Of a DNA stretch of 64,000 nucleotides, positions 1 through 64,000 are shown one piece after another; position 1 is the first letter of the stretch; each line of letters begins with the position of its first letter. The stretch is taken from the NCBI RefSeq assembly GCF_014651595.1, contig NZ_BMXE01000004.1, forward strand, positions 62,001 to 126,000, read 5' to 3'. Source of the DNA: Pseudovibrio japonicus (GTDB taxonomy: Bacteria; Pseudomonadota; Alphaproteobacteria; Rhizobiales; Stappiaceae). The notes beneath the pieces were generated by a model that saw nothing but the letters and a program-made list of their open reading frames with translations, searched no databases and was not told where the DNA came from. Made by a program: the position numbers and the translations under genes.

Positions 1-5
1 GCGGC

Positions 6-914
6 ATGAGCGGCATGGAACTGGCAGAACGTGCCTTCCAAGGCACAAGCGACTTCCCTATCATCCTTGAAGGGGTTGTGAACCGCCAGGTGATGCAAGC
101 TTATCAAGGAGAGACGCAGACTTTCCGAAGCTGGGCCAAACAGGCCACCGCAACGGACTTCCGCGACATGCACCGCATCAGCGTTGGTGAAGTCGGGGAG
201 CTGCGCAAGGTCAACGAGAACGGTGAATATGAAAGCACCACTCTCGGTGAAGGCAAGGAAAGCTACCGCATTGCCACATACGGTCGTATCATCGGCATCA
301 CTCGTCAGGCCATTGTGAACGACGACCTGAATGTATTTAACGATCTGCCGCGCAAGTTCGGTAACCAGGTTTCAATTCTGGAATCCGACGTGGTTTACAA
401 CTGTCTGATTGAAAACAAGAAGATGTCAGATGGTAAAGCGCTGTTCCACGCTGACCATAAAAACCTGCTAACAGGTGGTGACACCGCACTTTCTCTCGAA
501 GCCATTGCCGCTGGTCGTATCAAGATGTCCCAGCAGATGGATGTTTCCGGAAAGGTGAAGTTACGCCTGCGCCCCCGTTTCATTCTTCTGCCGACCGAAC
601 TGGAACTGCCAGCAGCAAGGCTGTTTGCGCCATACTCTCCAACGAAGTCTGAAGACACCACACCAGAGTATCTGACAGGCTACGAACGTATTGTTGAAGA
701 CCGCTTGTCTGATATCAGTGGCACGGCTTGGCATATGGTCGCAGATCCAAACCAGGCACCGGCTGTTGAGTACGCCTATCTGGAAGGTGAAAACGGTCCA
801 ACTACAGAAACCCAGATGGGCTTTAAGGTAGATGGCATGCAGATCAAGGTGCGTTTGGACTTTGGTGCAGCACCTGTTGACTGGAAGGCAATCCAGCGCA
901 ACGCAGGCGCATAA
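6..914 (+). CDS. Phage major capsid protein (Mu gpT-like), probably the C-terminal part of a protease-capsid fusion
   Basis: This is the shell-forming head protein of the prophage, or the capsid domain of a fusion. About 302 residues are visible. The segment FHADHKNL near residue 148 and the start region ERAFQGTSDFPIIL match what I know of Mu gpT-type capsid proteins and of the C-terminal half of ClpP-like prohead protease/major capsid fusions. The frame is open to the left edge, so the ATG at position 6 may be internal and the protein may extend upstream. It is followed by a strong terminator and a decorator protein, the usual order in tailed phages. The capsid assignment is fairly secure; the fusion is inferred. 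Confidence 0.72.
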   Translation: MSGMELAERAFQGTSDFPIILEGVVNRQVMQAYQGETQTFRSWAKQATATDFRDMHRISVGEVGELRKVNENGEYESTTLGEGKESYRIATYGRIIGITRQAIVNDDLNVFNDLPRKFGNQVSILESDVVYNCLIENKKMSDGKALFHADHKNLLTGGDTALSLEAIAAGRIKMSQQMDVSGKVKLRLRPRFILLPTELELPAARLFAPYSPTKSEDTTPEYLTGYERIVEDRLSDISGTAWHMVADPNQAPAVEYAYLEGENGPTTETQMGFKVDGMQIKVRLDFGAAPVDWKAIQRNAGA

Positions 915-940
915 CCTTTCCTGAAAACCAAGCATGAACG

Positions 941-963
941 ACCGGCACTTGCCGGTTTTTTTA
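941..963 (+). terminator. Rho-independent terminator after capsid gene
   Basis: ACCGGCA and TGCCGGT pair around a CT loop, followed directly by seven T. It lies 27 bases after the capsid stop codon and would limit read-through from the highly expressed capsid gene into the connector genes. Confidence 0.8.
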
Positions 964-986
964 TGTTCTAACTCTGAGGAAGAGTA

Positions 987-1325
987 ATGGCACAGAACTA
1001 TGTCAAGTCCGGTGAACGAGTGACGGTGGTTGCTGGTCCCGGTGGCGCCCAATCGGGCAAATTCTATGTAGTTGGGGCAATGTCAGGCATTGCCCAGACA
1101 AGCGCAGCTGAAGGCGAGGAGTACGAACTGGACACTACTGGAAGTGTCTATGAGTACGGCAAGACAACTGCACAGGCCTGGGTGCAGGGCACCAAGCTCT
1201 ATTACGACGATGACACTGACACCATGACCACCACTGATACTGACAACACCTATGCTGGTGTGGCTGAACAACCCGCTGCTGTGGATGCCGCTATCGGACG
1301 GATCATGCTGCTGCGCAGCTTCTAA
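987..1325 (+). CDS. DUF2190-type capsid decorator/cement protein
   Basis: This 112-residue protein has the pattern of DUF2190 (capsid cement) proteins: an N-terminal Y-x-K-S-G-E-x-V-T-V strand, repeated V/A-G beta turns, and a C-terminal GV...A...G-x-I-x-L-L ending. Such proteins sit on the outside of the head and stabilise the capsid lattice. The GAGGAAGAG ribosome site just before the ATG supports the start. Its place immediately after the major capsid gene fits this role. Confidence 0.68.
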   Translation: MAQNYVKSGERVTVVAGPGGAQSGKFYVVGAMSGIAQTSAAEGEEYELDTTGSVYEYGKTTAQAWVQGTKLYYDDDTDTMTTTDTDNTYAGVAEQPAAVDAAIGRIMLLRSF

Positions 1326-1384
1326 AATCTGATGTTACCAACCGGGTGCGCTGAGATAAGCGCATCCAGTTTTTGGAGAACAAC

Positions 1385-1576
1385 ATGAAGAACTACAAGA
1401 CGACGGGCCAAACGATCATCAAGGGCAAACCTTTCGCAGGAGACATGTCAGTGCCGCTGTCGGAGGAAGATGCAAAGGGGTATGTCAAAGCTGGAACACT
1501 GGTTGAGGTGGATGAAAACGGGAAGCCGGTTGCCACCAAATCAGCTACTAAACGCAAGACCACTGCCAAGGATTAA
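1385..1576 (+). CDS. Small phage structural-region protein of unknown function
   Basis: This 63-residue protein has a compact N-terminal part and a lysine/threonine/alanine-rich C-terminal tail. I chose the ATG at 1385 because GGAG lies seven bases upstream; an in-frame TTG at 1373 would overlap that ribosome site. The composition resembles the short protein at 3296-3493, which has a similar KKTSRKSASK-type tail and the same kind of ...VP/L..EDA/DEAK-Y motif, so the two may be paralogues. I do not know a function. A weak hairpin (GGTGCGC/GCGCATC, 1343-1363) lies upstream. Confidence 0.6.
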   Translation: MKNYKTTGQTIIKGKPFAGDMSVPLSEEDAKGYVKAGTLVEVDENGKPVATKSATKRKTTAKD

Positions 1577-1581
1577 GATGG

Positions 1582-1989
1582 ATGTTTGAGGACTTGGTTC
1601 AGATGGCTTCGGACACCATCGACGATATCATGAGCGATGGTGCATTCATGATCTATCCACGTTCGAAAGCAAACGTAAATGCCCAGCTTAGAGCGGACCA
1701 GTCCCGACAAGAGCATCGGGGTGAGCAATGCATTCTTTGCTTTCAAAGCCAGGAATTTGGCATTGAGCTGGGTGTGAGAAAGACCTATCGGGAGTCGAAC
1801 GACTTCAGAACGGTATCCGTAGGCCGGGAACTCTATCTGAGCGTCGATGCAACGCATCTGCCTGATTACGAGGTGAAGCAGGGCGATCTTGTTGAACTGC
1901 TTGATAAGCCTGGGCTCGGGAGGATGGAAATCCTTGACCAGCAGCCGGACGGCAAATCGAGAACGTTGTTCCGGCTTTCCAAGAAGTAA
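1582..1989 (+). CDS. Putative phage head-tail joining protein
   Basis: This 135-residue protein lies between the capsid/decorator genes and the tail genes. The second half (residues 75-135) has the beta-rich layout of head-completion or head-tail connector proteins: D-x-V-E-L-L-D-K-P-G-x-G followed by V/I-L-D-x-x-P-D-G-x-S-R. The same arrangement is seen in lambda gpFII-like proteins. The assignment rests on position and general pattern, not on a diagnostic motif. The start is six bases after the preceding stop codon. Confidence 0.45.
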   Translation: MFEDLVQMASDTIDDIMSDGAFMIYPRSKANVNAQLRADQSRQEHRGEQCILCFQSQEFGIELGVRKTYRESNDFRTVSVGRELYLSVDATHLPDYEVKQGDLVELLDKPGLGRMEILDQQPDGKSRTLFRLSKK

Positions 1990-1999
1990 GGCTAAGACC

Positions 2000-2770
2000 A
2001 TGAGTTTAGAGCGCATTTTTCTGCGACTGGCCACGGTTGCGGCCTTGACGAATTTTTACCAAGACCCATACCCGACCGTTGCGGAGGGGCGAGTTTTTGA
2101 CTCCAAGGTGGTCCCCAATGACGACCTTTTTGGATCGCTCAAAGACGAGATCAAAGAGTTCAAGCCCGTCTGTGTTGTCTATACAGACTATGACAAGGAC
2201 CTGCTTAATCATCACACCGTCAGGCCCTCTGATGAACGCATCATGACGGTCACGTTGGAGCTCTTTTGCGCAACACTAGATCAGGATGAGGTAGACGGTG
2301 AAGACGCCGTCAGTCTCGTCTATCCCGGTACAGACAGCGAGCTTGAGATCCTATTGGACGTATTTGAGCATCAAGTGTTTGAAAGCCTTTTTCTCGGAAC
2401 AAACAGCGCGAGCGAATACGTCAAGTTTGCTGTGCGCGCTCTTAAGAACGTTGTAAGCAGACGCGGGGCCACGTTCGAAGGCGGGCAGAAGCTTGCCGCC
2501 AGACAGGTGACGTTGGAGATTGCAACAGGACGTCTTACGCCGAACAGGAAACTGCCTATCCAGCTGAGCAAGTTTCTGGATGAGCTTGCAACGCTCGATC
2601 AGCATGCCCATCAGATCCCGAAGCTGAGAGCGCTATATGAGCGCAATGGCACGGAACTTGAAAACAAGCATGGTTGGCTTGGTTACACGGACGCCGTCTC
2701 CAAAGCGCTTGGGGCCGAGCAGTTCGGGACGCTTACTATTCCGCTGATCAATTGGATCGATGCGAGATGA
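2000..2770 (+). CDS. Phage protein of unknown function, possible tail completion/terminator protein
   Basis: The protein is 256 residues from the ATG at 2000, which comes just after the previous stop; a longer frame opening at 1889 would overlap the preceding gene heavily and lacks a ribosome site. It begins with a helical segment (ERIFLRLATVAALTNFY) and has no recognised catalytic motif. It lies between the head-tail joining gene and baseplate gene V, where P2-like phages keep tail-completion genes (R, S). That role is inferred from position only. Its stop overlaps the next start (ATGA), which suggests translational coupling. Confidence 0.5.
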   Translation: MSLERIFLRLATVAALTNFYQDPYPTVAEGRVFDSKVVPNDDLFGSLKDEIKEFKPVCVVYTDYDKDLLNHHTVRPSDERIMTVTLELFCATLDQDEVDGEDAVSLVYPGTDSELEILLDVFEHQVFESLFLGTNSASEYVKFAVRALKNVVSRRGATFEGGQKLAARQVTLEIATGRLTPNRKLPIQLSKFLDELATLDQHAHQIPKLRALYERNGTELENKHGWLGYTDAVSKALGAEQFGTLTIPLINWIDAR

Positions 2771-3285
2771 ACATCTTCAAGCGCCTGATCGATCGTATCG
2801 AGACGCTCGAGAGGACTGTAGCCGAGCAGGCCAGACTTATCAAAAACCTCATACGTGAGGGGGAGATCACAGAGGTCTTTGACGACGGAACAGTGATCGT
2901 TAATGCGCAGGATCTGGTGACAAACAAATCTCCCTTTGTGCACTTTTCGGGAGCCATCAAAGAGTGGACACCGCCATCTGTGGGACAGAGCGTAATCGCT
3001 GTTTCTCCCTCCGGCGATCCTAAAAGAAGCATCATCCTGCCAGCTGGCTACAGCGATGCGCACAAGCAGCCACACAACAGCCTGAGCGAACGCAAGTTTG
3101 TCTTTGGAAGTACCACCATGACCATGACAGAGGATGGCTGGGAGCTTGAAGGCACCACAATCACCATGAATGGCAATGTCGAGATAAATGGGAATTCCGT
3201 TACCCATAACGGGACCGAAATTGGCGACAAACACAAGCACCTGGATGTGGTGAAGGGAAAAGACAAGACCGGCACCCCAGTTTAA
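2767..3285 (+). CDS. V: Phage baseplate assembly protein V (central spike)
   Basis: This 172-residue protein has the gpV/gp45 architecture: an N-terminal coiled helix (residues 1-33), an OB-fold (residues 35-95, with G-E-I-T-E-V and G-Q-S-V-I-A-V), and a C-terminal repeated beta stretch (TITMNGNVEINGNSVT) that forms a triple-stranded spike. It ends with a HKH motif like the iron-binding H-x-H tip of contractile tail spikes. This is the membrane-piercing needle below the baseplate. Genes W, J and I follow in the order found in P2. Confidence 0.85.
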   Translation: MNIFKRLIDRIETLERTVAEQARLIKNLIREGEITEVFDDGTVIVNAQDLVTNKSPFVHFSGAIKEWTPPSVGQSVIAVSPSGDPKRSIILPAGYSDAHKQPHNSLSERKFVFGSTTMTMTEDGWELEGTTITMNGNVEINGNSVTHNGTEIGDKHKHLDVVKGKDKTGTPV

Positions 3286-3295
3286 GGAGAATATT

Positions 3296-3493
3296 ATGTC
3301 TGATGACCGCAAGGAATGGGAAGTACTGAAGGATGGATGGGTAAATGGCGATTGGAAAGAGGCGGGCGAGGCCGTTCTGATGACGCAGGACGAGGCCAAG
3401 TACTACATCCATTCAGAGCAGCTGGGAACACCCACCAAGAAGACAAGCCGGAAGTCTGCATCCAAAGCGCCGGCTAAAACCGAGAGCAGCTAA
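3296..3493 (+). CDS. Small phage protein of unknown function
   Basis: This 65-residue protein has acidic/tryptophan-rich N-terminal segments (WEVLKDGWVNGDW) and a basic low-complexity tail. AAGGAG precedes the ATG. It sits inside the baseplate cluster between V and W, where P2 has no gene. Its tail resembles that of the protein at 1385-1576. No function can be assigned. Confidence 0.6.
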   Translation: MSDDRKEWEVLKDGWVNGDWKEAGEAVLMTQDEAKYYIHSEQLGTPTKKTSRKSASKAPAKTESS

Positions 3494-3913
3494 ATGATCT
3501 CCGTCGGGATCAACATGACCAATGGCAAGCTCTTAACGGGGTGGGAACATACAGTTCAAAGCGTTGGTTTCATCCTGAATACTGAGCTTAAATCTCGCGT
3601 CAATCACAGATATATCGGTTCCAATATTCCCACTGTGATTGATGAGCCAGCGAATGCGGAAACCATCATGGATTTAATGATGGCCTCTGCCGAAGCATTG
3701 GAAGCGCGACTTTACAAAGGCCGCTGGCTGGGTGAGCCGCGCTACTTCGTCAACAAACTGAATGTTGAGAGTCTTGTTCCTGGCAGAGCCGTTATGCCTT
3801 TATCTGGCTACTACTTTCCCAAGGGACACTTGGGAGATTTCTCACAGTATGAAGAACGTGGCATGACCGCATACGTTGCCGGTCATGACGCACCCACGCT
3901 TTCTGAAAACTGA
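3494..3913 (+). CDS. W: Phage baseplate assembly protein W (gp25-like)
   Basis: This 139-residue protein is a GPW/gp25-family baseplate wedge component. It keeps the family layout: a G-W-E-H-x-x-Q-S-V/I segment, S-R-V-N-H-R-Y-I-G-S (family consensus R-x-x-R-x-x-G-S), then I-P-x-x-I-D and an alpha/beta C-terminal half. In contractile tails this protein helps start sheath polymerisation at the baseplate. The gene starts directly after the preceding stop and precedes gpJ. Confidence 0.8.
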   Translation: MISVGINMTNGKLLTGWEHTVQSVGFILNTELKSRVNHRYIGSNIPTVIDEPANAETIMDLMMASAEALEARLYKGRWLGEPRYFVNKLNVESLVPGRAVMPLSGYYFPKGHLGDFSQYEERGMTAYVAGHDAPTLSEN

Positions 3914-3939
3914 CTTTCCTTAAAAAGGTGAAAGCACCG

Positions 3940-4944
3940 ATGGGTAGCCGTTTTGTCGCACCAGATCTTTCCGGCCTGGGGGATCTGCCGCATTCTCCAA
4001 TTGACGTCAAAGAGATCGAAGACAGAAGAGCGGCTTTCATGAAGGCTGCTCTTCAGAGATTTGGTCTGGATCACAATGTAGAGAAGACGTCGTTTGACCC
4101 TGCTGTGATCATTCATGTTGATGGTGGTGCGGCCAGCGAGGAGCACATCCTACAGCGTGAAAATGAAGCCATCGAGAAAACGTCCATCATGACGAAGGAT
4201 GAAGACGCACTCGATCATATTGGTGCAACGTACTACGGGGTTGCCCGCCAAGAGTATACCGACGAGCAGGGTAACGTTGTTCGCGAAAGTCAGGATCGTT
4301 ATCGCGCAAGGCTCCCGCTCTCTTTAGAAGCCAGATCTGAACATGGGACCGAAGGAGCTTATGTCTATCAGGCTCTTGAAATGAATGGTCGGGAGTCCAT
4401 TGCTGATGCAAGCGCATTGTCAGAAGAAGACGGTGCGGTGTACAGCGCTGACCTTCATGCGGACGCCTACACGGTTGGACGAAGGGCCGAGCCTTTTTCA
4501 CGAGCTGATAATGATCCGGTGATTGCCCCTGAAGTCCTTATTGTAGTCCATCCACGTGAAGGAGAGACTACGCAGGAGCTTCTTAATGACGTGTATCGGG
4601 TGTGCTCAGAAAAAGGTGTCCGGACGAATGGCGATTGCCTGCGCATTGAACCAGCTGAAGTGAAGACCTACCAAATCCATCAAGTGATTTATTACGCATC
4701 GGGGGCAGCACCAGAACCTCTCAAGAAGCTCGCAGAAGAGAGTTTGTGGAAGTATGCGAAAGACCGCGAACGTATTGGCCTGACCGCTGAAATACTCGGT
4801 ATGGGCGGGAAGGGGTATGTTTCCAACCTTGAGAGTGTCGATCTCATTTCTCCTACTGCTGACGTTGGAGGCGGTCAGAAGCAAATTCCCGTTTGCACCG
4901 ACGTAATTGTTGAAGTGAAGCAATTGCCGGGAAGCTGGCGATGA
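3940..4944 (+). CDS. J: Phage baseplate assembly protein J
   Basis: This 334-residue protein is a gpJ/gp47-family baseplate wedge subunit. Family marks are the segments D-A-L-D-H-I-G-A-T-Y-Y-G-V, E-G-A-Y-V-Y-Q-A-L and the late beta-rich half containing V-Y-R-V-C-S. I prefer the ATG at 3940 to the GTG at 3928 because AAGGTG lies nine bases upstream of the ATG. Its stop overlaps the start of gene I (ATGA). The role in wedge assembly is inferred from the family. Confidence 0.82.
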   Translation: MGSRFVAPDLSGLGDLPHSPIDVKEIEDRRAAFMKAALQRFGLDHNVEKTSFDPAVIIHVDGGAASEEHILQRENEAIEKTSIMTKDEDALDHIGATYYGVARQEYTDEQGNVVRESQDRYRARLPLSLEARSEHGTEGAYVYQALEMNGRESIADASALSEEDGAVYSADLHADAYTVGRRAEPFSRADNDPVIAPEVLIVVHPREGETTQELLNDVYRVCSEKGVRTNGDCLRIEPAEVKTYQIHQVIYYASGAAPEPLKKLAEESLWKYAKDRERIGLTAEILGMGGKGYVSNLESVDLISPTADVGGGQKQIPVCTDVIVEVKQLPGSWR

Positions 4945-5708
4945 CCCCTGAGGAAATAGACGAGCTTATTGAGCAAGCTGCACAGGTTGCTGATGTACGC
5001 CTGATCGGTCAGCAAGCAACGCCCTATATGCGTGCATGGCTCACCGCTGAAATTGCAACGCTCATGGTTCATAGCCCGGAGCGTATCGGAGACTTCTGGA
5101 ATCCGTGGAAATGTCCCGTAGAGCTGCTGCCGTGGTTGGCGTGGGCGTTGTCCGTTGATGTTTGGGATGAAGACTGGCCGGAGGTCATCAAGCGGCGGGT
5201 GATTGCATCTAGCCCAATGGTGCACCGAATAAAAGGTTCAGTGCAAAGCACTGAAGATGCGCTCGCTGCCATGGTTGGGAAACCGCGCATATCGGAATGG
5301 TGGGAGCAAGAACCACCTAAGAAACGTGGCACCTTCGAAGTGACCACCTATGTAAACGAGCAGCATAGTGAAGGCTTGCCGCTACTAAGTGAACGCTTGC
5401 AGAGGCAAGTCATTGAGAGCATTTACGCCACAAAACCAAAATCCCGCCAGTTCACTTACAGGCTTGGTGTTGACCTTAAGAGTGAGCTTGGCGTTGGTGC
5501 CAAGGCTCGATGTGTTGGCTACAGGCAGGAGGTCGCAGAGGCGAAAATCGCGCCTCAGAAACTACCGCTTGGGCTTGGCGCAGCAGTGCGAACGATTGGC
5601 TACACGCAGCAAATGGCGGAAACGAAACTAGCCCCCCAGCAGCTCTCGCTCAGGCTTGGGGCATTGCTGCGCGGCATCTCTTTTCATCAAATAATCATGG
5701 AGGTTTAA
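4941..5708 (+). CDS. I: Phage tail protein I with a repeated C-terminal extension
   Basis: Residues 1-170 are a typical gpI baseplate protein (LLPWLAWALSVDVWD and the helix SPMVHRIKGS are hallmark segments). Residues about 183-255 form an extension built from a 27-residue unit repeated almost three times: A/V-R-x-x-G-Y-x-Q-x-x-A-E-x-K-x-A-P-Q-x-L-x-L-x-L-G, with Arg at 190, 217 and 244. P2 gpI is about 176 residues, so the repeats are extra. They may form the attachment surface for the collar or fibres encoded next, but that is inference. Confidence 0.82.
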   Translation: MTPEEIDELIEQAAQVADVRLIGQQATPYMRAWLTAEIATLMVHSPERIGDFWNPWKCPVELLPWLAWALSVDVWDEDWPEVIKRRVIASSPMVHRIKGSVQSTEDALAAMVGKPRISEWWEQEPPKKRGTFEVTTYVNEQHSEGLPLLSERLQRQVIESIYATKPKSRQFTYRLGVDLKSELGVGAKARCVGYRQEVAEAKIAPQKLPLGLGAAVRTIGYTQQMAETKLAPQQLSLRLGALLRGISFHQIIMEV

Positions 5709-6275
5709 GTGGCTGATACAAATATCAACTCGCTTAGCCCAACGCTCACGAAACAGGGTATTCAAGCCCTTGCCACACTGATGCGCACTGGCATCAAGGG
5801 CAAGATCACTCACATCGGTATTGGCGCGGGCGCATATACCCCCACGGACGAAATCACAGCCCTGGTGGATGAGCGTGCGCTGGCTCCTGTGCTTTCCGTA
5901 TCTGGTATGGGGGCACAGGCTTTCTCTCTGGAGGCGCTGTTCGATCCGAGTGCTGATGACGGATTCTGGGTGTCGGAGATCGGGCTCTATTTTGAGGACG
6001 GCACGTTGCTGGCCGTCTGGTCGTCACCGGATGAGGTGCGCTGGTTTCACGGGCCGGGCACGCAGCAGATTATCCAGTTTATGTTGATCCTAAGCGCGCT
6101 ACCAGCTGACAGCATTGAGGTCTACGGAGATCTGGATCTCAGTATTTTGGCGGGGGCAGGCTTTGCCAAAATGCACCAGGCGATCACTCGCAACGCAATC
6201 ACTCTCGTTAACAACGCATTTGAGCTGCACCAGCAGTCTCAGCAAATCGAAGACCTGATGGAGAACTCCAAATGA
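5709..6275 (+). CDS. Phage tail-collar fibre N-terminal protein (DUF3751/gpH-like)
   Basis: This 188-residue protein begins with GTG directly after gene I, and TCATGGAGGT provides the ribosome site. It has the pattern of N-terminal tail fibre domains that anchor on the baseplate: LTKQGIQALA, then T-H-I-G-I-G, and W-V-S-E-I-G-L-Y. Full-length fibres of this type are much longer. Here the shaft and tip parts appear to be separate genes downstream (6272-9294), so this is either an adaptor or a shortened fibre. Confidence 0.72.
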   Translation: MADTNINSLSPTLTKQGIQALATLMRTGIKGKITHIGIGAGAYTPTDEITALVDERALAPVLSVSGMGAQAFSLEALFDPSADDGFWVSEIGLYFEDGTLLAVWSSPDEVRWFHGPGTQQIIQFMLILSALPADSIEVYGDLDLSILAGAGFAKMHQAITRNAITLVNNAFELHQQSQQIEDLMENSK

Positions 6276-6886
6276 GCGTAATTGATGATTTTGGTCGGTC
6301 GGCACAAGTTAACGCCGAACTTGCTGGCAACGTCAACAGCTGGCTTGATCAGGCGAAAGAAGTTAATGCTGCGCTGGAGCAAATCTTCGGTGCTGATCGC
6401 GCACAGTGGCTACAGGATCTGCAGACCAACCAGATCCCACGGATGAAAATATCGAGGCGCTTTGACGATAGTAATCCGACACTGGCGTATCCGGCTGGTA
6501 CTGGTCTGGATGACGGGGCGATAACCCACTCAACTTCCTATGAAAGTGCGTTCCCTGACCAAGAAACCACGCTCTTTCTGATCTGGTCTACCTTGTTGAA
6601 AGTGACAGATCCAGAGGACAACAAGGCCGTTATCAGCGTCTGGTTGGCTGATGATGCCAACAAAGCTGTCACGAATGTCGAGCAAGTTGGCATTGAAGAT
6701 AGTGCGACCGGAGCCAGTTACTACTGGTCGACAGTTACCGCCAGCGGCAAGGTGAGCAAGTCAAGCGACCAATCAGACGTAGAGATAACGCAACGAATCT
6801 ACATGTCTAACGCGAACTCAGATAGCGCGGCCACCTGCTTTGTAGATCGTATGGACCTAACTATCATCGAGGTTGTAAATGACTAA
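6272..6886 (+). CDS. Phage tail-fibre region protein, function unknown
   Basis: This 204-residue protein has an N-terminal helical part (residues 1-55, with NAELAGNVNSWLDQAKEVN) and a beta-rich, Asp/Ser/Thr-rich C-terminal part. It overlaps the preceding gene by four bases and the next by eight, so it is translationally coupled to the fibre block. I do not recognise a family. Fibre shaft or receptor-binding component is an inference from position. Confidence 0.5.
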   Translation: MSVIDDFGRSAQVNAELAGNVNSWLDQAKEVNAALEQIFGADRAQWLQDLQTNQIPRMKISRRFDDSNPTLAYPAGTGLDDGAITHSTSYESAFPDQETTLFLIWSTLLKVTDPEDNKAVISVWLADDANKAVTNVEQVGIEDSATGASYYWSTVTASGKVSKSSDQSDVEITQRIYMSNANSDSAATCFVDRMDLTIIEVVND

Positions 6887-7277
6887 AGCAACACAAGATG
6901 CCGCGCTGGTTGCTGCGGCAAAAGCTGCTGGTTTCCCGATTGCCGTGATCCGTAGTGAAGACGAAATCGAATGGCGTGGCGCAGTACCATCTGCTGAGCA
7001 AGCGGCGCAAATCAAGCTTGATGCATCTGCTGCTATCCATCTCGAAGCCGTTCGTGCCGAATGTAGCGACCGCCTGTACGATCAGGCGTCCCAAGAAACG
7101 CAGATCAACATTGCGACTGAGCCAGCTTCTGACGCGAAAACGGCTTGGGTTGAGTGGCGCGATGGTATGCGTGCCAGATGTGCAGAACTGGCCGCTGATC
7201 CCGGTGCCGATTACCGTGCTGATGCAAGTTGGCCGGAGTGCCCACAATCAGTCAAAGATTTCACCGCACAGCATTAA
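6879..7277 (+). CDS. Phage protein in fibre block, function unknown
   Basis: This 132-residue, alanine-rich, mostly helical protein has no recognisable catalytic motif. Its composition and position just after fibre genes resemble small fibre-assembly (tfa-like) chaperones, but I see no diagnostic tfa motif. It overlaps the gene before it by eight bases and is followed immediately by the next gene. Confidence 0.45.
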   Translation: MTKATQDAALVAAAKAAGFPIAVIRSEDEIEWRGAVPSAEQAAQIKLDASAAIHLEAVRAECSDRLYDQASQETQINIATEPASDAKTAWVEWRDGMRARCAELAADPGADYRADASWPECPQSVKDFTAQH

Positions 7278-7289
7278 GTGAGGGCTGTT

Positions 7290-7604
7290 ATGAGTACATT
7301 ACACATCTCAGCCGGTGTTCTGGATAGTGAGCGTAATGCTTACTATCTCGCCAACTTGAAACACCATGCGACGCTTGATCTGAGTGACGATGAAGTCCAC
7401 ACGGCTCCGACATTCACGATCCCATATGGCGGCGTGCGCTTGGTGGCCACTTGTGATTTCAAGTTCACCACCGACGGCTCTGATCCTGCCACAAACGGCA
7501 TCTTCCAGCCTGCGCGGCAACCTCTGGATGCCATTGGCGGGTCTGAGCTGGTTGACACTAGTGGGAATGCCGTTGTTATCAAAGCCGTGCGGGTGTTGCC
7601 ATGA
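7290..7604 (+). CDS. Phage fibre-block protein, function unknown
   Basis: This 104-residue protein is predicted to be beta-rich (FTIPYGGVRLVATCDFKFTTDG). I chose the ATG at 7290 because GAGG lies six bases upstream; a GTG at 7278 is the alternative. It overlaps the LamG-like fibre gene by four bases. Its role in the virion is unknown. Confidence 0.5.
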   Translation: MSTLHISAGVLDSERNAYYLANLKHHATLDLSDDEVHTAPTFTIPYGGVRLVATCDFKFTTDGSDPATNGIFQPARQPLDAIGGSELVDTSGNAVVIKAVRVLP

Positions 7605-8857
7605 TGGGCGAGTTGTCTAGTCTGTCACGCGGCGGGTTTAATGCCCCTGGGTACTTCGACCTGCCGCCTCAGCTTGCAGACGCATATGGGCTTAACGCAA
7701 CACTTTGGCTCGATTTTACGCGCAATCTGGGCTGGCGGAATGGCCAGTTGGGCACCGCCGCTCAGCATATTAGTTGCTCGCGCTCTACGAGCAAAATGGA
7801 GTTTGATGGGTCTGGTAACTGGCTGGAGTTTGCTGCAAATGAACCGGCAATTACTGGTCTTGGGCTGAGCGCGCATAGACAGGCGACAAATCTAGTAGCT
7901 CACAGTGTCGATGTTTCCAGATGGAATATTAATGGGGATGCTGCTGTAGCATCGGGTGTTGTTGCGCCTGATGGGAGCGCGACCGCGTACAACATTTCCA
8001 GCGTGGGACGCAGCGGTAGTGTTGGCGTCTTTACACGCCCGACACAGGAGCCAAACAAGACATACACCTTGAGCTTTTACATCAGACCAGATGTAGAAGA
8101 TGTAAATGGCTACTGGAGGCTCGGGTTTGAGTACGAAATATACGGAGGGGGTCATAGCGGCCTTGTAAGGTTCAATCCGACAACAAAAGAATGGCTTGAG
8201 ATCCAGGAAGGCGTTGGGGCTTACGGATGGGAGCCAGCGCATAACGGTTATTTACGCGTGTGGGTCACAGCTACTACTGATGATGTAGACACCACAAATG
8301 CTGCAGTCATTTTCTATGCCAGTCGAGATATTGCTTCGGATTTCTGGGGCTTTCAGCTTGAAGAAGGCATCGCCTCAACGCCGTATGTTCCCACGAATGG
8401 CTCCCCAGTCACCCGTGCCGCTGATGTGGTCACGCTCAAAAATCCTGAGCTGCTACCGTCAGAGGGCACGTGGTTTATCGAGTTTGATAGCGGGCCCGGC
8501 TGGGGCAATGGCTCTAGGCGGACTGTGCTCATGGCGATCCTCTCGAACGGAGGCAATGCGCAAATTGCTTACGATGCCAATAACGGAAAGTTGTGGTCGC
8601 GGGGCGAGAATCACGGAATAGCAACTCAAACACCCGTGCCAAATAGTCTGGTGAAACTCGCATACCGGAAAGATGGGAGTGACATTACTGTTTTTGTGAA
8701 CGGCAGCAAGTACACATTTACGGACGACTTTGAAATGGACATTCGCCAATTGCGGATCGGACACAATAATGGTGCGCAGTTAGACTCGCATATCCGTAAA
8801 CTCGTCTTCTTCCCGACCATATCTGATGGCGAGTTGGAAAGGATTACGGCCTCATGA
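7601..8857 (+). CDS. Putative tail fibre with concanavalin/LamG-like jelly-roll domains
   Basis: This 418-residue protein has two recognisable parts. Residues about 100-270 look like a carbohydrate-binding beta-sandwich as in phage head/tail spike fibres (Y-T-L-S-F-Y-I-R-P-D, L-R-V-W-V-T-A, F-W-G-F-Q-L-E-E-G-x-x-x-T-P-Y-V-P-T). Residues 280-418 look like a LamG/concanavalin domain (G-T-W-F-I-E-F-D, V-K-L-A-Y-R-K-D-G, R-Q-L-R-I-G-H). The Q-L-E-x-G-x-x-x-T-P-Y-x-P-T motif is common in phage fibre adhesins. It is the best candidate for the host-recognition protein. Confidence 0.62.
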   Translation: MMGELSSLSRGGFNAPGYFDLPPQLADAYGLNATLWLDFTRNLGWRNGQLGTAAQHISCSRSTSKMEFDGSGNWLEFAANEPAITGLGLSAHRQATNLVAHSVDVSRWNINGDAAVASGVVAPDGSATAYNISSVGRSGSVGVFTRPTQEPNKTYTLSFYIRPDVEDVNGYWRLGFEYEIYGGGHSGLVRFNPTTKEWLEIQEGVGAYGWEPAHNGYLRVWVTATTDDVDTTNAAVIFYASRDIASDFWGFQLEEGIASTPYVPTNGSPVTRAADVVTLKNPELLPSEGTWFIEFDSGPGWGNGSRRTVLMAILSNGGNAQIAYDANNGKLWSRGENHGIATQTPVPNSLVKLAYRKDGSDITVFVNGSKYTFTDDFEMDIRQLRIGHNNGAQLDSHIRKLVFFPTISDGELERITAS

Positions 8858-9294
8858 TCGACTATATCTGCAAGTTTGAGGATCAGCAGGTTGCGTATGA
8901 AGCGCTTAGCGAGTGGCGTGTGCTTGATGAGGATACTGGAGACGAGCGTTGGGCGTTCCCGTCTGACATTGACGGTTGGGAGATCACAATCATCAAGCAA
9001 CATGCTGAGTGGAGTTCCGATGATGACGAGCCCGTGCTCGTAACGCCTGAAATCAACTCCGAGGGCTTCTGGTTATTTATCTGCATGCCTGCTTCTGACA
9101 GCGCTGACGGTGTCGATGAGGCGTTCTGGAGCAGGGGCTTTGCAGTCACAGCTCACGACCGGGGCAAATCACATTTAAGCATCCCAGAACACACCCTGCG
9201 CTCACGGTTGCCAATGGAAGAGATCACCGCCATTGCGGGGATAGGCGGCAAGGGATTGCCAGCTGGAAGCCACTACCGGTTCCCAGGCGAATAG
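8854..9294 (+). CDS. Phage protein downstream of fibre adhesin, function unknown
   Basis: This acidic protein of 146 residues contains many Asp/Glu and Trp and no recognised motif. It overlaps the adhesin gene by four bases, so it may be a chaperone or accessory of that adhesin. It is the last gene of the baseplate/fibre transcription unit and is followed by a terminator at 9435. Confidence 0.45.
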   Translation: MIDYICKFEDQQVAYEALSEWRVLDEDTGDERWAFPSDIDGWEITIIKQHAEWSSDDDEPVLVTPEINSEGFWLFICMPASDSADGVDEAFWSRGFAVTAHDRGKSHLSIPEHTLRSRLPMEEITAIAGIGGKGLPAGSHYRFPGE

Positions 9295-9434
9295 GACCTG
9301 CCGACAACGCTCACACTCACGTATCTAAGATAAGTCGAAACTGAATTGGCAGCGCTTGATTTTTCTTATGAAGTCGTCGCTGTCGTAGAGCAGTTCTAAG
9401 CACCGCTCACCCACTTAAAAAACCAAACCAACAC

Positions 9435-9469
9435 AACCCGCACGGCGCCAGCCGGGAGCGGGTTTTTTT
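9435..9469 (+). terminator. Rho-independent terminator between fibre and sheath units
   Basis: AACCCGC (9435-9441) pairs with GCGGGTT (9458-9464), followed by a T run to 9469. It closes the baseplate/fibre unit. The 9295-9434 spacer before it has no gene that I can see; a promoter for the sheath operon could lie nearby, but I see no clear sigma-70 boxes. Confidence 0.78.
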
Positions 9470-9523
9470 GTGCCCGACACCACCGGGGTTCGTTGGCACT
9501 CCACTACATTGAGGGACAACACA

Positions 9524-10966
9524 ATGTCAGAAGTGTACTTGCACGGTATTGAAACCATCGAGCAAAACAACGGGCCGAAGTCGGGCGTCTTTATCAACAC
9601 TGGCATCATCCACGTTGTGGGGACGGCCCCGGACGCGAATGCTGAAGACTGGGCTTACAATCGCCCACGCATGATGCTTGGCCTTGACGGTATTGCGCCG
9701 GGACTGGGTGAAACTGGTACGCTGCTGGATTCACTGACCGCCATCTTTGCACAGTCAACGCAAAAAGCCTCGCCAATGGTGATCGTCACTCGCGTTGAGT
9801 CAGATGACGATGTGCTCATGCAGATGACCAAGGTCATTGGAAGCCTCTTTGCCAAGACCGGCATTTATGCTGCCCTTCGCTGCGAGAGCGACCTTGGAGA
9901 GAAACCACGCATTCTGATTGCTCCCGGTTTCACCAGTCACATGCCAACTGATGGTATTGCAAGCGCTGCCCTGACTGCTGGTGGCGAAAACTTCACGGAA
10001 CCACCTACCGTAACCATTACCGGTGACGGTACTGGAGCAGAAGCGGCTGCTGTCATTAACTCGGAAACTGGCCAGGTTACTGATGTTTACATGACCAAGC
10101 ATGGTCGTGGGTACACCAATGCAACGATTACCCTGACTGGCGGCGGCGGTACTGGCGCGGAAGCAACCGTAACGCTTGGCAAGGTCAACAACCCTGTTAC
10201 CCAGGAGCTCTTGATTGTGGCTCGCCGTTTGCGCGCTGGCGTGATCGTGGATGGACCCAATACAACACCAGAAGATGCGGTTGCATACCGCTACGGTTTT
10301 GACACTGACCGGCCAATGCTGATTGTCGATCCTTACGTCAAGGTACTGAAAAACGGCACTCTTGTCGCGCAGCCAACCTCTGCGTTTGCTGCTGGCCGCC
10401 AGTCAGTCTTGGATTACGAAAAAGGCTTCTGGCACACGGTCTCCAACAAGGTCCTTGAGAAGGTCGTCGGTGTGGCAAGACCGATGGAGTTCAGCAATGA
10501 CCCATCTTCTGAGGTTCAGTACCTGAACTCGCACGCCGTCTCCGTTGTGACCAAGAAACCATCTGGCGGTTACAAGTTCTACGGTTCTCGAAACGCAACC
10601 AGCAACTCACTGGACGCCTTCTGGTCCGTACGCCGTGCACACGATGTCATGATTGATACCGTTGAATTGGTCTGCGAACCATTCATTGATGAGCCAATCA
10701 GCGCCAACATCCTTGAAGACATCTCAGAAACCGTGAATGGCAACCTGCGCCGCTGGGAAGCCAAGGGCGCCACACTTGGTGGCAAGGTCTGGCTCGATCC
10801 GAAGCTCAACACCAAGGAAGAGTGGCAGCAAGGCCGTATCTACATCAGCTGGGATGCGGAAGCGCCTGCACCAATTGAGCGCATGACATTCCTGTTCCAC
10901 CGCAACCTTGGCTACTACGAGCGTTTGCGCGACCAGGCTGCATCCGGCGTTGCAACGGCTGCCTAA
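9524..10966 (+). CDS. FI: Contractile tail sheath protein with an inserted Gly-rich domain
   Basis: This 480-residue sheath protein matches P2 FI-type proteins: an N-terminal V-Y-L-H-G-I-E-x-I-E-x-N segment, and a C-terminal sheath domain with R-A-H-D-V-M-I-D-T and the I-S-W-D-A-E-A-P-A-P-I-E-R-M-T-F ending. P2 FI has about 396 residues. The extra length is mostly residues about 143-222, a glycine/threonine-rich two-fold beta repeat (EPPTVTITGDGTGAEA... and TITLTGGGGTGAEA...) placed between two sheath blocks. I chose the ATG at 9524 behind GAGGGA. Sheath contraction drives the spike through the envelope. Confidence 0.9.
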   Translation: MSEVYLHGIETIEQNNGPKSGVFINTGIIHVVGTAPDANAEDWAYNRPRMMLGLDGIAPGLGETGTLLDSLTAIFAQSTQKASPMVIVTRVESDDDVLMQMTKVIGSLFAKTGIYAALRCESDLGEKPRILIAPGFTSHMPTDGIASAALTAGGENFTEPPTVTITGDGTGAEAAAVINSETGQVTDVYMTKHGRGYTNATITLTGGGGTGAEATVTLGKVNNPVTQELLIVARRLRAGVIVDGPNTTPEDAVAYRYGFDTDRPMLIVDPYVKVLKNGTLVAQPTSAFAAGRQSVLDYEKGFWHTVSNKVLEKVVGVARPMEFSNDPSSEVQYLNSHAVSVVTKKPSGGYKFYGSRNATSNSLDAFWSVRRAHDVMIDTVELVCEPFIDEPISANILEDISETVNGNLRRWEAKGATLGGKVWLDPKLNTKEEWQQGRIYISWDAEAPAPIERMTFLFHRNLGYYERLRDQAASGVATAA

Positions 10967-11005
10967 TCATCTCTTTGTTTTCCTTAGCATAGAAAGGACG
11001 CAGCA

Positions 11006-11512
11006 ATGCGCCACGTACACGGTTTCACGACCAGAGTCGATAGCAAGGACTACGGCGAAAACACCACGTCTGTTAAGCTTCCTGAGATCAAGGCGAAGAC
11101 GCAGGAATCCCATAACGGTGCAACCGATCTTGGTCTAAATAACTCCATGATGGCGCTTGAGCCACTGGAGCCAATGGTGACGATTGATGGCATCGAGCAG
11201 GACATGGCGAAGTACTTTGCCTTGCCACCAGGACAGCGTGTTCGGTTCATGTTTATCGGTGCCGTCATCAACCACACCGATGGTGTCACGGATCGCCACG
11301 TCATCATCATTGAGGGCGCACCAAAGCAGGAAAGTGCTGAGGAGTGGAAGCGCGGTGAGACGAATGAGACCGAGTTCGGTTTCAATGACGTTCGCTATTA
11401 CAAGCGCTCAATCAATGGCGAAACGATTGACGAAATCCAGCACTACCCACCAAAGCGGATTATTGGTGGAGTGGACTTCCTTCGCGGTGTTAACAACGCA
11501 CTTTACGGGTGA
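11006..11512 (+). CDS. FII: Contractile tail tube protein
   Basis: This 168-residue protein is the FII-type major tail tube subunit. Recognisable segments are the N-terminal V-x-K-L-P-E-I, the middle E-P-M-V-T-I-D-G, and the C-terminal Y-Y-K-R-S-I-N-G-E-T-I-D-E-I-Q-H-Y followed by G-V-D-F-L-R-G-V-N-N-A-L-Y-G. GAAAGGA precedes the ATG. It stands in the canonical order sheath - tube - chaperone - tape measure. Confidence 0.9.
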   Translation: MRHVHGFTTRVDSKDYGENTTSVKLPEIKAKTQESHNGATDLGLNNSMMALEPLEPMVTIDGIEQDMAKYFALPPGQRVRFMFIGAVINHTDGVTDRHVIIIEGAPKQESAEEWKRGETNETEFGFNDVRYYKRSINGETIDEIQHYPPKRIIGGVDFLRGVNNALYG

Positions 11513-11979
11513 TGAGCATGGGTCAGAACGACACTATCCAGGCTTCCAGCCCTGAAGAGATTGCAGAGTTTGAAGCTAAGAAAACGGCAAAAGCGGAGGA
11601 GGTTGCTAAGCCAGCTCCGAAGTTTGTCAAGAAAACCCCACGGACTAAAACCATCCCTCTTGAGGAACCCCTTGAATGGGATGGCAAGGTCTACAAGGAA
11701 GTGACCTTCAAACGGATGAAGGGTAAGGAAGTCTCAGAATTGCCTGTAGGTGAATCTCTGATTGTCCTTGCTGCATATGTGACAGGGGTTCCTGCTGTCG
11801 TCATTGAAGATCTGGATCAAGATGACTTCGTCGAGGTCATGGAGACACTCAATGATTTTTTGCCCCGGAAGTTGCGCGAAGCGTATCAGGAAATGTCGGA
11901 GCAGGTCGTGAAGGGCAGACTGTCAGAGCCAGCCCAGAGCACTGGCACCGATACGCAGCAAGCGTCGCCCGATACCTAG
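11512..11979 (+). CDS. E: Tail assembly chaperone gpE (P2 E / Mu gp41-like), unshifted product
   Basis: This 155-residue product is a tail assembly chaperone of the E/41/14 type. The central core IPLEEPLEWDGKVYKEVTF is the family signature, after a long charged, lysine/proline-rich N-terminus. The start may be ATG 11512, which overlaps the tube stop, or ATG 11518. A T-TTT-TTG heptamer at 11856 in this frame allows a -1 shift into the overlapping frame, giving a longer E-E' fusion. In P2 both forms are needed to load the tape measure protein before tube polymerisation. Confidence 0.85.
   Translation: MSMGQNDTIQASSPEEIAEFEAKKTAKAEEVAKPAPKFVKKTPRTKTIPLEEPLEWDGKVYKEVTFKRMKGKEVSELPVGESLIVLAAYVTGVPAVVIEDLDQDDFVEVMETLNDFLPRKLREAYQEMSEQVVKGRLSEPAQSTGTDTQQASPDT
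11856..11862 (+). promoter_or_regulatory. Programmed -1 ribosomal frameshift site (T TTT TTG) in gene E
   Basis: In the E frame the codons are GAT TTT TTG, so the heptamer T-TTT-TTG has the X-XXY-YYZ form in exactly the right register. After a one-base slip, the -1 frame is open from 11862 to the stop at 12114-12116 with no stop codon. I recall the same heptamer for phage P2 gene E. A downstream stimulatory RNA fold was not assessed. Confidence 0.88.
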
Positions 11980-12116
11980 GGTTTTCCTACCCCGATCTCT
12001 TGGAAATGGATTGGATTGAGCTGGCCACAAAGTGGTTTCCTGAAGCTCAGCGTTTCCAAGAGGAAGACACTCTCAAAGCAAAAGCAACTCGATGCCCTCT
12101 CATGAAGCCAAGCTGA
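11862..12116 (+). CDS. E': Frameshift extension gpE' of the tail assembly chaperone
   Basis: This reading frame has no start of its own and is reached by the -1 slip at 11856. About 84 codons extend gpE, giving a fusion of about 201 residues. The C-terminal part (segments Y-P-D-L-L-E-M-D-W-I-E-L and W-F-P-E-A-Q-R-F) matches the pattern of GpE' proteins, namely a short helix with D/E-L-x-x-M-x-x-x-E-L and aromatic residues. It overlaps the first 25 bases of the tape measure gene, exactly as P2 E' overlaps T. Confidence 0.85.
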   Translation, partial: APEVARSVSGNVGAGREGQTVRASPEHWHRYAASVARYLGFSYPDLLEMDWIELATKWFPEAQRFQEEDTLKAKATRCPLMKPS

Positions 12117-15100
12117 TAATGCGGCTGGTGGACGGGGTGAGCCGCCCTGGCAAAGCTGTTGCCGGGACGCTCTCCTCCGTTACCGCTGCAACAAAATCTT
12201 TGCGTGCTGCCTCTATGGCTGCGCCTGCAGCAATCGGCGCTGTGGGTAATGCCGCTCGCCGCTCTGCCGTCAATACTGCTCCCATGTCTGCTGGGATCAT
12301 GATGGCGGCGTCGGCAAGCGCACGAGCTGTTTATGACTATGAGAAGATGGGCAATGCGGCGCAGGCCGTTGGACTGCTGACAGACCGGCAGCGAGAGTCT
12401 CTTGAAGAGTACGCGATGGTGCTCAACTCAGACTTTCCCGCGCTGAACAAGGACATTCTTGGAGCAGCGTTTGAGCTGAACCGAGCGGGAATGAACTTTG
12501 AGCAGATGATGGGCTCTTTGCGCTCCACGCTGAACGTCTCTCTGGCCGGTGATATCGAGATCCCTGAAACCGCCGATATCATGACAAACGTTGCACAGGC
12601 CATGCGCTTGCCAATGGCAACCCGTGAGCAGGTTGCTGCGAGCATGAAAGAGGTGGAGGACGTTCTTGCTTACGCAGCAACAAAGTCAAACACCGATATT
12701 TCGCAGATGGCTACCACATTCAAATATGTGGCGCCGCTTGCTGCTGCAACGGGCATGAGCCTTAAAGAAATGGCTGGCATGACCATGGTGCTTGCCAATA
12801 ACGGCATCAAGGCAAGCAATGCCGGTACGGGTTTGCGCTTTGCGATCACGCGGCTTTTGAAACCAACGAAAGAGGTGGAGACGGCTCTGGCGAGAATGGG
12901 TAAGTCCGCGTCTGACTATGTGACCGGCGCCCGCCAGATCAACGCAAAAGACCTGATCGCACAACTGTCTTTGGACGGCATAGATGTATCCGGGCTTGAA
13001 AAGCAGATAGCAGGTGCGTTGGAGAACCCCGCACTTGGCCGCTCACCTTTGAAGCTCACCGCCGCACTGACTGACTTGATCAGCAAGTCGATTGGTAAGA
13101 ACGGCGTCATTGATCAGAAGACACTTTCAGACTCAATCTTTGATACCGTTTCCGTTCTGGGTACAGAAGTCGATTTGGTCAAGTTGCTGGTGGACTCTCA
13201 GAAACGACCTGATACGGCTGCTCTCTTCCCGATGCTCTTCGGCGTCCGTCACCAGGCAAAGATGCTTGCCATGCAGGGCTCTGACCTTCAGGGCACCATT
13301 GACGCTTTGGCAGACAACTATGCTGGTGCTGCTGACCGCATGGCACGCATTCGTGTGAAGGGTATTGTCGGGGTCTGGATGCGCTTGAGCGCAGCCTTCG
13401 AGAACATCACCGTCCGGCTGGCAAAAACCGGCATGCTGGAAGATGTCTCTTTAGCGATCTCCTCCCTCACTACCGGCATCACCGATCTATCCAAGCAAAA
13501 CCCGGAGTTACTGAAGTTTGGGGCATACACCGCGCTGGCTATTGGCGCGCTTGCTCCACTTGGTTTTATACTCAGCGGTATTGCTGCGACAGCTGCATTT
13601 GCTCTTAATCCAATCACATGGGTTGGTGCCGGCCTTGCAACTATTGCTGCAATGAACTGGAACGAGATCAAAGGACCAGCTCTCCAATTTTTCAAAGGCT
13701 TCGCCAAGTTTACTCATTTGAAGTGGAAACAGTTTTCAGTTGCTGTCGATGGCTTCTGGGCAGGTCTGACGACCGGCCTGAGTGACGACACGCTGAACCT
13801 GCTAGACGACATTGGGGATGCGTTCTCTTCTCTCTTCACAACACTGACCGGCAATACGAACACATTCAGCTGGCGGCGTTGGGGCAGCAAGATGGGGCAG
13901 GGCCTTGCTGGGTGGGTGAATTCTGCGACCACGAGTATAAATCAAGCCAAGGAAGCCTTTGCGGACTTTAAGGGTTGGCTGGCTGGTTTGGAATGGAAGA
14001 TTCCAAGCCCGATTGACGTAATCTCTGCCACAGCCAAGTTTGTCTGGTCAGATGTCCTTCCCAAGCTCAGGGACTGGAGCGGCATTATCTTTCCTCCGAT
14101 CTGGACGGACCTTATTAAACCTGTTCCGTGGGGAGATGTAGTCACACCAATTACAGACTGGAAAAATCTTGCTGGAGCGTTGAAGTGGGCTGTCCTTATC
14201 CCGTTTCTTCGCCGTTCATTCTGGGCAACAAGAATAAAGAAGATCCCATGGAAAGGGCTGACGAACATCCTTGGTAAGTTCAAGTGGAAGTCGGTTATTC
14301 CATTCCTGAGTAAATTGATCTGGCGTGGGTTGATTGGCCCAATTGGCTGGGCACTTCTGGCTGAAGAACTGGGCACTTTTGCATGGGGTCTTGTGTTTGA
14401 TGGCCCGCCGCCTTGGCGCGAGTACTTTGCATCGGGTGACGCTGAAGAAGAACTGAAGCAGCTTATCTATCGCCTTAAGGAAATTTGGCGCACGCTTTGG
14501 GTAGAGAACCTGACACCAAGTGAGGTAGCGGGAACAGAGGAACTCAGGAAAAATTGGAAGGCTGCAAACCTGAACTTCAAAGGTGGAGATCAGGAACCGG
14601 CGCCAGCCACAACCTTCCTGAACAACACCAAGGCCAATCCACAAAACACCAGACAGTACTCTGTCGATGAAGTCTTTAAGGTAGCACAGCTGCGAGCCGA
14701 GCAGATGAACCGCTCGCGCCAGAAGCACACTGGTGCAGCTCAAAGCGCTCGCAGTGCAATCAAGGATACCGACCAAACCCTTGCAGCGGCAGTAAGCAAC
14801 TGGTCAGGCGATCTGAAGACTGCTCTTGAAGCCTACATGGCCATGCTGAGTAGAGATGGCGAACGGGCGAGGGGTATTGCGGCACAGCTGGAAGGTGCGA
14901 TCAGAAAGACGCTTGATGGCGAGCAATCCATCGATGAGCTGTATCAGGACAAGTACCTTCAGCGCTTTAAAGAACGGGCAGAGCAGGCCGCTCAAAAGTT
15001 CCAGTCTTCTCTCAACGTTACTGCCACTCCGAAAGTGGACGCAAGTAGCATTGATGAGGCAACGAAGAAGACCAGAACGCTCGGTGATGAGTTGAAATCT

Positions 15101-15577
15101 CTCGGGGCAATCCTGAAAGGTCATAACTCCAATGTCTTCACTCCCGGCGTCGCTTATGGTGCTCCTGCAGCAAATGTGAAGCTGGATGGCGCACGTCGCA
15201 AAGGCGGTCCTGTCTGGCGTGGTGGCGCTTTCCTTGTAGGAGAAGAAGAGCCCGAGATTTTTGTTCCGGATACTGATGGTCAGATCATTCCGAGCTCCAA
15301 GATGGGTAAGCACGCTCTTCAAGGAGCGGGTGGTGCTCCTGGTATTGACATAACAAGCCTGACCGGTTCGCAGGTAAAGGTCTCCGTCAATATGGGCGGT
15401 GTCCACTTCTCCATCACCTCAGACAACCCGGAACAGACCATGAGCCAGATCCAATCGCAGCTGGAAGGGCTCATGAGCACTGCATCGCAACGCCTGCGAA
15501 GCGAGCTGAAACGAGAGCTCGACATGCTCTTGGCGAGGTCTTCGCAGCTCTCCCTTCGTGCACGAGATGTAGCTTAA
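12092..15577 (+). CDS. T: Tail tape measure protein
   Basis: At 1161 residues this is the longest gene of the prophage region, as expected for a protein that sets tail length. Residues about 85-400 carry a TP901-type tape measure core (A-Q-A-V-G-L-L-T-D, A-A-F-E-L-N-R-A-G-M, L-A-N-N-G-I-K-A-S-N-A-G-T-G-L-R). Hydrophobic stretches near residues 475-525 could insert in the host membrane. A helical region occupies residues 850-1000, and a G-G-x-F-L-V-G-E-E-x-P-E-I-F-V-P motif near residue 1050 is common at the end of tape measure proteins. It follows the E/E' chaperones. Confidence 0.9.
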   Translation: MPSHEAKLIMRLVDGVSRPGKAVAGTLSSVTAATKSLRAASMAAPAAIGAVGNAARRSAVNTAPMSAGIMMAASASARAVYDYEKMGNAAQAVGLLTDRQRESLEEYAMVLNSDFPALNKDILGAAFELNRAGMNFEQMMGSLRSTLNVSLAGDIEIPETADIMTNVAQAMRLPMATREQVAASMKEVEDVLAYAATKSNTDISQMATTFKYVAPLAAATGMSLKEMAGMTMVLANNGIKASNAGTGLRFAITRLLKPTKEVETALARMGKSASDYVTGARQINAKDLIAQLSLDGIDVSGLEKQIAGALENPALGRSPLKLTAALTDLISKSIGKNGVIDQKTLSDSIFDTVSVLGTEVDLVKLLVDSQKRPDTAALFPMLFGVRHQAKMLAMQGSDLQGTIDALADNYAGAADRMARIRVKGIVGVWMRLSAAFENITVRLAKTGMLEDVSLAISSLTTGITDLSKQNPELLKFGAYTALAIGALAPLGFILSGIAATAAFALNPITWVGAGLATIAAMNWNEIKGPALQFFKGFAKFTHLKWKQFSVAVDGFWAGLTTGLSDDTLNLLDDIGDAFSSLFTTLTGNTNTFSWRRWGSKMGQGLAGWVNSATTSINQAKEAFADFKGWLAGLEWKIPSPIDVISATAKFVWSDVLPKLRDWSGIIFPPIWTDLIKPVPWGDVVTPITDWKNLAGALKWAVLIPFLRRSFWATRIKKIPWKGLTNILGKFKWKSVIPFLSKLIWRGLIGPIGWALLAEELGTFAWGLVFDGPPPWREYFASGDAEEELKQLIYRLKEIWRTLWVENLTPSEVAGTEELRKNWKAANLNFKGGDQEPAPATTFLNNTKANPQNTRQYSVDEVFKVAQLRAEQMNRSRQKHTGAAQSARSAIKDTDQTLAAAVSNWSGDLKTALEAYMAMLSRDGERARGIAAQLEGAIRKTLDGEQSIDELYQDKYLQRFKERAEQAAQKFQSSLNVTATPKVDASSIDEATKKTRTLGDELKSLGAILKGHNSNVFTPGVAYGAPAANVKLDGARRKGGPVWRGGAFLVGEEEPEIFVPDTDGQIIPSSKMGKHALQGAGGAPGIDITSLTGSQVKVSVNMGGVHFSITSDNPEQTMSQIQSQLEGLMSTASQRLRSELKRELDMLLARSSQLSLRARDVA

Positions 15578-15591
15578 TAGGAGCTAATGGA

Positions 15592-16014
15592 ATGCTAATT
15601 GGATGGGGGCCGTTCCGCCTCACGATCACGGGCTATTCTTTCAATGAGCTGGTAAGAACCACTAGTGGCCGTGTGGTTTCAGCTCCCGTCCTGCAGGCTC
15701 CCATGCCGACGCATCTTCTTGGCGCCGGAGAAGATACAATCTCATTGGTCAGCACTCTTTATCCAAGAGCCCAGGCCCCTATGGTGATGGCACAGGTTGC
15801 CGGGATACGCGCAGCGATCAAACATCAAACGCCTTTTATGATGTTGCACATCAGCGGCTTGATCTTCGGTCGCTATGTCGGTGTGAGCCTGAAAGAAAAA
15901 CACTCCTATATTGACGTGAATGGCATCCCGAACAAGGTGGACTGTGAACTGACGCTCAAGCGCTATAATGGCGGCGCAGGCGGCCTTCTCAGTGCAATTC
16001 TGGACATCTTCTGA
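15592..16014 (+). CDS. U: Phage tail protein U
   Basis: This 140-residue protein matches P2 gpU: an N-terminal G-x-F-x-F-like strand (LIGWGPFRLTITGYSFNELVRTT in pattern), then L-G-A-G-E-D-T-I-S-L, G-x-I-F-G-R-Y-V and a C-terminal L-T-L-K-R-Y-N-G-G segment. gpU is involved in tail completion. The stop overlaps the start of gene D by one base. Confidence 0.85.
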   Translation: MLIGWGPFRLTITGYSFNELVRTTSGRVVSAPVLQAPMPTHLLGAGEDTISLVSTLYPRAQAPMVMAQVAGIRAAIKHQTPFMMLHISGLIFGRYVGVSLKEKHSYIDVNGIPNKVDCELTLKRYNGGAGGLLSAILDIF

Positions 16015-17150
16015 TGAAGCCGTCTCTGCAGTTGCTCTTAAACGGAGCGGACATCACAGCCAATCTCTCGCAATACCTGATTTCAGCAACCGTTGTGGAT
16101 GTGTCTGGCAACAACGCCGACACGCTGGATGTGGTGCTTACCGATCCGGACAGAAGGATCAGGGCGCCGCGTGAGGGTCAAACACTCACAGCAGTTGGGA
16201 GATTTGGTTTAGCCAACCGAGTATTCGGTGAGTTCACCATCGATCAAACCACGTTCTCAGGAGATGACAGCGGCGATACCATTGCAATCAACGCGCAGTC
16301 GCTCAATCCGAGATCTGGAGCCCACCAACGCCGAACCAAGTCCTACTCTCAGAAAGACTACCCGACCTACGGCGATATCTTAAAGGAACTTGCTGGCCGT
16401 ATGGAGCTTAAGCCTGCGATATCCGATGAGATTTCAAAGGAGAAGAACGAGTTTGAGGCCCAAACTGAAGAAAGCGATATTGAGTTCGCATCCCGTCTTG
16501 GAACGTCCCTAGACGCCTTGGTTTCAAGCAAGAAAGGCCGTTTGATCGTAGCCAAACGGGGGAAGGGGGAGAAAACCTCAGGAGAACCCATCCCTCAGGT
16601 TCATGTGATCTACGGCTTCAACGTGATCAGCTATCAGGTCTTCTCGAAAGACAAGCCTCGCTACAAGAAGGTGCGCGCAAAGTACTACGACAGAGCGAAA
16701 CGCAAAAACGTTGTCGTTGAAGAGAAAACAGAATCCAAAGACGGCATTGATCTTGATATCCGCGAAGTGTTTCAGAGCAAGGCTGAAGCAGAGCGCGCAG
16801 TCAAGTCAAAGATCTCCGAGGTATCCCGCGAAGAGGGCGATGCTGAGTTTGTCATTCATGGAAATGTGAATGTGATTGCTGAAGGATTTGCGCTGGTCGC
16901 GATACGACCTGAAATCGACGGTCTCTGGACCATTGAGAGTGTCACAAACACCTTCACCGGAAGCGATGCTTTCAACACCACACTGCACTGTAAGCCACCT
17001 TCCGGTGGAGACAAGAAGCGTGAGAGTGGGTCAGGTGATGCGCAGAAAGCAAAACAGGCCGTGAGCGCAACTTCTCCTGAAGGCAACACAAGCGAGTTTG
17101 CACCAGATTTCAGCAATATCGGCCTCAATGAAGGAGATGGACCGGAGTAA
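16014..17150 (+). CDS. D: Late control gene D protein (tail hub)
   Basis: This 378-residue protein is a gpD/VgrG-gp27-like baseplate hub. Its marks are the N-terminal strand with N-G-x-D-I-T and D-x-S-G-N-N-A-D-T-L-D-V, the G-E-F-T-I-D-Q-T segment and the late W-T-I-E-S-V-T-N-T-F strand before a disordered charged tail. It forms the hub on which the V spike sits. In P2 it also has the historical name late control D. It is coupled to U and X by one-base overlaps. Confidence 0.85.
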   Translation: MKPSLQLLLNGADITANLSQYLISATVVDVSGNNADTLDVVLTDPDRRIRAPREGQTLTAVGRFGLANRVFGEFTIDQTTFSGDDSGDTIAINAQSLNPRSGAHQRRTKSYSQKDYPTYGDILKELAGRMELKPAISDEISKEKNEFEAQTEESDIEFASRLGTSLDALVSSKKGRLIVAKRGKGEKTSGEPIPQVHVIYGFNVISYQVFSKDKPRYKKVRAKYYDRAKRKNVVVEEKTESKDGIDLDIREVFQSKAEAERAVKSKISEVSREEGDAEFVIHGNVNVIAEGFALVAIRPEIDGLWTIESVTNTFTGSDAFNTTLHCKPPSGGDKKRESGSGDAQKAKQAVSATSPEGNTSEFAPDFSNIGLNEGDGPE

Positions 17151-17380
17151 TGGAGTTTGTCCCCCAAACCGACGGCACGACGAAGTGTTACCCGACCGAC
17201 GGTGACACTGTGGACCTTGTTGCCTTCAACTTCTATGGCGACCACGACGGAACAAGCAAACTGATCTGGTCTGCCAATCCCGGCCTTGCCAAGAGGCTCG
17301 TCCTTAAAGCTGGCGATGTGCTCATCTTGCCGCCGCGCCCCGCACCCGCGCCGGACGAAGGTATCAACATCTTCGCCTGA
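17150..17380 (+). CDS. X: Phage tail protein X (LysM-like)
   Basis: This 76-residue protein has the gpX/LysM pattern: D-G-D-T-V-D-L-V-A-F-x-F-Y-G, then N-P-G-L-A and L-x-A-G-D-V-L-I-L-P. It probably binds tail hub components or peptidoglycan. It follows D here, whereas in P2 X lies far upstream near L, so the order is mosaic. One base overlaps D, and a terminator follows. Confidence 0.85.
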   Translation: MEFVPQTDGTTKCYPTDGDTVDLVAFNFYGDHDGTSKLIWSANPGLAKRLVLKAGDVLILPPRPAPAPDEGINIFA

Positions 17381-17405
17381 CGCAACCTGAACCTGCCAAT
17401 TCAAT

Positions 17406-17429
17406 CCGCCCGTTCACGGCGGTTTTTTT
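17406..17429 (+). terminator. Rho-independent terminator after tail operon
   Basis: CCGCC (17406-17410) pairs with GGCGG (17418-17422) and is followed by seven T. It separates the tail operon from the lysis cassette. Confidence 0.78.
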
Positions 17430-17453
17430 ATGCCTAAAATCTGGAGAAATCGC

Positions 17454-18155
17454 ATGGACTGGTTGAAGATACAACGAGCACTACATGAGCATGGGTTTAA
17501 CCCCGGCAGACCAGATGGGTTCTTTGGTCCGAAGACCGAAAAGGCCTTGAAACGCTTCCAAAATGCTCACGATCTGGAACACGATATTGCAGGTGAGTTG
17601 ACCTTGGCAGCCCTTTTTGCTGCTGGAAAAGGCGAAGCCAACTTAAATATTCCCACCCCAAAAACCGGCTTGAAGCGCATCATCATGCATTGGACTGCCG
17701 GTGCTGATGGTGTGAACAGCCTTGAGCGTAGCCATTACCACCTGATCGTCGATCGCATGGGCAAAGTCCATACAGGAGCACTGAAACCAGAGGCGAACGT
17801 CAATTGCCGTGATGGACAGTACGCGGCTCACACCAGAGCACTCAACACCGGTTCAATTGGGGTGGCGGTCGATGCCATGGCAGGGGCCAAGGAGAGCCCA
17901 TTTGAAAAGGGTGATTACCCGATCACAAAGGTTCAGGTACGCGCACTGGCGGAAGCCGTGGCGGATCTTTGCAAGACCTACGGAATCCCGATTACTCGGC
18001 AGACCGTGCTTACCCATGCAGAGGTACAGCCAACTCTCAATGTGAAGCAGCGCAACAAATGGGACATCACCTGGCTTCCTGGCATGCCTCGCCCCGGCAA
18101 GCCTGTCGAAGTGGGCGACCAGTTGCGAGAACTCATAAAAGCGGCTGCGCTCTGA
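17454..18155 (+). CDS. Endolysin: N-acetylmuramoyl-L-alanine amidase with peptidoglycan-binding domain
   Basis: This 233-residue lytic enzyme has an N-terminal PG_binding_1 domain (residues 1-55: I-Q-R-A-L, F-F-G-P-K-T-E-K-A-L-K-R-F-Q) and a C-terminal amidase_2/PGRP domain. Zinc-ligand-type motifs are seen: I-M-H-W-T-A-G, S-H-Y-H-L-I-V-D, H-T-R-A-L-N-T-G-S-I-G-V-A-V and L-T-H-A-E-V. I chose the ATG at 17454 because GGAGAA lies eight bases before it; an in-frame ATG at 17430 would sit on the terminator T run. There is no signal peptide, so it needs the holin for release. Confidence 0.85.
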   Translation: MDWLKIQRALHEHGFNPGRPDGFFGPKTEKALKRFQNAHDLEHDIAGELTLAALFAAGKGEANLNIPTPKTGLKRIIMHWTAGADGVNSLERSHYHLIVDRMGKVHTGALKPEANVNCRDGQYAAHTRALNTGSIGVAVDAMAGAKESPFEKGDYPITKVQVRALAEAVADLCKTYGIPITRQTVLTHAEVQPTLNVKQRNKWDITWLPGMPRPGKPVEVGDQLRELIKAAAL

Positions 18156-18191
18156 AATTTTTCCGCCCAGTAAATCTATGGAGCTTCAATC

Positions 18192-18683
18192 ATGTTGAAG
18201 AAGATTATGACCTACGCCTTATTGGCGTTGGTAACAGTATCCCTTTGTCTGGCCTTTGCGATTGTGCCGAGTTCTGCGCAAGCAGCAGAGATTGACCTCT
18301 CACCAATCCTCACCCCCGTACTCGACGTGCTGTTTCCTGTCTTGGGTGTCGTTCTTCTCTACTTTGCTAAACGCGCCATGAACGCCTTTGAAGAGCGAAC
18401 GAATATCAAGCTCGATGATCAGCTTAAGGAACGTCTCAACGAAGCGCTCATGAACGGGGTGATGTTCGGTAAATCCAAGGTCTCTGAGAGAGTTCTTAAC
18501 CGAGCACCTACAGTCGAAGTCAAGAACGAGATCGTAGGCCACGCAGTCACCTATGCGTTGAAGGCAGTCCCCCAAGCTGTTGACTATTTCGATCTCTCCT
18601 ATGAGCGCGTAACCGAACTTATTGAGGCACGGCTTCAGCAGGACCTCAACGGTGACGGGCATATCGGCGCTCTCAAATCCTAA
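18192..18683 (+). CDS. Phage holin, LL-H-type
   Basis: This 163-residue protein has an N-terminal signal-anchor-like segment (residues 6-31) and a second membrane segment (residues 38-60, V-L-D-V-L-F-P-V-L-G-V-V-L-L-Y-F-A). A long charged cytoplasmic domain follows, ending in an EF-like D-L-N-G-D-G-H-I-G-A-L sequence. This layout fits LL-H-family phage holins and the gene lies directly after the endolysin. The role as a holin is inferred from topology and position. Confidence 0.65.
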   Translation: MLKKIMTYALLALVTVSLCLAFAIVPSSAQAAEIDLSPILTPVLDVLFPVLGVVLLYFAKRAMNAFEERTNIKLDDQLKERLNEALMNGVMFGKSKVSERVLNRAPTVEVKNEIVGHAVTYALKAVPQAVDYFDLSYERVTELIEARLQQDLNGDGHIGALKS

Positions 18684-18715
18684 AAGTAGGTGAGAGAGCA
18701 TCAAAGGCAGAACAC

Positions 18716-18943
18716 ATGATTCTGGAATTTTTCATCGGGCTAATCGCGGAGTTTCTCCGTGGTTGGCTCAAAGACAAGCGCCATGAGGAGCTGATACGCC
18801 GTGACGCTATTAAGACCATTAAAGTTGAACAGGCCACAAAGCTGGCTGAAGCCCGTCGTGCGGTTGATAGCCGTAGTCTCGCTGCTTCCCGTGATCGGGT
18901 GCGCGAGCGCGCTAAAAAGCGTGCAGCCACCAAAAACCTATGA
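18716..18943 (+). CDS. Putative inner-membrane spanin (Rz-like)
   Basis: This small protein of 75 residues has a hydrophobic N-terminus (residues 2-18) followed by a very charged, Arg/Lys/Ala-rich helix likely to be a coiled coil. That is the pattern of an i-spanin that crosses the periplasm, although 75 residues is short. The strongest support is the lipoprotein frame that overlaps it (18801-19064), as in Rz/Rz1 pairs. Confidence 0.5.
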   Translation: MILEFFIGLIAEFLRGWLKDKRHEELIRRDAIKTIKVEQATKLAEARRAVDSRSLAASRDRVRERAKKRAATKNL

Positions 18944-19064
18944 CCCTTGTCCCTTGCTTGCTGAGATCCAGTGGGAGGAGAGTGACGCGGATGCCGTCTC
19001 TCCTACCTTGCTGAAGTCTCTGGATCGCATTGTCGAGCTGGAAGAGGAAGAGGGTTGCCCATGA
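18801..19064 (+). CDS. Putative outer-membrane spanin lipoprotein (Rz1-like), overlapping the i-spanin
   Basis: This frame encodes 87 residues. It has a basic N-terminus, a hydrophobic stretch and the lipobox L-P-V-I-G-C at residues 28-33, so the mature lipoprotein would start at Cys33 and have about 55 residues. It begins inside the Rz-like gene in another frame and ends past it, the overlap architecture known for Rz/Rz1. GAGGAG precedes the GTG start by ten bases. Its stop overlaps the next start (ATGA). The function is inferred from the lipobox, overlap and lysis-cassette position. Confidence 0.58.
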   Translation: MTLLRPLKLNRPQSWLKPVVRLIAVVSLLPVIGCASALKSVQPPKTYDPCPLLAEIQWEESDADAVSPTLLKSLDRIVELEEEEGCP

Positions 19065-19243
19065 ACATTCAAGATAAAGTGACCGTGCCTGTTGCGGCTG
19101 GTGCTTTAGCGTGGCCAAGTCTTCACGACAAGATTGAATGGCTTGCACAAGAATCTCAAACCATCCTTCCGATCTTGGGAACCGTCTGGATCACTGTTCA
19201 GATATTCGCAAAAATCTATCAGGTCTGGATCAAGAAGAACTGA
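19061..19243 (+). CDS. Small membrane protein at end of lysis cassette, possible second holin or antiholin
   Basis: This 60-residue protein has a hydrophobic segment around residues 33-53 (QTILPILGTVWITVQIFAKIYQ in pattern) and a basic C-terminus. I use the ATG at 19061, which overlaps the lipoprotein stop and is preceded by GAAGAGGAAGAGG. It is the last prophage gene before a terminator. A holin, antiholin or pinholin role is plausible but unproven. Confidence 0.5.
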   Translation: MNIQDKVTVPVAAGALAWPSLHDKIEWLAQESQTILPILGTVWITVQIFAKIYQVWIKKN

Positions 19244-19286
19244 TAGCCATGTGAGATGGAAGCCCCATCCTTCGAAACGTTGACGC

Positions 19287-19319
19287 ACCCGCCTGAGGAA
19301 ACTCGGCGGGTCTTTTTTT
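19287..19319 (+). terminator. Rho-independent terminator closing the prophage late operon
   Basis: ACCCGCC (19287-19293) pairs with GGCGGGT (19305-19311) and is followed by a C and seven T. It lies about 45 bases after the last lysis gene. Confidence 0.82.
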
Positions 19320-19391
19320 CGTTTTGCAACCCATGAATTTAATCCATGTCGGAATCAGGAACGAGGAGGGAACAAAAAGAACTGGCATTCC

Positions 19392-19431
19392 GGGACTTTT
19401 CCGGGACTATTGGGACTTTTCTGGGACTTTT
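19392..19431 (+). repeat. Four phased GGGACTTTT direct repeats near the prophage end
   Basis: GGGACTTTT occurs at 19392, 19412 and 19423, with a variant GGGACTATT at 19403, so spacing is 11, 9 and 11 bases, close to one helical turn. The array lies in the non-coding strip between the prophage terminator and the tRNA-Ser terminator. Such arrays can be arm-type integrase or excisionase sites; that role is inferred. I see no coding frame in 19320-19480. Confidence 0.6.
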
Positions 19432-19479
19432 GTTATTTTTTGATAACATTTGAGCCCGCTTTGTTCTCACTTAAAAAAC

Positions 19480-19503
19480 AAAAAAACCCGCACAGTGGCG
19501 GGT
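19480..19503 (-). terminator. Terminator of the tRNA-Ser gene
   Basis: On the minus strand ACCCGC (19503-19498) pairs with GCGGGT (19491-19486), followed by a T run. It lies about 32 bases beyond the tRNA 3' end. In the plus direction the hairpin is also followed by T (19504-19510), so it may work both ways. Confidence 0.7.
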
Positions 19504-19534
19504 GTTTTTTGTCTTATCTATCAATAAGATAGAG

Positions 19535-19624
19535 TGGCGGAGAGGGTGGGATTCGAACCCACGAGACGCTTCCACGCCCGCTGGTTTTCAAGACCAGTGC
19601 ATTCAACCACTCTGCCACCTCTCC
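19535..19624 (-). tRNA. tRNA-Ser (UGA anticodon)
   Basis: Read on the minus strand, the acceptor stem GGAGAGG pairs with CCTCTCC, followed by discriminator G and an encoded CCA. The anticodon loop CTTGAAA gives anticodon TGA, inside the stem CTGGT/ACCAG. The T arm has the standard GGTTCGAATCC. A long variable arm, typical of class II serine tRNAs, lies between them. The 90-nt gene reads leftward, so its 3' end faces the prophage, the usual geometry for a tRNA integration site. Confidence 0.95.
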
Positions 19625-19642
19625 GGCTGTGTGGTGTGGGCT

Positions 19643-19672
19643 CTATTTGGTTCATGCGGCCTGCAAAGTCAA
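19643..19672 (-). promoter_or_regulatory. Probable promoter of tRNA-Ser
   Basis: On the minus strand TTGACT (19672-19667) is followed after 18 bases by AAATAG (19648-19643), ending about 19 bases before the tRNA. The -35 box is good and the -10 box weak, as is common for alphaproteobacterial tRNA promoters. The 19673-19930 spacer holds no other gene I can support; it should carry the divergent rlpA promoter. Confidence 0.5.
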
Positions 19673-19930
19673 GCGGTCGAAAAACTTGTTCCACAGCCTG
19701 AATTTATTTTTTTCGCTGCAAAATCAAATGCTCCCGCCAAAACAGCCTTTTCCCCTAAGGAAATCGCCTCTCTTAAGAAACTCGGTTTCTTGTGGAGACA
19801 TTTTGATTGGATTCAGTTAAGGTTTATCGGCTATCTTTTTAATATTGGTTCAGTTTGTAACGAGCTCGGGTATTTTCGCTCGATCAAACTGAAATCCGTC
19901 AATGCCGAACATGTAGTGAGTAACAACGGT

Positions 19931-21061
19931 ATGACTTCTTTACTGAATTGGGGCTATTCGGTGAAAGCACCAGCTCCCCAAACGATCAAACGCGTAGCAA
20001 CCAGCATATCTGTGGTTGCCCTGTGTGCAGGTATTGCAGCTTGCGGTGGCGGCACAGATAAAGTGAAGTTCAGTGAAAAGAAATACGGCGTCGCTGCAAG
20101 CCCGCGTGTGGTGAAAGGTGCCAAGCCTGTACCCAAAGGGGGCGGGCGCTACGTTGTCGGCAAACCTTATAAGGTTGCCGGTAAATGGTACTATCCTAAA
20201 AAGGATGAGAACTACAAGAAGACCGGCAAGGCCTCCTGGTACGGCCCGACCTTCCATGGACGTAAAACCGCAAACGGCGAAGTATTCGACCGTAACGCGT
20301 TGACTGCCGCACACCCGACAATGCCACTGCCGAGCTATGCGAAGGTGACGAACCTGCAAAATGGCCGTTCCATGGTCGTGCGCGTAAATGACCGTGGACC
20401 GTTCCACGACAACCGCGTCATCGACTTGTCAGAACGCGTAGCAGGCATGCTTGGCACAAAATCCAGCGGTGTTGCTAAAGTACGTGTCGAATATGTTGGC
20501 CGGGCACCGTTGCACGGTAAGGATGAAAAGAAACTGCTGGCCTCTTACTCTGGTAATGGCGGCGGCTTTGCGCCACGCACCATGTTTGCCTTTGCAAATC
20601 CTGTAAATCGGATTTCCGGACCAGCGCCCACACCTAGAAGCAGGCCATACGATGCGCCAACTCTTGCCGCGCAGAACGTGTTGGCATTCAACGCAAACCA
20701 GATCGATCCGGCTGTGATTTACGAACGCAGCATGAGTGCGACACAAGTTGCTTCCATAGGCAACTTCAGAAACCGCATAAACAATGCATTGGCGATCAGC
20801 GCAAATCCCAATACGCCTGAGCCGGCACTTGCGGTACAACCGGTGTCATCAACGTTTGGCAGCTCATTGCTTCCACCGCCAAGCACAGGTGTTTACAAAA
20901 CTCCGTCCAGCAGCAGTGCGCCAACATTCCAGACCGGCAACGCGATTTCATCCTATGTCTCGCAGCAACGGCTGAACAATGCTTATGAAGCGTTCGAGTC
21001 AATCTCGGGTGGATCTGGACTAAAAGACCTACTGCTATCTCGTACTGGCCAAAATCACTAA
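19931..21061 (+). CDS. rlpA: RlpA-like septal ring lytic transglycosylase lipoprotein
   Basis: This 376-residue lipoprotein has a lipobox I-A-A-C-G at residues 35-39, then the double-psi beta-barrel domain with G-K-A-S-W-Y-G-P, F-x-G-R-K-T-A-N-G-E-V-F-D and V-x-V-N-D-R-G-P-F. The His of T-A-A-H-P and the Asp of V-N-D-R-G match the catalytic pair of Pseudomonas RlpA, which cleaves naked glycan strands at the septum. No C-terminal SPOR domain is visible; instead there is a low-complexity Ser/Pro-rich tail. I use the ATG at 19931; a GTG at 19961 is possible and gives the same mature protein. It opens a conserved alphaproteobacterial cluster. Confidence 0.85.
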   Translation: MTSLLNWGYSVKAPAPQTIKRVATSISVVALCAGIAACGGGTDKVKFSEKKYGVAASPRVVKGAKPVPKGGGRYVVGKPYKVAGKWYYPKKDENYKKTGKASWYGPTFHGRKTANGEVFDRNALTAAHPTMPLPSYAKVTNLQNGRSMVVRVNDRGPFHDNRVIDLSERVAGMLGTKSSGVAKVRVEYVGRAPLHGKDEKKLLASYSGNGGGFAPRTMFAFANPVNRISGPAPTPRSRPYDAPTLAAQNVLAFNANQIDPAVIYERSMSATQVASIGNFRNRINNALAISANPNTPEPALAVQPVSSTFGSSLLPPPSTGVYKTPSSSSAPTFQTGNAISSYVSQQRLNNAYEAFESISGGSGLKDLLLSRTGQNH

Positions 21062-21124
21062 GTCATTTAGTTTCAAGCGGCTTTACCCAATCTGCTGACC
21101 TGCGTTAGTGTTTGTTTTAAGGGA

Positions 21125-21144
21125 TGAGGCTTAGCATAGCCTCA
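21125..21144 (+). other. Stem-loop in the rlpA-dac spacer
   Basis: TGAGGCT and AGCCTCA form a perfect 7-bp stem with a 6-base loop, ending 26 bases before the GTG start of the next gene and just before its AAGGAG ribosome site. On the plus strand it is followed by A rather than T, so it is not a terminator for rlpA; it may be a leader structure or protein site. Confidence 0.4.
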
Positions 21145-21170
21145 CAAAAAACAACTAAGGAGACGCAGGC

Positions 21171-22391
21171 GTGCAGGTTGGATGGCAGAAGTGCAAACAG
21201 CATAAACCTCAATACAACGCTGATCGCTGGCCTTCTTTCAAGAGCTGGAGGCCCTCAGCCATTGCAGCGCTGACACTGTGCGCAATGCTGACAATATCTC
21301 CTGCTGCCATGGCAGTGGAGATAAAAGCCAAAGCTGCAACGCTCTACGATTTTTCCAGCCAAAACATGGTGTTCTCAAAGAACTCGAGAGCGCTTCTTGC
21401 CCCTGCAAACCTGACTAAGCTGATGACCGCTGTAACAGTACAACAGGCGATCCATGCAGGCGATATAACACCGCAAACTATGTTTGAGGTGAGCGAACAT
21501 GCATGGCGTACAGGCGGTGCACCTGCGCGTGTCACCACCATGTTTGCGCGTCTGGGTTCTTCCATCTCGGTAAATGACCTGATGTATGGCCTTATTGTGC
21601 AAAGTGCAAATGACGCTGCCATCATACTAGCTGAAGGTCTTGCAGGTAGTGAAGAAAACTTCGCGCGTGAAATGAACAAGCTTGCCAAAAAGATTGGCAT
21701 GAAGAACTCCAACTTTACCAATCCGACAGGCTTTCCAGATGAAAACCATAAAACAACACTCGAAGACCTAACTACTCTGGCGATCTATGTTCTTGAGCAT
21801 GAACCAGAACTCCATTCTGTGTTTGCCATGGATCGCTTTACATGGAACAAAATCACCCAGCGCAACAAAAACCCGCTCATCAGAGAGATTGAGGGGCTGG
21901 ATGGATTTGGTGCTGGCTTTTCTGAAAGAGAAGGTTTTGCCGCACTGGGCACGCTCGACAGCAACGGGCGGCGCTATTTGGCTGCAATCGCAGCCTCGCC
22001 AACCGCTGAGGACCGCATCAAAGACCTGAAAACTCTGCTGCTACCATCGTTCTCCGGCCTAAAGCTCGAGCAGTTGTATCGCAAAGGGGATTTGGTCAGT
22101 GATGCACAAGTCTATGGCGGCAGGAAAACCACCGTCTCGTTGAAAACAAGTGATGCGGTGGCGGCGCTCATCAACCCCAACGAGAAAGACAAGTACAAGC
22201 TACGTGTTGTCTACAATGGGCCGATCCCGGCACCCGTCAAGGAAGGAACAGAAGTTGGAGAACTGCAAGTTCTTTCTAAAAATGACGTGATTTATCGGGC
22301 GACACTGGTTACAGGAGAAGATGTAACGATCGGAGACCTGCAGGGCCGTGCCTGGGACGCGCTTGGCGAGTTCTTCTATCAATTGTTCTAA
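21171..22391 (+). CDS. DacC/PBP5-family protein lacking catalytic serine and KTG motif (likely pseudoenzyme)
   Basis: This 406-residue exported protein (signal segment about residues 30-48, cleavage near AMA-VE) has the full PBP5-type D-alanyl-D-alanine carboxypeptidase fold plus the C-terminal beta domain. The SxxK motif reads N80-L-T-K83 (codon AAC at 21408), so the acylated serine is absent. The KTG motif is replaced by G247-A-G. The SxN motif S145-A-N is retained. It is otherwise well conserved and uninterrupted, so it is not a decaying gene by appearance. It probably binds peptidoglycan or partners without hydrolysis. It begins with GTG behind AAGGAG and sits between rlpA and tmk, where relatives keep an active dac gene. 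Confidence 0.85.
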   Translation: MQVGWQKCKQHKPQYNADRWPSFKSWRPSAIAALTLCAMLTISPAAMAVEIKAKAATLYDFSSQNMVFSKNSRALLAPANLTKLMTAVTVQQAIHAGDITPQTMFEVSEHAWRTGGAPARVTTMFARLGSSISVNDLMYGLIVQSANDAAIILAEGLAGSEENFAREMNKLAKKIGMKNSNFTNPTGFPDENHKTTLEDLTTLAIYVLEHEPELHSVFAMDRFTWNKITQRNKNPLIREIEGLDGFGAGFSEREGFAALGTLDSNGRRYLAAIAASPTAEDRIKDLKTLLLPSFSGLKLEQLYRKGDLVSDAQVYGGRKTTVSLKTSDAVAALINPNEKDKYKLRVVYNGPIPAPVKEGTEVGELQVLSKNDVIYRATLVTGEDVTIGDLQGRAWDALGEFFYQLF

Positions 22392-22445
22392 ATAGCCGGT
22401 CTTCAGTACTATTGAATTCCGAAGGTCTTGGAGGCCTGATCGACG

Positions 22446-23129
22446 TTGTCGGGTATCTTTATAAGTTTCGAAGGTGGCGAAGGCGCCGGTAAGTCTACTC
22501 AAATTCTGCGTTTGCGTGACAAGCTTGCCTCAAAAGGCATCGAGGCTGTCACCACACGCGAGCCCGGAGGCTCAAAAGGCGCAGAGCTCGTACGCGAAGT
22601 CCTTCTGTCAGGTGCCGCGAAAGACTACGGTGTCACCGCAGAGGCTGTGCTTTTTGCTGCCGCCCGCGCCGACCACATCGACACGCTCATAAAACCAGCT
22701 TTGGATGTCGGAAAATGGGTACTTTGTGACCGCTTTGCAGATTCATCCCGCGTCTATCAGGGCGAATCCGGCGTTCCTCCGCAGACCGTTGAAGCCTTGC
22801 AACAGGTCGCGATTGCAGGTCACAATCCGGATATGACCTTGCTGATCAACGTAACGCCTGAAGTTGGCTTGGCTCGTGTCTCAAAACGAACTGCTCCTGT
22901 CGAGTTCGACGGTCCCGACCGTTTTGAAACCGATACTCTGGAAACACACCGCCGCAGGCAACAGTTATTTCTTGAAATGGCACAGAACGAACCAGACCGT
23001 ATCGTGGTGATTGACGGCGACCAGTCTCAGGATAAGGTGACCGAAGACATCTGGCAGGCCGTGCAGAACCGCTTTGCAGGCGAGATTGAGCGCGAAGCAG
23101 GTGATCTGCAAGCCAACAGGGAAGGGTGA
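22446..23129 (+). CDS. tmk: Thymidylate kinase
   Basis: This enzyme of 227 residues phosphorylates dTMP to dTDP in the cytoplasm. The P-loop G-G-E-G-A-G-K-S-T is at residues 10-18, followed by T-R-E-P-G-G, the D-R-F-A-D-S-S-x-x-Y-Q-G motif and a lid region. The start is a TTG behind GGAGG. The stop overlaps the region just before holB, a coupling conserved in this group. Confidence 0.93.
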   Translation: MSGIFISFEGGEGAGKSTQILRLRDKLASKGIEAVTTREPGGSKGAELVREVLLSGAAKDYGVTAEAVLFAAARADHIDTLIKPALDVGKWVLCDRFADSSRVYQGESGVPPQTVEALQQVAIAGHNPDMTLLINVTPEVGLARVSKRTAPVEFDGPDRFETDTLETHRRRQQLFLEMAQNEPDRIVVIDGDQSQDKVTEDIWQAVQNRFAGEIEREAGDLQANREG

Positions 23130-23131
23130 GG

Positions 23132-24193
23132 ATGGCCAAGGCTCCCATAATCGAAGAAGCTCCTGAGTTTGACGAGGTTGATGGCCTGCCACTGCCACGA
23201 GAACAGTCCCAGCTTTACGGCCATGAGATTGCCGAAACAGAGTTGCTTGACGCCTACAGATCACAGCGGTTTCACCATGCATGGATTTTGGGTGGCCCGA
23301 AAGGCATCGGCAAAGCCACGCTCGCGTTTCGTTTCGCCCGTTTTATCCTCGAGCACCCGGACCGTTTCTCAACACCCGTCATGGCAGCAAACAGCCTCTA
23401 TGTGCCTCCTGAGAGCCACAGCGCCCGAATGGTTGCCGCGGGTTCCCATGCAGACCTGCTGCATCTGCGCCGCCCATGGGATCTGAAGACAAAGCGTTTC
23501 AAGCGCGACCTACCAGTGGACGAAGTGCGCAAGACGACGGGCTTCTTTGGCTCTACTGCAGCTGGCGGCAACTGGCGCATATGTATTGTTGATTCTGCAG
23601 ATGATATGAACCAGTCTGCTGCCAATGCTCTTTTGAAGATTCTCGAAGAACCGCCGAAACAATCTCTGTTTATCCTGCTCTCCCACAATCCCGGACGTCT
23701 TTTGCCGACGATCCGCTCCAGATGCCGCAAGCTCACAATGCGCAAGCTGGAAGAGCCAATGATTGAGCAGGCCCTGTCAGAAATGGGGTGCATTCCCCCT
23801 AGCAACACAACAGCCCTGCATACACTTGCAGACGGTAGCCTGCGGCAGGCAGCTTTGGCCGCAAACGGGGGGGCGTTGGACATTGCACAAGAATTCACCG
23901 CGCTGGTTGAGACCGTCGCCAATCTGGATATGATCCGTGCCTACAGCTTTGCAGACAAGGTTTCCGCGCGCGGTGCAGAGGATGCGTGGAACACGTTTTT
24001 GGAGCTCGCACGTACTTTCCTAAGCAATCAATTGCGTAAAGATGCAAGCTCCAGACCAGATGCGCTTGTCAGGTGGGCAGACTTGTGGGAAAAGGTGGGC
24101 CGCGCTGCATCAATTGCAGATGCTTTAAACCTCGATCGGAAGCAAGTTGTTTTGTCTTTCCTCATTGACCTGCGGAAAGCAAGCTCTGGCTGA
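23132..24193 (+). CDS. holB: DNA polymerase III subunit delta'
   Basis: This 353-residue clamp-loader subunit has the Walker A-like G-G-P-K-G-I-G-K-A-T-L and the S-A-N-A-L-L-K-I-L-E-E-P-P sequence typical of HolB, with S-R-C sensor (I-R-S-R-C-R). It loads the sliding clamp in the replisome. I prefer the ATG at 23132 to the GTG at 23126 because GGTGAGG stands just in front. No zinc-finger cysteine cluster is evident. Confidence 0.92.
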   Translation: MAKAPIIEEAPEFDEVDGLPLPREQSQLYGHEIAETELLDAYRSQRFHHAWILGGPKGIGKATLAFRFARFILEHPDRFSTPVMAANSLYVPPESHSARMVAAGSHADLLHLRRPWDLKTKRFKRDLPVDEVRKTTGFFGSTAAGGNWRICIVDSADDMNQSAANALLKILEEPPKQSLFILLSHNPGRLLPTIRSRCRKLTMRKLEEPMIEQALSEMGCIPPSNTTALHTLADGSLRQAALAANGGALDIAQEFTALVETVANLDMIRAYSFADKVSARGAEDAWNTFLELARTFLSNQLRKDASSRPDALVRWADLWEKVGRAASIADALNLDRKQVVLSFLIDLRKASSG

Positions 24194-24272
24194 CGGTAGA
24201 CTGTTGTCTTTGGGCATCACGCTCAATGAACTTCCCAGATTTAGATCCCGGATCAAGAGATCGCCTTAGGAT

Positions 24273-25826
24273 ATGACAGAAAAATCGCCTTTCTATATTA
24301 CAACAGCAATTTCCTACCCAAATGGTGAGCCGCATATCGGTCACGCGTACGAGGCAATTGCAACTGACGTGCTGGCCCGTTTTCAAAGACTGGATGGCCG
24401 TGAGGTATACTTCCTGACCGGTACCGACGTACACGGTCAGAAAATGCTTCAGACCGCCGTCAAGGAAGGCATGTCACCTTCAGATCTTGCAGATAAGAAC
24501 TCCACTCTCTTCCGCGAAATGGTCGAGATGCTGGGCTGCTCCAACAACGATTTCATTCAGACCAACGAAGAGCGTCACTATAAGTCCTGTCAGGCAATCT
24601 GGCAGAAAATGGCGGACGCTGGCGACATCTACAAAGACAGCTACGCCGGTTGGTATTCTGTGCGCGACGAAGCCTACTATCAGGAAGGCGAGACCGAAGT
24701 TCGCGAAGACGGTGTTCGCTACGGCCCTCAGGGCACACCTGTTGAATGGGTCGAAGAAGAAAGCTACTTCTTCCGTCTCTCTGCTTACGAAGACAAGCTG
24801 ATCGAGCTCTACGCGAAGAACCCAGGCTTCATCGGTCCAAACGCACGCCGCAACGAAGTCATGAGCTTTGTAAAGGGCGGCCTGAAAGACTTATCCATCT
24901 CCCGCACCACTTTTGACTGGGGCATCCCGGTTCCGGGCGATGAAAAGCACGTTATGTACGTTTGGGTCGACGCTCTGACCAACTACCTCACTGCGCTTGG
25001 TTATCCGGATATGGACGGCCCTATGGCCAAGTTCTGGCCTGCCAACGCTCATATCATCGGTAAGGATATCATCCGCTTCCACGCGGTCTACTGGCCTGCA
25101 TTCCTTATGTCTGCCGGTGTGCCTCTGCCAGAGCGCGTGTTTGCCCACGGCTTCCTGTTCAACTCAGGTGAAAAGATGTCCAAGTCTCTGGGCAACGTGA
25201 TCGCACCGCGTGATCTCGTGGACACTTACGGTCTGGACCAAATCCGCTACTTCTTCCTGCGTGAAGTTCCATTCGGTCAGGATGGTAACTACAACCACGA
25301 AGCAATGGTAAACCGCATCAACGCTGACCTTGCCAACGACATCGGCAACCTTGCACAGCGTTCGCTTTCCATGATCTTCAAGAACTGCGAAGGCAAGCTG
25401 CCGGTTCCAGGTGAGTTTACTGCTGACGACAAGGCAATCTTGCAGCAGGCAGACGAGATGTTGGAAAAATGCCGTGGTTTCATGGCCAAACAGGAAATCC
25501 ACCACGCACTGGCGTGTGTTTGGTCAACCGTTGGCGAAGCGAACCGCTACTTTGCCTCACAGGAGCCGTGGGCGCTGAAGAAGACAGATCCTGAGCGCAT
25601 GGCCACCGTGCTTTACACCACCGCAGAAATCATCCGTCAGGTCGGTATTCTCGCTCAGCCAGTCATGCCTGGCTCCGCGGCAAAACTGCTTGATCTGTTG
25701 GTGCTGGGCGAAGATGAACGCACCTTTGCGCAGCTTGGTGAAGCTGGCCGCCTGCAAGGCGGACGTGAGCTGCCTAAGCCGCAAGGCGTTTTCCCACGCT
25801 ACGTTGAACCGGAAACAGCCGCTTAA
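24273..25826 (+). CDS. metG: Methionine--tRNA ligase
   Basis: This 517-residue class I synthetase charges tRNA-Met. The HIGH motif (H-I-G-H) is at residues 21-24 and KMSKS lies in [10 protein letters not shown] near residue 303. The connective peptide lacks paired zinc cysteines, so it is the zinc-free type, and no C-terminal tRNA-binding domain is present. The length fits the short MetG form. A terminator follows at 25844, ending the housekeeping run. Confidence 0.95.
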
Positions 25827-25843
25827 AATACTATACCATTGGC

Positions 25844-25877
25844 AAAAGGGGAGGCGCCAGTGCCTCCCCTTTTTTTC
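25844..25877 (+). terminator. Rho-independent terminator after metG
   Basis: AAAGGGGAGGC and GCCTCCCCTTT form an 11-bp stem around a short GCCAGT loop, followed by T. This strong signal makes the next gene (FkbM) transcriptionally separate from the metG cluster. Confidence 0.88.
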
Positions 25878-26007
25878 TTATGGACGCAGCCAAATCCCGG
25901 CGAATGTACCCAGCATCTTTATTGAATTAAAAAAAGACATGTGCGCTTAATAAGCTTGCCCGCAATCAACCATTGTTTCTGAGGTGTAAGGCAAGGACTG
26001 GGAGCAT

Positions 26008-26745
26008 ATGGCATCAACCGCCCTTCAAGGGATATTCCGCTCCCTGCGCATCTATCATGGCGACAAATCACAGGCGCAGGCTAAAGACCAGCTCTATGGG
26101 AAATTCCTTCGTCCCAATGATCTGGCATTTGATATAGGCGCACATGTGGGAGACCGTATCTCGTCATTCAGGCGTCTGGATGCAAGAGTGGTCGCTTTGG
26201 AACCGCAACCTCTAGCCTTTCGCGCATTGCAGCTCATTCACGGCGCAGACAGTGCCGTCACACTCATTCAGGCGGTGTGCGGGGAGAATAACGAGCCCGT
26301 CACATTGCACGTAAACTCTGCCAACCCCACAGTATCTTCCGCATCCAGTGAGTTCATGACAGCTGCGAATACCGCCCAAAACTGGCAGCAGGAAAACTGG
26401 GATACCACACTGAAGGTGCCGTCCATGACGTTGGAAAGGTTGCTCAGCAGGTATGGCATGCCAAACTTCGTCAAAATCGATGTGGAGGGATACGAGGCGC
26501 TTATTCTCTCCTGTCTTGAGACGAAAATACCCGCTCTATCTTTCGAGTTCACAACCATCCAGCGACAAATCGCACTCGATTGCATCGGGTATCTCCAGGC
26601 GATTGGCGACTATAAGTTCAATGCATCACTTGGTGAAAGCTGCAGCATGCTCTACGAGCAAAACCAGCCCGCGGAGCAAATCCGCCAACTCGTCACTCAG
26701 TTGGACCATTCAGCGAACTCAGGCGACATCTACGCTGTTTTATGA
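26008..26745 (+). CDS. FkbM-family SAM-dependent methyltransferase
   Basis: This 245-residue protein has the FkbM pattern: F-D-I-G-A-H-V-G-D (SAM motif I, residues 41-49), A-L-E-P-Q-P (motif II), and the family-specific F-V-K-I-D-V-E-G-Y-E near residue 153. Such enzymes O-methylate sugars, polyketides or other small molecules; the substrate here is unknown. It lies alone between the metG terminator and tatD, two genes usually adjacent in related bacteria, so it looks like an insertion. The 26746-26997 spacer after it holds no gene I can see. Confidence 0.8.
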   Translation: MASTALQGIFRSLRIYHGDKSQAQAKDQLYGKFLRPNDLAFDIGAHVGDRISSFRRLDARVVALEPQPLAFRALQLIHGADSAVTLIQAVCGENNEPVTLHVNSANPTVSSASSEFMTAANTAQNWQQENWDTTLKVPSMTLERLLSRYGMPNFVKIDVEGYEALILSCLETKIPALSFEFTTIQRQIALDCIGYLQAIGDYKFNASLGESCSMLYEQNQPAEQIRQLVTQLDHSANSGDIYAVL

Positions 26746-26997
26746 GCTCGCTGGCTTCACTTTCCCAACACACTCTGCGCTTCATTTACGCCGTCAGATC
26801 TTATGCTCAGGAATATCCGCTGTAGTGCCATCGGCGAACAATTTCATTTGCATTAAATCCACATCATCAGTAGTTTGCCCTGCTTTCATTTAAAGCAATC
26901 CGTCCTGTTTATGGGAAGTGCACTGGCATTTCCGCAAGAAATGAAACAAGAGGCCGACAAGGCCTATTGACAGAATCGCGCTGGAGGCGCTTTTGCT

Positions 26998-27786
26998 GTG
27001 ACCATGTTAGTTGATAGTCATTGTCATCTGGATTTTCCAGATTTCGCCGAAGAACGCGACCAGATCATCGAACGCGCCCACGAAGCAGGCGTCAAGCTGA
27101 TGGTCACCATCTGTACCCGTGTCCGCCGTTTCCAGCAGATCAAAGAGATCGCGGAAACCTATGACAGCGTGTATTGCTCCGTTGGCACCCACCCGCATCA
27201 GGCTGGTGAAGAAACCGATGTTACCGCAGAAGAGCTGATCGAGCTCGCAAAGCACCCGAAAGTGGTTGCAATCGGTGAAGCAGGTCTGGATTACTTTTAC
27301 GACCACGCCCCGCGCGAAGCTCAGGAGAAAGTCCTGCGCACCCATATCAACGCAGCGCGTGAAACCCAGTTACCACTGGTGATCCATAGCCGCGATGCAG
27401 ACGAAGACATGATGCGTATCTTGGAAGAAGAAATGAAGATCGGGCGCTTCCCGGCGCTGCTTCACTGCTTTTCTTCTGGCAAAGAGCTTGCCATGAAGGG
27501 CCTTGAGCTGGGGCTTTACGTGTCATTTTCAGGTATCCTGACCTTCAAACGCTCCACTGAACTGCGCGAGATCGCAGCAGAGCTACCAATGGACCGCCTT
27601 CTTGTTGAAACAGATGCCCCTTATCTTGCACCGCAACCCTGGCGCGGCAAACGCAATGAACCGGCGTATGTAGCCCATACCAATAAGGTTCTGGCCGAAG
27701 CACTGGGTGTCTCGGAAAAAGAGATGGCCACCGCCACCACAGCCAATTTCCTGCGCCTGTTTTCCAAGGTGCCACAGCCAGCTTGA
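26998..27786 (+). CDS. tatD: TatD-family metal-dependent deoxyribonuclease
   Basis: This hydrolase of 262 residues contains all TatD metal motifs: D-S-H-C-H-L-D near the N-terminus, G-T-H-P-H, G-E-A-G-L-D-Y-F-Y, V-I-H-S-R-D, L-H-C-F-S and V-E-T-D-A-P-Y-L-A-P. TatD enzymes are Mg-dependent 3'-5' exonucleases. The GTG at 26998 lies ten bases after GGAGG; an ATG two codons later is the alternative. It is followed by the MBL hydrolase, as in relatives. Confidence 0.9.
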   Translation: MTMLVDSHCHLDFPDFAEERDQIIERAHEAGVKLMVTICTRVRRFQQIKEIAETYDSVYCSVGTHPHQAGEETDVTAEELIELAKHPKVVAIGEAGLDYFYDHAPREAQEKVLRTHINAARETQLPLVIHSRDADEDMMRILEEEMKIGRFPALLHCFSSGKELAMKGLELGLYVSFSGILTFKRSTELREIAAELPMDRLLVETDAPYLAPQPWRGKRNEPAYVAHTNKVLAEALGVSEKEMATATTANFLRLFSKVPQPA

Positions 27787-27836
27787 TTGGCTAGACTGAC
27801 GCGGACCCAATTGCCGCTACTTATTTGAGAGGACCG

Positions 27837-28655
27837 ATGACCAGTAATTTAAAGGTCACAATCTTGGGCTGCGGCTCATCAACAGGCGTACCAAGGATTG
27901 GCGGCGATTGGGGCGAGTGTGACCCCAACGAGCCCAAAAACAGACGTCTAAGATGCGCACTTCTGGTTCAGCGGTTCTCTGAAAACGGGACGACCACCAT
28001 TGTCATCGATACCGGACCGGATCTCCGTGCGCAGATGCTCTCCGCAGGTGTCACAAAGGTCGATGCAGTGCTGTACACCCATGCACATGCAGACCATTTG
28101 CACGGCATTGATGACCTGCGCTTCTTTGCATTGATGCAGCGCGCGAAAGTGCCGGTCTATATGGACGAGTTTACCTCCAAGCGCGTGCGGTCCGCCTTTG
28201 ATTATTGCTTCGTTACGCCGCCAGGGTCCGGCTATCCGCCAATCCTGAGTGAAAATCGACTTATTGACGGTACACCTGTCACCATCCACGGAGCAGGGGG
28301 CAAAATCACGGCACTGCCCTTTCAGGTCAATCACGGCGATATTGATGCACTGGGCTTCCGCTTTCAGGATCTGGCCTACACCCCGGATGTCAAAGATATC
28401 CCACAAAGCAGCCTGTATGCATTGCAGGGGCTGGATACGTGGATTGTGGATGCGCTGCGACGCAAGCAGCACCAAAGCCATTTCTGCGTCGATGATGCGC
28501 TGGAGTGGATTAGCAAGCTTAAGCCGAATAAGGCTATCCTCACCAATTTGCACTGCGATCTGGATTACCAGCAGTTAAGATCAGAGCTGCCCGAGAATGT
28601 GTCTCCAGCCTTCGATGGCCGCACCATCGAATTTCCTGCACACGCGACGGCCTGA
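27837..28655 (+). CDS. PhnP-like metallo-beta-lactamase-fold hydrolase
   Basis: This 272-residue protein has the MBL zinc motif T-H-A-H-A-D-H-L-H-G, an N-terminal L-G-C-G-S-S-T-G-V-P-R and a late L-T-N-L-H-C-D-L-D. These marks fit the PhnP/phosphodiesterase branch, which hydrolyses phosphodiester bonds of small molecules. The exact substrate is unknown. I start at the ATG 27837 behind GAGAGG instead of the TTG at 27825. It ends the conserved tatD pair. Confidence 0.82.
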   Translation: MTSNLKVTILGCGSSTGVPRIGGDWGECDPNEPKNRRLRCALLVQRFSENGTTTIVIDTGPDLRAQMLSAGVTKVDAVLYTHAHADHLHGIDDLRFFALMQRAKVPVYMDEFTSKRVRSAFDYCFVTPPGSGYPPILSENRLIDGTPVTIHGAGGKITALPFQVNHGDIDALGFRFQDLAYTPDVKDIPQSSLYALQGLDTWIVDALRRKQHQSHFCVDDALEWISKLKPNKAILTNLHCDLDYQQLRSELPENVSPAFDGRTIEFPAHATA

Positions 28656-28690
28656 GGCCCTCGCATTTTTCTCAGATCCTCACAGAATCA

Positions 28691-28745
28691 GCGCTTGTCA
28701 TACCTTCGCATTTTATTCTGATATAGATAATTCAATGACAAGCGC
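28691..28745. promoter_or_regulatory. Inverted pair of GCGCTTGTCAT sites upstream of the aromatic operon
   Basis: GCGCTTGTCAT at 28691-28701 is repeated perfectly in inverted orientation at 28735-28745, with 33 bases between. A third CGCTTGTC lies at 28897-28904, close to the monooxygenase start. No T run follows, so a terminator is unlikely. The three copies may be regulator sites; the regulator is unknown. Confidence 0.45.
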
Positions 28746-28818
28746 ATGATACCGGCTTTTTCAAGCCACATAGTCCAGCTTATCTGCAAACAATAATAAA
28801 TCTATAAAATACAACAAG

Positions 28819-28880
28819 TTGACACTCATTCGGGTGATGCTGCATATATTTCAGACTTAGATATTTTATATTTGAAATAT
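28819..28880 (+). promoter_or_regulatory. Candidate promoter and operator of the 2-aminobenzoyl-CoA-type operon
   Basis: TTGACA (28819-28824) is a perfect -35 box; AT-rich -10-like sequences (CATATA at 28843 or TATATT at 28845) follow after 18-20 bases. Immediately downstream, ATATTTCA (28846-28853) and TGAAATAT (28873-28880) form a perfect 8-bp inverted repeat overlapping the presumed start site. The operon contains its own MarR regulator, so this dyad is a candidate binding site. Confidence 0.5.
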
Positions 28881-28947
28881 TTTTGGAAACCTGTCACGCT
28901 TGTCCCAGATTGAATTAGGCATCCGCAGCCTAAGGGGGGAAGAAGCA

Positions 28948-31245
28948 ATGAAAGTCGCATGTCTCGGAGGCGGTCCGGCAGGTCTTTATTTCGCAATCAG
29001 CATGAAGCTGCGTGATCCTCAACATGAGGTCACCGTTATCGAGCGGAATAAGTTTGACGACACCTTTGGCTGGGGCGTGGTTCTTTCTGATGAGACGCTT
29101 GATAACTTCAAGGCAAACGACGAGAAGAGCGCAGAAGCCATCCGTGCCCACTTCGCCTACTGGGATGACATTGCAGTTCACTACAGAGACACCTGTCATA
29201 TCTCCAGCGGTCATGGCTTCTGCGGTATTGGACGTAAACAACTCCTGCTGCTGCTTCAGGACCGCGCCCGTGAGCTTGGCGTTCATATGGAGTTTGAACG
29301 CAATTACACCAGCGCCAGAGAGTTCATGAAGGACTACGACCTCGTCGTTGCAGCCGATGGTCTCAACTCCACAAGCCGTACCGAGTTTGCAGAGGTCTTC
29401 AAGCCGGATATCGACACCCGAAAGTGTAAGTTCGTCTGGCTTGGCACGCAGCAGAAGTTCGATGATGCCTTCACCTTCATCTTTGAAGAAACCGAGCACG
29501 GCTGGGTATGGGCACATGCCTATCAGTTTGACGATAACACCGCGACTTTCATCGTAGAATGCTCCGAAGAGACCTACGAGGCATTCGGTTTTGGCGAAAT
29601 GAGCCAGTCAGACTCCTGCCGGATCTGCGAAAAGATCTTCGAAAAGTATCTCGGCGGCCATGAGTTGATGACCAACGCCAACCACATTCGTGGCTCCGCA
29701 TGGATCAATTTCCCACGCGTGCTCTGCGAAAAGTGGTCCCACGAAAACCTCGTGCTCATGGGCGACGCCGCCGCTACCGCACACTACTCCATCGGCTCTG
29801 GCTCCAAGCTTGCCATGGAGAGCGCAATCGCACTGGCGAACTATCTGCACAGCGAAAACTCCATTGGAGAGGCCTTCCAGAAATACGAGGAAGAACGCCG
29901 TACGGAAGTGCTGAAACTCCAGTCAGCGGCCCGTAACTCTCTCGAATGGTTTGAAAATGTCGAGCGTTATCTTCAGCTGGACCCTGTCCAGTTCAACTAC
30001 TCGCTGCTGACCCGCTCGCAGCGCATCTCCCACGAGAACCTTCGTGAACGCGACGCTGAATGGCTGGGCACAGCAGAAGGCTGGTTCCAAAATCAGGCCG
30101 GTGTGTCAGATACCGACAACGCGCCACGCCCACCAATGTTTGCCCCATTTAAACTGCGGGAAATGGAGCTGCACAACCGCGTAGTTGTCTCGCCAATGGC
30201 GCAGTACAAGGCCGAAAACGGAACCATCAACGACTGGCATCTGGCCCATTACGGCGAACGCGCCAAAGGCGGAGCGGGCATGGTGGTTGTCGAGATGACC
30301 TGCGTCAGCGCGCAAGGCCGAATCTCCCCCGGATGCCCGGGCCTTTACGCACCAGAACATCAATCCGCATGGCAACGCATTACCAACTTCGTCCACGAGC
30401 ACAGCCACGCGAAAGTCTGCTGCCAGCTCGGCCATGCGGGCCCCAAAGGCTCCACTCAACGTGGTTGGGAAGAGCTGGATGCGCCTTTGAAAGACGGAAA
30501 CTGGCCACTTCTTGCAGCGTCGCCAATCGCTTGGTCTGAACGCAACCAGATACCTAAGCAGATGGATTGCGCGGATATGGACCGCGTGAGACAGGAGTTC
30601 GTAAACGCCGCGAAAATGGCAAATGCCTCTGGCTTCGACATGGTCGAAATACACTGCGCCCATGGGTACTTGCTGTCCTCCTTCATTTCTCCGCTCACAA
30701 ACAAACGTGAGGATGAATACGGGGGCTCACTAGAGAACCGCATGAGATTCCCGCTGGAAGTCATCAAAGCAGTTCGCGAGGCTTGGCCGGAGGAAAAGCC
30801 AATGTCCGTGAGGATCTCGGCAACGGACTGGGTGGAAGACGAGGGCCTCACAGCCAATGAGGCAGTCGAAATCGCAAAAATGCTCGATGCAGCACAAGTT
30901 GATATCTGTGATGTCTCCGCAGGCCAGACCAGCACCCGCGCCGAGCCCGTTTATGGCCGCATGTTCCAAGTGCCGTTTTCAGACCGCATCCGCAACGATG
31001 CCGGCATAAAAACCATGGCTGTCGGGAACATCTACGAGCCTGATCATGTGAACTCCATCCTCATGGCAGGCCGCGCTGATTTAGTGTGTCTGGCACGCCC
31101 GCACCTGTCTGACCCATACTGGACACTTCACGCAGCTGCAGAACTTGGTGACAAAGGCGTTTACTGGCCTGAACCCTACCATGCAGGCCGTGATCAGCTC
31201 TATCGTCTGGCAGAACGGGCAGAGACTATGAAAGTTCGGGTGTAA
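28948..31245 (+). CDS. 2-aminobenzoyl-CoA monooxygenase/reductase-type (or salicylyl-CoA 5-hydroxylase) bifunctional flavoenzyme
   Basis: This 765-residue protein fuses an N-terminal FAD aromatic-ring monooxygenase (G-G-G-P-A-G-L-Y at residues 7-14; [16 protein letters not shown] near 270) to a C-terminal old-yellow-enzyme FMN reductase (from about residue 390: [27 protein letters not shown]). This fusion and length are those of 2-aminobenzoyl-CoA monooxygenase/reductase of Azoarcus evansii and of salicylyl-CoA 5-hydroxylases. It would hydroxylate the CoA-activated ring and reduce it to a non-aromatic product. The ATG at 28948 has GGGGGGAAG upstream. Substrate choice (amino- or hydroxybenzoate) cannot be settled from sequence. 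Confidence 0.85.
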
Positions 31246-31256
31246 GGAAAAATAGT

Positions 31257-32009
31257 TTGGAAAAGCATGCACTCATAACAGGTGGCGGAACCGGCGTCGG
31301 CGCTGAAATTGCCCGCCATCTGGCGCAGACTGGCGTAAAGGTCACAATCGCTGGACGCAGGCCAGAACCGCTTGATCTTATTGCAAAGGCAAACAGCCGC
31401 ATTCATGCAATCACAGCAGACGTAACCGATGAAAACTCTGTGGCGCAGATGTTTGAAAAGGCAACGCAAGCAAATGGGCCGGTCAATATTGTAGTTGCCA
31501 ATGCAGGAGCAGCAGATTCTGCGCCGTTTGCAAAGATGGAGCTGGATAGCTTCCAACGCATGCTGGATGTCAATCTAACTGGAACATTTCTGACATTCCA
31601 AAAGGGATTGCAGAACTTGAAAGGGCAGGAATACGGGCGTTTGATTGCAATTGCATCTATCGCAGGTTTGCGCGGTTATCCTTATGTAGCTCACTATTGC
31701 GCCGCCAAGCACGGCATAATTGGTCTCGTCAGATCACTCGCACTTGAGCTTGCCAGTAAACCGTTTACGGTCAATGCAGTGTGTCCGGGATACACACAAA
31801 CCCCAATGCTGCAACGTTCCATCGACAACATCATGAAAAAAACCGGAATGGACGAGGAAAAGGCACGCGCCGCACTCTACAGCACCAATCCACAGCAACG
31901 TTTCATCCAGCCGGACGAAATTGCCACAACCGTAGCGTGGCTGATTAGCGATGGTGCCCGATCGGTGACAGGGCAGGCCATTTCAATCTCTGGAGGCGAA
32001 ACCCAATGA
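31257..32009 (+). CDS. Short-chain dehydrogenase/reductase (hydroxyacyl-CoA dehydrogenase-like)
   Basis: This SDR of 250 residues contains the cofactor motif T-G-G-G-T-G-V-G-A-E, N-A-G, the catalytic Ser-Tyr-Lys set (I-A-S-I-A and Y-C-A-A-K) and a C-terminal I-S-G-G-E. The start is TTG behind AAGGA. In the operon it most likely oxidises a 3-hydroxyacyl-CoA intermediate during beta-oxidation-like ring cleavage steps. It overlaps the marR start by four bases. Confidence 0.82.
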   Translation: MEKHALITGGGTGVGAEIARHLAQTGVKVTIAGRRPEPLDLIAKANSRIHAITADVTDENSVAQMFEKATQANGPVNIVVANAGAADSAPFAKMELDSFQRMLDVNLTGTFLTFQKGLQNLKGQEYGRLIAIASIAGLRGYPYVAHYCAAKHGIIGLVRSLALELASKPFTVNAVCPGYTQTPMLQRSIDNIMKKTGMDEEKARAALYSTNPQQRFIQPDEIATTVAWLISDGARSVTGQAISISGGETQ

Positions 32010-32488
32010 CAGCCTCACACGACATGCTCAAACCGCACAACTCATCCGCTGATAAATCCCGCGTCCGCCTCTGGCTGAGATTGCTCCGCGCCACTCGTGC
32101 CATAGAAGGCGAACTGCGCGAGCGGCTGCGCACCACCTACAACGTAACTCTGCCGCGCTTTGACGTGATGGCAGCACTTTACCGGGAGCCGGAGGGTATG
32201 CTCATGTCCCAGCTCTCAAAATACCTGATGGTATCCAACGGCAATGTCACAGGCCTTATTGATCGCCTGACTTCGGACGGATTGGTTCAACGCACTTTAA
32301 GAGATGGAGACCGGAGAACCTCAGTGGTTCTGCTCACCAAAGCAGGACGCGAGAATTTCGAGCAGATGGCAGACAGCCATCGCGAATGGGTCAACGAGTT
32401 GCTCTCTCACTTTTCACCAGATGAGGCCGAGACACTTGCCGAAACCCTGAAGGTATTTGCCAGCGATTGGGAGGGGGAGGCCCGATAA
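32006..32488 (+). CDS. MarR-family transcriptional regulator of the aromatic operon
   Basis: This regulator of 160 residues has a winged helix-turn-helix: [23 protein letters not shown] forms the recognition helices and [13 protein letters not shown] the wing. MarR proteins bind palindromes and commonly release DNA on aromatic or aryl-CoA ligands. Being inside the operon, it probably autoregulates through the dyad near 28846-28880. It overlaps both neighbours. Confidence 0.88.
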
Positions 32489-33309
32489 TGCTAACAGTTT
32501 ACAAAATGGCGGATTTGCAGCCGAAGCATTTCCTTTGGCGGATGGAAGGCGATGTCGCTGTCATTCAGCTCAACCGGCCAGACCGCAAAAACCCGCTAAC
32601 TTTTGAAAGCTACGCGGAGCTGCGGGATACGTTCCGCAATCTGGCCTATGCCGATGACGTCAACGCAGTGGTGATCGCATCCAACGAAGGCAACTACTGC
32701 TCCGGAGGCGACGTGCACGATATCATCGGCCCGCTTGTTTCCATGGATATGAAGGACCTGCTGAAGTTCACCCGCATGACCGGCGATCTGGTCAAAGCGA
32801 TGATCAATTGCTCCAAACCAATTATCTCCGCAGTGGACGGCATCAGTGTAGGGGCAGGCGCAATCATGGCCATGGCCTCGGACCTTCGCATCGGCACACC
32901 GGAAACCAAAACCGCGTTCCTCTTCACCCGTGTAGGTCTCGCAGGCTGCGACATGGGAGCCTGCGCGATCCTCCCACGCATTATCGGGCAGGGTCGGGCT
33001 GCCGAGTTGCTCTATACAGGCCGCTCCATGAATGCAGAAGAGGGCTACCTCTGGGGTTACTTCAACTCCATGTCCACCTCTGAGGCGCTGGAGGCAGATG
33101 CAATCCGTATGGCACAGCGCATCACCGCAGGGCCAAACTTCGCCCATGGCATCACCAAGACCCAGCTCAATCAGGAATGGAACATGGGTCTGGAACAGGC
33201 AATCGAAGCCGAAGCGCAAGCGCAAGCCATCTGCATGCAAACCAAGGACTTCGAAACCGCCTATAAGGCATTCATCGCAAAAGAAAAACCGGTCTTCGAG
33301 GGGGCATAA
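32488..33309 (+). CDS. Enoyl-CoA hydratase/isomerase-family protein
   Basis: This 273-residue crotonase-fold protein contains G-N-Y-C-S-G-G-D-V (oxyanion hole) and G-I-S-V-G-A-G-A, followed by [13 protein letters not shown]. One of the two catalytic acids of classical hydratases appears to be replaced, so hydratase or ring-hydrolase specificity may differ. The TAATG junction with marR, with GGGAGGGGGAGG upstream, sets the start. It is likely to hydrate an unsaturated CoA intermediate of the pathway. Confidence 0.82.
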
Positions 33310-34521
33310 ATGGCAGACACCACCTTCCTCACATGGCCGTTTTTTGAAGAAAAACACCGAGAACTGGCCGAAGCTATTGAAGAATGGTGCTGCACAAACC
33401 TTCCCGCAGACCACTCGGACATAGATGCCGCCTGCATCAAGCTCGTCAACGACCTTGGCGCTGCCGGTTTCCTGAAACTCACTGCAGTTGATCCAACCGA
33501 TCCCAAACCGCTGGACGTACGCAGCCTTTGCATCATGCGCGAAACGCTGGCCCGCCACGACGGCCTGGCTGATTTCTCCTTCGCCATGCAAGGCCTTGGT
33601 ACAGGTGCCATTAGTTTGTTTGGGACGCCGGAACAACAACAGTGGCTCCACAAAACCAGAGCAGGCCAAACCCTCTCTGCATTTGCTCTGACCGAGCCGG
33701 ACTCCGGCTCTGATGTGGCAAACATTGAACTCTCAGCCATCCGCAATGGCGATGAATATGTCCTCAATGGCGAAAAGACCTGGATTTCCAACGGCGGAAT
33801 TGCTGGTCTTTATGTGGTCTTCGCAAGGACGGGCGAAGCACCGGGCGCCAAAGGAATTAGTGCCTTCATTGTGCCGGCAGACACGCCGGGGTTAACCGTT
33901 GAAGAGCGGTTGGATGTGATGGCACCCCATCCGCTTGCGCGGTTGGGCTTCAGGCAGCTGCATATTCCTGCTGCAAACCGCATTGGGGGAGCTGGAGAGG
34001 GCTTCAAGATCTCAATGTCGGTTCTGGACGTCTTTCGCTGCACTGTGGGCGCTGCCGCACTTGGCTTTGCCCGCCGCGCACTGGAAGAAGCCCTTGCCCG
34101 CGCAACCACCCGTAAACTGGGGGACGGTGTGCTGGCAGACATGCAGATGGTGCAAGGCCATCTGGCAGAAATGGCCATCGATATTGATGCCTCTGCACTC
34201 CTGATCTACCGCGCTGCGTGGACGAAAGACATGGGAGCACCACGGGTTTCCCGCGAGGCCGCCATGGCAAAGCAGTTCGCAACCGATCAGGCTCAGCAAA
34301 TAATTGATAAGGCGGTACAAATTCACGGAGGCGAGGGCGTCCGTTCGGGTAACACTGTCGAAAAACTTTATCGCGAAATCAGAGCCCTTCGCATCTATGA
34401 AGGCGCATCTGATGTTCAGAAAATCATAGTAGCAAGGCAATTGCTTTCTCAGGAGGGGAGAAATGCTGGGACCAAGCGCGCACACGGACACCTTCACAAG
34501 GGACAGGCTGCCACCGGTTGA
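33310..34521 (+). CDS. Acyl-CoA dehydrogenase
   Basis: This 403-residue flavoenzyme has A-L-T-E-P-D-S-G-S-D, the W-I-S-N-G segment, Q-I-H-G-G-E-G and R-I-Y-E-G-A-S-D-V-Q with the catalytic Glu. It introduces a double bond into an acyl-CoA in the pathway and would pass electrons to ETF. Relatives usually end soon after I-V-A-R-Q-L-L; here about 20 more residues read through the ribosome site and first 59 bases of the ligase gene, an unusually long overlap. Confidence 0.87.
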   Translation: MADTTFLTWPFFEEKHRELAEAIEEWCCTNLPADHSDIDAACIKLVNDLGAAGFLKLTAVDPTDPKPLDVRSLCIMRETLARHDGLADFSFAMQGLGTGAISLFGTPEQQQWLHKTRAGQTLSAFALTEPDSGSDVANIELSAIRNGDEYVLNGEKTWISNGGIAGLYVVFARTGEAPGAKGISAFIVPADTPGLTVEERLDVMAPHPLARLGFRQLHIPAANRIGGAGEGFKISMSVLDVFRCTVGAAALGFARRALEEALARATTRKLGDGVLADMQMVQGHLAEMAIDIDASALLIYRAAWTKDMGAPRVSREAAMAKQFATDQAQQIIDKAVQIHGGEGVRSGNTVEKLYREIRALRIYEGASDVQKIIVARQLLSQEGRNAGTKRAHGHLHKGQAATG

Positions 34522-36109
34522 ACAGCAGCCAGTTTTCCAACTGGAGGGGTTTGAGTACCCAGACTACATCAACGCCGCTGTAGAGCTCACCGACAAGATG
34601 GTCGAGCGTGGCTTTGGTGACAACATTGCTCTCATCGGCAATGGCAGAAAACGCACCTACAAAGAGCTTGCGGACTGGACGAACCGCATCGCTCTGACCC
34701 TGCAGCAAGATTATGGACTGGAGCCGGGCAACCGCGTTCTCATCCGTTCTTCCAACAATCCGGCTATGGTCGCATGCTGGCTGGCAGCCACCAAAGCTGG
34801 TGCCGTGGTGGTCAACACCATGCCCATGCTGCGTGCAGGCGAGCTGGGCCAGATCATCGACAAGGCCCAGATCAAGCTGGCCCTGTGTGATCTCCGGCTC
34901 ATGGAGGAGCTCGAACTCTGCCTTGAGCAGAATGATCATCTGAGCAAGATCATCAGCTTTGATGGTACTGCCAACTTTGCAGGAGAGCTCGATCAGATTG
35001 CGCTGTCAAAGCCAGTGCAGTTTGAGGCGGTTAAAACGGGCAGGGACGATGTCTGCCTGCTGGGCTTTACATCCGGCACCACCGGCAAGCCCAAGGCAAC
35101 CATGCACTACCACCGTGATCTGCTTATCATCGCAGATGCCTACGCAAAAGAGGTGCTGAACGTTACACCATCAGATGTCTTCGTCGGCAGCCCTCCACTG
35201 GCCTTCACATTCGGCCTTGGTGGTCTGGCAATTTTCCCGCTGCGTTTTGGTGCCACTGCGACCCTGTTGGAGACAGCCGGCCCACAGCAACTCATTGAGA
35301 TCATTGAGACCTACAAGGCAACGATCTCATTCACCGCACCCACAGCCTACCGCGCGATGATGGCCGCAATAGATGAGGGCGCAGACCTGTCCTCACTTCG
35401 CATCGCGGTATCAGCTGGCGAAACACTGCCTGCCCCCGTCTTCGAGCAATGGCAATCAAAAACTGGCATTCCCATGCTGGACGGCATTGGCGCAACGGAG
35501 ATGTTGCACATCTTTATTTCCAACCATCTGGAAGATGCCATGCCAGCCACAACTGGCCGCGTGATCAAAGGCTATTCGGCAAAGGTGGTTGATGAGGACA
35601 TGAATGAGGTCCCTAGCGGCACCATTGGCAAACTTGCCGTGCGAGGACCAACCGGGTGCCGGTACATGCAAGATGACCGGCAGCAGAAATATGTGCGGGA
35701 CGGCTGGAATTTGACAGGAGATGCCTTCTCTGAAGATGAGAATGGCTATTTCCACTTCGCAGCCCGCGCAGACGATATGATTGTCACGTCCGGCTACAAT
35801 GTGGCCGGGCCGGAAGTCGAGGCTGCCCTTCTAAGCAGTCCGGAGGTGGCCGAGTGTGCCGTAATAGGTGTGCCTGATGAGGACAGGGGACAGGTTGTTG
35901 AAGCGCATGTGGTGCTGGTGGAGGACCACCCACAGGACGCAGATGTGATCAAACGTCTTCAGGACTATGTAAAATCCGCTATAGCGCCTTATAAGTACCC
36001 TCGTTCACTTAAACTGGTAGATTCGCTACCAAAAACCGCGACTGGCAAAATTCAAAGATTCCGCCTGAAGGAACTGTCGGTCGAGGATAAATCAGGGGAA
36101 CTAATATGA
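34463..36109 (+). CDS. Aryl-CoA ligase (2-aminobenzoate/benzoate-CoA ligase type)
   Basis: This 548-residue ANL-superfamily enzyme has the P-loop F-T-S-G-T-T-G-K-P-K, the A5 region G-I-G-A-T-E-M-L-H-I-F-I-S typical of benzoate and 2-aminobenzoate-CoA ligases, and the catalytic lysine in P-K-T-A-T-G-K-I-Q-R-F. It activates the aromatic acid with ATP and CoA in the cytoplasm, the first committed step. A perfect AGGAGGGGAG ribosome site precedes the ATG, although it lies inside the acyl-CoA dehydrogenase frame. Confidence 0.88.
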   Translation: MLGPSAHTDTFTRDRLPPVEQQPVFQLEGFEYPDYINAAVELTDKMVERGFGDNIALIGNGRKRTYKELADWTNRIALTLQQDYGLEPGNRVLIRSSNNPAMVACWLAATKAGAVVVNTMPMLRAGELGQIIDKAQIKLALCDLRLMEELELCLEQNDHLSKIISFDGTANFAGELDQIALSKPVQFEAVKTGRDDVCLLGFTSGTTGKPKATMHYHRDLLIIADAYAKEVLNVTPSDVFVGSPPLAFTFGLGGLAIFPLRFGATATLLETAGPQQLIEIIETYKATISFTAPTAYRAMMAAIDEGADLSSLRIAVSAGETLPAPVFEQWQSKTGIPMLDGIGATEMLHIFISNHLEDAMPATTGRVIKGYSAKVVDEDMNEVPSGTIGKLAVRGPTGCRYMQDDRQQKYVRDGWNLTGDAFSEDENGYFHFAARADDMIVTSGYNVAGPEVEAALLSSPEVAECAVIGVPDEDRGQVVEAHVVLVEDHPQDADVIKRLQDYVKSAIAPYKYPRSLKLVDSLPKTATGKIQRFRLKELSVEDKSGELI

Positions 36110-37245
36110 AGAAATTCGTTTCAGCCGGAGTAGCTGCCCTCTTGTGTTGCACCGCCGGAGTGGCACAGGCAGGCGTAAAAATTGGCATGATCACCACCCT
36201 GTCAGGGGGCGGTTCCACGCTCGGTATTGACGTTCGGGATGGTTTTGAGCTCGCTTTGAAGCAAGCAGGCGCCTCCGATGTGGAATTGCTGGTTGAAGAC
36301 GACGCCCGCAAACCGGACGTTGCCAAGAAACTGGCAGACAAGTTCATTCAAAAAGACAAAGTTGATATCCTGACAGGTATCATCTGGTCCAATCTGGCTA
36401 TGGCTGTGGTTCCTGCGGCAACCCGCAAAGGTACCCTTTACATCAGCCCCAACGCAGGCCCATCTGCACTGGCAGGCAAAGCCTGTCACGAGAACTACTT
36501 CAACGTAGCATGGCAGAACGACAACCTGCACGAAGCCATGGGCTCTCACGCGACCAAGGCTGGCTACAAGAAGACCTTCATTCTGGCACCAAACTACCCA
36601 GCCGGTACCGACGCTTTGAAAGGCTTCAAGCGCATGTACAAGGGCGAGCTGGCAGGTGAACTGTTCACCAAACTTGGTCAGGATGATTACGCAGCAGAAA
36701 TCGCACAAATCCGCGCGTCTGGCGCTGATAGCGTGTTTTTCTTCCTACCGGGCGGCATGGGCATTTCGTTCATGAAGCAGTACGCACAGTCCGGCGTTGA
36801 GGTCCCTGTCATGGGCCCTGCCTTCTCCTTCTCGCAAGATATTCTGCCTGCAATCGGGGAAGCAGCACTTGGTGTCGCAAACTCCTCCCAGTGGGGCAAA
36901 GACATCGAAAGCGAAGTGAACGCGAGGTTCGTCGAGGGCTTCAAAGAAGCTTATGGCCGCTTGCCTTCCCTTTACGCTTCTCAGGGCTATGATGCTGCAA
37001 ACCTGATCCTGTCCGCCATGAAAAAGGCAGATGTCAGCGACAAGGATGCCTTCCGAGCTGCTCTGAAAAAGGCAGACTTTGCTTCAGTGCGCGGCGATTT
37101 CAAGTTCGGCAACAACAACCACCCAATTCAGGACATATACGTCCGTGAGGTGGTGAAAGAAGAGGGTCAGGTCACCAACAAAATCATTGGTGTCGCCATT
37201 AAAGACCATCAGGATGTTTATGCATCCAACTGCCGGATGAACTAA
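36106..37245 (+). CDS. Liv-type ABC transporter periplasmic binding protein for aromatic substrate
   Basis: This 379-residue protein has a Sec signal peptide (residues 1-22, cleavage after V-A-Q-A) and the leucine-binding-protein fold (Peripla_BP_6: I-G-M-I-T-T-L-S-G, D-D-A-R-K-P-D-V-A, A-G-K-A-C-H-E-N). Linkage with the aryl-CoA ligase suggests it binds an aromatic acid rather than branched amino acids. Its start overlaps the ligase stop. A stem-loop follows, probably giving excess binding protein over permease. Confidence 0.87.
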   Translation: MKKFVSAGVAALLCCTAGVAQAGVKIGMITTLSGGGSTLGIDVRDGFELALKQAGASDVELLVEDDARKPDVAKKLADKFIQKDKVDILTGIIWSNLAMAVVPAATRKGTLYISPNAGPSALAGKACHENYFNVAWQNDNLHEAMGSHATKAGYKKTFILAPNYPAGTDALKGFKRMYKGELAGELFTKLGQDDYAAEIAQIRASGADSVFFFLPGGMGISFMKQYAQSGVEVPVMGPAFSFSQDILPAIGEAALGVANSSQWGKDIESEVNARFVEGFKEAYGRLPSLYASQGYDAANLILSAMKKADVSDKDAFRAALKKADFASVRGDFKFGNNNHPIQDIYVREVVKEEGQVTNKIIGVAIKDHQDVYASNCRMN

Positions 37246-37271
37246 GCCAACTTATTGAAATGAAAATATTA

Positions 37272-37305
37272 ATCAGCGGGGAGATCCCAATCTTTTCCCG
37301 CTGAT
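37272..37305 (+). other. Intercistronic stem-loop between binding protein and permease genes
   Basis: ATCAGCGGG (37272-37280) pairs perfectly with CCCGCTGAT (37297-37305). No T run follows, so it is more likely a 3'-protecting mRNA structure or attenuator than a full terminator. Such structures commonly raise binding-protein level over the permease in ABC operons. Confidence 0.6.
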
Positions 37306-37354
37306 ACCCTCATACTGATTTGATAATCAAAAAGAAGCCTCGGGAATAAAACAA

Positions 37355-38275
37355 ATGACGGCAGCTTTGATTTTTGAGCAGATATTGAACGGGCTGCAAT
37401 TCGGTCTCACTTTGTTCCTAATGGCAGCTGGCCTTACGCTGGTGTTCGGCGTGATGGGCCTGATCAACCTTGCTCATGGCTCTCTTTATATGGTCGGTGC
37501 CTTTTGTTGCGCTTGGATCACTCAACAGACCGGCTCTTTCTGGCTTGGTCTGGGCGGAGGCGTCCTGGGAGCAGCAGCAGCCGGTGCACTCATCGAAATG
37601 CTTGTAATCCGCAGGCTTTATGATCGCGATCACTTGGATCAAGTGCTGGCTACCTTTGCGCTCATTCTCATTTTCTCCGAAGGCACCCGCATGGTGTTTG
37701 GCTCCATGCCGCTCTACCTCAACATTCCTGAGGCGTTAAGCGGCACCGTGGCCCTGCCGGGTGTGGAAGCCTATCCCATCTATCGCCTGTTTATCATTCT
37801 GGCTGCATTGGCAGTTGCAGTGCTGCTTTACCTCCTCATTTCAAAAACACGCCTCGGCATGCGCATCCGCGCGGGTGAGAGCGACCGCGAGATGATTGCA
37901 GCCTTAGGCGTTGATATCAAAACCCTTTACACCATCGTTTTTGCTCTGGGCGCCGCCATCGCTGGCCTTTCCGGAACACTGGTGGGCGCACTACGGTCCG
38001 TACAGGTCGGCATGGGCGAGCCCGTACTCATTCTCGCCTTTGTCGTAATCGTCATCGGTGGTATCGGTTCCATCAAAGGCGCCCTGATCGGCTCCATTCT
38101 GATCGGGCTGGTAGACACGCTAGGCCGCATTTTCCTGCCTATTATCCTGAAGGTCTTCATGGAAAACGCCAGTGCAAACAGCATCGGGGCAGCTCTGTCT
38201 TCCATGCTTATCTACCTGATGATGGCAGGCATTCTGGCCGTAAAACCAAAGGGGCTCTTCAATGCAGCAAACTGA
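37355..38275 (+). CDS. livH: Branched-chain-type ABC transporter permease LivH
   Basis: This integral membrane protein of 306 residues has about eight hydrophobic segments and the LivH marks G-L-T-L-V-F-G-V-M-G-L-I-N-L-A-H-G at the N-terminus and R-A-x-x-x-D-R-E-M-I-A-A-L-G in the cytoplasmic coupling loop. It forms one half of the importer pore. It overlaps livM by 14 bases. Confidence 0.92.
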   Translation: MTAALIFEQILNGLQFGLTLFLMAAGLTLVFGVMGLINLAHGSLYMVGAFCCAWITQQTGSFWLGLGGGVLGAAAAGALIEMLVIRRLYDRDHLDQVLATFALILIFSEGTRMVFGSMPLYLNIPEALSGTVALPGVEAYPIYRLFIILAALAVAVLLYLLISKTRLGMRIRAGESDREMIAALGVDIKTLYTIVFALGAAIAGLSGTLVGALRSVQVGMGEPVLILAFVVIVIGGIGSIKGALIGSILIGLVDTLGRIFLPIILKVFMENASANSIGAALSSMLIYLMMAGILAVKPKGLFNAAN

Positions 38276-39287
38276 TACAGCTCCTAAACCGGTCACCATG
38301 CCAAAGCTAAACCGCGAAGCCATGGTCAACTTCACGGTCATGGCAATCTTGCTGGCTCTGCCATTGTGGGCCTCCTCCATCGGAGAAGACTACTACGTCA
38401 ATCTGGCAAGCCTGATCACTATCTTCGCAATCGCAGGCGTGGGTCTCAACTTCGCTATCGGGCAAGGCGGAATGGTCAGCTTCGGTCACGCAGCCTTCTT
38501 TGGTATTGGCGGCTACACCACTGGTATCGCAGCATTTCACAGCTTTGAAGAAACTCTCTTCATGGCCATGCCGTTTGCCGTTTCTGGCACCAACCAGATG
38601 CTTATTATCTGGATCGTGGCCATGGTCCTGTGTGGCATCGCCGCTCTTGCTATCGGCGCTATCTCTCTGCGTACCGAAGGCGTCTATTTCATCATGATCA
38701 CACTGGCATTTGCCCAGATGATCTACTATTTCGCCATTTCCTGGCCCACCTACGGCGGCGAAGACGGGCTCTCGATTTACCTGCGCAACGAGTTGCCCGT
38801 GGTGGATGCTGAGAACGCGCTGACGTTCTTCCTCATCTGCTTTATCTTGCTGCTCAGCGCCATCTTTGTCTCTGCCCGCCTGTCCGGCTCCCGTTTCGGC
38901 GCAGCTCTGGGCACGGCGCGTATGAACGAGACCCGATTGGCAACCTCCGGCATCGACCCGTTTCCGATAAAACTCACGGGTTTTGTCATCTCTGCGATGA
39001 TCACGGGACTTGCTGGCGCTCTGTTTGCCGAGTTAAACGGCTTTGTAGGCCCGTCAATGCTCTCCTGGCACCGCTCCGGCGAGATCATGGTGTTCGTCAT
39101 CCTCGGCGGCGTAGGGCGCCTCTATGGCCCTGTCATCGGCGCGGCGCTGTTTGTGCTGCTGGAAACCTATATCGGCGAGTGGACGCAGCACTGGCAACTG
39201 CTGCTCGGTCTCGCTTTGCTGGGTGTCGTTCTCTTCGCCCGCGGTGGCGTCATGGGTATGATCGCAGGGAGGGCACGCCATGACTAA
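38262..39287 (+). CDS. livM: Branched-chain-type ABC transporter permease LivM
   Basis: This 341-residue second permease has the signature A-G-V-G-L-N-F-A-I-G-Q-G-G-M-V-S-F-G-H-A-A-F and the coupling-loop sequence G-T-A-R-M-N-E-T-R-L-A-T-S-G. Several membrane segments span the protein. Overlaps with livH and livG indicate translational coupling. Confidence 0.92.
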   Translation: MQQTDTAPKPVTMPKLNREAMVNFTVMAILLALPLWASSIGEDYYVNLASLITIFAIAGVGLNFAIGQGGMVSFGHAAFFGIGGYTTGIAAFHSFEETLFMAMPFAVSGTNQMLIIWIVAMVLCGIAALAIGAISLRTEGVYFIMITLAFAQMIYYFAISWPTYGGEDGLSIYLRNELPVVDAENALTFFLICFILLLSAIFVSARLSGSRFGAALGTARMNETRLATSGIDPFPIKLTGFVISAMITGLAGALFAELNGFVGPSMLSWHRSGEIMVFVILGGVGRLYGPVIGAALFVLLETYIGEWTQHWQLLLGLALLGVVLFARGGVMGMIAGRARHD

Positions 39288-40029
39288 ACCCGTTCTCGAA
39301 GTCAAAGGCCTGCACAAATCCTTTGGCGCGCTTCAGGCCACCAAAAATGTTTCTCTGGATCTGAAACCCAATGAGATTCATGCCCTTATCGGACCAAACG
39401 GTGCGGGTAAATCAACGCTCATCGGCCAGATCGCAGGCTGGATTACACCAGACAGTGGCAGCGTCTATCTGGACGGCGAAGAGGTCACGAACGAAACCGT
39501 CGCCAGCCGCTCGCGCAAAGGTCTGGGACGCAGCTTTCAGATCTCGTCTCTTGCTATGGAAGTCAGCGCGCGGCGCAATGTGATGCTGTCCGTTCAAGCC
39601 AGCGAGGGCTCCAGCTTCCGCTTCTGGAAGCAAACCAAGTCCGATCAGGACCTACGCGAAACCGCCGGAAACTGGCTGAAAAAGGTCGGTCTTGGCGGGC
39701 GTGAAGATATCGCGGTCTCAGAACTCTCTCACGGCGAACGCCGTCAGGTGGAAGTGGCCTGTGCGCTCGCACTCAAGCCCAAAGCTTTGCTGCTGGACGA
39801 GCCAATGGCAGGTCTGGGGCCCACCGGATCGATCCAGCTTACTGAGTTCCTTGAGGAAATCCGGCTAGAAATCCCGATCCTGCTCATTGAGCATGACATG
39901 GATGCCGTCTTCCGTCTAGCTGATCGTATCACCGTTCTGGTGGGCGGCGCAGCCATTCTGTCCGGTTCTGTCGAGGCAATCCGCGCCAGTGCACTGGTCA
40001 GAGAAGCTTATCTCGGGGAGGAAGCCTGA
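39280..40029 (+). CDS. livG: ABC transporter ATP-binding protein LivG
   Basis: This 249-residue ATPase has Walker A G-P-N-G-A-G-K-S-T, signature S-H-G-E-R-R-Q-V-E, Walker B L-L-L-D-E-P-M-A-G-L and the H-loop I-E-H-D-M-D. The LivG-type signature lacks the usual L-S-G-G, as is common in this branch. It powers uptake with LivF. Confidence 0.92.
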   Translation: MTKPVLEVKGLHKSFGALQATKNVSLDLKPNEIHALIGPNGAGKSTLIGQIAGWITPDSGSVYLDGEEVTNETVASRSRKGLGRSFQISSLAMEVSARRNVMLSVQASEGSSFRFWKQTKSDQDLRETAGNWLKKVGLGGREDIAVSELSHGERRQVEVACALALKPKALLLDEPMAGLGPTGSIQLTEFLEEIRLEIPILLIEHDMDAVFRLADRITVLVGGAAILSGSVEAIRASALVREAYLGEEA

Positions 40030-40712
40030 TGCTATTAGAAGTCAAAGGCTTGGTGGCCCATTACGGCGCAGCGCAAGCTTTGTTCGGCGTTGATCTGACT
40101 GTAAATGAAGGCGAGATGGTCGCCATGCTTGGCCGCAACGGTATGGGCAAATCCACCACAATCAGCTCTATTTGTCAGATGGTTACGCCAACTAAGGGCA
40201 CGATCAGGTTCGCAGGCCAAACACTGAACCGCATGTCGAGCCACAAGGCCGCACGCCTTGGGCTCGGTCTGGTCCCGGAAGGCCGCCGCTGCTTCCCGAA
40301 CTTGTCAGTGCTGGAAAACCTTACCGCCGCGGCCCGCAAAGGTCCGTGGACGCTGGAGCGGGTCTACAACCTGTTCCCACGTCTCAAGGAGAGGAAAAAC
40401 CAGAGCGCCAACACGCTTTCTGGCGGGGAACAACAGATGCTCGCTATCTCTAGAGCTTTGATGACAAACCCGAAATTGCTGATCCTTGATGAAGCAACAG
40501 AAGGCCTGGCACCGGTTGTGCGCGGGGAAATCTGGCAAGCCATCGCTACACTCAAGAAGGAAGGACTGTCCATCCTCATCGTCGATAAGACCTTGAAGGA
40601 ACTTCTGCCGCTGGCCGATCAGGCCGTCATTTTGGAAAAAGGAGCGTCTGTATGGGCTGGGCGCCCGGAGATGCTCACCGAGGAAATGAAGGACAGATAT
40701 CTTGGTCTTTGA
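40029..40712 (+). CDS. livF: ABC transporter ATP-binding protein LivF
   Basis: This 227-residue ATPase has Walker A G-R-N-G-M-G-K-S-T, signature L-S-G-G-E-Q-Q-M-L-A, and Walker B L-L-I-L-D-E-A-T-E-G-L-A-P. The H-loop position is unusual: I-V-D-K-T-L-K replaces the common V-E-Q/H-N, so the switch histidine is not seen. It overlaps the thioesterase frame by 11 bases. Confidence 0.9.
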   Translation: MLLEVKGLVAHYGAAQALFGVDLTVNEGEMVAMLGRNGMGKSTTISSICQMVTPTKGTIRFAGQTLNRMSSHKAARLGLGLVPEGRRCFPNLSVLENLTAAARKGPWTLERVYNLFPRLKERKNQSANTLSGGEQQMLAISRALMTNPKLLILDEATEGLAPVVRGEIWQAIATLKKEGLSILIVDKTLKELLPLADQAVILEKGASVWAGRPEMLTEEMKDRYLGL

Positions 40713-41124
40713 ACGCACCATTAAAGTGTCCTTCCAGCACTGCGATCCTGCTGGAATTGTCTTCTATCCCCGCTACTTCGAGATGATCAATCAGGTCACC
40801 GAGGAATGGTTTGAACAATCACTCGGTGCCTCCTACCGGGATATTCATATAGATCAAGGGGATGCAGTTCCCACCGCAAAAATAGAAACCGAATTCAAAA
40901 AGCCCAGCAGACTGGGCGACATGCTTTTATTCACACTTCAGGTCACAAAGCTCGGACGCTCAAGCGTGCATCTGGAGCACAGGGCAACATGCGCGGGAGA
41001 GCTTCGGCTCATCAACCGCTCGGTGGTTGTCTACGTCAAAGGCGAAGCCAAAAAACCGGTCAGCTGGCCGCAAGCCATTAAAAAACAAATGGAAATTTTC
41101 CTGAAGGAAGAGGGACCTTCATGA
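40702..41124 (+). CDS. 4-hydroxybenzoyl-CoA thioesterase-family protein
   Basis: This hotdog thioesterase of 140 residues has the active-site segment H-C-D-P-A-G-I-V-F-Y-P-R-Y-F, in which the Asp is catalytic in the Pseudomonas-type 4HBT family. It probably releases CoA from dead-end aryl-CoA or ring-opened intermediates, protecting the CoA pool. The start is a TTG inside the end of livF; no ATG is available nearby. Confidence 0.8.
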   Translation: MVFERTIKVSFQHCDPAGIVFYPRYFEMINQVTEEWFEQSLGASYRDIHIDQGDAVPTAKIETEFKKPSRLGDMLLFTLQVTKLGRSSVHLEHRATCAGELRLINRSVVVYVKGEAKKPVSWPQAIKKQMEIFLKEEGPS

Positions 41125-41540
41125 CAACACAACACGCACTGTTCAAGTTTCTCCAGCCAGAAGGTTGGAAGCCAGCCTCTGGCTACGCCAATGCCATCAT
41201 GGCAGAAGGCACCCCAATCTTTTTGGGAGGACAAATCGGCTGGAATGGCCAGCAGGTCTTCGAGAGTGATGACCTTGTCGATCAGATCAAGCAAACACTT
41301 GAAAACATACGAGAAATACTGGCAACCGCCAACGCCAAACCAGAGCATGTGGTGCGTCTGACATGGTATGTGCTTGACAAAAAGGACTACACCGCCCGCC
41401 TGCGAGAAGTCGGAGAGGCCTACCGCTCGGTGTTTGGCCGCCATTTTCCATCCATGACTATGATCCAGGTGGCCGGTTTGGTAGAAGATCAGGCCAAGGT
41501 CGAGATTGAAGCAACAGCAGTGCTGCCAAATAAAGGATAA
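41121..41540 (+). CDS. RidA-like (Rid superfamily) protein lacking the key arginine
   Basis: This 139-residue protein has the Rid fold pattern (F-L-G-G-Q-I-G-W-N, Q-T-L-E-N-I-R-E-I-L, V-R-L-T-W-Y-V). The position of the imine-binding Arg of classical RidA (consensus P-A-R) reads P-S-M at residues 110-112, so canonical enamine/imine deaminase activity is doubtful. Its place in an aminobenzoyl-CoA operon still suggests it handles an enamine or ketone intermediate. It overlaps the thioesterase stop. Confidence 0.82.
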   Translation: MTTQHALFKFLQPEGWKPASGYANAIMAEGTPIFLGGQIGWNGQQVFESDDLVDQIKQTLENIREILATANAKPEHVVRLTWYVLDKKDYTARLREVGEAYRSVFGRHFPSMTMIQVAGLVEDQAKVEIEATAVLPNKG

Positions 41541-41544
41541 GAAA

Positions 41545-42351
41545 ATGCGGGATTGGGACAAGGCCTATTTTAACGGCGGCGTGGTGCAAAATGCCGACGA
41601 ATTGGCAGAGGAACGTCTTGTAAAAGCAAAAGAATTTCGGGACACCACAAAAGGTCAGCTCGACATTCAATATGGCAATGACGAGCGGGGAAAACTGGAC
41701 CTGTTTCTTCCAGAAAGCACGCAGCCAAAAGGGCTGGTGATGTTTATCCATGGTGGCTACTGGAAGGCCCTTGATAAGTCCGCCTTCAGCCACGCGGCAA
41801 AAGGGGCCGTTGAGATGGGATACGCTGTTGTTCTACCCTCCTATACACTTTGCCCCGACACAAAAATAACCAATATTGCCAACCAGATGCAGGAAGCTCT
41901 TAAGGTTGCATCTAAACTTGTTGATGGCCCGATTTTCCTAGCAGGACACTCAGCTGGCGGCCAGCTGGTGGCGCGTCTGGGCTGTAAGGACCGCAACTTG
42001 CCAACGGAAATCCAGAGCCGGATCAAGCACATCATGGGCATTAGTGGTGTCTACGACCTTCGTCCGATCCGCAACACTGCCATGAACGACATCTTGCAGG
42101 TCAACGAGGACGAAGCGCGCGCGGAGAGTCCGGTCCTGCTTGATCCGCTTGAGAACCTTCGCTTCACGGGCTGGGTCGGCGCTGAGGAGCTGGCAGAGTT
42201 CCGGCGACAGAACGCAGCCCAGTGCGCAATATGGGGCGGCTTTGAAACACAGGTCACGGCCTATGAGGCTCCGGAGAAGAATCATTTCACCGTGATTGAA
42301 GCGCTGGAACAGGCGGACAGCCTTCTCCTCAGAACCCTGTTGAATACATAA
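41545..42351 (+). CDS. Alpha/beta hydrolase, kynurenine-formamidase-like
   Basis: This 268-residue hydrolase has the oxyanion motif I-H-G-G-Y-W typical of arylformamidases and related esterases, the nucleophile elbow A-G-H-S-A-G-G, and a late His in K-N-H-F-T. Kynurenine formamidase cleaves N-formylkynurenine on the way from tryptophan to anthranilate, which would feed this operon. No kynureninase or tryptophan dioxygenase is present, so this link is inference. The ATG at 41545 with AAAGGA is preferred to an upstream ATG inside ridA. It ends the operon. Confidence 0.78.
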   Translation: MRDWDKAYFNGGVVQNADELAEERLVKAKEFRDTTKGQLDIQYGNDERGKLDLFLPESTQPKGLVMFIHGGYWKALDKSAFSHAAKGAVEMGYAVVLPSYTLCPDTKITNIANQMQEALKVASKLVDGPIFLAGHSAGGQLVARLGCKDRNLPTEIQSRIKHIMGISGVYDLRPIRNTAMNDILQVNEDEARAESPVLLDPLENLRFTGWVGAEELAEFRRQNAAQCAIWGGFETQVTAYEAPEKNHFTVIEALEQADSLLLRTLLNT

Positions 42352-42728
42352 GCGTAATCCGCTGAAAACAAACAATATTCCAGAATCGCTCAATTTTGCG
42401 TTGCTATGCGTAATTTTGAGCGATTCACGTGATTCATGCGTTGCTTTAAGTTGCGCTGTACCCGCATACGTGAATTCTCTTCATCATAATATCACCACAG
42501 CACCCCGCCCAAAAAACCTCCTGTTCTGCACCACCTCTCTTAACCTAATGGATAAGCTAATAACCAAATAGAGAGTTGTGTAATCGGCAGTTGCCACTCT
42601 AAGCTTGCGCGAGCGACATAATCCGTAGTTATCCACGCAGTCCTACACTCAGGTAAGATGGTCTGTGGGACCAATACTCTGGAGCGTCGTCTGGGATACT
42701 GGCGTCTGGCATGACTGGGGAGGCATCA
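42352..42728. other. 377-bp spacer with a perfect 11-bp inverted repeat
   Basis: No gene is visible. GAATCGCTCAA (42383-42393) and TTGAGCGATTC (42416-42426) form a perfect 11-bp inverted repeat with a 22-base centre, and the sequence TGCGTTGCT occurs twice (around 42396 and 42437). There is no T run after the dyad, so it may be a regulator site or an mRNA end structure instead of a classical terminator. The promoter of the racemase gene should be near its 3' side. Confidence 0.55.
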
Positions 42729-43868
42729 ATGACAACAACAAAAACAGGACCACTTTCTGGACTTCAGGTGGTGGAGATGGCGGGCCTCGGTCCAGCGCCT
42801 ATGGCTGGACAGCTGCTTGCTGATCTGGGAGCCAATGTCATCGTCGTCGACCGCCGCGCCGGCGAGCGTATCGATAAGGATGTGAACCGCAGGGGCAAGC
42901 AATCCATTGCACTAAACATGAAGAGTGACGGCGCGCTTAAAGTCTTCTTCTCCCTGATCGAAAAAGCCGACATCCTGATCGAAGGCTTCCGCCCCGGCGT
43001 TATGGAGCGCCTCGGCCTTGGACCTGATGAATGCCTAGCCAGAAATCCAGGCCTAATCTATGGCCGTATGACCGGATGGGGGCAGGAGGGACCACTGTCA
43101 CACACCGCCGGTCACGACCTCAACTACCTTGCCATGACAGGTATGCTTCACGCTATCGGCGAGGAGGGTCGCCCACCATTCCCACCGCTCAATATGGCCG
43201 CAGACTATGGTGGTGGCTCCATGTTCCTGCTGCTAGGCGTCCTCTCGGCACTCTTCGAGCGCACCAAAAGCGGCAAGGGGCAGGTGATCGATGCCGCCAT
43301 GGTCGACGGCGTCCCCGCCATGCTCGGGATCATCTACTCTCTGCTTGGCCGCGGCCTGTGGCAGGACAAACGTCAGGCCAACCTGCTGGATGGCGGCGCC
43401 CCATTTTACCGCTGCTATGAGACCTCTGATGGCCGTTATCTGTCAGTAGGCTCGCTGGAACCCCAGTTCTTCGCACTACTGCTCAAAGGATTGAACCTGC
43501 CTGCAGAACTTGCCCAAATCCAGATGAGCATGAAAGAGTGGCCGAGGCTCGAAGAGCAGATCGGCAATGCCATAAAGGCAAAATCTCTTGAGCACTGGAC
43601 AGGTGTCTTTGCCGGCACCGATGCCTGTGTCGCTCCGGTGCTGTCCATTGAGGAAGCAAACGCAGCCTCACTCAACACCGAACGCGGCAACCGCATTCGG
43701 CTGGGTGGCGTCACACAGGCAGCACCAGCTCCACGTTTCAGCCGCACGGTTCCGCAAGCACCTGAACCCGCTGGAAAAACTGGAGACCATACTTCACAGA
43801 TTTTACAAGAGCTCGGTTTTTCTGAAGCGGACATCAATGACATGAAGAAGAGCAGGATTTTGGCCTAA
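42729..43868 (+). CDS. Alpha-methylacyl-CoA racemase (CaiB/family III CoA-transferase fold)
   Basis: This 379-residue protein shows the racemase residues: His in G-H-D-L-N-Y-L-A-M-T-G, Asp in A-A-D-Y-G-G-G-S and Glu in G-G-A-P-F-Y-R-C-Y-E-T. These match alpha-methylacyl-CoA racemases, which epimerise 2-methyl branched acyl-CoAs, rather than CoA-transferases. I place the start at ATG 42729, just after GGGGAGG, rather than at ATG 42711. It may process branched CoA thioesters and is separated from the upstream operon by 377 bp. Confidence 0.85.
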   Translation: MTTTKTGPLSGLQVVEMAGLGPAPMAGQLLADLGANVIVVDRRAGERIDKDVNRRGKQSIALNMKSDGALKVFFSLIEKADILIEGFRPGVMERLGLGPDECLARNPGLIYGRMTGWGQEGPLSHTAGHDLNYLAMTGMLHAIGEEGRPPFPPLNMAADYGGGSMFLLLGVLSALFERTKSGKGQVIDAAMVDGVPAMLGIIYSLLGRGLWQDKRQANLLDGGAPFYRCYETSDGRYLSVGSLEPQFFALLLKGLNLPAELAQIQMSMKEWPRLEEQIGNAIKAKSLEHWTGVFAGTDACVAPVLSIEEANAASLNTERGNRIRLGGVTQAAPAPRFSRTVPQAPEPAGKTGDHTSQILQELGFSEADINDMKKSRILA

Positions 43869-44028
43869 TTCTGCATTAAATACCAATGTAAATCACGAAA
43901 TAACAGAACGGAATCAAGCACGTCTATCCATGGTGCAAGTGTCTCGGGTAAATCCTCTGGACACTTCCCTGTATGAGCTCAAACGCCCGAATCTACTAGG
44001 TTAACTCTTAAAAGTTTACTCTGGACAG

Positions 44029-45507
44029 GTGGGCGATTGGATGCTGGTAACAGACGTGTTTGTACTGTTATTTCTGGTTACACAGGGCCTCTTTCTCATT
44101 GCCTCCTACGTCTTTGCCGTCTCCGGTGCAGACGACCTGTTTGTCGACACGCTCTACTACCTGTTCGTTGCCTGGTCTCGCGGGCCTCTGGTTGGCACTA
44201 CAGAGGAGCACCTTTACGAAGAAACCGGTCATGTTGAGCCTAGGCCGCTCGCCATCATGCTGCCTGCCTGGGATGAAGCCACGATCCTCCATCCTGCGGT
44301 CACGGCCATGATGCAAAGGCTGGACTACCCCTCCTACTGGATATTTATCGGCGTCTACCCCAACGACAAGGAAACGCAGGAGGCGGCTAAACAGTTGGCA
44401 GCCGAGCATGACAACCTGCGCATCGTCACAACAAGAAATGAGGGGCCAACCTGTAAGGCGGATTGCGTCAACACAATCATTGCGGCGGTAAGGAAGTTTG
44501 AGCAGGAGCAGGGCATCTCCTTTGCCGGCTTTATCTTGCAGGATGCTGAGGACATCCTCAATCCCAGCGCCCTGCGCATCTTCAATGCCAGCCTTGAGCT
44601 TGCCGACGTGGTGCAGCTCCCCGTTCTTTCGCTGCCCAGAAAGCGCCGCCAGTTCACAGCGGGTCACTATATGGATGAGTTCGCTGAGTTCCACTCCAAG
44701 GAAGTGCTGGTCAGAGGCGTTCTGACCGGTACAGTGCCAGGCGCTGGCGTGGGCACCTGCTACTCGCGTAAAACTATGGAGATGGCAGAGTCTTTATCGG
44801 ACGCCGACGAAGACGGGATCCCGGAGATCTTCAATACCAGCTCCCTGACCGAAGATTATGATCTGTCCATGCGGCTCATGGGGACCGGAATTGAACACAA
44901 TTTGCTCTGGATCCATCCCGACGAAAAAAGTGAGTTTACGGACTTTACAGTCACCCAGGAAATGTTTCCCTACCGGTTCTGGCAAAGCGTGCGCCAAAAA
45001 ACGCGCTGGACCCTTGGCATCGCCTTCCAGGGCTGGGCAGAGCTGGGTTGGAAAGGCGGGCTTGCAGCCAGATACTTCTTTTGGCGTGACAGGAAGATGG
45101 TTTTCTTCAGCCACGCCATCGTCTTGGGCTACGCCTCAATGATGTTCTACTGGTGTCTGTACCTGTATGTACGTCTCGTCCCCGATGCCTACCACTTACC
45201 CCCATTACTGCCGGAAGACAGTCCTTTCTGGTACGTGATCTGGTTCAACGTGCTGCTGCTTGCCCACCGCCTGATCCAACGTCATATCTGGACCGGCTAC
45301 CATTACGGCTTCAGGTCACTGGCCCCCGTCACGCTGCGCTATTTCGTTTCCGTTATCATCAATTACTTTGCCATGATCCGTGCGATTAAGGCTTGGATCC
45401 GCCATTTAGGTACAGGAGAGGTCATCGGCTGGGACAAGACCGCCCATGACTACCCGGATGATGAAAGTCTGGTAACTCTTCCCAGAAGGCGAGAACCGCG
45501 CTCATGA
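44029..45507 (+). CDS. NfrB-like inner-membrane family 2 glycosyltransferase, short form
   Basis: This 492-residue protein has an N-terminal membrane segment (residues 5-31), a GT2 catalytic domain with D-A-E-D at 172-175, T-E-D at 274-276 and Q-K-T-R-W at 323-327, then three or more membrane segments in residues 350-460. The layout is that of processive polysaccharide synthases and is closest, by my recognition, to E. coli NfrB. E. coli NfrB has about 745 residues with a C-terminal MshEN c-di-GMP domain; that part is missing here. The start may be GTG 44029 or ATG 44041. It overlaps the NfrA-like gene (ATGA). Confidence 0.8.
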   Translation: MGDWMLVTDVFVLLFLVTQGLFLIASYVFAVSGADDLFVDTLYYLFVAWSRGPLVGTTEEHLYEETGHVEPRPLAIMLPAWDEATILHPAVTAMMQRLDYPSYWIFIGVYPNDKETQEAAKQLAAEHDNLRIVTTRNEGPTCKADCVNTIIAAVRKFEQEQGISFAGFILQDAEDILNPSALRIFNASLELADVVQLPVLSLPRKRRQFTAGHYMDEFAEFHSKEVLVRGVLTGTVPGAGVGTCYSRKTMEMAESLSDADEDGIPEIFNTSSLTEDYDLSMRLMGTGIEHNLLWIHPDEKSEFTDFTVTQEMFPYRFWQSVRQKTRWTLGIAFQGWAELGWKGGLAARYFFWRDRKMVFFSHAIVLGYASMMFYWCLYLYVRLVPDAYHLPPLLPEDSPFWYVIWFNVLLLAHRLIQRHIWTGYHYGFRSLAPVTLRYFVSVIINYFAMIRAIKAWIRHLGTGEVIGWDKTAHDYPDDESLVTLPRRREPRS

Positions 45508-48500
45508 CCCGTTCACCCAAACCACACAGGGAACGACGAAAGGCGAAGCGCAGGTCAACCTTCTATATAACCTGCATCATCACACTTGTGTTGGTACTGA
45601 CTTTTCCAACCCAGTTACTAGCACCAGAAACGGTTCCAACGCCCCAAGGAACAGGCCCCTACACAACAACTCAAAAGAATGCCTATTACAACAGCTTGCT
45701 GAAAGACCGGCAGGACAGCCAGTCCGTTCTGCAAAGCACATTGCGCGACTATCGCACCTATCCCTTGTTGGATCTGGCCTATCGCTTGCTGGCCGAGGGG
45801 CGCACGGAAGAAGCTCTCGAAGAACTGGACGAACTACTTGAGCACCACCCAGAACATCTGGTCGCCCGCTGGCAAAAAATCCAACTTCTCATAGGTCTCA
45901 ATCGCCCCCTGGCCGCCATAGAGCAGCTCGCCATCCTGCAGTCCCAAGCTCCTGCATTCAGCCGAGGCTATCTCACCCTCGGCCAGCTGCATATGCTCAG
46001 TGGTGATTATACACTGGCCTTTGATGATTTCAGACTAGCCCTTGAAACCGGAAAACTGCTGCCAAGTGATCGCGCCGAGGCCCTTGCAGGCGCTGCGGAA
46101 GCGGCAATCAAACTCGACAAAAATCAGGAAGCTCTCAACGCTCTGAATGGCCTGCTTGAATTAGGCGCTGCCACCCCGCGCCAACGGCTCATCAGGGCCG
46201 ACCTTTTGCGCAACTTCAATCAGCTTGACGAAGCCCGCAGTGAGTGGGAAGCGCTTTCCAAACTGGACAACGCCCCGCAAACCCAGCGCACAGCAATCCT
46301 CAACGAGGCGTTTTTGCTGATAGAGCAGGGCGAGGATGCACAAGCCTACGACCTGCTGTTGGATGCGGAACGCAACGGTCTGTTCACCGGTCGTCAGTCC
46401 ACCGCCCTGGAGCAACGCACATTCGCAAGAGCACTCGCAGCGAGCGCCCTCAACTCCGGTCACCTGGAGGAGCTGCTCACTTTCTTGAACCCAAGTCGTA
46501 TCGACCAGCTGGGCTTGGCCTCCCGTGTGCAGCTTGCCTACGCACTGGCAAAAAAGGGCTCTAGCGCAGAAGCCGAACAAGCACTCCTGACCAGTGACGG
46601 CAAAATTCTCGACACCAAGGCTTTTGCGCCGGAAGAGGCGGCCAACTACTATCTGGCACTGACTGATATTGCTCTTCGCGCAGGAGATGAGGCAAGAGCA
46701 GCCACAGCAGCCCGGTTGTTGAACAATCTCACCCGCAGCCCGGAATATGCCTTGCAGCTCAGCCAATTGGCACAGAGCCATGGTTGGGAAAATGGGGCGA
46801 TCAACACCCTGCTGGAACTACGCGACATGACAGAACAGCAGGACCGGGAAACAGCGGCTGACGCTTGGGCGGATTTGCTGCTGGCACTCTCTGAACTGGC
46901 TCGGCGGGCAGGGGATCTGACCCTCGCAGACGAAGCGCTTCGCGAAGCAGCGCAGCTCGTGCCCAGCTGGCGCACCACAGCCTTAAGAGGGCGCATTGCG
47001 CTCCTCGCCAATGATAACGGCGACGCCTCAGCCCTGTTTCAGCAGGCGCTTATCGACGCAAAAGAGGCGCGCGCAAACAAGCCATTCAACGACAACGAAA
47101 CAGAAGCCTATGCACGCCTGCTGTTTGATCTTGCATCCGTTTCTGCAGCAAATCAGGACTGGAACACCGCACTTAAGTATCTGATCGATGACTGGATGTT
47201 GGACCCGGATCCCACGTTGGTCCTGCCTGCCTACCTGATGCTGAAAGAAGAAGACACACCAGATGATCAGGCAGCACACCAGTGGCTGGAAAATGTGTTT
47301 GACTACGTCGACTCTACAGACCTGACAGATGATGACAAGGATATGTTTGCCGTTGCGTTCCTTGCGCTGGCACGTGTTCAAAAAAGCGCAGGCGACCTAC
47401 AAGACGCCGACAAATCCTACACCCAGTCCATGCAATTGGATCCAGAGCCTGATGCGATTTTGGAAACCGCATACCTGTCTTTGCAGCTCAGCAATCCGGA
47501 AAGAGCACTTAGCCTTGTTGATACATTGGACCAGCCCCAGTACGCAGACGCCACCATGGCCATCCGCTGTCAGGCCCACCTTATGCTTCGCCGCAGTCTG
47601 GATGGCTTATCCTGTTCTGAGGCCGATATACAATCGCAGCCCACTGCAGCAGAAGAGCACCTCATCCTCGGAAACCTGTATTTGCAGCGCGGAGATAATG
47701 AGCGCGCAAAACAGGAACTTATGGAATCCTATAAGCTGAGTCCAAGCTTGGAGATTTCTAACCAGCTGGGATTTATCTATCAGCGACAAGGAGATAATCA
47801 GGGTGCCCGCCGCTGGTTCTCAAACTCATTTGAAAAATACAATGACCAAACCGCGGGCATGGCGCTGCTCTATATGGATCTGGAGCAGATGAACTACGAC
47901 GGCGCCGCCAGCATCCTTGCTAGGCTGCAGGTTGCACGCCTCACATCCGAGCAAATGGCGCGCTACTACGCCGCCAGAGCGCAGATCACACTACGGCAGG
48001 GCGACCAGTCACCCGAGGCGCTGGCTAGTGCGCTGGCTGATTTAATCAAAGCAAGGTCCATCAACTCAACCCCTGATGTTCGTTTCTCAGTGGTTCAGAT
48101 CCTGTTCCAGATGGGGCAGCTGGAGGAGGCCGAAGCAGAATATGAGAACCTGCCGCTAGCTGACAAAATCAACCCTGCCGTGCTCGCGCTAGGTGGCTAT
48201 ATAGCCCTTGCCGAAGGGGATTATGATCTGGCCATCATCCGTTTTGAAGCGTCGCTGGAAATAGATCCAAATCAGGAGGACCTTCAGGAAGATCTGGCCT
48301 ACACCTATCTTGCAGCTTTCGAGAACAGGAAAGCAGCTAGAATCTTCCGCCAACGTATCGAAGTACTGCATGAGCGCACGCTGGACATATATGAGCAAGA
48401 CAAACTGGAACGCTTTCAGCGCCAACTTCGCATTCTGGATATTCCGATTAGCTTGTTGATTTTCGACGGCATCAGCCCATCACGTCAGGACGAGGAGGTC

Positions 48501-49199
48501 ATCACTGGTGCCATCTTGGGCATTCCGTCCAGCAGCCCGTTCGGGTCCATCGAGGCCGCATGGCGCCCACCTGTAATCGGATTTCAAAACGGTCGCGTTT
48601 TTGAGGTCATAGCCCGCGCCCAGTGGCTCAATCGGCGCTACAGCTTCATTCCCAATGATGACACATACCAGACGATCGTTGGCGTGCGCTTCAAGCCCCT
48701 TATGACGCAAAACCTCAAGATCGGCGTAGAGCGCTTCTTCAAAGGTGGTACCCTTACAGAGGACAATACCTTGGGAAGAATACTCTGGTCATATACCAGA
48801 GGCCATGACTTCTTACCGCTATATGATTGGCGTACTGGTCTCCCAATTGAGAAGGAACCCTATGTAAATCTCTACCTTGAAGGTGCTCGTTTCTTCGAAA
48901 ATGAGAAGGCAATACTTGCATATGGAGACGGACGACTTGGATACACTTTTAGACTCGATCATAACCTGATCTTCTCACCCTTTGTCTATTCTATAGGTAG
49001 TGGAAACTGGAGCTCACTCCTTAGCGCTGTAGCAATCGAAGCAGGGCTGGGAGCATCCTTACGATGGAGAGGGGTGTACACCGAAACCTACGGCGACTTG
49101 CTCCGGCTTGAGGTGTTCGCGCGCGTAGGACATGAAGTGTTAAACACAGATGACAGTCAAACCAGCCGAGTACTTCTCGGACTTCAGGCGAACTTCTAA
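45504..49199 (+). CDS. NfrA-like TPR outer-membrane glycan export protein
   Basis: This 1231-residue protein starts with a basic N-terminus and a signal-anchor or signal peptide (about residues 20-36). It continues with many degenerate TPR helical repeats over residues 65-960, and ends with a beta-rich domain of about 230 residues (from I-S-P-S-R-Q-D-E to L-L-G-L-Q-A-N-F) that matches the bacteriophage N4 adsorption protein A C-terminal pattern and ends in aromatic Phe like outer-membrane proteins. With the NfrB-like synthase it should form a trans-envelope polysaccharide secretion system like PgaA/PgaC or BcsC/BcsA. It overlaps the genes on both sides. Confidence 0.8.
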   Translation: MTRSPKPHRERRKAKRRSTFYITCIITLVLVLTFPTQLLAPETVPTPQGTGPYTTTQKNAYYNSLLKDRQDSQSVLQSTLRDYRTYPLLDLAYRLLAEGRTEEALEELDELLEHHPEHLVARWQKIQLLIGLNRPLAAIEQLAILQSQAPAFSRGYLTLGQLHMLSGDYTLAFDDFRLALETGKLLPSDRAEALAGAAEAAIKLDKNQEALNALNGLLELGAATPRQRLIRADLLRNFNQLDEARSEWEALSKLDNAPQTQRTAILNEAFLLIEQGEDAQAYDLLLDAERNGLFTGRQSTALEQRTFARALAASALNSGHLEELLTFLNPSRIDQLGLASRVQLAYALAKKGSSAEAEQALLTSDGKILDTKAFAPEEAANYYLALTDIALRAGDEARAATAARLLNNLTRSPEYALQLSQLAQSHGWENGAINTLLELRDMTEQQDRETAADAWADLLLALSELARRAGDLTLADEALREAAQLVPSWRTTALRGRIALLANDNGDASALFQQALIDAKEARANKPFNDNETEAYARLLFDLASVSAANQDWNTALKYLIDDWMLDPDPTLVLPAYLMLKEEDTPDDQAAHQWLENVFDYVDSTDLTDDDKDMFAVAFLALARVQKSAGDLQDADKSYTQSMQLDPEPDAILETAYLSLQLSNPERALSLVDTLDQPQYADATMAIRCQAHLMLRRSLDGLSCSEADIQSQPTAAEEHLILGNLYLQRGDNERAKQELMESYKLSPSLEISNQLGFIYQRQGDNQGARRWFSNSFEKYNDQTAGMALLYMDLEQMNYDGAASILARLQVARLTSEQMARYYAARAQITLRQGDQSPEALASALADLIKARSINSTPDVRFSVVQILFQMGQLEEAEAEYENLPLADKINPAVLALGGYIALAEGDYDLAIIRFEASLEIDPNQEDLQEDLAYTYLAAFENRKAARIFRQRIEVLHERTLDIYEQDKLERFQRQLRILDIPISLLIFDGISPSRQDEEVITGAILGIPSSSPFGSIEAAWRPPVIGFQNGRVFEVIARAQWLNRRYSFIPNDDTYQTIVGVRFKPLMTQNLKIGVERFFKGGTLTEDNTLGRILWSYTRGHDFLPLYDWRTGLPIEKEPYVNLYLEGARFFENEKAILAYGDGRLGYTFRLDHNLIFSPFVYSIGSGNWSSLLSAVAIEAGLGASLRWRGVYTETYGDLLRLEVFARVGHEVLNTDDSQTSRVLLGLQANF

Positions 49200-50229
49200 A
49201 TCATTGTTTTTGGGGCTCTTTTGCCTTGTTTCCTTCCTATTCTCAACGGCCAACAAAGCCCAGGCACAGCCAGATTCCGGCATTAAGGAATGTATTCCTA
49301 TTCGCATGAGCTTCATCCAGCCGTGGGGTAATGAATATTTTCCTAACCACAGGTTGTGGCGCAGTGAACTCCTTTCACATCAAAGACTTGGCGTAGAAGA
49401 AATCATCCTTCAATGGACCCTGTGGGGCAACGAATTGATCATGGAAGTTAAGCCTCCAATTTGGCTGGAGGCAGCGGTTATGGGGGCCCATCAATCCGGG
49501 ACCAAGATGTGGTTCGGACTGCGTTACGATCCTTCCTTTATTGCGAAACTGAGGGCCGAAGGGCAGCCATACCTTGACAGACGCCTTGAGGAAACCAGAA
49601 AGCTAGCCAACGCCTTAAAGGCACAAATGCAATATGTCGCCGAGCCATCCGAGATTTTTGCGGGCTGGTATATACCAGATGAAATCGACGGCAGACTGTT
49701 GTTGGATAGTGATCTTAGAGAACTGATCACCCAGTATACCACTCAGACCCGCGACGTCTTGCAAGAGGTTCTTCCAGGCCCAGTGGCGATTTCCGGATAC
49801 ACCGATTTGAAAAGCGAACCACAAAAACTAGCGGATTATTGGAACAGCCTGATGGCCGCATCATCCATGGACCTCTTACTGCTGCAGGATGGGCTAGGGG
49901 CCAAGCTTATGGAACCTTATTCCAGCCGCAGTCTACAACGGGCCATCAGCCAAGCCTTCCAGCTGCAAGATCACACAGTTATTCCTGTGGTCGAAATCTT
50001 TGAAATAGATCCCAGAACCGTAGACTTCAAAACAATCCCAACCACTATGAACACCATGAAAAGCAGACTGAAAAACGCACGCTTTTCAGATGAGCAGCCT
50101 GTGGCTTTGTTCTCACTATCCAGCCACATCCTCAGGTTTGATAACAAACACAGCCGCGATATGGCGGAGTTTTTAACTGGTAACGCGAAAGCCTGCGAAG
50201 ACACCTATGGGCCGAACAGCATAAGATGA
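49150..50229 (+). CDS. Secreted DUF4434-like putative glycan hydrolase of the Nfr-like operon
   Basis: This 359-residue protein has a signal peptide with a hydrophobic core at residues 19-32 and a cleavage-like A-Q-A-Q site near residue 40. The rest looks like a TIM-barrel of the DUF4434 type: F-I-Q-P-W, W-x-x-E-L-x-x-x-x-x-L-G-V-E-E-I-I-L-Q-W, and a conserved acidic W-Y-I-P-D-E-I-D segment near residue 175 that could be catalytic. Its start overlaps the end of the NfrA-like gene by 50 bases. In E. coli a third gene, ybcH, follows nfrB-nfrA; this one occupies the same place. A role in trimming the exported glycan is inferred. Confidence 0.6.
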   Translation: MTVKPAEYFSDFRRTSKSLFLGLFCLVSFLFSTANKAQAQPDSGIKECIPIRMSFIQPWGNEYFPNHRLWRSELLSHQRLGVEEIILQWTLWGNELIMEVKPPIWLEAAVMGAHQSGTKMWFGLRYDPSFIAKLRAEGQPYLDRRLEETRKLANALKAQMQYVAEPSEIFAGWYIPDEIDGRLLLDSDLRELITQYTTQTRDVLQEVLPGPVAISGYTDLKSEPQKLADYWNSLMAASSMDLLLLQDGLGAKLMEPYSSRSLQRAISQAFQLQDHTVIPVVEIFEIDPRTVDFKTIPTTMNTMKSRLKNARFSDEQPVALFSLSSHILRFDNKHSRDMAEFLTGNAKACEDTYGPNSIR

Positions 50230-51377
50230 AGCTACAAGAAACAAAGATCATCGGAGCAGGGCCTGCATCCGTTCTTTGTATCGTCGGCACCCGTCCGGAA
50301 GCCATCAAGATGGCTCCGGTGATCTCCGCAATTGCAGAACGCCCAAGTCTCAATGCTCATGTGCTGATGACGGGCCAACACGGAGAAATCGCATCAAACG
50401 CGCTATCTTCCTTTGATATTGACAAGATCAACTGGCTCGATCTGTCCGACATCGGCCACCACTTGGCAGATCAGGCAGGAGAACTCCTGAAAGGCATCAG
50501 CGCCTATATTGCACACCACAAGCCCCGATATACGCTGGTGCATGGCGATACAACTACAGGATTCATCGGAGCCTTAGCCAGTTTTTACAGTTCGGTACCA
50601 GTAGGCCATGTGGAGGCTGGATTACGCAGTGGCGAATTGCATGATCCATTTCCCGAAGAAGCCAATCGGCGACTAGCCGACCAGCTTTGCCACAGATTGT
50701 TTGCACCCACGGAGATCGCCAGAGATAATTTGCTGCGCGAAGGCATTAGCCATAACAAGATTTTGACCACGGGCAATACAGTGGTTGATGCTGTGCGTTA
50801 TCTGGCCAGGAAAATGAAACCGACCCACAAACTCGACGAACTGAAAGACGTACTTGGCCCTCAAAAGCAATTGGTGCTCGTCACTACACACCGGCGCGAA
50901 AATTGGGGCGAACCCATGCGCAATATTTGTAAGGCTGTGAAGACCATCGTGCATAGTCATGAGGACCTGCAAGTGATTCTACCAGTGCATCCAAACCCGA
51001 TGGTCAAAGATGTGATTGAATCTGAGCTCAAGAATGTCGAACGTGTCCATCTGGTCAATCCGTTGTCTTACGAAGCGCTCATCGCATTGCAACGCGATGC
51101 CGATCTGATCCTCACAGACAGCGGCGGCATTCAGGAAGAAGCACCGGAGTTCGGAACACCATTGCTGATCTTGCGCCAGACAACCGAACGACCAGAGGCA
51201 ATCACCAGCGGACTGGCAAAGCTCGTCGGCACATGTGAGCAAACCATCATCGAGGAAGCCAATCGCATCCTCGGAGACCAAAACACGAAGCCAAAGTGCA
51301 AAAACCCGTTTGGCGATGGTCTGGCTGCACAGCGCATTGCAGACGTCGTCGAAAGCCACATAAACTCATGTAACTAG
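50226..51377 (+). CDS. wecB: UDP-N-acetylglucosamine 2-epimerase (non-hydrolysing)
   Basis: This 383-residue enzyme interconverts UDP-GlcNAc and UDP-ManNAc. The family residues are present: G-T-R-P-E-A-I-K-M-A-P at the N-terminus, H-G-D-T-T-T, H-V-E-A-G-L-R-S, F-P-E-E, T-T-H-R-R-E-N-W-G and D-S-G-G-I-Q-E-E-A. An N-terminal extension of about 14 residues precedes the core. ATGA overlap with the preceding gene places it in the Nfr-like operon, which implies UDP-ManNAc is the building block for the exported glycan. Confidence 0.92.
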   Translation: MKLQETKIIGAGPASVLCIVGTRPEAIKMAPVISAIAERPSLNAHVLMTGQHGEIASNALSSFDIDKINWLDLSDIGHHLADQAGELLKGISAYIAHHKPRYTLVHGDTTTGFIGALASFYSSVPVGHVEAGLRSGELHDPFPEEANRRLADQLCHRLFAPTEIARDNLLREGISHNKILTTGNTVVDAVRYLARKMKPTHKLDELKDVLGPQKQLVLVTTHRRENWGEPMRNICKAVKTIVHSHEDLQVILPVHPNPMVKDVIESELKNVERVHLVNPLSYEALIALQRDADLILTDSGGIQEEAPEFGTPLLILRQTTERPEAITSGLAKLVGTCEQTIIEEANRILGDQNTKPKCKNPFGDGLAAQRIADVVESHINSCN

Positions 51378-51851
51378 AGCCAAACTCACCATTATAGTTT
51401 TAGTTCCATAATCTACCTTATGCGTGATTATCATATAAGCGCCCCACAGTACCTTTGGTACTGCTGAGAACCACGTAATGAGCTCTTGCCGCATCACTAA
51501 TCCGTACGATTGAGATCTCAACCAGATCAGCTCTCATAGAATTTCACGACAGACGCCACAGCGCAGCCCCAAACCATGGACCATGCAGATCCTGTGCTTG
51601 AGTATCGATCAATGTAATCTGAGTAAATTACGAATTGTTTTGTTATAATTTCAGTATAATTTACAATCTGTAGGATCATCGTAAGGTACACATCACCATT
51701 CTCAGGGTTGTTATCCTACCCTTTTGCCCTACGTGATTGACACTAAACTTATTTATATATAATTTCCGCTAGGTAAAAATAGTAGGTAGCTCTTATATAC
51801 TTGATGCTGCCCAATAATCATTCATGATCGTTACATCCGGAAGCAATAAAA
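51378..51851. other. AT-rich 474-bp spacer with dyads and TATAAT boxes
   Basis: I see no gene. It holds one arm of a 20-bp inverted repeat (51404-51423), a CAGTACC/GGTACTG dyad (51447-51463), and a GTAAATTA/TAATTTAC dyad (51623-51630 and 51657-51664) enclosing two TATAAT sequences (51644 and 51655). The last is the best candidate for a regulated promoter of the multicopper oxidase gene. Confidence 0.5.
51404..51423 (+). repeat. Left copy of a 20-bp inverted repeat flanking the oxidase-chromate-dehydrogenase block
   Basis: The sequence TTCCATAATCTACCTTATGC here occurs perfectly in inverted orientation at 56703-56722, 5.3 kb away. Both copies lie in AT-rich non-coding spacers. Confidence 0.75.
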
Positions 51852-53798
51852 ATGAATAAAAGAGTACCTGTGCCGGTCAATCCACCCCATCCAGGGCGTC
51901 GTCGCTTTCTTAAAGGTACTGTTGCAGCTGGCGCATTGCTGGGCGCAAACCTGTCTGGCTTCGGAACCAGTTTTGCCAGCAGCGGCCCCCAAGGCGGCCC
52001 TGTAACGCTCATGGATCCGGGTAGCCAGCAGAAGTTCGTCAATCCACTGCCAATCCCGCCAAGAATTTATGCAACTTCGGATTCTCCGCTCACTATTCCA
52101 ATCGGCGCCACCGCGCAATGGATGGGACTGGTTGATGCTCAGGGTACTCAACTAAGAACCCCCGTTTACGGTTTAGGCGTTGCTGGTCAGTTCACAACCC
52201 CCGGACCAACAATCATTGCAAGACAAAACGAGACCGTGCATGTCAACTGGCAAAACCAGCTACCTGATGACAGACCACACCTTCTACCCGTTGATACGGG
52301 CATGCATATTCCGGATGTGAACTCTCCTGATGGTCAGTTCAGTGCTCAAAAGCCGGTGGTAATTCACCTGCATGGCGGCCATAGTGAAGCCGAAAGCGAT
52401 GGAAATCCACTCGCTTGGTACACTCAGGGTTATCAGTCCACTGGACCGGAGTTCGCTAAGCAAGAATACCAGTATGACAACACGCAGGAAGCCATGGGCG
52501 CGTGGTACCACGATCACACAGTCGGCATGACTCGCCTCAACGTTCATGCCGGTCTGCATGGGATGTATCTGATCAAAGATGACAATGAACAGCGTCTAAT
52601 TGACAATGACATTCTACCGTCAGATCACCACATGATCGACATCTCAATCACCGATGCGCTGTTTGATGATCAAGGCCAGCTCTACTATCCTGGCTGGCAC
52701 GGCCAACCCATTAATCCAATTACACAAAAAGCGATTCAGGACTCGTGGCCAAACCCGTCAATTCTGGACGAGTTCTTCGGAAACTTCATTCTCGTCAACG
52801 GTATGGTCTGGCCCAAAATGGATGTTGAGGCCAACAAGTACCGGTTCCGCCTGCTCAACGCCTCCAGCTCACGCACCTATGTGCTTGAGTTTGAAAACAA
52901 AATGCCGTTCTATCAACTTGGGTCCGATGGCGGTTTCCTGGACAAACCAGTTCAGCTGACCCAGCTGGTCATCAGCCCGGCAGAACGTATGGATGTTCTC
53001 GTGGACTTCACGCAGGCTGCCGGATCTCAGATCATTTTACGCAACCATGGCCCTGAGATTCCATTCCGCGGCTTTGTTGACCCTGCAGATCCGGCAAACG
53101 CAACCAAACTCGTTTATAACGAGGATGGAGAGCGTTCGATCTCCGATGGACACGGCGGACTTGCCCCCATCGCCAGCCCGGATAACACCGGCGTTATCAT
53201 GCGTTTTGACGTGGCCGAGGCCAGTGATGCCATCCCAGCACAAGCCGCTCAGTTCACTGAAACTGTGCCTTTGCGCACACCATACCAACCAATAGCAAGA
53301 GATAACGTCGCCGTTGTACGACAGCTCATTGTCTATCCTCAGGATGACGACCTGGGCCGCGAACTGAACCTGCTTGGTACACCAGAATCCGGCTCCGTGT
53401 TCTTCATGGACCCTGTCACAGAAAATGTGGCCCTCAACACCACAGAGGTCTGGGAAGTCTACAACGCCACCGCTTCCGGACACCCCATACACGTGCATCA
53501 GGTGCAGTTTGAGGTGATCGACCGTCAGGAATTTGATTGGGAATTCACGCCCCGCGAGCAACCGCTGATGAACACCGGAAGGACCTTCGAAGGTGCTACC
53601 ATTGAGCTTCAGGGTGTCAAGGGAGATAGGGTCCTGCCACAGCCAAATGAGCAAGGCAGGAAAGACACGGTCATCGCCCTACCTGGGCAGGTCACGCGTA
53701 TCATTGCCCATTTTGACCTTCCTGGTGAATATGTATGGCACTGTCATATTATCACCCACGAAGACTATGACATGATGCGTAAATTCGTGGTGACATAG
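51852..53798 (+). CDS. Tat-exported multicopper oxidase
   Basis: This 648-residue protein has a twin-arginine signal (R-R-R-F-L-K-G at residues 16-22). All four copper-binding motifs are visible: H-L-H-G-G-H, W-Y-H-D-H-T-V-G, H-P-I-H-V-H and H-C-H-I-I-T-H-E-D-Y-D-M-M. The lay-out resembles CotA/SufI-like laccases and bilirubin-oxidase-type enzymes, which oxidise metals or phenols in the periplasm with oxygen. The last motif has Met as axial ligand for type 1 copper. The chromate transporter gene follows after 34 bases. Confidence 0.9.
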   Translation: MNKRVPVPVNPPHPGRRRFLKGTVAAGALLGANLSGFGTSFASSGPQGGPVTLMDPGSQQKFVNPLPIPPRIYATSDSPLTIPIGATAQWMGLVDAQGTQLRTPVYGLGVAGQFTTPGPTIIARQNETVHVNWQNQLPDDRPHLLPVDTGMHIPDVNSPDGQFSAQKPVVIHLHGGHSEAESDGNPLAWYTQGYQSTGPEFAKQEYQYDNTQEAMGAWYHDHTVGMTRLNVHAGLHGMYLIKDDNEQRLIDNDILPSDHHMIDISITDALFDDQGQLYYPGWHGQPINPITQKAIQDSWPNPSILDEFFGNFILVNGMVWPKMDVEANKYRFRLLNASSSRTYVLEFENKMPFYQLGSDGGFLDKPVQLTQLVISPAERMDVLVDFTQAAGSQIILRNHGPEIPFRGFVDPADPANATKLVYNEDGERSISDGHGGLAPIASPDNTGVIMRFDVAEASDAIPAQAAQFTETVPLRTPYQPIARDNVAVVRQLIVYPQDDDLGRELNLLGTPESGSVFFMDPVTENVALNTTEVWEVYNATASGHPIHVHQVQFEVIDRQEFDWEFTPREQPLMNTGRTFEGATIELQGVKGDRVLPQPNEQGRKDTVIALPGQVTRIIAHFDLPGEYVWHCHIITHEDYDMMRKFVVT

Positions 53799-53832
53799 CC
53801 CGCCCAGCCAAGAAGTCAGGCATCCTGTTGCA

Positions 53833-55140
53833 ATGAGAGATATCGTAGAAACCGCCTTGCCTAGTGGCCCGCCACCACCGTCATTAGGTAAGGCAATCGC
53901 CACCTTTGCGCGAATTGGAATACTCTCGTTTGGTGGGCCAGCCGCACAGATTGCCCTGATGAACCGCATTCTGGTGGATGAAAAAAAGTGGCTCACACAA
54001 AAGCAGTATCTCAGTGCGCTGAGCTTCTGCATGCTCCTTCCCGGTCCCGAGGCTATGCAGCTGGCAGTCTATTCCGGCTGGAAACTGCACGGCTTGTTTC
54101 TGGGCCTCATGGCTGGGATCTTGTTCGTTCTACCCGGCGCAATTGTCGTCCTGACCCTTGCAATCATATATGGCGCGTTTGGTGATGTACCGGTCGTTTC
54201 ATCCCTGTTTCTTGGAGTGAAAGCGGCAGTCTTTATCATTGTGGTGCAAGCACTTATGCGGCTTTCCAAGAGCGCTCTTGCCGGTACAGCCCACTGGGTG
54301 ATCGCAGCGCTCGCCTTCATCGGCATCTTCTTTCTATCCCTGCCATACCCGCTAATTGTGATCGCTGCGGCTCTCTACGGCCTGTGCTTCAGTAAAACGG
54401 CAAAACAGGAGGCGACGGAGCACATCACCCATGGCACCTCCATTCGCCAGACAATAACCACACTACTCATTTGGTTAGCCATTTGGTTCGTGCCTTTGGC
54501 AGTGGTGGACTACATGACCAGTCCGTCAATCCTGGGGGATATTGGCACCTTCTTCTCCAAACTTGCACTGGTAACATTCGGCGGCGCCTATACTGTGCTG
54601 GCCTATATGGCTCAGGATGTGGTCACCCAATTCGGATGGCTAACCGCCCATGAGATGCTGGACGGCTTCGGTCTGGCAGAAACCACTCCGGGACCGCTCA
54701 TTCTGGTGACGGAATTTGTAGGATACCTTGCTGCCTACCATCAGGGCGGCTTCTGGTTTGGTCTTGCCGGTGCCGCAGTAACCTTGTGGGCGACCTTCAT
54801 TCCCTGCTTCATGATGATCTTTACGGGCGCGCCCTATATCGAATGGATCAGCGCCCAGCCACGCCTCAATGGAGCACTTGCGGCAATCACCGCTGCTGTG
54901 GTCGGCGTAATCCTGAACCTGTCCCTCTGGTTCGGCCTGCATGTCCTGTTCCAGACCGTCAATCAGGAACACTACGCCATCTTCACCCTCTGGCGCCCAG
55001 AGCTCTCCTCAATAGACTGGCACATCGTAGTCCTCTCAACCCTATGCGCCGTCGGCCTGCTATGGCTGCGTTGGGGCATCCTGACAGTTCTCTTCCTCTC
55101 AGCTTTGCTGGGTTGGGGCCTTGTTACCTTTGTGGGTTAA
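53833..55140 (+). CDS. chrA: Chromate transporter ChrA, two-domain form
   Basis: This inner membrane protein has 435 residues and two homologous halves. The first carries F-G-G-P-A-A-Q and L-L-P-G-P-E-A-M-Q-L-A, and the second F-G-G-A-Y-T-V-L and T-T-P-G-P-L-I-L. About ten to twelve membrane segments are expected. ChrA exports chromate, so pairing with a multicopper oxidase suggests metal stress defence. The spacing of 34 bases makes co-transcription likely. Confidence 0.9.
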   Translation: MRDIVETALPSGPPPPSLGKAIATFARIGILSFGGPAAQIALMNRILVDEKKWLTQKQYLSALSFCMLLPGPEAMQLAVYSGWKLHGLFLGLMAGILFVLPGAIVVLTLAIIYGAFGDVPVVSSLFLGVKAAVFIIVVQALMRLSKSALAGTAHWVIAALAFIGIFFLSLPYPLIVIAAALYGLCFSKTAKQEATEHITHGTSIRQTITTLLIWLAIWFVPLAVVDYMTSPSILGDIGTFFSKLALVTFGGAYTVLAYMAQDVVTQFGWLTAHEMLDGFGLAETTPGPLILVTEFVGYLAAYHQGGFWFGLAGAAVTLWATFIPCFMMIFTGAPYIEWISAQPRLNGALAAITAAVVGVILNLSLWFGLHVLFQTVNQEHYAIFTLWRPELSSIDWHIVVLSTLCAVGLLWLRWGILTVLFLSALLGWGLVTFVG

Positions 55141-55159
55141 AATTAGACCCGCAAGAAAA

Positions 55160-55189
55160 TGCCACAGCACGCGAGAAGCGGCTGCGGCA
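55160..55189. terminator. Possible bidirectional hairpin between convergent chrA and adh
   Basis: TGCCACAGC (55160-55168) and GCTGCGGCA (55181-55189) pair with one non-canonical position. The T run is poor, so this is a weak terminator candidate between the two convergent genes. Confidence 0.35.
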
Positions 55190-55217
55190 CTCTTAGTCTG
55201 TGTGAGTCTTTTCTAGC

Positions 55218-56234
55218 CTAGAGGTCCATTACGATACGGCCATCAATCTTTCCGTTGCGCATGCGATCGAAGATATCGTTGACGTTCTCCAGCGGCTCTG
55301 TGCTGTAGTGCGCAGCTACTTTGCCTTCGCCGGCAAACTCCAATGATTCACGCAGGTCATTTCGTGTGCCCACAATGGAGCCGCGCAATGTTTTGCGGTT
55401 GAGCACCATATCAAAGATGTTCAGCGGAAAATCCTCAGGAGGCAGACCAACAAGGCTCATGGTCCCGCCACGTGCCAACATGCCAACACCCTGCTGGAAG
55501 CTCTTGCCAGCCACCGCAGTCACCAGCACACCTTCAGCGCCGCCACCAGCTTGCACTTCAGCCACAGGGTCACACTTGAAGGCATTGAGCGTCATGTCAG
55601 CGCCAAGTGATTTCGCCAGCTTCAGCTTATCTTCTGCAATGTCCACCGCGATAACATGCATGCCCATGGCCTTGGCATACTGCACTGCCAGGTGGCCAAG
55701 CCCGCCAATACCGGAAATCACCACGGTTTGTCCCGGCTTTGCCTCGGTTTCCTTCAGGCCCTTATAAACGGTCACACCAGCGCAAAGGATTGGTGCGGCA
55801 GGGGCAAACTCAAGCTCTTTTGGAATATGAGCCACAAAGTTCGGATCCGCCAACGAATATTCTGCAAAGCTGCCATTGACGCTGTAACCGGAGTTCTGCT
55901 GCGATTCACAAAGGGTTTCCCAGCCATCTACGCAGTGGCGGCAGCAGCGGCAAGCGGTATGAAGCCACGGGATCCCGACCCGGTCCCCTTCCTTCACACC
56001 AGTCACATTACGACCCTTTTCAACCACAATACCAACGCCTTCATGGCCCGGAATAAAGGCTGGTGTCGGCTTAACCGGCCAATCACCTTCCACCGCGTGC
56101 AAGTCGGTATGACACACACCAGTGGCCTCAATTTTCACCAGAATGCCATCATCGGTAACAGTAGGCTTTTCAACTTCACACACGTCCAGAGGTGCACCAA
56201 ACTCGCGCACAACGGCCGCTTTCATCATAGACAT
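55218..56234 (-). CDS. Zinc-dependent alcohol dehydrogenase, AdhP-like
   Basis: This medium-chain dehydrogenase of 338 residues has catalytic zinc residues in G-V-C-H-T-D-L-H and G-H-E-G-V-G, and a structural zinc cluster C-R-C-C-R-H-C. The Rossmann motif is G-I-G-G-L-G-H-L-A-V. It oxidises primary alcohols with NAD. I start at the ATG at 56234 because AAGGAG lies six bases upstream; the frame extends further up to 56300 without a ribosome site. It is transcribed alone toward chrA. Confidence 0.92.
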   Translation of the reverse strand: MSMMKAAVVREFGAPLDVCEVEKPTVTDDGILVKIEATGVCHTDLHAVEGDWPVKPTPAFIPGHEGVGIVVEKGRNVTGVKEGDRVGIPWLHTACRCCRHCVDGWETLCESQQNSGYSVNGSFAEYSLADPNFVAHIPKELEFAPAAPILCAGVTVYKGLKETEAKPGQTVVISGIGGLGHLAVQYAKAMGMHVIAVDIAEDKLKLAKSLGADMTLNAFKCDPVAEVQAGGGAEGVLVTAVAGKSFQQGVGMLARGGTMSLVGLPPEDFPLNIFDMVLNRKTLRGSIVGTRNDLRESLEFAGEGKVAAHYSTEPLENVNDIFDRMRNGKIDGRIVMDL

Positions 56235-56527
56235 GACGGGCTCCTTAACCAGCTTTCCCTGTGTGGGCCAGGGCGGCGCCAAAGCATACAGGGAAAGCAA
56301 AATCCTCCAAAATACAGGCAGGTTTTGCCAGCATTTAAGAGGAGCCTAACAAACAGGAGACCAAGTAGAAAAGAGATGATATTTCAAGTATACTTAGGAA
56401 GTTAATAACGTGACATCACAGTCATTCAACCTTGAAAAACCCAACGCCCCACTCAAAAAAATGCAGTCCCAAGGCCGAAGCCCTCACTTACACACAACTC
56501 TATAAATGAAATTAATTCAGTAACTTA

Positions 56528-56552
56528 GGTGAAATACGTAACGTACTTCACC
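56528..56552. promoter_or_regulatory. Near-perfect 25-bp palindrome, candidate operator
   Basis: Half-sites GGTGAAATACGT and ACGTACTTCACC are symmetric around a central A, with one mismatched pair. It lies about 290 bases upstream of the adh start. Its length and symmetry suggest a dimeric regulator site; no adjacent regulator gene is present in the window. Confidence 0.55.
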
Positions 56553-56702
56553 CAATGGGATGAATTTTTTCCATCAATCGAAAGCCCTGCTGAAACCACC
56601 GCAAGCCCCTACTCTCTTGCCATAAACCTCAAGTAATTGAAGTAAACGTACCTACATATAAACTTAAATAGGACCAATTTGTAAGTAAAAATACTAAATA
56701 CG

Positions 56703-56722
56703 GCATAAGGTAGATTATGGAA
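56703..56722 (-). repeat. Right copy of the 20-bp inverted repeat
   Basis: This is the exact reverse complement of 51404-51423. The two copies bracket the multicopper oxidase, chrA and adh genes. Confidence 0.75.
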
Positions 56723-56804
56723 TAACTTGTAATTATTACAGTTTAACATAAACCTCTAAAGTATTCAAGCAAACAAGCTGCGCCGCTCACTCAGAACGTT
56801 GCTT

Positions 56805-57668
56805 TCATAGGTGTTCATCACGATCACTCAATCCCAACAGACGGCGTGCACGTAAGATAACGGCGGTATCCACCATCTTGCCATCAACCACAAATGCGCC
56901 TTTTCCGGCTGCTTCCTTCTGTTTTTCAAGCACGTTCCGAGCCCATTTCACTTCGTCCTCATCAGGCTCAAAGCACATATTGATCACGCTGACCTGGGAA
57001 GGGTGAATGGCAAACTTGCCATTGTAGCCCATGTCTCTCGCGTTTCGGGATTCATCCTCAAGGCCCTCAGGGTCATTGAAATCAAGAAACACCCCGTCGA
57101 TCGCCCAAAGGTCATTTTGAACCGCTGCATTGAGGAGCTGACCACGCGGCCACACAAGACTGTTCCACGCCATGGTACCACCGGTTTCCGCCGTATAGTC
57201 CTCGTAGCCAAAGGCTAGCGAATGAAGTGGCGCATGGGTCGAGGCAATCGCTTCAGCATTGGAAAGCCCAGCTGGCGTCTCCAGAAGTGCACAGACCCGA
57301 AACATCTCTCTGGACTGGTGATGCTTCAACAAGTGATGCAGCTGCTCCACATCACGCGGGCTCTCGCACTTGGGCAGGAAAACCCAATCGGGCATATGAG
57401 CCAACTCCAGTAACAGCAACACATCCTTTAAACCATCCGGTGTGCTCAGCGAGGAAATGCGAATACCAATCTCGCAGCCCTCCTGCCCGCGGATCTTGTC
57501 CTGAAGACCCCGCAGCAAGTCACGAGCCGCCGGTTTGTCCTTGGCTGCAACGCCGTCTTCCAGATCAAGCACCACACATTCAGCTTCTGATGTAATCGCT
57601 TTGTCGAAGAGATGTGCTTTTTCTGCAGGTAACAACAACAAGCTTTTCAAACCGAAACTCCAACTCAA
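56805..57668 (-). CDS. CitE/HpcH-family lyase (malyl- or citramalyl-CoA lyase-like)
   Basis: This 287-residue TIM-barrel protein has the CitE marks L-L-L-L-P-A-E, V-L-D-L-E-D-G-V-A, L-L-E-T-P-A-G-L, G-Y-E-D-Y and G-K-F-A-I-H-P-S-Q. The Glu and Asp in E-T-P and L-D-F-N-D would bind Mg. Family members cleave malyl-, beta-methylmalyl- or citramalyl-CoA, or hydrolyse malyl-CoA. The start appears to be TTG without a strong ribosome site, so the true N-terminus is uncertain. It diverges from a MaoC hydratase. Confidence 0.8.
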   Translation of the reverse strand: MSWSFGLKSLLLLPAEKAHLFDKAITSEAECVVLDLEDGVAAKDKPAARDLLRGLQDKIRGQEGCEIGIRISSLSTPDGLKDVLLLLELAHMPDWVFLPKCESPRDVEQLHHLLKHHQSREMFRVCALLETPAGLSNAEAIASTHAPLHSLAFGYEDYTAETGGTMAWNSLVWPRGQLLNAAVQNDLWAIDGVFLDFNDPEGLEDESRNARDMGYNGKFAIHPSQVSVINMCFEPDEDEVKWARNVLEKQKEAAGKGAFVVDGKMVDTAVILRARRLLGLSDRDEHL

Positions 57669-57871
57669 TCCGTTGATGACGTTTGGTTAGATTTTAGATC
57701 AGTAACATTTAATTTCCCAAGAATGTTTAGGATTAAAGCACGTCCATTTGATGACAAAACCTGGAAGCTGAAAGTGTCAGCCAGATCGCGCCGGAGCATA
57801 CAACCAGCCCCCTGCCCGTCACACAAAGCGCGAAGCGGTTGACCACAAAACAGGCTGAGAGGAGCCGCCCC

Positions 57872-58915
57872 ATGTATTCAGCCTATGCGCAACTTTCAGA
57901 GACCCGTTTTCTGGAGATCTACGGCCTGAATTTCGAGGAGTTCTCAGAAGGTCAGGTCTTCCACCATCGCCCTGGCCTGACGGTTTCCCAGCAGGATAAT
58001 GCTCAGGAAGCGCTAGATACCTTCAACGCCGCAATGTTGCACTATGATGGCCATTACGCAGCGCAAACGGAATTCAAAAAGCCGCTGGTGGTCTCCACAC
58101 TGACACTGCAAAGGATCTTCGGCATGAGCTGGAAGACCTTCGCACGCAAAGACCGCATTGTGGCAATTGAAGAGATCACCATGACCGCCCCCGTTTTTGG
58201 CGGTGATACGCTCTATTGCACGAGCAAGATCATTTCAGTAGGCCACACCGCAGGCAACACCGGTACTGTCACGGTGAAAGCATCCTGCACCAATCAGGAA
58301 GGCGTTGAAGTCGCTGCCCTCACCTACACGCTCACCATCTTTAAAAAGGGCAAGCATCCGGTCTGGGGCAATCTGCCGGGGAGTTGCAGCAACCCATGGT
58401 TTCTCGCCTATCACAAGCGCGAGGACGGCTCACTGCAGGAAACAACGGGCATCTTCTTTGAAGGGTTTGCCAAAGGTCAGGTTTTTGAGCATAGACCGCA
58501 GATCACCCTGCATCCCTCCTCCATGCTCCAGCACGCCGCACAGAACATGCAGTGGCATCCGCTCTATCACAATCCGGAGTTCGCCCGACAAACCTACGGC
58601 AGAGACCGCCTGCCCGCATGCGAGCTGCATGTCCTGTCATTGATAACAGCTGCAACGACAACCACCTTTGGCCGTGTGGTGGCCAATCTTGGTTGGACCG
58701 ATACAAAGCTGTCTCGCCACTTCTATACCCAAGACCGTTTCAGGGTGGAAAGCGAAGTCCTCGCGGCGCGGGCCAGCCATTCCCGACCCGATCAAGGCAT
58801 TTTGACTATCAAAACCGTCGCCCGCGACCAAAACGAGGAGGAAGCTGTCTCCTTCATTCGCACCCTTTTGGTCTACCGCGAGGACAAAGGCCCTTACTCT
58901 GCCGCAGGTTATTGA
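57872..58915 (+). CDS. Double-hotdog MaoC-like hydratase (mesaconyl-CoA hydratase-like)
   Basis: This 347-residue protein consists of two hotdog domains: residues about 10-165 and 190-340. The halves share the G-Q-V-F-x-H-R-P motif (E-G-Q-V-F-H-H-R-P-G and K-G-Q-V-F-E-H-R-P-Q). The length and the duplication fit mesaconyl-CoA (beta-methylmalyl-CoA) hydratase. With the CitE-like lyase opposite, it would hydrate mesaconyl-CoA or a related C5 unit before cleavage. ATG 57872 behind GAGAGGAG is preferred to the TTG at 57839. Confidence 0.75.
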   Translation: MYSAYAQLSETRFLEIYGLNFEEFSEGQVFHHRPGLTVSQQDNAQEALDTFNAAMLHYDGHYAAQTEFKKPLVVSTLTLQRIFGMSWKTFARKDRIVAIEEITMTAPVFGGDTLYCTSKIISVGHTAGNTGTVTVKASCTNQEGVEVAALTYTLTIFKKGKHPVWGNLPGSCSNPWFLAYHKREDGSLQETTGIFFEGFAKGQVFEHRPQITLHPSSMLQHAAQNMQWHPLYHNPEFARQTYGRDRLPACELHVLSLITAATTTTFGRVVANLGWTDTKLSRHFYTQDRFRVESEVLAARASHSRPDQGILTIKTVARDQNEEEAVSFIRTLLVYREDKGPYSAAGY

Positions 58916-58966
58916 TCTGGCTCCGTATTCTCCTATGATGCATGGCCATAAGGGAGGTCGGGAAGC

Positions 58967-59692
58967 GTGGAACAGACAATCTTCGGGAAGCCAACAAGGC
59001 AGCAGCTGGCGGCACAAAACAATGCGGACCTTTACAAGCACATGTTCAAGGCCCACGGCATTGCCTTTGAGGTTTCAAAGGGCCTGTTTCAGTGCACCGT
59101 CCAGCCCCTGCCATTTTACTCAAGCATCGTCACGCTGAATCCGGCCACATCACCAGATCCAATCAACAAGCTTGCCGGTAGCGCCCACTTTGATCTTTAC
59201 GTCAAGGACAGCTTTGCAGATCTGCCGCTGGCCAACTCAGGCTTTCTGCAGCTTTTTGACGCAAACTGGTTTCGTTTTGACGAGAGAGGCGACGTAAACA
59301 CCACCGGTTGGGAGAAAGTCGCCACGCCAAGCCAGTTGAAACACTGGGAGGCAGCATGGAAGGACGGTGGCAATCAAACCGCACAGACCATGTTTCCCTC
59401 AAATCTGCTGGACGATACCGAGATCACCTTTTGGGGCTATAAGCAGGCAGGCAGTTACACGAAAGGCTTCATAGGTAACGATTGCGGACACGCAACCGGG
59501 CTTTCCAATGTCTTTGCCAATACGTTGTGCCCGCATACCTACCATGAAATGGCGCAGCTCCTGCAAACATGGCGCCCACAAAAGCCAGTTGTCGGCTACA
59601 CCCGCGGCCAAGCCCTAGAACACGCCTTACAGGCAGGCTTTGAAAGCACCGGAGACCTGAGGGTCTGGCTCAAACCAGTCTCGCCAAGCTGA
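58967..59692 (+). CDS. Putative GNAT-fold acetyltransferase-like protein
   Basis: This 241-residue protein has no family I can name securely. The last part (V-V-G-Y-T-R-G-Q-A-L-E-H-A-L-Q-A-G-F-E-S-T-G-D-L-R-V-W) resembles the end of GNAT domains, where a helix, G-F and final strands follow. The N-terminal half is beta-rich. The GTG start lies nine bases after GGGAGG and 51 bases downstream of the hydratase, so co-transcription is likely. A terminator follows. Confidence 0.5.
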   Translation: MEQTIFGKPTRQQLAAQNNADLYKHMFKAHGIAFEVSKGLFQCTVQPLPFYSSIVTLNPATSPDPINKLAGSAHFDLYVKDSFADLPLANSGFLQLFDANWFRFDERGDVNTTGWEKVATPSQLKHWEAAWKDGGNQTAQTMFPSNLLDDTEITFWGYKQAGSYTKGFIGNDCGHATGLSNVFANTLCPHTYHEMAQLLQTWRPQKPVVGYTRGQALEHALQAGFESTGDLRVWLKPVSPS

Positions 59693-59719
59693 CGACCAGC
59701 ACTGTCACCCCTAACATCA

Positions 59720-59745
59720 AAAAGCCCGGAACAACCCGGGCTTTT
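59720..59745. terminator. Bidirectional Rho-independent terminator
   Basis: AAAAGCCCGG (59720-59729) pairs perfectly with CCGGGCTTTT (59736-59745). The A run on one side and T run on the other let it serve both the GNAT-like gene (+) and the M20 peptidase gene (-), whose stop codon lies at 59749. Confidence 0.88.
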
Positions 59746-59748
59746 CAT

Positions 59749-60960
59749 TTATCGCAGCAAGGTCTTCAAGGCGTCGGCCACAATAATTGTCGCCGCCTTC
59801 AGGTCAGATAGTTGAAGGTGCTCATCAGCGCCATGCGCATTAGCCTCTGGAATAGAACGCGGCCCTGCGCCATAAAGCACCGTTGGAATACCTGCCTCCG
59901 CATAATGGCGCGCATCCGTGTAGAGCGGTGCACCGGTGGCTTTCAGATCAATGCCCAAAACCTCTTTGGCCGGCCATTTCAACGCTTCCACCAGTTTTTT
60001 GGCGCCCGGTAGCTCGCGCAAAGGCTCAGCGATCATGATACGCCGGCACTCCACTTCCACACCGCGATCTGCCGGCACCACAGATTCAATCAGCTCAATA
60101 AGCTGCTCTTCCACCTGCTCGCCGCTCTCTTCAGGGATCAGCCGCCGGTCAATGCGCAGCGAAACCCGGTCCGGCACCACATTGGTGTTGATGCCGCCTG
60201 AAATCAGCCCGACAGTGATCTGCGGTGAACCAATGCCCTCCTGCACGCTGGAGACAGACTTCAAACGCTCCCGCTCGCAATAGATTGCCGCAAGAACAGG
60301 CGTTGCCGCCTGCAAGGCATCAGCACCATTCTCCGGCATCGCCGCATGGGCCTGCCGGCCACGGAAGATCACTTCCATATGCAAACAGCCATTGTGAGCC
60401 GTCGTGGCGGCATAGGAAAACCCGGCGGAAATCGCATAGTCTGGCTTGGTCAGCCCTTGCTCGAGAAGCCATTTTGGGCCTACAAAGCCGCCTGTTTCCT
60501 CATCATAGGTCAGATGCAGCTCCACAGAGCCTTCCAGCTCATCCGCATATTCGCGAAGAGCTAGAAGCGCAAAAGCATAAGTCGCAAAATCACCTTTGGA
60601 CACAGCCGCACCACGGCCATAAAGCGCACCATCTTCAATCTCGGCGCCATAAGGCTCCTTCGACCAGCCTTCTCCCGGAGGCACAACATCCCCATGGGCG
60701 TTGAGCGCAATCACTGGTCCCAATCCGTTGCCAAATGTCTCACGCACAATCAGATTGGTGACGGACACCATCCCGTTCTGACGCACAAACGGTTCTGGCA
60801 CCGGATGTTTTTCAACGGCAAAGCCTAGGCCTTCAAGCAGCTCAGCAGTCCGCAATGCGTGGCGCTCCGTATCCCCCGGCGGGTTATCGCTAGGCACCTG
60901 GACCAATTCGCGCAGGAACTCAACCTGCTCCGCAAACCGGCTTTCTATCGCGGCCTTCAT
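59749..60960 (-). CDS. M20-family zinc peptidase/amidohydrolase (ArgE/DapE-like)
   Basis: This 403-residue hydrolase has the M20 marks: A-H-G-D-V-V-P-P-G near residue 95, Y-G-R-G-A-A-V-S-K-G-D, the catalytic D-E-E-T-G-G, and a late H in A-N-A-H-G-A-D-E. It has a dimerisation domain in the middle. Family members deacylate amino acids or cleave ureido compounds. Being next to urate genes suggests a purine or amide substrate, but the sequence resembles ArgE/DapE rather than allantoate amidohydrolase. The ATG at 60960 follows GGGAG; a GTG two codons earlier is possible. Confidence 0.82.
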   Translation of the reverse strand: MKAAIESRFAEQVEFLRELVQVPSDNPPGDTERHALRTAELLEGLGFAVEKHPVPEPFVRQNGMVSVTNLIVRETFGNGLGPVIALNAHGDVVPPGEGWSKEPYGAEIEDGALYGRGAAVSKGDFATYAFALLALREYADELEGSVELHLTYDEETGGFVGPKWLLEQGLTKPDYAISAGFSYAATTAHNGCLHMEVIFRGRQAHAAMPENGADALQAATPVLAAIYCERERLKSVSSVQEGIGSPQITVGLISGGINTNVVPDRVSLRIDRRLIPEESGEQVEEQLIELIESVVPADRGVEVECRRIMIAEPLRELPGAKKLVEALKWPAKEVLGIDLKATGAPLYTDARHYAEAGIPTVLYGAGPRSIPEANAHGADEHLQLSDLKAATIIVADALKTLLR

Positions 60961-61102
60961 GAACACTCCCTTTGAATTTTATAGCCTTGCTAATCCAATG
61001 GATCACTGTGCTGGTTGCAAGCCTATTATCACTTACACAGCCCTGTTCCGGTGGATTATTGCGCATCAAGCATACATGCAAGTCCCAAAGCGACAGAAAT
61101 GT

Positions 61103-61636
61103 TTAGTCGCCCGAAGCCGCACCTTCGATAATCATATCTTCCAGACGAAATCGGAAAATACGGCAAACCTGCCGTAACGCCTCAGCAAACTCCTCCTCCA
61201 AAGAGTTTTGAAGACGCACCCGAAAAGCCTCCAGGATCTGATGTTTGTCCGCACCTTTCACCGCAAAAATGAACGGAAATCCATAGCGGGATTTATAGGC
61301 TTCATTTAGCTCGGTGAACTGCTCATATTCAGCATTATTGAGCAGGTCAAGACCGGCACCTGCCTGTTCATCAACTGAAGCTTGCGCCATTTCTCCGGCG
61401 CGCGCTGCTTTCCCTGCAAGATCAGGGTGTGCCCGGATCAACGCGAGCTTGCTGCCTTCATCCGCTGCTTGCAAAGCTTGAGTAAAGGCCTCGATGAGAG
61501 CCTCGCGAGAAGTAAAAGGCGCCGACCGCTGTGCAACAACTGCCACCCACGGAGAATGTTCGGCCACATTGCCAAACACCTCAACGAAAGTGTCCTGCGT
61601 AAACTGGTTCACCTCATCCAGAGAAAATGTCCCCAT
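61103..61636 (-). CDS. uraD: 2-oxo-4-hydroxy-4-carboxy-5-ureidoimidazoline (OHCU) decarboxylase
   Basis: This 177-residue enzyme catalyses the last step from 5-hydroxyisourate to S-allantoin. The catalytic His is in R-A-H-P-D-L-A-G-K, and the C-terminal Y-K-x-R-Y-G-F-P-F-I-F-A-V-K-G is the family signature. I start at ATG 61636 with GAGG upstream, since a longer frame would run into puuD. It lies ten bases downstream of puuD, thus co-transcribed. A 5-hydroxyisourate hydrolase gene (uraH) is not in the window. Confidence 0.9.
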   Translation of the reverse strand: MGTFSLDEVNQFTQDTFVEVFGNVAEHSPWVAVVAQRSAPFTSREALIEAFTQALQAADEGSKLALIRAHPDLAGKAARAGEMAQASVDEQAGAGLDLLNNAEYEQFTELNEAYKSRYGFPFIFAVKGADKHQILEAFRVRLQNSLEEEFAEALRQVCRIFRFRLEDMIIEGAASGD

Positions 61637-61646
61637 CCCAAATACC

Positions 61647-62825
61647 TCAGTGACCTTGCAGCCATGCGCCCAAAAGCGCACGTTCTTGCTCGGTCATACC
61701 TTTCTCATTTCCCAAAGGCATCGCAGTAGACCGCACCGCCTGCGCCATGATCAAAATGTTGTAGCGCCGCAAATTCGCAATACTGTCCAACTCAATATTC
61801 ATTGGTGCCTCAACAAACGCATCATTGGTCGGCGTCGCGCTATGGCAGTCCGCACAGTGCATCTGCACAATCTCCAAGGCTTGCGCATCAGAAACAACTG
61901 CACCTCCAACCAGTTTCTCTGGTGTTGTCACAATCACCGCTGTAATCAGACTGACTGCTGCCACAGGCAGCGCCCACCAAAAATTAGCAAAATTGTCATG
62001 AGCATCGTGGCGATTGATGAAGTGACGAACCATACCACCCATCACAAGGATCAGGGCCACCACCAAAACCGGCTGCCCGTGGCCCGTAAGTAATGGGTAG
62101 TGGTTGGAAACCATCAGCAAAAGAACCGGCAGCGTCAGATAGTTGTTGTGAACCGAGCGCTGCTTGCCAATTGCCCCAAGCCTCGCATCAGGTTCACGCC
62201 CCGCCAAGAGCGCCGCTACAATCTTCTTCTGGTTTGGAATAATCACCATAAACACGTTGAAGGCCATAATGGTCCCGATCAGCGCGCCCACATGGATCAA
62301 AACGCCCCGGCCTGAAAAGACCTGCGCATACCCATAGGTCGCCGCCAAAATGATCACCAGCAGGCATGCCGCCAGCAATGGCGTATTCTGCCCGATCGGA
62401 GACCGGCACAACCGGTCATAAACCAGCCATCCGGCAAGGAGCGATACCACTGAAATCGCAATCGCCTCTGCTGGCAAAAGCCGCATCACCTCAGGATCAA
62501 TGAGATAAACCGAGGCGTTGAAGTAGTACTGAACCGTTAGAAGTGCAAAACCGGAAACCCAGGTGAGATAGGCATCCCACTTATACCAGATCAGGTCTTT
62601 CGGCAGTTCCTTGGGGGCAACCATGTATTTCTCGACATTATAAAAGCCGCCGCCATGAACTTCCCATGCGCTACCTAAAATGCCCGGTGCCTGCCCCTCC
62701 CGTTTACGTAAGGAAAGGTCCAGTGCCATAAAATAAAACGAGGTCCCAATCCAGCCCACGCCCACAATCAAGTGAAACCAGCGGAAAAGCAGATTGAGCC
62801 ATTCACTAAGGAAAGTGGCTGTCAT
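61647..62825 (-). CDS. puuD: Membrane cytochrome-c-linked urate oxidase PuuD
   Basis: This 392-residue protein has an N-terminal membrane domain of about eight helices (DUF989-type; W-F-H-L-I-V-G-V-G-W-I-G at residues 16-27) and a C-terminal periplasmic cytochrome c domain with C-x-x-C-H at 324-328 and a likely Met ligand at 369 in A-M-P-L-G-N. PuuD proteins oxidise urate to 5-hydroxyisourate and pass electrons to the respiratory chain instead of making peroxide. It is coupled to uraD. A short spacer separates it from the upstream BMP gene. Confidence 0.9.
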   Translation of the reverse strand: MTATFLSEWLNLLFRWFHLIVGVGWIGTSFYFMALDLSLRKREGQAPGILGSAWEVHGGGFYNVEKYMVAPKELPKDLIWYKWDAYLTWVSGFALLTVQYYFNASVYLIDPEVMRLLPAEAIAISVVSLLAGWLVYDRLCRSPIGQNTPLLAACLLVIILAATYGYAQVFSGRGVLIHVGALIGTIMAFNVFMVIIPNQKKIVAALLAGREPDARLGAIGKQRSVHNNYLTLPVLLLMVSNHYPLLTGHGQPVLVVALILVMGGMVRHFINRHDAHDNFANFWWALPVAAVSLITAVIVTTPEKLVGGAVVSDAQALEIVQMHCADCHSATPTNDAFVEAPMNIELDSIANLRRYNILIMAQAVRSTAMPLGNEKGMTEQERALLGAWLQGH

Positions 62826-62897
62826 TGTCTTGTTCTTTTAAGTTCAATTGAAATACGTGGGCAGTGGGAGTTACCCCCCACTGCAAAAATTGGGAAA

Positions 62898-62920
62898 AGT
62901 GCCATAAAAACAGCGGCACT
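62898..62920 (-). terminator. Weak terminator or attenuator after the BMP gene
   Basis: On the minus strand AGTGCC (62920-62915) pairs with GGCACT (62903-62898), followed by TTTT. The stem is only six base pairs. It lies between the binding protein gene and puuD and may only partly reduce read-through. Confidence 0.5.
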
Positions 62921-62945
62921 CTTCTGGGAAGACAAAGCTTCCGGC

Positions 62946-64000
62946 TTACTTTGGCAGCTGGTCGTCGATGCCTTTAACGTAAAAGTTCATGGAGAGCAGC
63001 GCACCATCTTCAGCAGTTGCGCCAGCTTCAAGGAACATGGAACCGTCCTGCTTGGTGATTGGGCCGGTAAATGGCTTCAGCTCACCGGACTTGATTGCAG
63101 CCATGGTTTTTGCTGCTTCATCCGCAACATCCTGTGGGATGTTGGTGAACGGTGCCATGTGAACCATTTCAGCATCCATTCCACCCCAGGTGTCCTGGCC
63201 CTTCCAGTTACCGTCCATCACAGCTTGTACGCGGGAGATGTAATAAGCGGACCAATCGTCAACGATCGCAGTTGCCTGTGACTTCGGCGCAAACTTGATC
63301 ATGTCGGAAGCCTGACCAAAGCCCATGATGCCACGCTCTTCAGCAACCTGCAGCGGCGCTGGAGAATCTGTATGCTGAACCATGATGTCAACGCCCTGAT
63401 CAATCAACGCTTTAGCAGCATCCGCTTCGCGGCCCGGATCGTACCAGGAGTTCACCCAAATTGTCTTGATCTTGAAGTCAGGGTTCACAGTCTGCGCACC
63501 CAGCATGAAGGAGTTGATGCCACGTACAACTTCAGGAATCGGGAAAGAGCCGATGTAACCTGCAGTGCCGGTCTTGGAGATCTTGGCAGCGATCTGCCCC
63601 AGAACATAACGACCTTCATAGAAGCGTGCGCCGTAAGAAGAAACGTTCTTCGCCTGCTTGTAGCCGGTCGCATGCTCAAACTTCACTTTCGGGAACTTGC
63701 GCGCGACCTTCAAGGTTGGGTTCATGTAACCGAAGGAAGTGGTGAAGATCAGCTCGTGACCGGAACGGGCCAGACGCTCAATTGCGCGCTCAGCATCCGC
63801 ACCTTCCGGCACGCTCTCGATGTAGGTGGTTTCAACTTTGTCGCCAAAGTGCTTTTCAATCGCCTGACGGCCCTGATCGTGCTGATAAGACCAGCCGTGG
63901 TCAGAAACCGGACCAACATAGATAAAACCCACTTTCAGTGGATCAGCCGCGCTGGAAGCCCCTGCGGAAAGACCAAGTGCAACTGCAGCAGTTGCTGCCA
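62946..64000 (-). CDS. BMP-family ABC transporter substrate-binding protein, N-terminus outside the window
   Basis: The visible part is about 350 residues of a basic-membrane-protein (Bmp/Med) binding protein, running off the right edge. Family marks are V-G-F-I-Y-V-G-P-V-S-D-H-G-W-S-Y, T-T-S-F-G-Y-M-N-P, G-x-I-G-S-F-P-I-P-E-V and I-M-V-Q-H-T-D-S. Upstream residues to the edge (ALGLSAGASSAADPLK) look like the end of a Sec signal peptide, so the true start is beyond 64000. Family members bind nucleosides or purines; the urate neighbours fit purine uptake. Confidence 0.87.
   Translation of the reverse strand, partial: AATAAVALGLSAGASSAADPLKVGFIYVGPVSDHGWSYQHDQGRQAIEKHFGDKVETTYIESVPEGADAERAIERLARSGHELIFTTSFGYMNPTLKVARKFPKVKFEHATGYKQAKNVSSYGARFYEGRYVLGQIAAKISKTGTAGYIGSFPIPEVVRGINSFMLGAQTVNPDFKIKTIWVNSWYDPGREADAAKALIDQGVDIMVQHTDSPAPLQVAEERGIMGFGQASDMIKFAPKSQATAIVDDWSAYYISRVQAVMDGNWKGQDTWGGMDAEMVHMAPFTNIPQDVADEAAKTMAAIKSGELKPFTGPITKQDGSMFLEAGATAEDGALLSMNFYVKGIDDQLPK

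Follow-up and report, generated by a model that had tools for sequence, protein, structure and literature searches.

Which glycan system is encoded by four overlapping genes of Pseudovibrio japonicus, and how does it depart from the nfrBA-ybcH operon of E. coli (PMC8669469, PMC8669472), whose NGR glycan serves as receptor of N4 and several other coliphages (PMC8669472)? The window analyzed here is a stretch of 64,000 nucleotides, and all positions refer to it. Our results make it likely that the operon represents an NfrBA-YbcH (NGR) type of synthase-dependent exopolysaccharide system, in which YbcH would act as a glycosidase and the synthase lacks a c-di-GMP sensor of its own.

Gene order and relation to known nfr operons

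Four ORFs on the plus strand (44029-51377) were assigned by family scans in the order nfrB-nfrA-ybcH(DUF4434)-wecB. These are an nfrB-like gene starting with GTG (44029-45507, 492 aa), an nfrA-like gene (45504-49199, 1231 aa), a ybcH-like DUF4434 gene (49150-50229, 359 aa), and wecB (50226-51377, 383 aa), with successive overlaps of 4, 50, and 4 nt. This agrees with the original prediction of a single overlapping operon for an NfrB-like synthase, an NfrA-like TPR exporter, a DUF4434-like protein, and WecB. Its emphasis on linkage holds for wecB, while the DUF4434 gene belongs to the YbcH family, which already lies beside nfrA in E. coli.

The four-gene unit is not a chance arrangement, because other genomes of the genus have it too, also when the tested flanking genes differ. 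In the stretches fetched from the 11 other genus members with nfrB, tblastn (E <= 1e-15) found no counterpart of the multicopper oxidase and transporter genes that lie downstream of the operon; two of these stretches stop shortly after it. The CoA-transferase gene on the upstream side was present in 7 of these 11 genomes, namely the closer relatives. A functional link to the flanks was rejected, as they are not kept with the operon across the genus. A consensus scan found 8 promoter-like sites (6.3 expected) and 8 terminator-like sites (8.4 expected), numbers so near to expectation that they carry no information.

Gene order, glycosyltransferase motifs, the NfrA_C barrel, the DUF4434 protein, and the precursor enzyme WecB are common to the E. 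coli and Pseudovibrio systems. Relative to E. coli nfrBA-ybcH only wecB is added to the operon, and the Pseudovibrio NfrB stops before the MshEN domain. NfrA is longer than in E. coli (1231 versus 990 aa). It matched TPR families and Pfam NfrA_C (46.0 bits, cut-off 25), and its C-terminal region (residues 950-1231; 48351-49196, plus strand) is predicted by AlphaFold2 to form a 12-stranded barrel (pLDDT 87.8, pTM 0.84). Foldseek hits of this model were outer-membrane barrels with FapF ranking first, while a sequence search against solved structures returned chance-level hits only. Hence, the homology to the NfrA C-terminal domain on which the original prediction depended is found here. Counting against the assignment, alignment to E. 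coli NfrA was limited to short segments (best E=0.008).

The same four-gene order was found in Haematospirillum (two loci) and Desulfogranum. The Haematospirillum NfrB retains MshEN, unlike that of Pseudovibrio, and the 542 aa NfrB of Desulfogranum gave no MshEN hit. In the WecB tree, built after removal of one partial row and 8 duplicate stretches of Pseudovibrio, Desulfogranum adjoins Pseudovibrio, whereas Haematospirillum does not.

In the proposed direction of flow, WecB would convert UDP-GlcNAc to UDP-ManNAc, and NfrB in the inner membrane would polymerize it and pass the chain into the periplasm. There the TPR domain of NfrA may guide the chain to export through the C-terminal barrel, and YbcH may trim or clear it as a retaining TIM-barrel glycosidase.

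The linked epimerase and the nature of the polymer

The product of the fourth gene scored 418.9 bits against the TIGR00236 wecB model (cut-off 210.15) and is the single PF02350 (Epimerase_2) match in its genome. Its best solved relatives are 1vgv and 1f6d (E=1.4e-98), with which it has in common the stretches GTRPEAIKMAP, HGDTTT, HVEAGLR, PEEANR, and HRRE, presumably with catalytic roles. The model match and the active-site stretches of the E. coli enzyme identify a non-hydrolysing UDP-GlcNAc 2-epimerase, and a gene for UDP-ManNAc supply is thus present. K15 corresponds to an active-site residue according to PMC8669472. The genome contains no WecG/TagA match and no WecC match above cut-off. 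Three strong nucleotide-sugar dehydrogenases were detected, none of which passes or best matches a UDP-ManNAc dehydrogenase model. These data uphold the claims of a linked precursor enzyme and of a self-contained system.

Linkage of wecB to nfrB, its rationale in UDP-ManNAc supply, and its occasional occurrence in alphaproteobacteria are already known: wecB was described as directly associated with nfrB in genomes without other WecB (PMC8669469, 2021). The Pseudovibrio operon resembles the wecB-linked operons of Junkermeier and Hengge 2021, e.g. that of Pseudomonas soli, in this respect, although neither 2021 paper mentions Pseudovibrio in its main text (PMC8669469, PMC8669472). What our analysis adds is the NfrB without MshEN and a YbcH with glycosidase-like fold and residues.

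We compared 16 genomes of the genus: 12 have nfrB, of which 11 carry an operon-type WecB, and the 4 without nfrB have no WecB of this type (Fisher p=0.003, kinship ignored). The twelfth genome (G020) has a sole epimerase of another lineage, stand-alone, unlinked to nfrB, and outside any evident polysaccharide cluster; this arrangement is looser than the published linkage rule. Conversely, a further genome (G021) retains the linked wecB despite a second epimerase of another lineage. A second PF02350 match in one other genome (G014) was rejected as WecB, with 26.6 bits against the operon WecB and a very long branch. In draws of 385 alphaproteobacterial genomes, wecB exceeded the cut-off in 10 of 13 with NfrA_C and in 78 of 372 without (p=4e-5, kinship ignored, and assuming that the NfrA_C and wecB draws represent the same genomes). 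The three remaining NfrA_C genomes gave no wecB match at E <= 0.001, and nfrB was absent from the fetched stretch in two of them. Outside Pseudovibrio, WecB was located within the fetched stretch at 32 of 54 nfrB loci.

The gene content makes a secreted ManNAc polymer the probable product. It is unlikely that NfrB uses another sugar, or that ManNAc is one of two residues. Such a different polymer would be compatible with the absence of WecB from the fetched stretch of the other 22 nfrB loci, some of them on short contigs, and with the reference papers, in which the case for UDP-ManNAc in E. coli is genetic and both the chemistry of the glycan and a ManNAc polymer are postulated (PMC8669469, PMC8669472). 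Against it, the family searches in the genome revealed no second consumer of UDP-ManNAc, operon-type WecB tracks nfrB in the genus, and only wecB among the ECA genes was required in E. coli (PMC8669472).

Cellulose and PNAG systems have a similar general plan, with a GT2 synthase and a TPR-barrel exporter. That the operon belongs with these BcsA or PgaC systems is nevertheless highly improbable, since NfrA_C was above its cut-off, a UDP-GlcNAc 2-epimerase is linked, and the NCBIfam scan of the synthase (E <= 0.01) gave 399.9 bits for NfrB and no match to a model of BcsA or PgaC. A synthase grouping with those of cellulose or PNAG, which would have contradicted the original prediction, was thus not observed in the family scans, and we rejected this reading of gene 1.

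An NfrB-type synthase without MshEN domain

Gene 1 encodes a GT2 protein; at E <= 0.01 it matched six NCBIfam models, NfrB among them. The best match was PRK15489 'glycosyl transferase family protein' (424.9 bits, cut-off 537), and the score against PRK11234 NfrB (equivalog NF008411) also stayed below the cut-off of 1170. This is presumably because the matches end at model positions 492 of 703 and 474 of 723, respectively. The protein shares 36% identity with residues 2-478 of E. coli NfrB (E=5e-100), and only 16 aa extend beyond the part aligned to residue 478. A sequence search of solved structures returned nothing at E <= 0.01.

The motifs of an NfrB-type GT2 are all present on the plus strand: DAED (DxED; 44542-44553; D172 = E. 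coli D169), TED (residues 274-276; 44848-44856; D276 = E. coli D267), and QxxRW (residues 323-327; 44995-45009; W327 = E. coli W330). D, E, and D of the first, E and D of the second, and Q, R, and W of the third were identical in 67 of 67 aligned rows, and T of the second in 66. D169, D267, and W330 of E. coli NfrB have been mutated in published work (PMC8669469).

No MshEN match was found in the gene 1 product or anywhere in its genome, which encodes 10 GGDEF domains. The protein therefore has neither the C-terminal MshEN domain nor the above-cut-off score of the c-di-GMP-activated NfrB equivalog. Since the synthase lacks the built-in c-di-GMP sensor, unlike E. coli NfrB, control may be transcriptional, constitutive, or mediated via an unknown partner. 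MshEN was reported in 1,705 of 1,841 homologs (Junkermeier and Hengge 2021), and Pseudovibrio resembles the minority without it. Among our 67 NfrB rows the domain, called at >60 bits, was present in 37 and absent from 30; 12 of the latter are from Pseudovibrio, and L042 and L054, also among the 30, gave weak hits. In a quick tree the 12 Pseudovibrio rows grouped together (value 100) inside an 18-row group (value 99) with two Haematospirillum, Desulfogranum, two gammaproteobacterial contigs, and one Rhodospirillaceae contig; long branches make the deep order unsure. At least 8 changes of MshEN are needed on this tree, with gain and loss indistinguishable.

YbcH as a candidate periplasmic glycosidase

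The third position of the operon is occupied by a DUF4434 protein (PF14488, 82.5 bits, cut-off 30) with a hydrophobic segment near its N-terminus (residues 16-34). It shares 27% identity over 195 columns with E. coli YbcH (E=8e-12), and falls short of the narrower equivalog NF007404 (78 bits, cut-off 344). The folds of the operon proteins are predicted ones; that of YbcH is modeled as a TIM barrel (pLDDT 85.9). Glu178 (49681-49683, plus strand), the proposed acid/base, lies at the end of strand 4 (residues 170-180 in the model), and Glu282 (49993-49995, plus strand), the proposed nucleophile, at the end of strand 7 (residues 276-282). Conserved glutamates at the ends of these two strands are a feature of retaining glycosidases, and in the predicted model the arrangement is that of the 4/7 superfamily (clan GH-A).

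A YbcH hit was obtained at 22 named loci, of which 19 were aligned with the protein of the window; a broken locus, one cut by a contig end, and one with a fused frame (L050) were left out. Both glutamates were found in 20 of 20 rows, in E. coli YbcH, which retains all 14 invariant residues, and in 16 of 16 further rows with the site present. The latter stem from a follow-up check of 20 rows (the left-out loci, E. coli, copies from genomes, and three class-level loci), of which 16 had letters at each site and six repeat genomes of the alignment. Counting distinct full-length sequences, the 20 aligned rows and 8 more including L050, conservation was 28 of 28.

Based on the TIM-barrel model and the invariant glutamates at the strand ends as in retaining glycosidases, we propose that YbcH is a predicted periplasmic glycosidase of the Nfr system. 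Its nearest solved structure is BT_0435 (PDB 4h41; profile E=2e-10, fold E=6.7e-13), which shares the GWYI..E stretch around Glu178 but only 14% identity, and whose label 'putative alpha-L-fucosidase' is marked putative by the depositors. A more far-reaching suggestion, which we put forward tentatively as short of an even chance, is that DUF4434/YbcH is the first member of a glycoside hydrolase family not yet recognised, acting as a retaining N-acetylmannosaminidase (Glu178/Glu282) on the NGR glycan in the periplasm, and that the Pseudovibrio pathway is uncoupled from c-di-GMP.

In print, YbcH is a putative scaffold, and N4 infection of E. coli does not require ybcH (PMC8669469). A role as non-catalytic scaffold or as glycan binder in the periplasm, in line with the proposal for E. 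coli, is a tenable if less likely alternative. In 20 YbcH sequences, DUF4434 aside, Pfam glycoside hydrolase families gave no significant match; weak matches were limited to one member each for Cellulase-like (E=0.022), Glyco_hydro_85 (E=0.061), and Glyco_hydro_97 (E=0.073). In clan GH-A, Asn usually directly precedes the acid/base Glu. This Asn is missing from all 20 rows, where the column holds D (13), E (5), A (1), and Q (1). A non-catalytic role is harder to reconcile with the two glutamates kept in every full-length sequence at the modeled ends of strands 4 and 7, and with the Foldseek result, in which 31 of the 50 rows shown were glycoside hydrolase chains, as counted from descriptions, with unrelated TIM barrels at similar E-values. 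DUF4434 is not mentioned in the text of the open-licence literature searched, and YbcH appears together with NfrA in three papers there. Neither 'glycosid' nor 'hydrolas' turns up as a word start in the main text of PMC8669469, and that of PMC8669472 contains none of 'YbcH', 'glycosid', and 'hydrolase'.

If YbcH is a glycosidase, the Nfr system would combine synthase, exporter, and hydrolase in the way known from the PNAG, Pel, alginate, and cellulose systems, and the enzyme could serve to cleave the NGR glycan for sequencing, in E. coli as well. The NfrB without MshEN provides a natural glycosyltransferase core that may work without c-di-GMP. An operon with its own precursor enzyme, in a genome in which no other UDP-ManNAc user was found, offers a clean place to isolate the polymer.

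Composition of the operon

The original prediction of a single run of overlapping genes for an NfrB-like synthase, an NfrA-like protein, a DUF4434-like protein and WecB was borne out by open reading frames and family scans. The unit (44029-51377, + strand) encodes, in this order, an NfrB-type GT2 synthase (44029-45507), an NfrA-type TPR/barrel exporter (45504-49199), the DUF4434 protein YbcH (49150-50229), and the epimerase WecB (50226-51377), with successive overlaps of 4, 50, and 4 nt. Since the E. coli operon has the order nfrB-nfrA-ybcH, the first three genes match it and wecB is an addition. The E. coli proteins share 36% identity with NfrB over 486 columns (E=5e-100) and 27% with YbcH over 195 columns (E=8e-12). 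E. coli NfrA aligned in short pieces only (blastp, best E=0.008), so the assignment of the exporter rests on the outer-membrane-barrel profile NfrA_C, matched with 46.0 bits at a cut-off of 25. Thus, homology to the C-terminal part of NfrA, the absence of which had been named as evidence against the prediction, was found. The model of NfrA residues 950-1231 (12 strands, pLDDT 87.8, pTM 0.84) looks like an outer-membrane barrel. Its nearest folds were FapF and porins with a low query-normalised TM, at most 0.46 among the fold matches listed, and no specific solved relative was found among these.

Distribution and linkage of wecB

In a family-level search (E <= 1e-60), NfrB was found in 12 of 87 genomes, namely in 12 of 16 genomes of the same genus and in none of 71 from six other genera. 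Identity to the NfrB of eight named Pseudovibrio relatives was 54-81%. In the fetched stretches, nfrB, nfrA, and ybcH occurred together in all 11 further genomes of the genus that carry nfrB, a count including one locus with nfrA and ybcH in pieces (L016) and one with ybcH cut by the contig end (L025). wecB came next in 9 of these 11. Of the two exceptions, G019 has a contig that stops inside ybcH, with an operon-lineage wecB on another contig, 101 bases from its end; G020 carries a sole, unlinked epimerase of another lineage, adjoining 2-oxoglutarate-dehydrogenase-type genes, with an integrase gene nearby. None of the flanking genes tested was found in the four deeper relatives, which points to the unit itself as the conserved entity. 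In P. denitrificans JCM 12308 (L005, L016, L028) the nfr operon appears decayed or badly assembled: the nfrB match is interrupted by an in-frame stop, nfrA has a C-terminal open frame of 547 aa, and ybcH is spread over two open frames.

Directly downstream of the operon (51852-55140) lie genes for a multicopper oxidase and a transporter, which we take to be ChrA-like. Neither was matched in the nfr stretches fetched from the 11 other genomes, and the alcohol dehydrogenase gene following this pair directly follows wecB in 4 of them. The pair therefore probably represents a lineage-specific insertion.

The epimerase predicted to supply UDP-ManNAc is indeed operon-linked, and WecB is the sole match to PF02350 (Epimerase_2) in the P. 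japonicus genome. Across the genus (16 genomes), WecB of the operon type was present in 11 of 12 genomes with nfrB versus 0 of 4 without; two of the latter had no PF02350 match and two an epimerase of another lineage. In a quick tree the 12 operon-type sequences, Desulfogranum among them (support label 100), were set apart from four unlinked Pseudovibrio epimerases (99). The WecB and NfrB trees are not parallel everywhere: Haematospirillum shares the four-gene order and does not stand beside Pseudovibrio for WecB, so this arrangement may have more than one origin. As G021 retains a linked wecB despite a second epimerase, linkage is not confined to genomes without another epimerase.

The synteny proposed as a check was looked for across Alphaproteobacteria. 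In two draws of 385 genomes, taken to be the same set, NfrA_C was matched in 13 and wecB over cut-off in 88. Both were present in 10 genomes, in 9 of which they lay on one contig at most 6 kb apart (on opposite strands in G207 and G311); in G245 they were on different contigs. Three genomes had NfrA_C and no wecB match: no nfrB was seen in the fetched stretches of G177 (18 kb) and G225 (14 kb), and G233 has nfrB on a contig ending at the NfrA_C gene. L127 of G245 (3731-9649) is a second case of an nfrB-nfrA-ybcH operon with an NfrB (498 aa) without MshEN match, here with wecB on another contig.

Among named genomes, wecB lay within the fetched stretch at 38 of 62 nfrB loci (32 of 54 outside Pseudovibrio), absences including short contigs. 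It was upstream of nfrB at 29 of the 38 and downstream in the four-gene order at 9 (six Pseudovibrio, two Haematospirillum, one Desulfogranum). The Nfr system takes a more compact form in Caulobacterales, Maricaulales, and unplaced alphaproteobacteria (L044, L046-L049, L053, L056, L060, L062, L063, L065-L068), with wecB-nfrB units that include MshEN. These loci showed no YbcH match and a shorter NfrA open frame of about 400-600 aa, split in L068; none was detected beside wecB-nfrB in L056, L060, and L063.

A synthase without MshEN and a putative glycosidase

E. coli NfrB carries a C-terminal c-di-GMP-sensing MshEN domain, in contrast to the P. japonicus protein, whose alignment runs to E. coli residue 478 with 16 further residues after it. 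MshEN had no match anywhere in this genome, and the nfrB open frames found in the genus, 12 in all, encode 486-506 aa. Judged from its sequence, this NfrB is without the known c-di-GMP sensor. In the survey of NfrB homologs by Junkermeier and Hengge 2021 (PMC8669469), MshEN is given for 1,705 of 1,841. c-di-GMP is probably made in P. japonicus, because 10 GGDEF domains scored over cut-off. NfrB-type synthases without MshEN were also seen in Sphingomonas, Erythrobacter, and Citromicrobium (L081, L083, L085); in about 21 kb these loci had no NfrA_C, YbcH, or WecB match, and perhaps they belong to a different glycan system.

The YbcH model is an eight-stranded alpha/beta barrel (pLDDT 85.9, pTM 0.81; strands 51-56, 84-87, 119-123, 170-180, 212-217, 242-246, 276-282, 318-321). 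Strand 4 has Glu178 close to its end, and strand 7 terminates in Glu282. Glutamates at the ends of strands 4 and 7 are the arrangement of retaining 4/7-superfamily glycosidases. The 20 aligned YbcH sequences have 14 invariant columns, all retained in E. coli YbcH, and seven further distinct full-length sequences retain both glutamates. In the Foldseek search, 4h41 (BT_0435, 'putative alpha-L-fucosidase') came first (E=6.7e-13). Among the best 50 of 157 matches (E <= 0.001) 31 were glycoside hydrolases, counted from descriptions; GH18, GH42, GH164 beta-mannosidase, GH5, and GH10 chains followed with E of about 1e-5 to 1e-4, and unrelated TIM barrels (tryptophan synthase, ene-reductases, designed Kemp eliminases) appeared at similar E, so that within these 50 only 4h41 stands out. 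Against a glycosidase speak the lack of an Asn before Glu178, the absence of a significant Pfam glycoside hydrolase match, and the report in PMC8669469 that N4 infection of E. coli does not require ybcH and that loss of the gene restored motility only partly. On balance YbcH is somewhat more likely than not a glycosidase. That YbcH acts specifically on ManNAc linkages and that, at the same time, the system is uncoupled from c-di-GMP is a tentative joint proposal, slightly short of an even chance.

UDP-ManNAc use and proposed pathway

No WecG/TagA transferase match was found in the genome. The nucleotide-sugar dehydrogenase family gave six matches, of which three were strong, best fitting UDP-glucose dehydrogenase models (two) or the TviB model (one), and UDP-ManNAc dehydrogenase models stayed under cut-off in all three. 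One NeuB-family gene is followed by a fusion of a cytidylyltransferase with a KDN-9-phosphatase-like domain (L136, C8 of the own genome, 1438-3522); the fusion scored under its NCBIfam cut-offs, and the two genes are perhaps a KDN-type nonulosonic acid locus. As there is no second PF02350 epimerase, the NeuB-family gene would be no evident UDP-ManNAc consumer. Within the gene families surveyed, this fits the case made in print for UDP-ManNAc as the substrate of NfrB. Sellner et al. 2021 (PMC8669472) showed that among ECA genes wecB alone is needed for N4 infection.

The best reading, which we consider quite probable, is that WecB would make UDP-ManNAc, from which NfrB would polymerise a glycan exported by NfrA. 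YbcH may act as a periplasmic trimming enzyme, the proposed Nfr counterpart of PgaB, PelA, and AlgL, the periplasmic hydrolases or lyases of other synthase-dependent systems (PMC9384988, PMC5933820, PMC12022489, PMC8829089). The mild E. coli ybcH phenotype would agree with a trimming step that export can do without. The word Pseudovibrio is absent from the main text of PMC8669469 and PMC8669472. The former already describes occasional NfrB homologs in alphaproteobacteria and a wecB directly associated with nfrB wherever the identified organisms have no WecB in a different pathway. An Nfr unit with linked wecB is thus a kind already described in print, of which the P. japonicus operon is a further member.
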